Shown: positions 1-27,299 of the stretch, piece by piece
How positions within the stretch are numbered: the stretch's first letter is position 1
Layout of the letters: every line of letters starts with the position of its first letter
Assembly (NCBI GenBank): GCA_947165795.1
Contig: CAMVBP010000003.1
Coordinates: 1-27,299 of the forward strand
Direction: 5' to 3'
From: an uncultured Treponema sp.
Lineage (GTDB): Bacteria; Spirochaetota; Spirochaetia; Treponematales; Treponemataceae
Length of the DNA: 27,299 nucleotides
The notes under the pieces: model-generated
Seen by the model: the letters and a program-made list of their open reading frames with translations, nothing else
Database searches by the model: none
What the model was told of the DNA's origin: nothing
Made by a program: the position numbers and the translations under genes

Positions 1-1
1 G

Positions 2-913
2 ATTCTTTCCATTCTTTACAAGCGTTCTTACCACGATGTAAAACTTATTCTTGTAGACCCTAAAGTTGTTGAACTTAAACTTTATAACAACATTCCACAT
101 TTGCTCACTCCTGTAATCACAGAGCCAAAAAAAGCGCTTCAGGCTTTGCAGTATTGTTTGTGCGAAATGGAACGCCGTTATGCATTGCTTGATGGAATGG
201 GAGTTCGCGACATTGCAAATTATAATCAGAAAATTAAGGAACAGAAGATCTGTACAGAAAAACTTCCTTACATTGTTGTTATTATTGATGAGTTTGCAGA
301 TTTAATGGCAACAAGCGGAAAAGAGCTTGAAACAATTGTTGCCCGCCTTACAGCAATGAGCCGTGCCGTTGGTATTCATCTTGTACTTGCAACACAGCGT
401 CCTTCTGTAAATGTAATTACCGGTTTGATTAAAGCAAATATTCCGACACGAATTGCATTTATGGTTGCCAGCCGTACAGACTCTAATATTATTATTGATA
501 CAGTCGGTGCAGAAAAACTTCTTGGCCGTGGTGATATGCTTTATGCTTCTGCAGTTGATCCTGCTCCAATCCGAATTCAGGGTACATTCGTAACTGATCA
601 GGAAGTTGAAGACGTTGTAAATGCCGTTAAAGAATATGGTGAACCGGATTATATAGATGACCAGATTTTCGTAGAAGATGAAGAAGAACAGGCTCGCGAT
701 TTGTTTGGTGAACCTATGGATGATGATGATCCGCTTTATGATCAGGCCCTTGAAATTGTTATTCAGCGAGGAGAAGCAAGTGCAAGCTTTATCCAGCGTA
801 AATTAAAGATTGGTTATAACCGCGCTGCACGTCTTGTAGAAGAAATGGAAGAACGCGGCATTGTAGGCCCGGCAAACGGAAGTAAACCTAGAGAAATTAT
901 TCATATTCCTTAA
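2..913 (+). CDS. ftsK: DNA translocase FtsK, C-terminal part (5' end outside window)
   Basis: This is the C-terminal motor and DNA-recognition part of the FtsK/SpoIIIE translocase, which pumps chromosomal DNA through the division septum and helps resolve chromosome dimers. The reading frame is open from base 2, so the gene begins upstream and the Walker A loop is not in the window. Visible family features are the LILVDPKVVEL stretch, Walker B (IVVIIDEFADLMA), the ATQRPSVNVITGLIKANIP segment, and the LLGRGDMLY block. The end is a winged-helix gamma domain (DPLYDQALEIV through RAARLVEEMEERGIVGP), the part that reads polar KOPS-type sites. An acidic linker (VEDEEEQARDLFGEPMDDDD) separates motor and gamma domain. 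The stop codon overlaps that of the convergent acyltransferase by four bases (910-913), with no terminator between them. Identity is very secure. The TTG at 101 is internal, not the start. Confidence 0.97.
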   Translation: MLSILYKRSYHDVKLILVDPKVVELKLYNNIPHLLTPVITEPKKALQALQYCLCEMERRYALLDGMGVRDIANYNQKIKEQKICTEKLPYIVVIIDEFADLMATSGKELETIVARLTAMSRAVGIHLVLATQRPSVNVITGLIKANIPTRIAFMVASRTDSNIIIDTVGAEKLLGRGDMLYASAVDPAPIRIQGTFVTDQEVEDVVNAVKEYGEPDYIDDQIFVEDEEEQARDLFGEPMDDDDPLYDQALEIVIQRGEASASFIQRKLKIGYNRAARLVEEMEERGIVGPANGSKPREIIHIP

Positions 914-1779
914 TAATTGCTCATTGTTTTTCCGGTGTAAGTCTTTTTATATTCATCGCCGGCAGCTTTTAAAACTTCTTCCATTTTTTGAGTAAGTCGT
1001 TTAGCACCAATTGATTCTGCAACTTCCAGATATTCTTTTACAGGAATTGTCGGAAGAAGTTTAAAATCATAAACATATTTTTCTACGTGATTATACGACC
1101 ATAAAGGATCGTGTTTTCCAAGACCGTACTTATCGCTTCCGCCAATAAAAATCGGCTGAACATCACAGCCACAGAAAAGTGCAATTCTTGCCGCACCTTT
1201 TTTATAAATATTTTGTCCGTGACGCGGAGTTCTTGTTCCTTCCGGGAAAATTATAACGTTACAGCCTTCGTCTGTAAGTCTTTTGCATTCCACTAAAACA
1301 TCATTAAAATCTGTTGTGTTTGTAATATAAGCCTGTTTAATTACGCCACGCAGAGGAGTTTTTGTAAGACCGCCGCGAACAATACAGGTTGAATTTGGAA
1401 CCAAAGACATTATGTAAACAAAATCAAGTAATGAAGGATGATTTGCAATTATAATTTTACTGTGAATATTTCTGAATTCCTGTGGATTTTCTACCTTGCG
1501 GATAGAAACTCTTGTAACATGCAGGGAACCAAGAAAAAGTCTGAATGTATGAGAAACATATTCACGTGCAATAATTCCAAATTCTTTTTTACTGAAAAGA
1601 GAAAAAATTCTTATAAATGGAAAAACAAGAATGGCAAGTACTATTGCACCTACTCCAAAAAATACAATTGCAAAAATTTTAGAAATACAATAATAAGGAT
1701 ATGTAAATATGTTTTTTATTTTTGGTAAATCTGAATGATTATATTTTTCGTATATTTCTTCTTGTGTCATTTCTGACAT
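910..1779 (-). CDS. plsC: PlsC-type 1-acyl-sn-glycerol-3-phosphate acyltransferase
   Basis: This 289-residue membrane acyltransferase of the LPLAT/PlsC family probably makes phosphatidic acid from lysophosphatidic acid at the cytoplasmic membrane. The HX4D catalytic motif is at H114/D119 (ANHPSLLDF), the glycerol-phosphate binding block FPEGTRTP starts at residue 178, and the IFIGG block follows. A hydrophobic hairpin spans about residues 30-60. The start is the ATG at 1779 (MSEMTQEE), which has AGGAG six bases upstream (1785-1790). The open frame continues upstream to 1902, but that extension is a GC-rich stretch without family similarity and is rejected. It is the last gene of a minus-strand set behind the ketoacyl-synthase-like and methyltransferase genes, so a specialised acyl acceptor is possible instead of housekeeping phospholipid synthesis. 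Confidence 0.9.
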   Translation of the reverse strand: MSEMTQEEIYEKYNHSDLPKIKNIFTYPYYCISKIFAIVFFGVGAIVLAILVFPFIRIFSLFSKKEFGIIAREYVSHTFRLFLGSLHVTRVSIRKVENPQEFRNIHSKIIIANHPSLLDFVYIMSLVPNSTCIVRGGLTKTPLRGVIKQAYITNTTDFNDVLVECKRLTDEGCNVIIFPEGTRTPRHGQNIYKKGAARIALFCGCDVQPIFIGGSDKYGLGKHDPLWSYNHVEKYVYDFKLLPTIPVKEYLEVAESIGAKRLTQKMEEVLKAAGDEYKKTYTGKTMSNY

Positions 1780-1790
1780 ATCAATCTCCT

Positions 1791-1898
1791 TTAAAGCCTC
1801 CGTGGCAGCGGTCGCGCACGGATGCGCGAAATAGCAGTTTTGCCAACGGCAGATGCGGGCAGATAAAGCTGCATGTAACCCGCCGTCTTTTTGCGCAT
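1791..1898 (-). CDS. GC-rich 35-codon ORF or dispersed element in the ketoacyl-synthase/plsC gap
   Basis: The gap between the ketoacyl-synthase-like gene and plsC holds an uninterrupted 35-codon frame from an ATG at 1898 to TAA at 1791-1793. Its product is short and very basic. It begins MRKKTAGYMQLYLPASAV and ends in an arginine/proline-rich tail, RIRARPLPRRL. Base composition is clearly richer in G+C than both neighbours. A CGCGCA/TGCGCG hairpin lies inside (about 1814-1829). The ORF starts eight bases after the upstream stop, and its own stop abuts the AGGAG of plsC, so translational coupling is possible. A weak AGG is the only ribosome site. I have an unverified impression of near-identical short predicted proteins in other Treponema genomes, which would favour a dispersed repeat over a true gene. 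Confidence 0.45.
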   Translation of the reverse strand: MRKKTAGYMQLYLPASAVGKTAISRIRARPLPRRL

Positions 1899-1905
1899 AC
1901 ACCTA

Positions 1906-2565
1906 TTATTTTAGCAGAAATTTTAAAAAATCAAAAGATGAAAAAGAAACTGATGAAAAATCATCTATACAGATTCCTTCTTTCTTTTTATTGCTGATTA
2001 CACATGCAAATGCAAATGGATAATTATTTTCCGGACGTTTTTCTGCATATAATTCCGGAACAAGTTCATCTGCATAAACAAAAATAATATTTTCTTCTGT
2101 TCCGGCTAAAAGCGGAGCAACTGCTGTTTTAAAAGCATCTGAAAAATTTCCTTTTGATGGATAAATAACTGAATATCCGCCTTTTAATCCAAAGGCAAGT
2201 GTTGCCGAAGAAACCGGTGTATTAAAAACAGAAAGTGAAAAACCGGCAGGAAGAATCATATTATCTTCTATAAGCCCTTTATTAATGGTAAATTCACGCT
2301 CAATTTCTCCGCGGGTAGAAACAAATACGATTTTTGTTTCTTTATCGATATGCGTCTTTTCTAAAAGACGGTGAATTACATGAACTGTCATTTTTGTAAT
2401 TTGCGAAAGCCGTCTCCTGAAAAGCGGATCCGTATATTCAAGCTTTGGAGATTCCTTTGTCTGCAGAATTTCTATAATATCATTGGCCCATTCTTCCCAA
2501 AGTTCTGAATCTTCTCCAAGACCAGGCGCCCATTGTGTTAAATGTGATATATACAGCTCTTTCAT
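1906..2565 (-). CDS. Stand-alone beta-ketoacyl-synthase-like protein (Ketoacyl-synt_2 type)
   Basis: This 219-residue protein resembles the short ketoacyl-synthase N-terminal-like family (PF13723) found in aryl polyene and related polyketide-like clusters. The central signature is the FSLSVFNTP block at residues 109-117, followed by a segment that fits the synthase nucleophile region (SSATLAFGLKGGYSVIYPSK). No catalytic cysteine is seen where an active condensing enzyme would have one, and the protein is about half the length of a full KAS. It may therefore be a chain-length-factor-like or regulatory partner, not an enzyme. A clear AAGGA lies five bases before the ATG at 2565. It follows the methyltransferase by 21 bases in the same direction. 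No acyl carrier protein, ketoreductase or dehydratase is in the window. The family call is from memory of motifs and is moderately sure. Confidence 0.65.
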   Translation of the reverse strand: MKELYISHLTQWAPGLGEDSELWEEWANDIIEILQTKESPKLEYTDPLFRRRLSQITKMTVHVIHRLLEKTHIDKETKIVFVSTRGEIEREFTINKGLIEDNMILPAGFSLSVFNTPVSSATLAFGLKGGYSVIYPSKGNFSDAFKTAVAPLLAGTEENIIFVYADELVPELYAEKRPENNYPFAFACVISNKKKEGICIDDFSSVSFSSFDFLKFLLK

Positions 2566-2586
2566 ATTATTCCTTAAGTTGGCAAT

Positions 2587-3703
2587 TTAGGCTTTTTTAA
2601 AGCACAAAAGTGAATATGCATTGCTTCCTAAATTGTGATGAGCGCAATCCAGCTTAAAGCCTGCTTCTTCTATTGCATCTACAAGTTCCTGATAACGGTA
2701 CATTTTTGAATTTCCGTTTGCGATGCAGGTAAAATATAAAGAAGTTCCCATAAGTGAATATGTACTTGCTTCGAATTTCTGTTTATCCCAAAGCGGCTCC
2801 AAAACCCAGACATTTGTATTTTCGTTTGCAGCTTCGTGAACTTTTTTAAGAATTTTTGTTACCTGATGCAGGCTGAAGCAGTCCAAAAACTGACTCATCC
2901 ATACGGCATCCGGATTTGCAGGAAGCTTTGTAGATTCTTCCAGAACGTTTCCCATAGAAAAATCTATTCTGTCGGCAAAGCCTGCTTCTGCAGCATTTTT
3001 CTTTGCAACGTTTGCCTGGCCTGGAAGATCGCAGATTGTCATTTTTACATCCGGATTATAACGGCAGCAGGTAAGCGACCATTTTCCTGTATTTCCGCCA
3101 ATGTCTAAAATATGTTTTGGATTTTTTTGGAATACAATTGGTAAGGCTTCCGGGAATGCTATATCTGAATAAAAGTGATCGAATTCAAACCATGATTTTT
3201 TTGTCTGATCCGGCAAAGTAGAAAGTGCTTCGTAAACTGTTGTCCATTTATCGCCGAAAACTTTTAAGCCTTCAGGCTTTCCGTTCTTTACAGATTCTTC
3301 GAGCTTCCAGGCACCTTCGTAACAGATGTCGTTTGTAAACCAGAAATTTACACGTGTTAAATCGTCTTCTAAAAGCATCCAGCCGATTTTTCCAAGAAGA
3401 TATTTTTCTGTCTTTGGATCTGATTCTGAATCTTTTGTTAATTTTATGACGTTCATTCCAAGCGCCATTTCGCACAAAACTCCGGCTCCGTATTCAGAAA
3501 CATTACATTTTTCTGCCAGCCTTTCTGGTAATTCCTTCTTCTCCACTATCTGAAATAGCCTGCAGAATTCCAAGATTTATCATTGCTTTAATCGCCTGAA
3601 AAGCAAGCGGCGCAAATGCTATTTTTTGTGCTTCGTATTTGGCATCTACAGCACGGATATTATCTGTTTTGTATTTATCGATATTGTAAAAAGAAGAATC
3701 CAT
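2587..3703 (-). pseudogene. SAM-dependent O-methyltransferase interrupted by a frameshift
   Basis: Two overlapping frames together make one methyltransferase of about 372 residues. The N-terminal part (3703 to about 3533; starts MDSSFYNIDKY, ends AISDSGEEGI) matches the helical dimerisation region of Methyltransf_2-type enzymes. The rest (about 3528 to 2587) carries the winged-helix end (ERLAEKCNVSEYG) and the Rossmann domain with HILDIGGNTGKW near residue 200, ICDLPGQANVAKK and WVLEPLWDKQ. Removing one T of the AATT at 3530-3533 restores EEGIPERLAEKC with no gap, so a single added base explains the break. The downstream frame has no start with a ribosome site, while the ATG at 3703 has GGGG five bases upstream. 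The substrate is unknown. It leads the set with the ketosynthase-like protein and PlsC. The break may be a real mutation, phase variation or an assembly error. Confidence 0.75.
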
Positions 3704-3730
3704 AATAACCCCATTTAAAATTAAATACAG

Positions 3731-3757
3731 ATTATAGAAAAAAATGTGTTAGTTCAA
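3731..3757 (-). promoter_or_regulatory. Probable promoter of the methyltransferase set
   Basis: On the minus strand a perfect TATAAT (plus 3731-3736) lies 28 bases before the methyltransferase ATG. Upstream is TTGAAC (plus 3752-3757), with a 15-base spacer that is slightly short for sigma-70. The -10 is strong and the -35 weak. Confidence 0.5.
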
Positions 3758-3779
3758 GTAGAAATGATTTTTGAATAAT

Positions 3780-3811
3780 CTGCTTTAGGGCATGGAGCGT
3801 CTGCAAAGCAG
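3780..3811. repeat. Inverted repeat CTGCTTT/AAAGCAG in the divergent promoter region
   Basis: Perfect 7-base arms, CTGCTTT (3780-3786) and AAAGCAG (3805-3811), flank an 18-base GC-richer centre just upstream of the acyl-CoA synthetase -35 box. It could be a regulator site or a decayed hairpin. There is nothing else to support a role. Confidence 0.35.
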
Positions 3812-3821
3812 CCCACCTCAA

Positions 3822-3849
3822 TTGACAAATTCTATCAGTCTGTCATAAT
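3822..3849 (+). promoter_or_regulatory. Sigma-70 promoter of the AMP ligase-lptCAB unit
   Basis: TTGACA (3822-3827), a 16-base spacer and CATAAT (3844-3849) form a near-consensus promoter. The AAGGGG ribosome site (3865-3870) and the ATG at 3877 follow at sensible distances. Confidence 0.8.
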
Positions 3850-3876
3850 AGAGATAATTTTTTTAAGGGGTGTCCT

Positions 3877-5580
3877 ATGAATTTGGCTTCTGAATTTATA
3901 AAAGATTATAGAGATTTTACTTCTTATGAGGACTTAAAGGCTAATTGCCATCTTACTGCACCGGAAAATTTTAACTTTGCTTATGATATAGTTGACCGCT
4001 ATGCCCGCGAAGAACCAAATAAACGTGCCCTTGTATGGATTGATGATAATTCAACTGAAGCAAAAATATTCACTTTTGCAGATATTTCCCGCGAATCTAA
4101 GCGTGCTGCTTACTGGCTTGCACAAAAAGGTATTAAAAAAGGCGACATGGTTATGCTCATGCTTCGCCGCCGTTATGAATGGTGGTTCCTTTTGCCGGCT
4201 TTACACAGAATTGGTGCCGTAGCAATTGCCGCTTCTGATCAGCTTTTAAAAACAGATATTGAATACCGAACCAACGCTGCCGACGTAAAAATGATTATCT
4301 CGTACGATAATCCGCACGTTCAGGAAGAAATTGAAAAGGCTATGGTAAAATCGCCGACAGTAAAATATCTTGTTACTGTTGGTCCGGACCGCACCGGCTG
4401 GATTAATTTTCATTCGGAATATGAAAAAATTGATCCTGAATTTCCTCGTCCTGTAGGAGAGGCTGCAACTCATAATTCTGACCCAATGCTCATGTACTTT
4501 ACTTCCGGAACTTCGGGCTATCCAAAAATGGTTCTGCACGATTTTACTTACCCGATCGGTCATATTATTACAGCAAAATACTGGCACTGCGTTGTAGACG
4601 ACGGTTTGCATCTTACTATTGCAGAAACCGGCTGGGCAAAAGCAAGCTGGGGAAAAATTTACGGTCAGTGGATTTGCGGTACTGCTCAGTTCGTTTACGA
4701 TATGAACATGCTTAAGCCGGATAAAATGCTTACTTTAATTTCTAAATACGGTCTTACAACTTTCTGTGCGCCGCCAACTGTTTACCGCTTCCTTGTTCGC
4801 CAGGATCTTTCTAAATATGACTTAAGCAAATGTGTACGCTTTAGTACTGCCGGCGAAGCCTTGAATGATGAAGTTTATGACAAATGGCTTGAACAGACAG
4901 GTAAACGCATTTATGAAGGTTACGGTCAGTCTGAATCTGCAGTTATCTGCGGAAACTTTATGGATTCTCCTGTAAAGCCTGGTTCTATGGGCCGCCCTTC
5001 TCCTGCTTACGATGTTGAAATTTTAAATCCTAATGATAAACCAGTTCCTAACGGAGAAGTTGGTGAACTTTGTATTCATGTTGATCAGGGTCATCCTTTT
5101 GGTTTGCTTACAGGCTACCACAAAGACATTTCCCTTACTGCCGAAGCTTTTGACGGCGGTTTCTACCACACTGGTGACAATGTTTACCGCGACGATGACG
5201 GTTACATCTGGTTTGTAGGCCGCAAAGACGACATTATTAAATCTTCCGGTTACAGAATCAGTCCGTTTGAAGTTGAGTCTGTTTTGCAAAAACATCCGGC
5301 TGTTATGGAATGTGCCGTTACCGGCGTTGAAGATCCAAAACGCGGTCAGGTTGTAAAAGCAACAATTGTTCTTGTTCCGGCTTATCAAAATAAAGACAAA
5401 AAAGAAATGGAAGTTGAAATTTCTACATTTGCAAAAGAAAACACCGCAATGTACAAAATTCCACGTATTTACGAATTTGTTGATGAACTGCCTAAAACTA
5501 TAAGCGGAAAAATCCGTCGTGTAGAAATCCGCGAAAAAGATAAAGGCAAGGACATTGAAAAAATTAAGCAGGACTTTTAA
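3877..5580 (+). CDS. Acyl-CoA synthetase-like AMP-dependent ligase (ANL superfamily)
   Basis: This 567-residue ligase activates a carboxylic acid as its acyl-adenylate and transfers it to CoA, or possibly to a carrier protein. The ANL motifs are all present: MYFTSGTSGYPK (about 206-217), YGQSE (349-353), YHTGDN (430-435), the hinge block GRKDDIIKSSGYRI (from about 448), and ISGKIRR with the catalytic lysine at about 545. Overall form resembles the acetyl/medium-chain acyl-CoA synthetases more than the long-chain FadD type seen at 16401. It has its own consensus promoter and an AAGGGG ribosome site, lies divergent to the methyltransferase set, and is followed without a gap by lptC. It may feed an acid to the neighbouring acyltransferase or ketosynthase-like proteins, but this is inference and the substrate cannot be read from the sequence. 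Confidence 0.9.
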   Translation: MNLASEFIKDYRDFTSYEDLKANCHLTAPENFNFAYDIVDRYAREEPNKRALVWIDDNSTEAKIFTFADISRESKRAAYWLAQKGIKKGDMVMLMLRRRYEWWFLLPALHRIGAVAIAASDQLLKTDIEYRTNAADVKMIISYDNPHVQEEIEKAMVKSPTVKYLVTVGPDRTGWINFHSEYEKIDPEFPRPVGEAATHNSDPMLMYFTSGTSGYPKMVLHDFTYPIGHIITAKYWHCVVDDGLHLTIAETGWAKASWGKIYGQWICGTAQFVYDMNMLKPDKMLTLISKYGLTTFCAPPTVYRFLVRQDLSKYDLSKCVRFSTAGEALNDEVYDKWLEQTGKRIYEGYGQSESAVICGNFMDSPVKPGSMGRPSPAYDVEILNPNDKPVPNGEVGELCIHVDQGHPFGLLTGYHKDISLTAEAFDGGFYHTGDNVYRDDDGYIWFVGRKDDIIKSSGYRISPFEVESVLQKHPAVMECAVTGVEDPKRGQVVKATIVLVPAYQNKDKKEMEVEISTFAKENTAMYKIPRIYEFVDELPKTISGKIRRVEIREKDKGKDIEKIKQDF

Positions 5581-6240
5581 TTGGTAAAAAGAAGACTGAT
5601 TGTGAAAAAAATATTTATTAATAAATTTAAATTTTTCACCAAAGCTCAGGCATTTTTATTAATTCCTTTTTTTTGCACCGGTTTAATTTCCTGTTCGTTA
5701 AAATACGTTGAAAATGTAAATGTTGAAGAAACTGTTCCCGAATTCATTTTTGAAGGAACTTCCATAAGCAGTTTTGAAGACAACAAAATTACCTATAACA
5801 TTTCTGCAAAAAAGCTTGAACAATATAAAAACTCTTCCGAAACTTATGCAAAAGATGTTTCTTTTATTGCCTATGATGATGATGAAATTTCTACAGAAGG
5901 AAACTGCGGAATTCTTTTTGCCGATACTTCTGCAGAGATTTACGAGCTTTTCGAAAATATTTCTTTAACGAGCCACACAGACGATGTAAAGTTTTCTGCA
6001 GAAATGTTAAAATGGAATGCAAAGACTGAACAGCTTGTAAGCAGCAAAAACGGATTTGTTCAGGTTCAGACAGAAGATTCAAAAATTCGCGGAACCGGTT
6101 TTTCTTCCAGCGGGATAAGCAAGAATTTTTCTTTTGAAGGAAATGTTGTAGGAACAATTGAAACTTCGGAAAATTCTGACAGCAGCGAAGAAACCAGTGA
6201 AGAAATTAATGATGATTCTGAAAACGGCGGTGAGGAATGA
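5581..6240 (+). CDS. lptC: LPS export protein LptC, lipoprotein form
   Basis: LptC is the membrane-anchored periplasmic link that takes lipid from the LptBFG extractor to LptA. The call rests on the C-terminal LptC-like pattern (EMLKWNAKTEQLVS, then DSKIRGTGFSSSGISKNFSF followed by a final strand) and on the lptA and lptB genes directly after it. The N-terminus is basic and hydrophobic and ends in a lipobox, GLISC, so this LptC is probably a lipoprotein, where the E. coli form is held by a helix. The tail is rich in Ser/Glu/Asp and low in complexity. The start is a TTG touching the previous stop (TAATTG) with AGGA seven bases upstream; a GTG at 5602 is an alternative. LptF and LptG are not in the window. 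Confidence 0.8.
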   Translation: MVKRRLIVKKIFINKFKFFTKAQAFLLIPFFCTGLISCSLKYVENVNVEETVPEFIFEGTSISSFEDNKITYNISAKKLEQYKNSSETYAKDVSFIAYDDDEISTEGNCGILFADTSAEIYELFENISLTSHTDDVKFSAEMLKWNAKTEQLVSSKNGFVQVQTEDSKIRGTGFSSSGISKNFSFEGNVVGTIETSENSDSSEETSEEINDDSENGGEE

Positions 6241-6905
6241 TAAGATTATTTAAAAAATCAGCAGTAATTTTATTCACTTTATTCTTTTCGCTTTCCGCTT
6301 CTTATGCAGAAACAATTACTTTTTATGCAAGTTCAATGTCCGGAAAGGCCGGCAGCAAAGATACTTCAACAATTCTTTCCGGAAACGCTTTTATAAAAAC
6401 TTCTTCAATAGAAATTTACGCAGACAAAATTGAACTTTCCGGTGATGATTATAAAAACATAATCGCACAGGGAAATATCAAAGGAAAAAATTACGAAACA
6501 AATATGGAATTTTCCTGCGACAAAATGGAATACGACAGGGAAACCAAAATTGTTAATTTAAGCGGAAATGTTGACTTAACTGATAATGATAACGATGTAA
6601 AAGTAAAATCCCAAATCTTAAATTATAATCAGGAAACCGATATTGCAATTATTCAGATGCAGATTACATTAACTCAAAAAGAAAATATCTGCAGCGGTTC
6701 CTATGCAATTTATTATAAAAAAGAACAGATTCTTGAACTTTCAGGAAATGCTCAGGTTCGCCAGAATGATGATACATTCAGGGCCCAGCATATTACTTTT
6801 GATATGGATACTCAGGAAATTACTCTGGATGGAAATGTTCAGGGAAAAGTAATTGATTCAAAAGAAGCCGAAGATTCTGCAGAAAAAAATGCAGGCGGAG
6901 AATAA
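6237..6905 (+). CDS. lptA: LPS transport periplasmic protein LptA (OstA-like)
   Basis: This 222-residue exported protein is of the OstA/LptA beta-jellyroll family, which forms the periplasmic bridge for lipopolysaccharide-type lipids. A signal peptide covers about residues 1-24 (hydrophobic core AVILFTLFFSLSASYA, cleavage after AYA/SYA). The mature part shows the repeated beta-strand pattern of the fold, with the recurring phrases LSGNAFIKT, AQGNIKGK, NLSGNVDL, LSGNAQVRQ and LDGNVQGKV. The ATG overlaps the lptC stop by four bases (ATGA), with GAGG just upstream, so the two are translationally coupled. The acidic C-terminal tail (KEAEDSAEKNAGGE) is not part of the fold. Lipid A-type LPS is absent from some Treponema, so the cargo here may be another glycolipid. 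Confidence 0.85.
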   Translation: MIRLFKKSAVILFTLFFSLSASYAETITFYASSMSGKAGSKDTSTILSGNAFIKTSSIEIYADKIELSGDDYKNIIAQGNIKGKNYETNMEFSCDKMEYDRETKIVNLSGNVDLTDNDNDVKVKSQILNYNQETDIAIIQMQITLTQKENICSGSYAIYYKKEQILELSGNAQVRQNDDTFRAQHITFDMDTQEITLDGNVQGKVIDSKEAEDSAEKNAGGE

Positions 6906-6908
6906 AAA

Positions 6909-7682
6909 ATGATGGAAAAAAGTGATTTTCAAAACGAGGACTCATTCTATTCAGGAACTCCAACATTAAAAGCCGTAAGCTTATATAAAAATTTTGGTCA
7001 CAAAAAAGTTGTTCAGGGCGTTGATTTTTCTATGACAACCGGAGAAGTTCTTGGACTTTTGGGACCAAATGGTGCCGGAAAGACAACGACATTTTACATG
7101 GTTGTAGGCTTTTACAAACCGACAGACGGCGACATTTATTTAAATGATGAAAGAATTACCGGGCTTCCTATGTATAAGCGCGCAAGAAAAGGAATTACTT
7201 ATCTTCCGCAGGAGCCTTCTGTTTTTAGAAAATTTACCGTAGAAGAAAATATCTGGTCTATTCTTGAAACCCGCAAAGATTTAACAATGGAACAGAAAAA
7301 AGAAAGACTCGAATCACTAATTGAAGAATTTTCCATCGGACGAATCAGAAAGCAGAAGGCATTTTCTCTTTCCGGTGGAGAACGCAGACGAACCGAAATT
7401 GCGCGTTCCCTCGCTACTGAACCAAAATTTCTTTTACTTGATGAACCGTTCGCCGGAATTGACCCGATTGCCGTTGCCGACATTAAAAATATGATTCGTC
7501 TTCTTGCAAATCGTGGAATTGGAATTTTAATTACCGATCATAACGTTCGCGATACTTTGGAAATTACAGACAGGGCAATTATAATTAATCAGGGCCAGAT
7601 TATGACTCAAGGTTCAAAAGAAGAAATTCTTTCCAGCGAAATTGCCCGCGAAATTTATCTTGGAAAAGATTTTTCAATGTAG
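6909..7682 (+). CDS. lptB: LPS export ABC transporter ATP-binding protein LptB
   Basis: This 257-residue ABC ATPase powers extraction of the lipid from the inner membrane. Walker A is GPNGAGKT at 52-59, the Q-loop region is YLPQEPSVFRKFTV, the signature LSGGERRR starts at 154, Walker B is LLLDEP with D178/E179, and the switch histidine is H211 in ITDHNV. The FAGIDP and DTLEITDRA segments are typical of LptB and not of amino-acid transporter ATPases. It starts three bases after lptA, with GGAG as the ribosome site. It has an N-terminal extension of about 20 residues compared with E. coli LptB. No transcription terminator is obvious before the rubrerythrin promoter. Confidence 0.93.
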   Translation: MMEKSDFQNEDSFYSGTPTLKAVSLYKNFGHKKVVQGVDFSMTTGEVLGLLGPNGAGKTTTFYMVVGFYKPTDGDIYLNDERITGLPMYKRARKGITYLPQEPSVFRKFTVEENIWSILETRKDLTMEQKKERLESLIEEFSIGRIRKQKAFSLSGGERRRTEIARSLATEPKFLLLDEPFAGIDPIAVADIKNMIRLLANRGIGILITDHNVRDTLEITDRAIIINQGQIMTQGSKEEILSSEIAREIYLGKDFSM

Positions 7683-7688
7683 AAACTT

Positions 7689-7718
7689 TTGCTATACACA
7701 TTTTCAAAATCATATTAT
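7689..7718 (+). promoter_or_regulatory. Probable rubrerythrin promoter
   Basis: TTGCTA (7689-7694), an 18-base spacer and TATTAT (7713-7718) lie between lptB and rubrerythrin. This gives a 5' leader of about 60 bases that includes the inverted repeat at 7737. Confidence 0.5.
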
Positions 7719-7736
7719 ATTTAAACGAGGCAGATT

Positions 7737-7753
7737 AGCATTTTATAAATGCT
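7737..7753. promoter_or_regulatory. Inverted repeat AGCATTTTATAAATGCT in the rubrerythrin leader
   Basis: Perfect 7-base arms (AGCATTT and AAATGCT) surround a 3-base centre. It lies about 12 bases past the predicted transcription start and before the TAGGAG ribosome site, so it could be a repressor site or an RNA hairpin. It does not match the PerR box pattern. Confidence 0.45.
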
Positions 7754-7785
7754 TGCTGCACATATTAAATTTATAGGAGCATCTT

Positions 7786-8322
7786 ATGGATCTTAAAGGA
7801 ACACAGACAGAGAAGAATTTGCAGACTGCTTTTGCCGGCGAGTCTATGGCACGAAATAAATATACATATTTCGCAAGCAAAGCAAAAAAAGACGGATATG
7901 AACAGATTGCTGCAATTTTTTTGGAAACTGCTGACAATGAAAAAGAACATGCAAAAATGTGGTTCAAATTATTGAACGGCGGAATTGGAACTACTGCAGA
8001 AAACTTAAAGGCAGCTGCTGACGGCGAAAATTACGAATGGACAGATATGTATGCTGAATTTGCAAAGGTTGCAAGAGAAGAAGGCTTTGAAGCAATTGCA
8101 AAACAGTTTGAAGGCGTTGCCGCAATTGAAAAACATCACGAAGAACGCTACAGAAAGCTTCTTAAAAATGTAGAAGACAAACTTGTTTTCTCAAGCGATG
8201 GCGATGCTATCTGGCAGTGCAGAAACTGCGGCCATATTGTTGTTGGAAAAGAAGCTCCAAATGTATGCCCTGTTTGTGCACATCCACAGAGCTATTTCCA
8301 GATTGAAGCACAGAATTATTAA
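7786..8322 (+). CDS. rbr: Rubrerythrin
   Basis: This 178-residue non-haem iron peroxidase removes hydrogen peroxide in anaerobes, taking electrons through its rubredoxin domain. The N-terminal ferritin-like four-helix domain (1-135) has the two ExxH di-iron motifs, E52-H55 (NEKEHAKMW) and E115-H118 (IEKHHEERY), plus the helix-one glutamate in [11 protein letters not shown]. The C-terminal rubredoxin-like domain has CRNC (C145/C148) and CPVC (C161/C164). The length and domain order are standard. The gene is monocistronic by its own promoter and a strong terminator, with TAGGAG about seven bases before the ATG. It implies an anaerobic or microaerophilic host that meets oxygen. Confidence 0.96.
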
Positions 8323-8352
8323 TAAACAGTGCCGTAGCGCACTTGTTTGAAT

Positions 8353-8388
8353 AAAAAACTGACTGCCATTACGGCAGTCAGTTTTTTT
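8353..8388. terminator. Bidirectional intrinsic terminator between rubrerythrin and the M29 aminopeptidase
   Basis: The stem ACTGACTGCC/GGCAGTCAGT has a five-base loop (ATTAC), with an A-run on the left and a T-run on the right, so it works on both strands. Its right edge overlaps the aminopeptidase stop codon at 8387-8389. Confidence 0.93.
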
Positions 8389-9559
8389 ATATTTGCAAGG
8401 CACCATCCTGCAAAATTGTTTTTGATGAACCGTCTGAATAAGTTAGAATAATCGTCGGTTCTTTTACAACTCCATCAAGATGAATTAAGCTTGGCGCATC
8501 GTTGTCATAATTTTCGCCGATTGCAAAATGACAGGTATGAAAAGCCTTTTCATCTTCCAGCATATTTCCTGTAATTTTTGCGGCAGGATTTAATCCAATT
8601 CCAAGCTCTCCGATATTTCGCGCATTTTTTTTGTAAATGCTGCCCTGCCCTTCTCCAAGCTTTCCTTCCTTTTCATAAGCCATTGAACGGTTTTCTGCTT
8701 CTGTAATGGTTTTTAAAAGTCTTTTTGCTTCGCTTCCACCAGTAACTTCCGTTACGTAGCCAGCCTGAACTTTACAGGTAATTGGTGTTTCCAAAAGCGC
8801 ATCGCCGTCAGAAAATGTCATGGATCCGTCAAAAACAATTGTTCCTTCGCAGCCATCACACTGCTGCTCAATAATTGTTCCGTTTGAATCTTTTAAATTA
8901 CTTCCACCAACGACCGGACTGATAAATACTTCTCCCGCAGGAATGTTTCCACCAGTTCCCGGTTTAGAAAAATCTCCGTCATCAAAAAGAAGGTTTCTTC
9001 CGTTTACCGGTACAATTATATCTGTTCCGCCCGGAGAAGTTACCCTTACACTAACTGAATCCTTAAAAAATTCATTTACTTTTCTGCATCTTTCCTGGAG
9101 TTCTTTATAATCAATTGAAGCTGTGCGGTTCATCATATCTGTAGTAATTCCTGGAGTCCATACACCGCGCATAACCTTTTTTCCATTAATCAGATAATCG
9201 AACATATTTGTGTATTCTTCGCCGCTGTCTGTCTTATATGGATTTGCATTTCCCTGCGGATCTTTTCCAAGCTTTATGTTTGAAATTGAAAAACAAACAT
9301 CCGGTGCAGTGGCAATTGCAGCAAGTACTTCTGGATTGGCATTATCAAAGCTGGTTTTATCGCTCTGAAAAATTAATGTAGACTGAGCACCTTCATCGCT
9401 TGCTGCAGAAAATAAATCCTGTGCAATTTCTGAAGTTGCAGGATTTGCAATAATTAAAACCCTTTCCCCTTTTTTTACTTTTACTACATCCTGAATTACA
9501 ACCTGTGCACTTGTCCTGTTATTTTTTTTACCTAAAAGATTATCTAATTTTAATTCCAT
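8387..9559 (-). CDS. Aminopeptidase, peptidase family M29
   Basis: This 390-residue cytoplasmic metallo-aminopeptidase of the AmpS/PepS/aminopeptidase T family removes N-terminal residues from peptides using two metal ions. The metal-site motifs are the glutamate in GGNIPAGEVFISP, RNIGELGIGLNP, LEDEKAFHTCHFAIG and SLIHLDGVV. The N-terminal Rossmann-like part (VVKVKKGERVLIIANP) is also typical of the family. The start is the ATG at 9559, with GAGG about nine bases upstream. It lies 60 bases after rsmG at the end of the long minus-strand gene series and shares the terminator with rubrerythrin. Leucine-type preference cannot be read from the sequence. Confidence 0.88.
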   Translation of the reverse strand: MELKLDNLLGKKNNRTSAQVVIQDVVKVKKGERVLIIANPATSEIAQDLFSAASDEGAQSTLIFQSDKTSFDNANPEVLAAIATAPDVCFSISNIKLGKDPQGNANPYKTDSGEEYTNMFDYLINGKKVMRGVWTPGITTDMMNRTASIDYKELQERCRKVNEFFKDSVSVRVTSPGGTDIIVPVNGRNLLFDDGDFSKPGTGGNIPAGEVFISPVVGGSNLKDSNGTIIEQQCDGCEGTIVFDGSMTFSDGDALLETPITCKVQAGYVTEVTGGSEAKRLLKTITEAENRSMAYEKEGKLGEGQGSIYKKNARNIGELGIGLNPAAKITGNMLEDEKAFHTCHFAIGENYDNDAPSLIHLDGVVKEPTIILTYSDGSSKTILQDGALQI

Positions 9560-9619
9560 AAAAATACCTCGCTAAAAATTTCCTGAACTGATTTATGAAT
9601 ACAGTTTTTGCGGAAAAAT

Positions 9620-10306
9620 TTATTTTTGAATAATAACTAAATTTCGTTCTGAATCTTCAAGTCCCGGAACTTTTAGATTTTCGATTTTGTAATCCGGAAC
9701 AAGATTTTTTATCTGTTCCATTTCTTCTTTAATGCTTTCAAGCTTTGCTTTATATGCACAAAGAAAACCTTGCGGTTTTACAATTTTTAATAAGGTTTTA
9801 GTCATTTTTTTATCTAGAGGACGAAATGCCCTGAACGTTATTAAATCGTATTTTTCAGCTTCAATTCGCTCTGCTTCGCTGTTTATTACCTGAACATTTT
9901 TTAAGCCGAGAATTGCAATACAGTTTTCCAGAAATGAACATCTTTTTTCCATCCGCTCTACAAGCTCAAAATTTACGTTTGTTTCAGAAAGCATAAAAGC
10001 TGTTGCAAGTGGAATACCCGGAAGTCCGCCTCCGCTTCCTATATCTGCAATAACAGGTTCAGAAGAATTATTGTTTCCAATACATTTTTCATCAATAATT
10101 TCCTTGATTTTTTTAAACGCCGAAATTGAATCCAAAATATGTCTTGTCATTAATTCATCATGATCGCTTGTGTTAGTTAAATTATACGCAGAATTATAGA
10201 GAATTATTTCTTTTATATAATCTTCCATTTTTGTATCAAAAGCCTGTGCAATATTCTGTGCAATTCCGCAATTTTCGAAAGCCTTATATAATTCGGTTTT
10301 ATTCAT
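9620..10306 (-). CDS. rsmG: 16S rRNA (guanine527-N7)-methyltransferase RsmG
   Basis: This 228-residue enzyme of the GidB family methylates G527 of 16S rRNA with S-adenosylmethionine; loss of activity gives low-level streptomycin resistance in other bacteria. Family motifs are YNLTNTSDHDELMTRHILDS (41-60), the SAM loop ADIGSGGGLPGIPLA (from 87), VERMEKRCSFLENC, and ITFRAFRPLD. Length fits the family. The usual ribosome site is missing: the 3-18 bases before the ATG are taken up by a copy of the 16-base palindrome (10309-10324), and the nearest AGG is more than 20 bases upstream. Translation may be coupled to the upstream exported-protein gene, which ends 34 bases before. Confidence 0.95.
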   Translation of the reverse strand: MNKTELYKAFENCGIAQNIAQAFDTKMEDYIKEIILYNSAYNLTNTSDHDELMTRHILDSISAFKKIKEIIDEKCIGNNNSSEPVIADIGSGGGLPGIPLATAFMLSETNVNFELVERMEKRCSFLENCIAILGLKNVQVINSEAERIEAEKYDLITFRAFRPLDKKMTKTLLKIVKPQGFLCAYKAKLESIKEEMEQIKNLVPDYKIENLKVPGLEDSERNLVIIQK

Positions 10307-10308
10307 AC

Positions 10309-10324
10309 TTACGACCGTTAGTTA
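10309..10324. repeat. Dispersed palindrome copy 1 (TTACGACCGTTAGTTA)
   Basis: This copy matches TWACNANCGTTMGTTA at every defined position. It is intergenic and sits where the rsmG ribosome site would be expected. Confidence 0.7.
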
Positions 10325-10339
10325 GTTAATCCTACAGAT

Positions 10340-11263
10340 TTATTTATTGTCCAAATCCAACAGCAAATCTACAGAAAGATTTTTATCTGAATAATGTAGA
10401 ACTACAAGATTTCCTGTTTTTTCTGCAGTAAGGTTTCCTGTCTGAGTCATTCTATAAATAAATGAATTTTCATTTTTATAGTCCTGTGTGAGTGTTGGCT
10501 GAACATTATAAGTCAGACTGCTTCCTGTTGTACTTGTAGGCCTGAAAAGCATATAAAAAGTTTCTGTTCTTGGAAACTGATCAACATAATATTTTCTATC
10601 GGCAGTAAGAAGAAATGTTCCGTCTGCTTCCTGTTCGCTTATAAAATATGCTGAAAGCGAAGATAAAATATCGTAACCGTTTATTTTGAATCTTAAGATT
10701 TTTGGTTCACGGGATTTAAAATTTTGTGCGTCAGACTGCTTAACTTCCATCTCTGTTTTTTGATAAGCATCTGCATTGTTCTGTTGAGTTTTCAAATCAT
10801 TCAAACTATTCAGCATTTGCTGCAATAATAAATTTGTCTGAGAAGTTGTTGCATAATTCTGCACAGATGAAGTTGTATCTAAAGAAGATAAATCAGAAAA
10901 AAGTCCGGAATCATATAAACCCAGAATATCCGAAGCCGTTAAAATATTTGATGGATCTGTCTGCAGGGAATTTTTTGTATTTGTTGTTGTGTTTGCATTT
11001 GAAAGTACTGCTTCGTTGCTTTTATCTTCTGTATTATTTGTTTTTGCAGAATTTTGTTTTGCAGGAGAAACAGGTGCCGTTGGAACTGTTGGTGTATAAA
11101 AACTGCCGGAAGAAATTGATTGCATGGTCGGCATAGTTGGCATAGCAGGCATTTCCGGCATCTGAAGCATTTCCATGGATTGTGCAGATATTTGAGAACT
11201 AATTATAAAAATAAAAAATATTATACATATAGGTAAACGTAAATTCTTTTTAGAGATTTGCAA
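10340..11263 (-). CDS. Exported protein of unknown function with Met/Pro repeat
   Basis: I do not recognise this family. The chosen TTG start at 11263 has a perfect GGAGG six bases upstream (11270-11274), inside the end of the preceding gene, and gives a 307-residue protein. A signal peptide is clear (basic KKNLRLP, core ICIIFFIFIISS, cleavage near ISAQ). It is followed by a short tandem M-P repeat (MPEMPAMPTMPTM) and then a long Ser/Thr/Asn/Gln-rich region to about residue 190. The last 110 residues look folded and rich in beta strands (ILRFKINGYDILSSLSAYF, LLTADRKYYVDQFP, LVVLHYSDKNLSVDLLLDLD). No lipobox is present. It is probably periplasmic or surface-exposed. It overlaps the upstream metallopeptidase gene by 14 bases, so the two are probably translated together. 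Confidence 0.7.
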   Translation of the reverse strand: MQISKKNLRLPICIIFFIFIISSQISAQSMEMLQMPEMPAMPTMPTMQSISSGSFYTPTVPTAPVSPAKQNSAKTNNTEDKSNEAVLSNANTTTNTKNSLQTDPSNILTASDILGLYDSGLFSDLSSLDTTSSVQNYATTSQTNLLLQQMLNSLNDLKTQQNNADAYQKTEMEVKQSDAQNFKSREPKILRFKINGYDILSSLSAYFISEQEADGTFLLTADRKYYVDQFPRTETFYMLFRPTSTTGSSLTYNVQPTLTQDYKNENSFIYRMTQTGNLTAEKTGNLVVLHYSDKNLSVDLLLDLDNK

Positions 11264-12068
11264 GGCTTTCCTCCACATATTCAAGACGTTGTGTAAGCTG
11301 AGCAATAGATTTTTCCAGTCTCTGCTTTTCCTTTTCGAGTTTTGCTTTTGGATCATTTTCGCTGGTTCGGCCAGCCGCTGCTTTCTGCTTCATAAGTTCA
11401 CGCACTGTTGCCGGGCTTTTTCCACCTTCCAGAAAATCCTGCTGAACACTTGTCCTTTCATCCGGTTTTTTAATCGAAGCAACTACTTTCATATTTTCAA
11501 AACCAATTGCAGGATTTACATCGCAGGCACCAACCTTACGAATGTCTTTTGCAGAATTTCTTGGAAGACACAAAACTCTGTCTATATAATCATCATAGCG
11601 TATATCGGCCTCTTTGCACAAATCAAAAGCACGCGCAAGCTTTTGACCAAATTCCTTCATCAACTCGCCGTTTTTTTCCAGATAATTTGTTTTAATATCC
11701 TGGGTGAGTTCTTTTAATTCGCTGTTATTTTCCCAGCCGATTGAATAATATCCTTTTGTTTCTGCTACATGAATTAAGTCGCCAAATTTTGCCCAGAATT
11801 CCTGAGTATGAACGCGACATGCAGAACCATAAGTTGGATCTATTTTTTGTTTTTCGACTGTCATCAAATGATGAGTATATTCATGAACAGCAGTATAAAT
11901 CATTGAATTTTCAGATTTAAAATTCAAACTGTGAAGATAAATTTCGTGAGTATCCGGCTTATAAAATCCGTTCACTCTTTTACTTTCTTTTCCTGTCTGA
12001 ATTACCGTAAAATCTATATCGCTTGATTCTATATCTAAAAGTATTTCTTTGATGCGCTCATTTGTCAT
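11250..12068 (-). CDS. Putative zinc metallopeptidase with HExxH motif and C-terminal coiled coil
   Basis: This 272-residue protein has no signal peptide. An HExxH motif at H62-E63-H66 within MIYTAVHEYTHHLM is the zinc-binding signature of many gluzincin-like and SprT/ImmA-like peptidases. The third ligand is not certain; H87 (CRVHTQEFW) and later acidic residues are candidates. The final 32 residues form a strong heptad coiled coil (KAKLEKEKQRLEKSIAQL onward). The start is the ATG at 12068, which overlaps the rsmE stop (ATGA) and has AGGAG seven bases upstream. The open frame extends to 12155, but that part overlaps rsmE and is rejected. The substrate is unknown; its overlap with the exported protein gene suggests a shared role. 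Confidence 0.7.
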   Translation of the reverse strand: MTNERIKEILLDIESSDIDFTVIQTGKESKRVNGFYKPDTHEIYLHSLNFKSENSMIYTAVHEYTHHLMTVEKQKIDPTYGSACRVHTQEFWAKFGDLIHVAETKGYYSIGWENNSELKELTQDIKTNYLEKNGELMKEFGQKLARAFDLCKEADIRYDDYIDRVLCLPRNSAKDIRKVGACDVNPAIGFENMKVVASIKKPDERTSVQQDFLEGGKSPATVRELMKQKAAAGRTSENDPKAKLEKEKQRLEKSIAQLTQRLEYVEESLANL

Positions 12069-12829
12069 TTTAATGCTCCTATATGATTTAATATTATTGA
12101 ACCGGCAACTGTTGCAGCGGTTTCTGTCCTCATAATTCTGTTTCCCATTCCGCAAAGAATGAATCCATTATCTGAAAGAATTTTTCTTTCGTTATCCGTC
12201 CATCCCCGCTCACTTCCAATTGCTGCAGTTATGTATTCATTAGTTTCTGCTACATTTCCTGAAGTTACATATTTTTGCATTGCTTCATTCAAACTGCATT
12301 CCGGCGATTTATTATCTAAAGCAATTTTTTTATTGTCTAACGAACGTTCGTTAATTACATTCAAACAGTCCCGTAAATTTTTATGAATAAATATCTCCGG
12401 AACTTTTGTTGCTCCTGACTGAATTGTTCCGTCCAAAAGCATTTCAAAAACATTTTCTTTTTTTGCAAGGTTTGATTCGAGATAAGATTTTTCGCCAAGT
12501 TCAGTTCCTGTAAGATGAACTTCGCAAACTCCAAGCGCAGCAATATCCCGTAAAAGTCTTTTTAACTGAATTGGCCGTGGAAAACCAATAATCATTATTA
12601 GCGGGAAAAGTGGCCTTGGATCTTCTTCATTTGAAGGAATAAAAGAAAAATAAATTTCTTTTTCGGTAATCTTTGTAATTTTTGCATTTCCGGAATTCTT
12701 GTTTATAATTCCTGCAAAAAATTCATCGTCTTCTTTTTTATGAAGAATTTTTAAAATATGCTGTGCGCGTTCGTCTTTAACAGACAGCGGTTTGTTAATT
12801 TCAGATTCATAAAAAAGACAAATGTTCAT
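12065..12829 (-). CDS. rsmE: 16S rRNA (uracil1498-N3)-methyltransferase RsmE
   Basis: This 254-residue SPOUT-class methyltransferase modifies U1498 of 16S rRNA. The N-terminal PUA-like part (ERAQHILKILHKKEDDEFFAG) precedes the knotted C-terminal domain. The SAM-binding signatures are AAIGSERGWTDNERKIL and LCGMGNRIMRTETAATVA; the family norm is GPEGG, so the SER variant here is a small deviation. The segment NERSLDN in a variable loop is encoded by a copy of the dispersed palindrome (12338-12353). The gene lies nine bases behind the TPR gene and overlaps the metallopeptidase by four bases. Only a weak AAGAT precedes the ATG. Confidence 0.93.
   Translation of the reverse strand: MNICLFYESEINKPLSVKDERAQHILKILHKKEDDEFFAGIINKNSGNAKITKITEKEIYFSFIPSNEEDPRPLFPLIMIIGFPRPIQLKRLLRDIAALGVCEVHLTGTELGEKSYLESNLAKKENVFEMLLDGTIQSGATKVPEIFIHKNLRDCLNVINERSLDNKKIALDNKSPECSLNEAMQKYVTSGNVAETNEYITAAIGSERGWTDNERKILSDNGFILCGMGNRIMRTETAATVAGSIILNHIGALK
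12338..12353. repeat. Dispersed palindrome copy 2 (TAACGAACGTTCGTTA)
   Basis: This is a perfect 16-base palindrome inside rsmE, read in frame as N-E-R-S-L. Confidence 0.75.
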
Positions 12830-12837
12830 AATTTATC

Positions 12838-14205
12838 TTACCGGTTTGTAATTCTCTTGAGGATTTTTGTAAGCTGATCCTTTTCTATCAAATCTATTGG
12901 ACGACCGTCTATATATTTGTGAGCGCTTTCTGTAAAGCTTCCCATTGTTACACAATAACCTGCATCGCATTTTGTATCACGAACTTTAGAATGGAACTCA
13001 CGTATATTTATATCGCCGATAACATTTTGAGTTCTGTAAAAGCGGAAAAGCTGTTTTGCTTCCCATCTTGGATTTTCTACGTTGCAGACAATTTCTACAC
13101 ATTCAGAAGCAACCTGAACATCTTCAACCTTTACAAATGCATCCTTGTGGTAAATTGAAATAAAGTTTCGGCAGAGAGCCACAAAGTCGCTTGTACCGGA
13201 CATAAGATAAACCTGAAGGTTTTTGTTCTGATTTAATTCTGAATATCTTGCTACAAGGATATCCACATCTTTATAACCGGTTTTTGCCATTTGAATCTGT
13301 TTTAAGAAAGTAAGACCCTGAGCAATATCGTTCATTGCTATATAGTCATTTCCTAATCTGTATTTAATCTGCAGCATAAGCTGTTCTTCTACATTAGGAA
13401 GCTTTAAAGCAATTTCATAATCTTTAATGGCTTCTGCAAATTTCTTTACACGCTCATGCATTTTTCCTGCTTCAAGACAAGCCTGTGCTCCAAACTGTGG
13501 ATCCGGTCTTAAATGCATAAACACTTTTAAAGCCTTGTCGCCCATTCCAACTTCTGTCATTGCAACTGCCATTTGGAAAAGAAGTTCCTTATTATCAGGA
13601 TGTTCATCAAGTGCACGCTTTAAGAACGGAAGCGAGTCTTTATATTTCTGAGCCTTATATAAAGCGCCGCCAAGCAAAATGTAAATTTCAGAATTTTCAG
13701 GTTCAAGAGCTCTGGCTTTTTTAAAGCAATAAATTGCCTTGTCCATTACATTTGTTTTTAAGAAAGTCTGTCCCAAAAAATAATTACATTCAAAGCTTTC
13801 CGGATTCTTTTTTAGAGAAGTAATTAAAGATGTTGTAGCGTCTTCCAGCTTTTCCATGTTATAAGCTGCAACTCCCATACGAAGTGCAGCTTTAGCCATA
13901 TCAATTTCTACATGAACTGTTGAAATATCATAAAGGGTTTTATAAATTTGCCATGTTTTTTCCCAGTTTTTATCGGCGTAATATACTTCTCCCAAAGATT
14001 CCAATGCATTCACATTATGCGGATCATGCATGAGTTTCTTTTCGGCTTCTTTAATAATTGCACTTTTTCCTTTTCTCTGAAGCCTGTCCTTGCGTTCTTT
14101 TTCGGAACCAGGTTCTCCGTCTTTTTTCTTCAAACGGGTTACAGTCATCAAAATAATTATTAAAAGAGCAGCAGCAATTACACCAATTAATATTCCTATT
14201 ACCAT
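12838..14205 (-). CDS. Membrane-anchored TPR protein with Mrr-like C-terminal domain
   Basis: This is a 455-residue protein from an ATG at 14205 with AGG eight bases upstream; a TTG at 14211 is the alternative. One N-terminal membrane segment (VIGILIGVIAAALLIIILM) is followed by a basic stop-transfer stretch. Residues of about 50-320 are TPR repeats (for example SLGEVYYADKNWEKTWQIY, NYFLGQTFLKTNVMDKAIYC, IYILLGGALYKAQKYKDSL). The last 120 residues resemble the Mrr-type restriction-endonuclease fold, with AGYCVTMGSFTESAHKYIDG and PIDLIEKDQLTKIL matching its end. The usual D/QxK catalytic residues are not clear, so it may bind rather than cut nucleic acid. It lies between an aminotransferase and rsmE in the same direction. 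The TPR call is sure; the Mrr-like call is moderate. Confidence 0.8.
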   Translation of the reverse strand: MVIGILIGVIAAALLIIILMTVTRLKKKDGEPGSEKERKDRLQRKGKSAIIKEAEKKLMHDPHNVNALESLGEVYYADKNWEKTWQIYKTLYDISTVHVEIDMAKAALRMGVAAYNMEKLEDATTSLITSLKKNPESFECNYFLGQTFLKTNVMDKAIYCFKKARALEPENSEIYILLGGALYKAQKYKDSLPFLKRALDEHPDNKELLFQMAVAMTEVGMGDKALKVFMHLRPDPQFGAQACLEAGKMHERVKKFAEAIKDYEIALKLPNVEEQLMLQIKYRLGNDYIAMNDIAQGLTFLKQIQMAKTGYKDVDILVARYSELNQNKNLQVYLMSGTSDFVALCRNFISIYHKDAFVKVEDVQVASECVEIVCNVENPRWEAKQLFRFYRTQNVIGDINIREFHSKVRDTKCDAGYCVTMGSFTESAHKYIDGRPIDLIEKDQLTKILKRITNR

Positions 14206-14227
14206 GGACAAATCCTATTGAAAACCT

Positions 14228-15403
14228 TTAACGGTTTCCCATTTTTTCTTTTACCATTAATGAAATTCGTTCAAGAGCAATTTTTATTTTTTCAACCGAA
14301 GTTGCATAACAACATCTTATAAAGCCCTCGCCGGCATCGCCAAATACATTTCCCGGAACAACAGCAACACTGTATTTTTGAATAAGCTCCGTTGCAAATT
14401 CTTCACTGGTCATTCCTGTCGGACGAATGTCAGGGAACATATAGAAAGCGCCTTCCGGCTCTGTACAAGGCAGTCCCATTTCTATAAAGGCTTTATACAT
14501 TAAATTTCTTCTCTGCTGATAAGAAATCCGCATTTTTTCAACTTCATCCCAGCCGTTTCGTAAACCTTCAGCTGCAGCATACTGACTGAAAATCGGCGGA
14601 CAAATTGCATTGTATCCGTGAAGCTTGCAGCACTGAACAAGCAGATCGTGCGGAGCAGCCATATAACCAATTCGCCATCCTGTCATAGCAAAAGATTTTG
14701 AAAAACCGTTAAACACGATTGTGTAATCTTTCATTCCAGGGAACGAACCGATAGAAACATGTTTATGTCCGTCGTATAAAAGTTCACAATAAATTTCGTC
14801 ACTCAAACACCAGATCTGATGTTTTTTAACAACTTCAGCAATTTTTGCAAGCTCTTCTGCAGGAATAATTCTTCCAGTTGGATTACTTGGAGAACAGAAC
14901 ATTACTGCTTTTGTTTTTGAAGTACACACAGCTTCTATAGATTCAGCAGTTGGATAAAGTCCTGTCTTACTTGTATCAAGGTGAATTACTTTTGCATTGC
15001 ACAAATCTGCAAGCGGCTGATAGCTTACATAACAAGGTTCACAAACAATCAGCTCGTCACCAGGATTTAAAATTGCACGCAAAGCTAAATCCAAACCCTG
15101 AGACGCTCCTACTGTCGGTAAAATTTCTGTAGCCGGATCGTAAAAAAGATTATAACGTTCCAGATATTTTGTAATTTCCTGACGAAGCTCTATCAATCCC
15201 CAGTTTGAAGTATAAGAGGTATGACCTTTTTCCAAATGGTAAAAAGCTTCTTCACGAACCACCCATGGAGTTGGAAAATCCGGTTCTCCAACACCAAGCG
15301 AAATAATATCATCATGTCCTATGCAAAGTTCAAAAAACTTACGAATTCCAGAAGGTGGAATTTCCATCATTTTTGAACTGAATTTATCTGTTCTTGTATT
15401 CAT
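14228..15403 (-). CDS. PLP-dependent aminotransferase, class I fold
   Basis: This 391-residue aspartate-aminotransferase-fold enzyme is similar to PatA and aromatic or methionine aminotransferases. It transfers an amino group between an amino acid and a 2-oxo acid. The PLP lysine is K236 in NGFSKSFAMTGWRIGY. Other motifs are SLGVGEPDFPTP near the N-terminus, the PLP-phosphate region GASQGLDLALRAI, the SPSNPTGRI loop, LSDEIYCELLY, and the substrate-carboxylate arginine in EGFIRCCYA. The ATG overlaps the stop of the Lrp-type regulator (TAATG), so the regulator and enzyme are co-translated and the regulator probably senses a related amino acid. Exact amino-acid specificity cannot be told. Confidence 0.9.
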   Translation of the reverse strand: MNTRTDKFSSKMMEIPPSGIRKFFELCIGHDDIISLGVGEPDFPTPWVVREEAFYHLEKGHTSYTSNWGLIELRQEITKYLERYNLFYDPATEILPTVGASQGLDLALRAILNPGDELIVCEPCYVSYQPLADLCNAKVIHLDTSKTGLYPTAESIEAVCTSKTKAVMFCSPSNPTGRIIPAEELAKIAEVVKKHQIWCLSDEIYCELLYDGHKHVSIGSFPGMKDYTIVFNGFSKSFAMTGWRIGYMAAPHDLLVQCCKLHGYNAICPPIFSQYAAAEGLRNGWDEVEKMRISYQQRRNLMYKAFIEMGLPCTEPEGAFYMFPDIRPTGMTSEEFATELIQKYSVAVVPGNVFGDAGEGFIRCCYATSVEKIKIALERISLMVKEKMGNR

Positions 15404-15888
15404 TATGCCTGTACGCCTTCTCTTCTGTCGCGTTCGTCTTCTACATAAACAATGTCATTTTCTTTATATGTTTTTAAAACAAAATTTGTCTTAGTTGAGC
15501 GAACACCTTCGAGAGTTGAAAGTTTTTCACTTACAAAAAGTGCAACTTCCTTAAGATTATTTCCTTCTATGAGGACCTTTAAATCATAGCCACCGCTCAT
15601 TAAATAAAGCGATTTTACCTGTGGAAAACGGTATATTCTGTCTGCAATTGCATCAAAACCGTGTTCACGCTGTGGCTGAACCTGAATCTGAATTTCTGCT
15701 GTTACTTTGTCCTTCGCGACTTTATCTTTTTCCGGATTTACAATGGCGGCGTATTTTAAAATAATACCATCTTCTTCGAGCTGCTTAATAATTGCCTGAA
15801 CCTCTGTTTCAGACTTTTTTGTCATAGATGCTATATCTTTTGTAGAAAGACGAGCATTCTGTCGAAGTAATTCAAGAATTTCTTCCAT
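15403..15888 (-). CDS. Lrp/AsnC-family transcriptional regulator
   Basis: This 161-residue regulator binds DNA and usually responds to an amino acid. The N-terminal winged helix-turn-helix covers about residues 1-50 (LLRQNARLSTKDIASMTKK, EVQAIIKQLEEDGIILKY). The C-terminal RAM/AsnC ligand domain covers about 65-140, with SLYLMSGGYDLKVLIEG as its core and FVLKTY at the end. The first helix is shorter than in Lrp itself. The start is the ATG at 15888, with a perfect GGAGG six bases upstream; the open frame to 15924 is rejected for lack of a ribosome site. It is the first gene of the long minus-strand series, and a dyad at 15959-15974 in the divergent gap is a candidate autoregulatory site. Confidence 0.9.
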   Translation of the reverse strand: MEEILELLRQNARLSTKDIASMTKKSETEVQAIIKQLEEDGIILKYAAIVNPEKDKVAKDKVTAEIQIQVQPQREHGFDAIADRIYRFPQVKSLYLMSGGYDLKVLIEGNNLKEVALFVSEKLSTLEGVRSTKTNFVLKTYKENDIVYVEDERDRREGVQA

Positions 15889-15958
15889 TGCAATCCTCCA
15901 AAACGCACAAAAATTTATCCACATTTTACTATTTATACAAAAATTTTACAACGATTTT

Positions 15959-15974
15959 TAAAATGTGTATTTTA
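15959..15974. promoter_or_regulatory. Dyad TAAAATGTGTATTTTA between the Lrp-type gene and the small membrane protein gene
   Basis: Perfect 6-base arms (TAAAAT/ATTTTA) lie around GTGT in the divergent gap. AT-rich palindromes of this size are typical of Lrp/AsnC targets. It overlaps a possible -35 (TTTACA, 15971-15976) of the rightward gene, whose -10 may be TATAAA at 15992-15997. Confidence 0.45.
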
Positions 15975-16021
15975 CAAAGCCGCCTATTATGTATAAAATT
16001 AATAAAAAGGAAATGTAAAAA

Positions 16022-16324
16022 ATGCTGATTATTTGTATTAGTTTTGTAATGGCAATAATTTTTATTGCAGTTGGAATTTATTTTTTATCTTCAAAATTTC
16101 TTGATAAACTGAACGAAGCTTCTTCCGTAAAATCCGAAGAAGCGTTTAGAAAAAACAAATTCCGTGCAAAAGGCTGCGGATTAGTTTCTCTTGGGCTTGG
16201 ATTTCTTACTTTTGTCTGGGCACTAATTATAATTTCATTTCCTATGATTCTTAACGCGCTTGCTCTTGTTTACATGCTTTTTATTCTTACCGCTGTAATT
16301 GCGCTTATGATTATTATGAAATAA
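16022..16324 (+). CDS. Small membrane protein of unknown function
   Basis: This 100-residue hydrophobic protein has three predicted membrane helices: about 2-24 (IICISFVMAIIFIAVGIYFL), about 51-73 (CGLVSLGLGFLTFVWALIII) and about 76-98. A charged loop between the first two (SVKSEEAFRKNKFRAKG) is probably cytoplasmic. AAGGA lies about ten bases before the ATG. I do not recognise a family. It is divergent from the Lrp-type regulator across a shared 133-base gap and may be controlled by it. The next gene has its own promoter. Confidence 0.75.
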   Translation: MLIICISFVMAIIFIAVGIYFLSSKFLDKLNEASSVKSEEAFRKNKFRAKGCGLVSLGLGFLTFVWALIIISFPMILNALALVYMLFILTAVIALMIIMK

Positions 16325-16327
16325 TTT

Positions 16328-16356
16328 TTGCGGATAACTCCAAAGCGTGTTATAAT
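16328..16356 (+). promoter_or_regulatory. Probable promoter of the long-chain acyl-CoA synthetase
   Basis: A perfect TATAAT (16351-16356) is preceded at 17 bases by TTGCGG (16328-16333). A leader of about 40 bases with GGAG leads to the ATG at 16401. Confidence 0.6.
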
Positions 16357-16400
16357 TTCTTTAAAAGAGTTTAGTCAAATTTAATATTTGGAGCAGAAAA

Positions 16401-18188
16401 ATGGCACATAAAAGACCATTACCATGGGCTAGTCTGGAAGAATTCAGAGGAAAAATGTTTAAAGGAGAATGGCCAACCTTCCCTGAACTTCTTGAAATTC
16501 AAAATTTAAGATTTGGTGAAAGGCCCTGCCTTACAGATTTTGATGGCCCAGACGGTTCAAAAAGAACCCTTACATATTCACAAATGTATGAAAAGGTTCT
16601 TAAACTCGCGAACTTTCTTGTTTCAAGCGGCCTTAAAAAAGGAGATCATGTTGCAGTTGCAGGTAAAAACTCTCCTGAATGGGCAATTACCTACCTCGCA
16701 ATTTTAGTTGCAAGCGGAGTTGTAATTCCTATAGCAGATTCTTTGCACGATACAGAAACAGGAAACATATTAAAGGCTTCTACACCAAAATTTGCCTTTC
16801 TTGATGACGGAAAAATTCCTTATGTAAAAGAAAACTTCCCGGATATTATTGTTTATTCACTTAATCCTACAGTGCCTGAAAAATTTGTCTTAAATCTTTC
16901 TGCTTCTCCTGTTACTCCGGAAAATCAGAATGAAAAACCTGCAGAAGACGATCTTGCACTTATAATGTTTACTTCGGGAACCACAGGAAATCCTAAAGGC
17001 GTAATGCTTACACATAAAAATATAATTTCGGACGGTTACATTGCCCAAACAAACCTTTTGATTTTACCAACCGATGTTTTCTATGCGCTTTTACCGATCC
17101 ACCACGCCTACACCATGCAGGCTGCTTTTATCTGTCCTATTCAGGTTGGCGCAGAAATTGTTTTTGGAAAGAGCCTTGCCGTTACGCGCTTAATGAAAGA
17201 ACTCCGCGAAGGAAAAATTTCGATTATGCTCGGCGTTCCGCTTTTATATAACAAATTGCTTTCGGGAATCAATAAAGGAATCCGTTCAAAAGGAATTGTC
17301 GTTTACGGAATTCTTTCGTTCCTGAGGGGAATTTCTTTCCTTGTAAAAAAATTAACAGGAATAAATATTGGCCGCACACTTTTTGGAAAAGTTCTGGAGC
17401 AGGCAAATATCAGCACGCTGCGAGTTGCAATCTGCGGAGGCGGTCCTCTTGCAAAATCAGTTTTCAGACAGTATCAGGAAATGGGAATCGATTTTATTCA
17501 GGGTTACGGACTTACAGAAACTTCACCAATTATCGCGCTGAATCCTGTAGAAAAATTTAAGATTCAGTCTGTCGGCCGCGATTTTTCTCCTTACGAAGAA
17601 ATTAAAATCATTGAAAACAAAGAATTTTCTGATGTTGCAGAAAATGTACGCGGCGGTCAGAAAATTGGAGAAATCTGCGTAAAAGGTCCAATGGTTATGA
17701 AAGGCTATTACAACATGCCAAAAGAAACTGCCGAAATGTTTACAGAAGACGGCTTCTTAAAAACGGGCGATCTTGGCTGGATGGATAAAGATCATTACAT
17801 CATGCTTTGCGGCCGTGCAAAAAATCTTATTGTTACAAGCGGCGGAAAAAATGTTTATCCGGAAGAAATCGAAGATTCGTTCCAGCTTTATTACGATATT
17901 CAGCAGGTAACTGTACGCGGTTATCATCCGGAAGGCGATTCTACTTCCGAGGAAATTGAAGCGCTCATTTACGTTGCCGATGATTTGTATAAGACACTTG
18001 GCCTTGAACGAAAAGCAGATTCTGTTCAGGAAGAAATTGTAAAAGCAGTTAATGGAATTGTAAGTAAAGTTAATAAACGCCTGCAAAGCTATGAACAGAT
18101 TACAAAAATCAGTTTGCTTAAAGAGCCTCTGGAAATGACACCAAGCCAGAAAGTTAAACGAGATTTTGTAGCAAAAATTTATGAATAA
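16401..18188 (+). CDS. Long-chain acyl-CoA synthetase (FadD-like AMP ligase)
   Basis: This 595-residue ANL-superfamily ligase converts free fatty acid, ATP and CoA to acyl-CoA. Motifs are IMFTSGTTGNPKGVMLTHKN (near residue 190), LPIHHAYTMQ, QGYGLTETSP (about 367), FLKTGDLGWMD (about 452), GRAKNLIVTSGGKNVYPEEI (about 472), and the C-terminal lysine region TPSQKVKRD. The block order and the linker resemble bacterial and spirochaetal FadD-like proteins, and clearly differ from the ligase at 3877. It has its own promoter and GGAG ribosome site. Without beta-oxidation genes nearby, its role is probably recycling exogenous or membrane-derived fatty acids into lipids. Its stop overlaps the A-run of the terminator used by the convergent pyrKD gene. 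Confidence 0.92.
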   Translation: MAHKRPLPWASLEEFRGKMFKGEWPTFPELLEIQNLRFGERPCLTDFDGPDGSKRTLTYSQMYEKVLKLANFLVSSGLKKGDHVAVAGKNSPEWAITYLAILVASGVVIPIADSLHDTETGNILKASTPKFAFLDDGKIPYVKENFPDIIVYSLNPTVPEKFVLNLSASPVTPENQNEKPAEDDLALIMFTSGTTGNPKGVMLTHKNIISDGYIAQTNLLILPTDVFYALLPIHHAYTMQAAFICPIQVGAEIVFGKSLAVTRLMKELREGKISIMLGVPLLYNKLLSGINKGIRSKGIVVYGILSFLRGISFLVKKLTGINIGRTLFGKVLEQANISTLRVAICGGGPLAKSVFRQYQEMGIDFIQGYGLTETSPIIALNPVEKFKIQSVGRDFSPYEEIKIIENKEFSDVAENVRGGQKIGEICVKGPMVMKGYYNMPKETAEMFTEDGFLKTGDLGWMDKDHYIMLCGRAKNLIVTSGGKNVYPEEIEDSFQLYYDIQQVTVRGYHPEGDSTSEEIEALIYVADDLYKTLGLERKADSVQEEIVKAVNGIVSKVNKRLQSYEQITKISLLKEPLEMTPSQKVKRDFVAKIYE

Positions 18189-18212
18189 AAAAGAGGGGGA
18201 AGTCTCCCCCTC
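18187..18212 (-). terminator. Intrinsic terminator for pyrKD on the minus strand
   Basis: GAGGGGGA/TCCCCCTC (18193-18200 and 18205-18212) with a four-base loop is followed, on the minus strand, by six U (plus 18187-18192). On the plus strand no U-run follows, so it is not an ordinary terminator for the acyl-CoA synthetase. Confidence 0.75.
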
Positions 18213-18220
18213 GCTCCAGC

Positions 18221-18237
18221 CGTAACTAATCGTTACG
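18221..18237. repeat. CGTAAC-TAATC-GTTACG inverted repeat, possible diverged palindrome copy
   Basis: Six-base perfect arms surround five bases in the spacer between the convergent genes. It shares TAACTA and CGTTA with the dispersed palindrome but has a one-base length change. Confidence 0.4.
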
Positions 18238-18257
18238 TCTTCTGCTACCCCCTCTCC

Positions 18258-18280
18258 TAAGGGGAAGTTCCTTCCCCTTA
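18258..18280. repeat. Hairpin TAAGGGGAAG/CTTCCCCTTA at the end of pyrKD
   Basis: Ten-base perfect arms (18258-18267, 18271-18280) surround a 3-base loop, overlapping the pyrKD stop codon. There is no clear U-run, so it may protect mRNA ends or be part of a repeat element. Confidence 0.55.
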
Positions 18281-20140
18281 AAATCCCTTTGGCTGAATTA
18301 ATCCGCGCATCTCTTCAATTGTTTTATAACCTTTGCGCTTCATAAATGCTTTTAAGCCGTCAATAATTTCAATCATTGCATACGGGTTAGCAAAAGTTGC
18401 AGTTCCTACCTGAATAGCAGTTGCTCCAGCCATAATAAATTCAACGGCATCCTGCCAGGTTGCAATTCCACCAATTGCAATTACAGGAACCCTTTCATTT
18501 TCAGGTAATCTGTTAATTGCCTGAACAACTTCGTAAACAAGTCTTACCGCAATCGGACGAACTGCAGGTCCGCCAAAACCTGCTTTTACTTTTTCAAAAA
18601 CAGGAACGCCTCTTTCAATATCAATTGCAATTCCCTGGAACGAGTTATTCAAACTTATTCCGTCTGCACCGGCTTTAATACATGCAATTGCTACATCTTC
18701 AAGCTCTCGCGACTGTGGAGTAAGTTTTGCAATTAATGGTTTTTTAGTTACTGCACGAACGGCTTTTACAACCTGTTCTGCACCAGCGCAAGTCATACCA
18801 AAAGCAGCACCACCTGCAGAAACATTCGGGCAGGAAATATTCAATTCAATTACAGGAACGTCTGTTTTATCAAGAAGCTTAGCGCCTTCAACATAAGTTT
18901 CAAGCGAAGATCCGGAAAGGTTTGCAATTGCAACAGGCTTCATGGAAAGCATCATCGGAAGCTCGTGTTCAATAAAATGTGGAATTCCAGGATTCTGCAA
19001 ACCAATACTGTTCATTAATCCGCTTGGAGTTTCGTGAACACGAATTCCATCATTTCCTTCGCGAGGCTCAAGTGTAAGCCCTTTAGAAGAAATTCCTCCA
19101 AGTAAATTAACATTAAACACAGAAGTATATTCAGAACCAAATCCAAAAGTTCCGGAACTTCCAATTACAGGATTCTGGAATTTTACTCCGGAAATATTTA
19201 CGCTTAAATCAGGTTCTTCGTTTGCAGAAAGAGGTTCGCGTCTTGGCTGAACTTTAATTCCGCCGACTACGCTGTCCGGTTTATTAAATCTTGTGATTTT
19301 TTCAAAATCAAGAATATCGCCGTCAAAAACCGGACCTTCTTTACAGCAGCGTTTTTTGCCTTCTGTTGTATCAATTACACAGCCAAGACATACACCAACG
19401 CCGCATGCCATTCTGGCTTCCATACTAAGATAGCATTTAACGCCGGCAGCCTTACAAATTTTCTGAATGTAAGCAAGCATTGGAATTGGACCGCATGCAT
19501 AAACTGCATCATATTTTTCTGATTTTAAAGTTTCTTCTGTAAGTGCCGCAGGCAGCATTCCATGAACGCCAACACTTCCGTCGTCGGTTGTAATAACAAG
19601 CTTTTCAGGCTTTATGTATTCCAGAGCGTATGAACCGCTTTTGAATGAAGCATAAAAATCATAACTAACGTTAGTTAGTGTTTCTGCAAAGCCTGCAACA
19701 GGAGCAACACCTATTCCGCCGCCTGCAAGACATACTTTCTTTCCGCCGGCAGCAGGAAATGGAAATTTGTTTCCGCATGGTCCGAGTAAATTTATTTTAT
19801 CTCCAATTCGTAATGAGCATAATTCTTTTGTTCCGCTTCCTTTTACAAGAATTAAAAATGTTAATTCAATGTTGCCGTCAGATTTTTCTTCTGAATGAAA
19901 AATACTTATAGGGCGGCCAAGAAGAACATCTGAACGAACTGCATGAAGCATATAAAACTGTCCTGCAGCAGGTTCACAAATATCTGCATTTGAAGATTTA
20001 TCTATAATTACCTTTAAGCTAAAAACACTGTTTTCCGGAACGGCAGATTTTACAGCACTGCATTCACTTACTAAAGCTGAACAAAAAACCGGTTGCGGTA
20101 AAAAATGGCTTCCATATTCACTTTTACAACTATCAAACAT
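18278..20140 (-). CDS. pyrD: Fused dihydroorotate dehydrogenase: PyrK-type electron-transfer unit plus PyrD catalytic unit
   Basis: This 620-residue fusion oxidises dihydroorotate to orotate in pyrimidine synthesis and passes electrons to NAD. Residues 1-290 are the PyrK-type FAD/2Fe-2S unit: GRPISIF (75-81), AGGGIGVAP (139-147), and the iron-sulphur cysteines C246, C251, C254 and C265 or C266. Residues of about 312-615 are the PyrD class 1B barrel: FQNPVIGSSGTFGFG, LNISCPNVSAGG with catalytic C437, NNSFQGIAID, and AIGGIATWQDAVEFIMAGA. The two are normally separate genes. The start is the ATG at 20140 with GAGG five bases upstream; the longer frame from 20188 is rejected. Palindrome copy 3 falls in a variable loop (LTNVSY, 155-160). 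The gene is divergent from argA. Confidence 0.95.
   Translation of the reverse strand: MFDSCKSEYGSHFLPQPVFCSALVSECSAVKSAVPENSVFSLKVIIDKSSNADICEPAAGQFYMLHAVRSDVLLGRPISIFHSEEKSDGNIELTFLILVKGSGTKELCSLRIGDKINLLGPCGNKFPFPAAGGKKVCLAGGGIGVAPVAGFAETLTNVSYDFYASFKSGSYALEYIKPEKLVITTDDGSVGVHGMLPAALTEETLKSEKYDAVYACGPIPMLAYIQKICKAAGVKCYLSMEARMACGVGVCLGCVIDTTEGKKRCCKEGPVFDGDILDFEKITRFNKPDSVVGGIKVQPRREPLSANEEPDLSVNISGVKFQNPVIGSSGTFGFGSEYTSVFNVNLLGGISSKGLTLEPREGNDGIRVHETPSGLMNSIGLQNPGIPHFIEHELPMMLSMKPVAIANLSGSSLETYVEGAKLLDKTDVPVIELNISCPNVSAGGAAFGMTCAGAEQVVKAVRAVTKKPLIAKLTPQSRELEDVAIACIKAGADGISLNNSFQGIAIDIERGVPVFEKVKAGFGGPAVRPIAVRLVYEVVQAINRLPENERVPVIAIGGIATWQDAVEFIMAGATAIQVGTATFANPYAMIEIIDGLKAFMKRKGYKTIEEMRGLIQPKGF
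19662..19677. repeat. Dispersed palindrome copy 3 (TAACTAACGTTAGTTA)
   Basis: This is a perfect 16-base palindrome inside the PyrK part of the fused gene, read in a different phase from copies 2, 4 and 5. Confidence 0.75.
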
Positions 20141-20234
20141 AATTTCCTCGCTAATAAAATAACTAGTAAACCGCTTTTTTGCAAGCATTCACACTTTGTC
20201 ACGCAAGCACAGAAATCAGTTTTATACATAACCA

Positions 20235-20246
20235 CACGCTAGCGTG
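20235..20246. promoter_or_regulatory. Palindrome CACGCTAGCGTG upstream of the argA -35 box
   Basis: A perfect 12-base palindrome ends five bases before the argA -35. A second pair of arms, GCAAGCAC (20203-20210) and GTGCTTGC (20248-20255), encloses it and overlaps the -35. This may be an operator region shared by pyrKD and argA. Confidence 0.4.
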
Positions 20247-20251
20247 CGTGC

Positions 20252-20280
20252 TTGCTCCTGTTTCTATTGGATGATATAAT
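20252..20280 (+). promoter_or_regulatory. Extended -10 promoter of argA, probably leaderless
   Basis: TTGCTC (20252-20257), a 17-base spacer and TATAAT (20275-20280) preceded by TG (TGATATAAT). The -10 ends six bases before the ATG at 20287, so the predicted transcript starts at or beside the initiation codon. Confidence 0.7.
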
Positions 20281-20286
20281 TTTTTT

Positions 20287-21606
20287 ATGGATAATTCTTC
20301 TGTTCAAAAAGCACAAAGTATTCGCGATGTAATACGATATCTTCAGAAATTTAAGAATGCTCTCGTTGTAATTTATCTTGATGATAAAATAATCAACTCG
20401 CCTTTATTTTCTTCTCACATAAGAGATATTGCGCTTTTACATAAAGCTGGCTTAAAGGTTGTAATTATTCCGGGTGCTAAACAGAGAATTGATCAGGTTT
20501 TGCAGGATGCAAAAATTCAATGGAATTATAAGGACAATATTCGCGTAACAAATCAGGATGCAATGCCTCTTATAAAAATGGCTGCCTTTGACGTTTCAAA
20601 TATCGTTATGACAAATCTTGCCGCAAATAATATTACTGCAGTTATTGGAAACTGGGTCCGCTCAAGAGCAAAAGGCGTTCTTGAAGGCTTTGATTATGGA
20701 ACAGCCGGCGAAATTGAAAAACTTGAAGTAAACGCTATTCAAACAGTTTTGGAACATGGCTTCATTCCAATTTTCCCGTGCATCGGCTGGAACAGCACAG
20801 GACATCCTTACAATATTTCTTCAGCTGAATTATCTCAACAGGTTGCCATAAATCTTAAAGCAGACAAACTCTTTTTTGTAATGAAAGACGGCGTTATAGA
20901 CCGCAGCCGATATTCTATTCCAGATAATTTTGCACTTTCCGATTCCGGAGAAGTTCCTGCCATGAATCTTGAGGAAGTAGAAATTTTCCTTAAGAAAAAT
21001 CTTCATAAAAATGAGACTGTTGAAAAAATATTTGAACTTGCAAAAACTGCCTGCGACAAAGGCGTAACAAGAGTTCACATATTGAACGGCGAAATTGACG
21101 GTGTTCTTCCGTGCGAAATATTCAGCGATTTAGGTTCCGGAACAATGATCTATTCAAACGACTACGGAAAAATCCGAAGCATGGAAAGAACAGATATTCC
21201 GGCAGTTTTGTCTATTATGAATCCATTTATTCAAACCGGAAAGCTTCTTCCAAGAACAGAAAAACAGCTTGAAGAATCTCTGCAAGATTTTATTGTTTAT
21301 GAACTGGACGGCGGAGTACATGCCTGTGCGTGCCTGCATTACTACGATAAAAAGCAGGCAGAAATTTCTGCAGTTGCTGTAGAAGAAAATTTTTCTCACA
21401 TGGGAATTGGTCCAAAAATAATTGAACATCTTGTTTCAAAAGCAAAAAAAGAAAAAATAAAAACTGTTTTTATTATGACAACTCAGGCATCTGACTGGTT
21501 TGAAAAGCTTGGCTTTACAGAAGATAAGATTGAATCTATTCCGGAAGAAAGAAAAAAAATCTGGACTCCGCAGAGAAACTCTAAGGTATACAGAATCAAT
21601 TTTTAA
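20287..21606 (+). CDS. argA: N-acetylglutamate synthase (amino-acid N-acetyltransferase) ArgA
   Basis: This 439-residue enzyme carries out the first step of arginine synthesis, acetylating glutamate with acetyl-CoA. The N-terminal amino-acid-kinase-like domain (about 25-270) has LVVIYLDDKII, GLKVVIIPGAKQRIDQVL and GFIPIFPCIGWNSTGHPYNI. The C-terminal GNAT domain (about 290-430) has IRSMERTDIPAVLSIM, AEISAVAVEENFSHMGIGPK and IMTTQASDWFEKLGF. Length matches the classical ArgA. No ribosome site precedes the ATG (only an AT-run), and the promoter -10 box lies six bases before it, so the mRNA looks leaderless. It is the only arginine gene in the window and lies divergent to pyrKD, which also belongs to a carbamoyl-phosphate-consuming pathway family. 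Confidence 0.93.
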   Translation: MDNSSVQKAQSIRDVIRYLQKFKNALVVIYLDDKIINSPLFSSHIRDIALLHKAGLKVVIIPGAKQRIDQVLQDAKIQWNYKDNIRVTNQDAMPLIKMAAFDVSNIVMTNLAANNITAVIGNWVRSRAKGVLEGFDYGTAGEIEKLEVNAIQTVLEHGFIPIFPCIGWNSTGHPYNISSAELSQQVAINLKADKLFFVMKDGVIDRSRYSIPDNFALSDSGEVPAMNLEEVEIFLKKNLHKNETVEKIFELAKTACDKGVTRVHILNGEIDGVLPCEIFSDLGSGTMIYSNDYGKIRSMERTDIPAVLSIMNPFIQTGKLLPRTEKQLEESLQDFIVYELDGGVHACACLHYYDKKQAEISAVAVEENFSHMGIGPKIIEHLVSKAKKEKIKTVFIMTTQASDWFEKLGFTEDKIESIPEERKKIWTPQRNSKVYRINF

Positions 21607-21628
21607 ATAAATATTTAAAGGCAAAAAC

Positions 21629-22756
21629 ATGCATATTGAAAATTTCAGGCAAAGCAAAATTATCTGGTACGGACGATATTTAGATATTCAAAAAAATCAG
21701 CAGCCTTTTAAAGACTGTCCTCAAGGCGTTAGATTTTTTTCTTATTCAGCAAGCGGTTTTTGTTTTGTTCTGAAAGGTAAAAAAGCAGCCGTAAAAATTT
21801 TAAGTGATTCAAAAAATTGGGATGATACAACAAAAGGCGTAATTGGAATTTTCATAAGCAAAGGCAACAACATCGGCTGGAGCAGTTTAAATAATGAGCC
21901 GGATAAAAGAATTGTCCTTACAAAACCCGAAAATGAAATTAATTTATTTGAATCAGAAAAAGAAGAAACAATTACAATTCGTGTTTTAAAATTAAGCGAA
22001 GCAGCTTTTGGCTATTCGGCATTGAAAGAATTAAAAATTGAAGGAAAAATTATTCAGCCAGAAAATTCAGACAAAGAAAAATCTTTTGGAAAAATAGAGT
22101 TCATAGGAGACAGCATAACCTGCGGCTACGGAATTGAAGGCGGTGAAGGACAAACCTTTACAACACAACAGGAACGCGCAGATAAAGCGTATGCATTCCT
22201 CACGGCAAAAATGCTCAATGCCGAAATTCAAAACTGCTGCTGGAGCGGAATTGGAACAGTATCCAATTGGGTAGAACCGGCAGAATATAATCTGCCACAA
22301 GTTGGATGGTTAATAAATTCCCTCTGGCTTTATTCAGATAAAAGTGTTTCCGAACGGTTAAAAATCGAACCTGAATTCTGGGAAGAAAAAAAATTTTCTC
22401 CGGATATTGTTGTAATAAACATCGGAACAAACGATACAAGTTTTGTTCAAAAATACGAAGACAGAAGGCTGGAATATTTAGCTAACTATCGTTCGTTAAT
22501 TGAAGCCATTCATATGCGTTCGCCAAAAGCAAAAATATTCTGTTGCCTTGGAGCAATGGGTCAGGAGCTTTGCGATACAGTCAGCGAAGCAGTTTCTTCA
22601 TTCAAAAAAAATTTTCCGTCTGTAAAAATTAAAGCATTAAAGTTTCCGTTGCAGGACGAAGCAAAAGATGGAATTGGAACAGACTGGCATCCAAGTGCAA
22701 AAACACATCTTAAGATGGCAAAATTGCTTTCAAAAGAATTGCGAAAATTTATTTAA
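21629..22756 (+). CDS. SGNH/GDSL acetyl esterase, CE2-like
   Basis: This 375-residue two-domain esterase resembles carbohydrate esterase family 2, which removes acetyl groups from xylan or other glycans. The N-terminal half (1-145) is a beta-sandwich-like region (RFFSYSASGFCFVLKGKKAA). The SGNH domain starts with FIGDSITCGYG, nucleophile S162. It continues with WSGIGTV (block II), INIGTNDTSF (block III) and DWHPS with H354 and D352 (block V). No signal peptide is seen, so it may act on imported oligosaccharides inside the cell. AAAGG precedes the ATG by about eight bases. It follows argA by 22 bases. Palindrome copy 4 encodes NYRSL within the helix after block III. Confidence 0.85.
   Translation: MHIENFRQSKIIWYGRYLDIQKNQQPFKDCPQGVRFFSYSASGFCFVLKGKKAAVKILSDSKNWDDTTKGVIGIFISKGNNIGWSSLNNEPDKRIVLTKPENEINLFESEKEETITIRVLKLSEAAFGYSALKELKIEGKIIQPENSDKEKSFGKIEFIGDSITCGYGIEGGEGQTFTTQQERADKAYAFLTAKMLNAEIQNCCWSGIGTVSNWVEPAEYNLPQVGWLINSLWLYSDKSVSERLKIEPEFWEEKKFSPDIVVINIGTNDTSFVQKYEDRRLEYLANYRSLIEAIHMRSPKAKIFCCLGAMGQELCDTVSEAVSSFKKNFPSVKIKALKFPLQDEAKDGIGTDWHPSAKTHLKMAKLLSKELRKFI
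22483..22498. repeat. Dispersed palindrome copy 4 (TAACTATCGTTCGTTA)
   Basis: This is a near-palindrome inside the CE2-like esterase, read in frame as N-Y-R-S-L. Confidence 0.7.
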
Positions 22757-22808
22757 TTAATTCAAAAAATTTTGTCCGAAATTAAAACTTTTGATTCATA
22801 TTATATAT

Positions 22809-23717
22809 ATGAAAACCAAATCAAAAATTTTTATAAACTCATTTATTTATTTTTCTGCGGCTATTTTCTTCTCTTTTGTTTTTTTTACTTCATGTAAATT
22901 TAATGAAGTTATAGACGAAGAAGATAATTATGAAATTTATTTACCGGAATGGCCGCCTGAATTTTCAGAAGATTCTCCTGCACTGCCCCACCCGTCTTAT
23001 CCTGAGCTTTCCTGTTGGCTTATAAAAATTCAGGAAAAAAATGACTATAAGGAATATTATACTAACAATCGTTCGTTAGTAATCAGCACTGATAAAAATT
23101 CTCCTGTAGGATTTCTTGCCTGGCCTGTAACGATAAGTTCTAATAATTCAGAAAAAAAAGAAAACGTATTTTTTAAACCCGCAGGAAAAATTCTTCCGTT
23201 TAATAACAACGAAGGAAAAATTATCTTAAGCTGGCAGGAAGGTTTTCTTGCAGAAATTTTCTTTGAAGCCGCAAAATGTAATTTTCCCGTTGAAAATTTT
23301 AACTGGAACAAAGCTCAAAATACGGTAGATAAAAAATCAGGTTCGGCAGATACAATTTTTTATAATCCCTGGTTCTGCAATAAGTCCAGAATACTTGAAA
23401 ATATTTTACAGGGAAATTTCAGGGAAAGTTATTTAAATACAACAGGCTCTGTCTCATTAAGCCTCGAAGATGAAATTATAAAGGACAAAGTCAACGGCTA
23501 TTTAATTTCTTCATATATCCCGGAAAATCAATTTATTTACCGGGAAAAGAAAATTGTACTTTTAAAAAATCAAAAGGAACTTTTTATTTGCGAGCCAAAT
23601 AGCATTTCTTCCGGCAGTAGTTCATCCTCACAATTTGGAGTAATTTTTGAATGGAAAAGTAAAAAAAATATATCAGCAGAAATTGTTTATATGCCGATAT
23701 TTAAAGATGAACTATGA
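22809..23717 (+). CDS. Lipoprotein of unknown function
   Basis: I do not recognise this 302-residue protein. The start is taken as the ATG at 22809, since a TTG at 22791 would only add six residues. A basic start (KTKSK), a hydrophobic core (FIYFSAAIFFSFVFF) and the lipobox FTSC make it a predicted lipoprotein. The mature protein begins with an acidic/proline-rich linker (EEDNYEIYLPEWPPEFSED) and is otherwise mixed alpha/beta with many aromatic residues. There is no recognisable ribosome site; the ATG follows an AT-only stretch. Its end overlaps the next lipoprotein by four bases. Palindrome copy 5 encodes NNRSL at about residue 87. The two lipoproteins and the barrel protein after them look like one envelope unit. 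Confidence 0.75.
   Translation: MKTKSKIFINSFIYFSAAIFFSFVFFTSCKFNEVIDEEDNYEIYLPEWPPEFSEDSPALPHPSYPELSCWLIKIQEKNDYKEYYTNNRSLVISTDKNSPVGFLAWPVTISSNNSEKKENVFFKPAGKILPFNNNEGKIILSWQEGFLAEIFFEAAKCNFPVENFNWNKAQNTVDKKSGSADTIFYNPWFCNKSRILENILQGNFRESYLNTTGSVSLSLEDEIIKDKVNGYLISSYIPENQFIYREKKIVLLKNQKELFICEPNSISSGSSSSSQFGVIFEWKSKKNISAEIVYMPIFKDEL
23063..23078. repeat. Dispersed palindrome copy 5 (TAACAATCGTTCGTTA)
   Basis: This near-palindrome inside the first lipoprotein gene is read in frame as N-N-R-S-L. Flanking bases extend the dyad to CTAAC...GTTAG. Confidence 0.7.
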
Positions 23718-24901
23718 AAAAAATTTTTTTACTTAATCTATTTGTACTCACACTTTTTCTTACTGCATTAATCAGTTGCGGAAGGAAAAAACAGGATGAT
23801 TTTTCCCAAATTCCAGAAATGGAAGCCGTAAAAGGAAATCATACCTGGTATTATTTTTCAAATTCCGGCTTTTCAGAAATTGATAAACCGCAGAATGCTC
23901 CTTTAAAACCTCAAACTCCATGGACCGAAACAATCCGAATTTCAAGCGCCGCAAACGCTATGGAAGATCAGGATGGAAACACTTTGGGCTATGCTGTTGT
24001 AAATCGTCTAGGAATTATCTGCTTTGAAGGAAATCAAAAATACCTTTCTCAGGATTCAAATGTTTTTGAAAATCGAACTGCGGGAAATCTAGTTTTTTTA
24101 AATAACACTCCAATTTTTTCTGTTTATAAAAGTGCATTTTTTAATGATACTATTTCTGACGTTCAATATAAAAATGACGGTACAAGTCATCTGTTTTTAG
24201 TTCAGTTCGATTCAAAAGCAAAAATTTCCTATCCGCTGGTAAACAGTACAAACCTTGTAGATAACAAAAATTCAGAAGTTACAGATTATATATGGGATGG
24301 AATAAACTGGCTTTGCAGCGTAAAAACAATCACCGATACAAAAACAGAATTTTCTTATCTTTCGTGGAAACCAAATGTTCCGCTTCTTTCTCTTTCTCCA
24401 TCGCAGGCAAAAGATAAAATTACAATTCAGCCTTCAACCATGGATGATTTTAAAGCGGCTAAAACTTTAATTGATTATAAAAATGCACCCGAGAGAATTA
24501 AATCATTATGCAAAGGCTTTTTCGATGAAGTTCCATTTTCGCTTGAAATTAAAAATGCAGGCGGAACTTCACCGCGAATTTATAAAAACGAAATTTTAAA
24601 TTCCACAAAAGAAGAATTGAATGCAAAAGCAATTATTGCACCAAGCTGGAGCTGTGTTCTTTTTGAAGACGGAACTCTTTTCCTTGAAGGCGCTCTGCCA
24701 GGAAAACATATTCTGAGAGAAGGAAAACCTATAGCCATTCGTCTTCCAAAGCTTCCGGCCGGATTTGTTTATTCAGATATTGTTATTTCAAATTTAACAC
24801 TGTATGCTGCGTGGGAAGAAACTTCGTTTTATAAAACTGGAAGAAGCGGATTTTTACAGGTCGATCTAGAAAAGTCGCTTTACAGTAAAATAAAATTTTA
24901 G
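23714..24901 (+). CDS. Lipoprotein of unknown function, possibly beta-propeller-like
   Basis: This 395-residue predicted lipoprotein has a signal with core IFLLNLFVLTLFLTALI and lipobox LISC. The mature part contains repeated short blocks with aromatic and Gly/Asn turns (GYAVVNRLGIICFEGNQKYL, AGNLVFLNNTPIFSVYKSAF, TDYIWDGINWLCSVKTI, SWSCVLFEDGTLFLEGALPG), which suggest a beta-propeller or similar strand-rich fold. No enzyme motif is seen. The ATG overlaps the previous gene's stop (ATGA), so the two are translated together and are probably partners. Function is unknown; the fold remark is inference. Confidence 0.78.
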   Translation: MKKIFLLNLFVLTLFLTALISCGRKKQDDFSQIPEMEAVKGNHTWYYFSNSGFSEIDKPQNAPLKPQTPWTETIRISSAANAMEDQDGNTLGYAVVNRLGIICFEGNQKYLSQDSNVFENRTAGNLVFLNNTPIFSVYKSAFFNDTISDVQYKNDGTSHLFLVQFDSKAKISYPLVNSTNLVDNKNSEVTDYIWDGINWLCSVKTITDTKTEFSYLSWKPNVPLLSLSPSQAKDKITIQPSTMDDFKAAKTLIDYKNAPERIKSLCKGFFDEVPFSLEIKNAGGTSPRIYKNEILNSTKEELNAKAIIAPSWSCVLFEDGTLFLEGALPGKHILREGKPIAIRLPKLPAGFVYSDIVISNLTLYAAWEETSFYKTGRSGFLQVDLEKSLYSKIKF

Positions 24902-24957
24902 AGCTAATTTCTTGCGCCGGATTTGCACGCAGGAAAAGCAGGAAAAGGAGAATTTTT

Positions 24958-25629
24958 TTGAAGTCAAAAAAAACATTTCTTTGTATATTTTTTTTATCCT
25001 CAGTTATGATTTTTTTGCACTCGCAAAATTCTTCCGGCGAACGGTCCTTTGATTTATTTGCCGGTATGGATGCGGGCTTATATTTAAATCCGGAGCAGTC
25101 GAGTTTAAACAGTGCTCCTTCTCCTATTAATTTTGAATTGTCATTTGGCGCTGCAATTCCAAATTACACAATGTTTTCTTTTCAGCCTTCACTTACATTT
25201 TTTATGATGAACCATCTGTTATTTGAAGACCGCGCTTTGCCTGCCGAAATTGAAAACCGAACCAGCACAACATTAAATTTTTATCTTAATCTGCCGGCGG
25301 CCTTTTCACTTAAAATTCCAAAAAGTAAATTTCATGTTTCTCTCGGATTTGCTGCTTTAATTCGCTTTGCTTTTCTTGCAGCCGGAGTTCACTCCGACGA
25401 TGAAGGATTTTCCGGAACAGCAGGCGAAGACATAACATTAATTAATAAATGGTTCTGGAAAAATCTGCACTGGCTGTATGCAACTATGGAAGCAGACTGG
25501 CTTTACGAAGCTTCTCCAAAAATAAGTGCTGGCCCTTTTGTTTCTGTAAAACTACCGTTAGGTAGTTTAATGACAGAAAAATCTGTTCAGGGAATGATTT
25601 TTTCTGCCGGATTAAAAGTAAGTTTTTAA
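24958..25629 (+). CDS. Putative outer-membrane beta-barrel protein
   Basis: This 223-residue protein starts at a TTG (24958) with AAAGGAG seven bases upstream. A signal peptide is evident (KSKKTFLCIFFLSSVMIFLHS). The mature chain alternates short amphipathic strands with turns (FDLFAGMDAGLYL, INFELSFGAAIPNYTMFSF, STTLNFYLNLPAAFSLKI, FHVSLGFAALIRF, ISAGPFVSVKLPLG) and ends in GLKVSF, the terminal aromatic residue typical of barrels folded by BAM. It is too small for a porin and closer to an 8-strand barrel. It follows the lipoprotein pair by 56 bases. A hairpin (AAACTACC/GGTAGTTT, 25549-25568) within it may be a diverged palindrome copy. Confidence 0.7.
   Translation: MKSKKTFLCIFFLSSVMIFLHSQNSSGERSFDLFAGMDAGLYLNPEQSSLNSAPSPINFELSFGAAIPNYTMFSFQPSLTFFMMNHLLFEDRALPAEIENRTSTTLNFYLNLPAAFSLKIPKSKFHVSLGFAALIRFAFLAAGVHSDDEGFSGTAGEDITLINKWFWKNLHWLYATMEADWLYEASPKISAGPFVSVKLPLGSLMTEKSVQGMIFSAGLKVSF
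25549..25568. repeat. Inverted repeat AAACTACC-GTTA-GGTAGTTT, possible diverged palindrome copy
   Basis: Eight-base perfect arms surround GTTA inside the barrel protein gene. ACTACCGTTAGGTA resembles the dispersed palindrome with a few mismatches. Confidence 0.4.
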
Positions 25630-25653
25630 AACTGCTTTTGAAAAAATTCCCGT

Positions 25654-25669
25654 AAATAAAATTTTATTT
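25654..25669. repeat. All-A/T perfect palindrome AAATAAAATTTTATTT
   Basis: This 16-base perfect palindrome lies in the 94-base gap before the symporter, 17 bases upstream of its -35. It could be a regulator site or an UP-like element, but A/T-only palindromes arise easily by chance here. Confidence 0.3.
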
Positions 25670-25686
25670 CTGTCCTCTGTTAATTG

Positions 25687-25715
25687 TTGCGTATAAAACT
25701 ATTGTTTATTATAAT
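25687..25715 (+). promoter_or_regulatory. Promoter of the symporter gene, probably leaderless
   Basis: TTGCGT (25687-25692), a 17-base spacer and perfect TATAAT (25710-25715), with eight bases to the ATG. No ribosome site is present between. Confidence 0.65.
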
Positions 25716-25723
25716 TTCTTATT

Positions 25724-27286
25724 ATGTTTATTAAAGTTTTTTTACTTATTTTATTCTTTGCAATTTTTATTTTCGTTGGCATTAAATGTCGATCTGTAAG
25801 TAAAAATGTAAATGGTTATGTTTTAGGCGGCCGTACTGTTGGCCCTTGGCTTACTGCTTTTGCTTATGGAACTTCGTACTTTTCAGCAGTAATTTTTGTT
25901 GGATATGCAGGTCAGTTTGGATGGAAATTTGGTGTTGCTTCAACCTGGATTGGTCTTGGAAATGCGTTCATCGGTTCACTTTTGCCATGGGCAATTTTGG
26001 GACGAAGAACAAGAATCATGACACAGCATTTGAATTCAAAAACAATGCCTGATTTCTTTGGACAGAGATTTGAATCAAAAGGCTTAAAAGTTGCAGCTTC
26101 TGCAATTACATTCCTTTTCCTTATTCCATACACAGCATCATTGTTCAACGGTCTTTCAAGACTTTTCAAGATGGCATTCAATGTTGACTATTCAGTCTGC
26201 GTAATTGCAATGGCAGTTCTTACAGCAATTTATGTAATTGTCGGCGGATACATGGCAACTGCAGTAAATGATTTCATTCAGGGAATTATCATGCTTGTCG
26301 GAATTGTTGCAGTAATTGGAGCTGTACTTGCTAAAAACGGCGGATTCATGGAATCTCTTTCGCTAATGTCAGAAATTGAATCTCCGGTTATGAAAGGCGC
26401 ATTCACATCATTCTTTGGCCCTGAACCATACTTCCTGTTAATAGTTGTTCTTCTTACATCTTTAGGAACCTGGGGATTGCCTCAGATGGTTGGAAAATTC
26501 TACGCAATCAAAAACGAAGAATCAATTAAAATCGGAACAGTAATTTCTACATTCTTTGCAGTAATTATTGCAGGCGGCTGTTACTTCCTTGGCGGCTTTG
26601 GCAGACTCTTTATTAAAAATCCACCTGCCGGCTTCAACGATTTTGACAGCATCGTTCCAACAATGCTCTCAGGACTCGGCGACGTTTTAATTGCTGTAGT
26701 TTTAATTCTTGTTTTGTCTGCTTCTATGTCTACACTTTCTTCACTTGTATTGACTTCAAGTTCAACACTTACACTGGACTTCATTAATTCATTCAAGAAA
26801 AAAGAAAGCACAGATAAAAAGAATCTTTTTGTACTCAGACTTTTCGTTGCAATCTTCATTATCATTTCTGCAGTAATCGCAATTATTCAGGCAAAATCAA
26901 AGGTAACATTTATTGCACAGCTCATGGGAATTTCCTGGGGTGCTTTGTCGGGTTCATTCCTGGCTCCGTTCCTCTACGGACTTTACTGGAAAAAAGTTAC
27001 AAAGCCTGCTGTTGCAGTTTCATTCTGCTTTGGTTCAGTAATGATGATAATTCAGCTTTTTGTTTCTATGAAGATAATTCCAGTTGCAGGTATCTTTACA
27101 GAAATCTTTAAGACATCACTTCATTCCGGCGTATACACAATGCTTTCTTCCCTCATAATTGTTCCGGTTATAAGCATTCTTACACGCAAAAGTATTCCTT
27201 CAAAAATCAACGAAATGTTTGCCTGCTATGACACAACTGTTATGGTTCCTGCAAAACAGGTATTAACAGATTCAGAAGAAAAATAG
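25724..27286 (+). CDS. Sodium:solute symporter, SSS family
   Basis: This 520-residue inner-membrane transporter of the SSS (solute:sodium symporter) family has about 13 membrane helices with the LeuT-type core. Helix 1 is FIKVFLLILFFAIFIFVGIK. The loop GYVLGGRTVGPWLTAFAYG is the family signature region, followed by GWKFGVASTWIGLGNAFIG, TMPDFFGQRF, GGYMATAVNDFIQGIIMLVG, TWGLPQMVGKFYAIKN and VLSASMSTLSSLVLTSSSTL, the last holding the conserved serines of the Na2 site. The form is closest to proline/pantothenate-type symporters, but the solute cannot be told. The ATG has no ribosome site and lies eight bases after the -10 box, so the transcript looks leaderless. It is complete and nothing follows in the window. 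Confidence 0.92.
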   Translation: MFIKVFLLILFFAIFIFVGIKCRSVSKNVNGYVLGGRTVGPWLTAFAYGTSYFSAVIFVGYAGQFGWKFGVASTWIGLGNAFIGSLLPWAILGRRTRIMTQHLNSKTMPDFFGQRFESKGLKVAASAITFLFLIPYTASLFNGLSRLFKMAFNVDYSVCVIAMAVLTAIYVIVGGYMATAVNDFIQGIIMLVGIVAVIGAVLAKNGGFMESLSLMSEIESPVMKGAFTSFFGPEPYFLLIVVLLTSLGTWGLPQMVGKFYAIKNEESIKIGTVISTFFAVIIAGGCYFLGGFGRLFIKNPPAGFNDFDSIVPTMLSGLGDVLIAVVLILVLSASMSTLSSLVLTSSSTLTLDFINSFKKKESTDKKNLFVLRLFVAIFIIISAVIAIIQAKSKVTFIAQLMGISWGALSGSFLAPFLYGLYWKKVTKPAVAVSFCFGSVMMIIQLFVSMKIIPVAGIFTEIFKTSLHSGVYTMLSSLIIVPVISILTRKSIPSKINEMFACYDTTVMVPAKQVLTDSEEK

Positions 27287-27299
27287 TTCAAAGAATATT

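Follow-up and report, generated by a model that had tools for sequence, protein, structure and literature searches.

Position-Reading Proteins and Their Chromosomal Sites

According to the accessible excerpts of the papers cited here, RefZ of Bacillus is a TetR-family protein that recognizes nearly palindromic motifs (RBMs), two on each chromosome arm and one near oriC, at positions conserved across the genus (PMC6657595). SlmA of E. coli and Vibrio, also of the TetR family, has dozens of position-biased chromosomal sites (SBSs), which occur throughout the chromosome apart from ter (PMC6657595), and in V. cholerae it acts on a promoter as well (PMC5519180). RacA of B. subtilis has a role in sporulation, in which it tethers the chromosome to the pole (PMC6593407).

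These three pairs, RefZ/RBM, SlmA/SBS and RacA/ram, are the closest analogues of a palindromic sign in gut and rumen Treponema, which is concentrated around the origin of replication and stands on either side of the centromere-like parS. As with RefZ, the candidate binder has a TetR fold and the candidate sites are concentrated near oriC. However, the RBMs of RefZ number five and are linked to sporulation, whereas the Treponema sites are far more numerous and, in the relative G027, are packed within about 60 kb, bracketing parS. Treponema is a non-sporulating genus. In contrast to the SBSs, the G027 array is tight around the origin, the sites of a second relative, G017, being more spread. Similar to ram, the sites are dense near the origin and sparser elsewhere, but the candidate binder is of the TetR type, unlike RacA. 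Noc/NBS and ParB/parS likewise combine short palindromic chromosomal sites with a position-sensing protein, which in Treponema is a candidate only; they differ in that canonical parS is present separately in Treponema genomes, and the ParB_N matches read included no clear ParB paralogue of the Noc type. Among the literature matches listed, no origin-domain or nucleoid-occlusion factor was described in Treponema.

Palindromic Sites in the Window

The window, which is the whole 27,299-nt stretch of DNA that was analysed, contains exact 16-bp matches to the motif beginning at 10309, 12338, 19662, 22483 and 23063 (Table 1). All five copies reported in the earlier note are thus confirmed, as are the two perfect palindromes among them (12338 and 19662), which are tallied on both strands, so that five sites yield seven rows. 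The motif can be read as a pair of overlapping operators offset by 4 bp, TAAC-KAAC-GTTM-GTTA. Site 1 was correctly assigned to the leader of rsmG (minus-strand ORF 9620-10306), and contains CTTAC-N4-GTTAG, 1/10 mismatches from the operator described below. The other four copies had been assigned to unrelated genes. Pfam domains support RsmE (Methyltrans_RNA), the PyrK-PyrD fusion and the esterase (CE2_N and GDSL esterase), along with GidB/RsmG for the gene at Site 1, but the putative lipoprotein has no Pfam match. Three diverged relatives had also been proposed, among which that at 25549 is weak and those at 8742 (3/12 mismatches) and 18221 (6/12) are unsupported. The confinement of all copies to the right two thirds of the window is explained by its right end, which is the nearer to parS, at about 11 kb as judged by synteny, compared with about 28 kb for Site 1.

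Table 1. Palindromic sites in the window, given as 18-bp intervals
Feature	Sequence	Position	Strand	Remarks
Site 1	CTTACGACCGTTAGTTAG	10308..10325	+	Exact pattern match; rsmG leader, 2 bp past start codon
Site 2	CTAACGAACGTTCGTTAA	12337..12354	.	Perfect 16-bp palindrome within rsmE
Site 3	ATAACTAACGTTAGTTAG	19661..19678	.	Perfect 16-bp palindrome within pyrKD
Site 4	CTAACTATCGTTCGTTAA	22482..22499	+	Within CE2-like esterase gene
Site 5	CTAACAATCGTTCGTTAG	23062..23079	+	Within putative lipoprotein gene
Doubtful diverged site	AAAACTACCGTTAGGTAG	25548..25565	.	2/12 mismatches; degraded in G001

Chance, Coding Constraint and Conservation

The copies are far above chance, as the earlier note had estimated, since none of 100 dinucleotide-preserving shuffles of the window reached the seven exact rows observed (mean 0.00, largest 0). 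At up to three mismatches, 22 rows were found against a shuffle mean of 6.8 and a largest value of 15. Codon-preserving shuffles (500 runs on the window only, with intergenic DNA kept unchanged), which had been put forward as a check that could refute the motif, left it standing: TAACNAACGTTNGTTA occurs 4 times at up to one mismatch (shuffle mean 0.18, maximum 2) and 5 times at up to two (mean 1.57, maximum 3). A comparison of orthologues had likewise been called for, and amino-acid conservation does not explain the pyrKD site. The aligned site was obtained from 79 of 80 loci and is identical in four (L001, L002, L003 and L005), the remaining 75 having 4-9 mismatches of 12 at this position and none of them carrying the T-N-V of the window clade there. 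The reading N-x-R-S-L, common to three of the four in-gene sites, is what could be said for chance plus amino-acid constraint as the origin of the sites; given the shuffles, which fail to reproduce them, and the absence of the pyrKD site from most orthologues, the probability of this explanation is negligible.

The nearest relative, G001, is 88% identical to the window in DNA. It has the same base at 79 of the 80 site positions, compared with an identity of 71-85% in the 200-bp flanks. Site 1 retains 15/16 bases in G001, and Sites 2, 4 and 5 retain 16/16 with flanks of 82, 82 and 71%, respectively; at Site 2, all six synonymous third positions are retained. The window sites are therefore preserved at the DNA level within unrelated genes. 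Genome-wide, TAACNNNCGTTNGTTA has 13 distinct exact matches in G001 (3.0 Mb), and in an order-wide search the exact 14-base palindrome was found in 18 of 291 genomes. G323 and G353 were the only order-wide matches outside the genome set of the gene-blind search described below.

Clustering of Sites around the Origin and parS

The sites of relatives are arranged in an array that has the origin and parS at its centre. G027, a single contig, has 28 sites genome-wide, of which 17 are no more than 60 kb from parS (1.2 expected, binomial P 1e-16), and at up to one mismatch all six sites fall between about -30 and +52 kb relative to coordinate 0. The corresponding figure for G017 is 9 of 41 sites within 60 kb (1.4 expected, P 1e-5), a reversed control pattern giving 26 matches against 41 for the motif. 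Within 30 kb of parS lie 10 of 53 sites in G008 (P 4e-8) and 4 of 29 in G007 (P 0.002). In 400 kb of contig C10 of G001, 14 of 25 sites at up to two mismatches are within 27 kb of parS, and the GC skew of G001 switches sign near parS, where these sites cluster. In G017 at the same threshold, the majority of sites are distant from the origin.

The sites also bracket the parS cluster itself. A site with at most 1/12 mismatches flanks parS within 450 bp in 26 of 40 parS loci, whereas permuted palindromes (up to 300) do so in a mean of 0.75 and a maximum of 19 loci; at up to two mismatches the count is 27/40, and one permutation reached 29/40. Exact parS occurs in 86 of 196 genomes, and the sample consists of the 40 loci among the matches listed for which a parS match came with a locus, L119 (G006, with scattered parS-like matches) being excluded. 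The spacing of paired sites peaks at 26-27 bp. Canonical parS clusters are present separately beside the motif, which fails to match TGTTNCACGTGNAACA, and the motif was accordingly rejected as a parS variant. The bracketing sites lie downstream of gyrA, as identified by eye.

An 18-bp logo of the sites includes an outer C/G that the search pattern did not select, and information falls to about zero beyond approximately 5 bp outside the core. This loss of information, the low genome-wide counts and the biased position leave three suggestions of the earlier note, a methylation site, a DNA-uptake signal and a spreading palindromic element, unsupported. A REP/MITE-like mobile repeat would fit the palindromic form, the many copies and some intergenic clusters of sites observed in G027 and G080, but the logo disfavours it, and the sites cluster by distance to parS and pair at a preferred spacing, so that such a repeat is extremely unlikely. 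What has gained support is the reading that the earlier note listed first, that of a chromosome-organising site.

A dispersed transcription-factor regulon, with the origin bias reflecting only where the controlled genes are located, would agree with an operator of the TetR type and with the proximity of Site 1 to the rsmG start codon. In addition, among 20 sampled sites far from the origin in G017, three besides the tetR site (L289, L292 and L308) are intergenic and at most 190 bp upstream of a non-regulator ORF. However, four of the five window sites lie within genes, those of other genomes are often within genes or at gene 3′ ends, and the sites bracket parS downstream of gyrA, which makes a regulon of this kind very unlikely.

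A TetR-Family Protein as Candidate Binder

The candidate binder is probably a single conserved TetR-family protein. It has a TetR_N domain and a predicted TetR fold (mean pLDDT 89.8), which place it in TetR/AcrR. An orthologue is present in 32 of 34 chosen genomes, and parS is without a site in the two that lack it, G024 and T. parvum G025. The gene is present in 27 of 27 genomes with a parS-locus site at up to two mismatches; 13 of the 40 parS loci have no site at this threshold, and 11 of these come from TetR-bearing genomes. A Noc-like ParB paralogue was considered as the binder, with no clear case among the ParB_N matches read. Besides ParB, PF02195 matched a short ParB_N protein that by eye has no helix-turn-helix, and more weakly the proteins of seven loci surveyed (L209-L215, to the exclusion of L216-L218), four of which adjoin integrase-like genes and two of which look mobile by eye; that of L209 (G001) is unlike ParB over its length. 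No third gene was seen in the parAB operon at the two loci inspected.

The operator ACTAAC-N4-GTTAGT is found in 44 of 49 tetR promoters (5/49 are without it), whereas other spacers reach at most 17 and 59 permuted half-sites give a mean of 0.25 and a maximum of 2. The 49 promoters include L315, with only 65 bp upstream; alignment A1 omitted L309-L311, L313-L315 and L332. In several clades the 16-bp form matches the tetR promoter less well than does the N4 half-site form, and the N4 operator was therefore written post hoc, with the promoters already seen. The 16-bp motif itself is less distinctive here, as one permutation ties with it at 22 in the first 30 promoters, and 3 of 419 permuted patterns exceed it in 19 further promoters (17, 11 and 9 vs 8), one tying. 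CTAAC-N4-GTTAG occurs 9 times in 98 kb around the G027 origin and 0 times in 380 kb elsewhere, and 13 times in 60 kb around the G001 parS. The tetR promoters and the origin region thus share the half-site pair (A)CTAAC-N4-GTTAG(T) and its 4-bp spacer, and in 8 of 30 genomes (T. bryantii group) the tetR promoter has two sites 26 bp apart. The earlier suggestion of a widespread regulator stands in part, since the half-site pair precedes a TetR-family gene.

The TetR protein could instead be an ordinary metabolic regulator of lipids, the origin array belonging to another protein with a similar half-site. The lipid regulators FasR, FadR and DesT are among the nearest solved folds of the TetR protein, and in 6 of 18 loci (G001, G010, G067, G038, G054 and G016) the tetR gene was seen by eye to lie next to one for a probable AMP-binding acyl-CoA ligase. 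G054, G058, G019 and G023 have sites at parS, yet their tetR promoters lack the 16-bp form. The presence of TetR and that of the exact motif are not significantly correlated (68 of 180 genomes with TetR vs 4 of 20 without; Fisher P 0.14), although the apparent absence of TetR from these four motif-bearing genomes (G064, G091, G101 and G124) may possibly be due to assembly gaps; two further TetR-less genomes fall beyond the 20 listed. Against a purely metabolic role stand the half-site, N4 spacer and 26-bp pair spacing that tetR promoters share with the origin array, and at least four exact matches at the tetR start (G070, G103, G132 and G135), recovered among the matches listed of a genome-wide search that was blind to genes. 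On balance, a lipid regulator unconnected with the array seems unlikely.

As to kinship with known position readers, the NCBIfam RefZ model scored 19.4 bits in one of five TetR orthologues scanned (cut-off 180), and the SlmA model 20.9 and 21.3 bits in two of the five (cut-off 120). RefZ is absent among the matches listed of the fold searches, which has no bearing on RefZ membership.

Proposed Role in the Treponema Chromosome

Since the palindrome that crowds around the origin also precedes a conserved gene of the TetR type, the TetR protein probably marks the origin region with it. We consider it likely that the palindromes are binding sites marking the origin domain of the Treponema chromosome, which this protein reads as a landmark. 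The protein would bind to the origin array as well as to its own promoter, each 16-bp site probably being occupied by two TetR dimers, and would assemble a nucleoprotein patch around parS. Such a patch may provide a positional landmark linking the location of the origin with segregation or with the choice of division site, in the manner of RefZ, SlmA and RacA. From site positions and the shared operator we infer binding to the array and a function in segregation or division.

A more specific reading, whose chances we would put just short of even, is that of a hitherto undescribed accessory centromere system of Treponema. Here TetR would occupy overlapping double operators, with phased pairs bracketing the ParB array and sites extending over ~100 kb around the origin, adding to the partition complex a second nucleoprotein layer by which ParB spreading, origin anchoring or septum placement is controlled; selection on the sites would be strong enough to change the proteins encoded by genes in which they lie.

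If the landmark reading is true, this would be a further case, besides SlmA and RefZ, of a TetR-family protein reading chromosome position, and to our knowledge the first whose sites physically bracket parS. One candidate protein, its operator and a site map are now available, which makes the positioning of the origin, segregation and septum placement directly testable in spirochaetes.

Palindrome copies and their conservation as DNA

The five copies of a 16-bp palindrome that the earlier note had reported in the window were recovered by pattern search as exact matches, and their number exceeds both chance and codon use, as judged by dinucleotide- and codon-preserving shuffles. Site positions and conservation were studied in relatives' genomes, reached from the window by orthology; with the PyrKD protein as query, 80 loci were obtained. 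The nearest locus (L001, in the closest relative, G001) matches the entire window colinearly, with 88.4% identity across 27,173 aligned bases. Genome-wide, G001 holds 13 distinct exact sites (TAACNNNCGTTNGTTA), 4 of them within an 11-kb stretch that has its orthologue in the window, and the reversed control pattern has 0 matches in this genome. The 16-mer TAACTATCGTTTGTTA is common to one place within an ABC-transporter-like gene (named by eye) in three genomes, which may reflect amino-acid conservation or an old site; a motif scan also found it, by match alone, in G001, G002 and G003.

Between the window and G001, 79/80 site bases are identical, against 71-85% in the 200-bp flanks. The four in-gene sites keep 64/64 bases (joint probability ~1e-5 from codon-position rates), and synonymous third positions are kept in 23/23 cases inside them and at 0.71-0.76 outside. 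All 16 bases of the pyrKD site are retained in only four orthologues (L001, L002, L003 and L005), where the protein reads LTNVSY. The other 75/79 show 4-9 mismatches of 12, none has TNV, and about 44 of these site-less orthologues, counted by eye, have LPxxSY. Amino-acid conservation alone, which the earlier note had named as a refuting condition, does not explain the pyrKD site, and the alignments suggest that the DNA site overrode the protein sequence at this position.

Coordinates of features in the window and in related Treponema genomes
Feature	Genome	Locus	Position	Description
Palindrome copies	window		10309, 12338, 19662, 22483, 23063	rsmG leader (10309); inside rsmE, pyrKD, CE2-like esterase and putative lipoprotein genes
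FtsK C-terminal part	window		101-910	left end; motor and gamma domains (Pfam search)
TAACTATCGTTTGTTA	G005	L087	C1:55947	ABC-transporter-like gene
TAACTATCGTTTGTTA	G008	L092	C1:391177	ABC-transporter-like gene
TAACTATCGTTTGTTA	G004	L107	C126:177	ABC-transporter-like gene
Region with diverged parS, TGTTTCTCATGAAACA	G016 (T. berlinense)	L231	C21:28824-29142	near-palindrome TGACGAACATTCGTCA 80 bp before
Intergenic six-site cluster	G027	L151:11412-12055	C1:51412-52055	behind PadR/PspC-like operon (names by eye)

Sites around the origin and parS

Canonical parS clusters adjoin motif sites in G001, G002, G003, G004, G005, G007, G008 and G015. The GC skew of G001 flips sign at ~210 kb, the position of its parS, and synteny puts the sites of the window at a distance of 15 to 28 kb from parS. 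G027 is a single contig of 2,738,066 bp in which, by eye, dnaA stands at coordinate 1 and gyrB and gyrA directly before it. With up to 1 mismatch, all 6 of its sites are confined to the interval from about -30 to +52 kb relative to coordinate 0; with up to 2, 17/28 lie within 60 kb of parS, and evenly spaced control stretches totalling 380 kb hold no sites. Origin enrichment is also significant, though weaker, in G017, G008 and G007. The majority of G017 sites at up to 2 mismatches lie away from the origin, in regions where chance matches are expected (41 matches vs 26 for the control pattern). At the same threshold T. parvum (G025) has 4 sites, 0 of them near its parS.

Within 450 bp of a parS cluster, TAACNANCGNTNGTTA occurs at 27/40 loci with up to 2 of 12 mismatches and at 26/40 with up to 1; for up to 300 permuted palindromes the means are 5.2 and 0.75 and the maxima 29 and 19, respectively. 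Site pairs favour a spacing of 26-27 bp. Built from 78 sites in the retrieved origin regions of G001, G027, G017, G007 and G008, the logo spans 18 bp (CTAACKAACGTTMGTTAG); its outer C/G lies outside the search pattern, and beyond it an A/T preference is the only information.

In T. berlinense, the motif may have diverged in step with parS. In the G027 cluster, two sites resemble the arms of a terminator-like hairpin, and a unit of ~240 bp is present twice. Outside the window, 9/9 Treponema genomes searched contain an open frame of 135-179 aa (L132-L140) that includes a ParB_N domain, the only Pfam domain in the one sequence searched. By eye, four sequences (L134, L137, L138, L139) lack a helix-turn-helix and have a C-terminal helix that looks amphipathic; the protein could be a CTPase that is membrane-bound and acts as a partner of ParB.

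A TetR-family gene and its operator

One of 20 far sites in G017 precedes a TetR-family gene by 14 bp. The orthologue of this gene in G001 lies 17 kb from parS and is preceded by the same site at an equal distance. Orthologues occur in 32/34 chosen genomes (one with a second, partial match), the search finding none in G024 and T. parvum, and in 178/200 genomes of the genus. All 27 genomes with a site at the parS locus have the gene.

With up to 2 of 12 mismatches, the 16-bp motif occurs in 22/30 tetR promoters (mean of 419 permutations 1.06); one permutation, NAACTANC, equals it. In 19 further promoters it occurs in 8, and three permutations score higher. The half-site pair ACTAAC-N4-GTTAGT describes these promoters better, being found in 44/49 (40/49 at up to 1 mismatch); 59 permuted half-sites average 0.25 and never exceed 2, and no other spacer is found in more than 17 promoters. 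A genus-wide scan, independent of any promoter search, matched the exact motif right where tetR begins in G070, G103, G132 and G135, among the matches listed.

At up to 1 of 10 mismatches, CTAAC-N4-GTTAG is found 9 times in 98 kb at the G027 origin vs 0 in 380 kb, 13 times in 60 kb around the G001 parS, and within each of the five window sites; it occurs at 18/40 parS loci (permuted half-sites: mean 1.0, maximum 6). Spacers of 0, 4 and 8 are prominent in G001 (5, 13 and 10; every other at most 1), as are 0 and 4 in G027 (4 and 9; every other at most 2). Such peaks are what a 16-bp motif composed of two overlapping operators, offset by 4 bp, would produce.

The candidate binder is a 220 aa protein with a TetR_N domain. 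Across 27 aligned sequences, K40-A41-S42-L43-Y44-N45, at the place where TetR proteins have their recognition helix, is invariant, as are four residues towards the C terminus (N188, P189, L196 and F197). Its predicted structure is TetR-like (pLDDT 89.8), and fold-search matches include TetR/AcrR regulators, FasR, EthR and MtrR. Against the orthologues, the NCBIfam SlmA and RefZ models matched far under their cut-offs.

That the protein is instead a lipid regulator is a live alternative, because, among genus genomes, having the TetR gene shows no significant association with having the exact motif; the gene is present in 11 (absent in 2) of 13 genomes lacking a site at parS; G054, G058, G019 and G023 have parS sites and a tetR promoter without the 16-bp site; the operator form was refined after the promoters had been inspected; and tetR adjoins a probable acyl-CoA ligase gene in 6/18 loci (by eye).

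A proposed positional landmark

A landmark role is proposed from four observations: the array lies around the origin, its sites bracket parS, the sites are constrained at the DNA level, and the operator is shared. The TetR protein would bind the origin array, two dimers occupying each 16-bp site, and the complex may serve segregation or division by analogy with RefZ, SlmA and RacA (PMC6657595, PMC6593407, PMC5519180). SlmA of V. cholerae offers a precedent for a dual role at promoter and landmark (PMC5519180). The sites probably mark the origin domain in these treponemes and would be read by the conserved TetR protein as a positional landmark.
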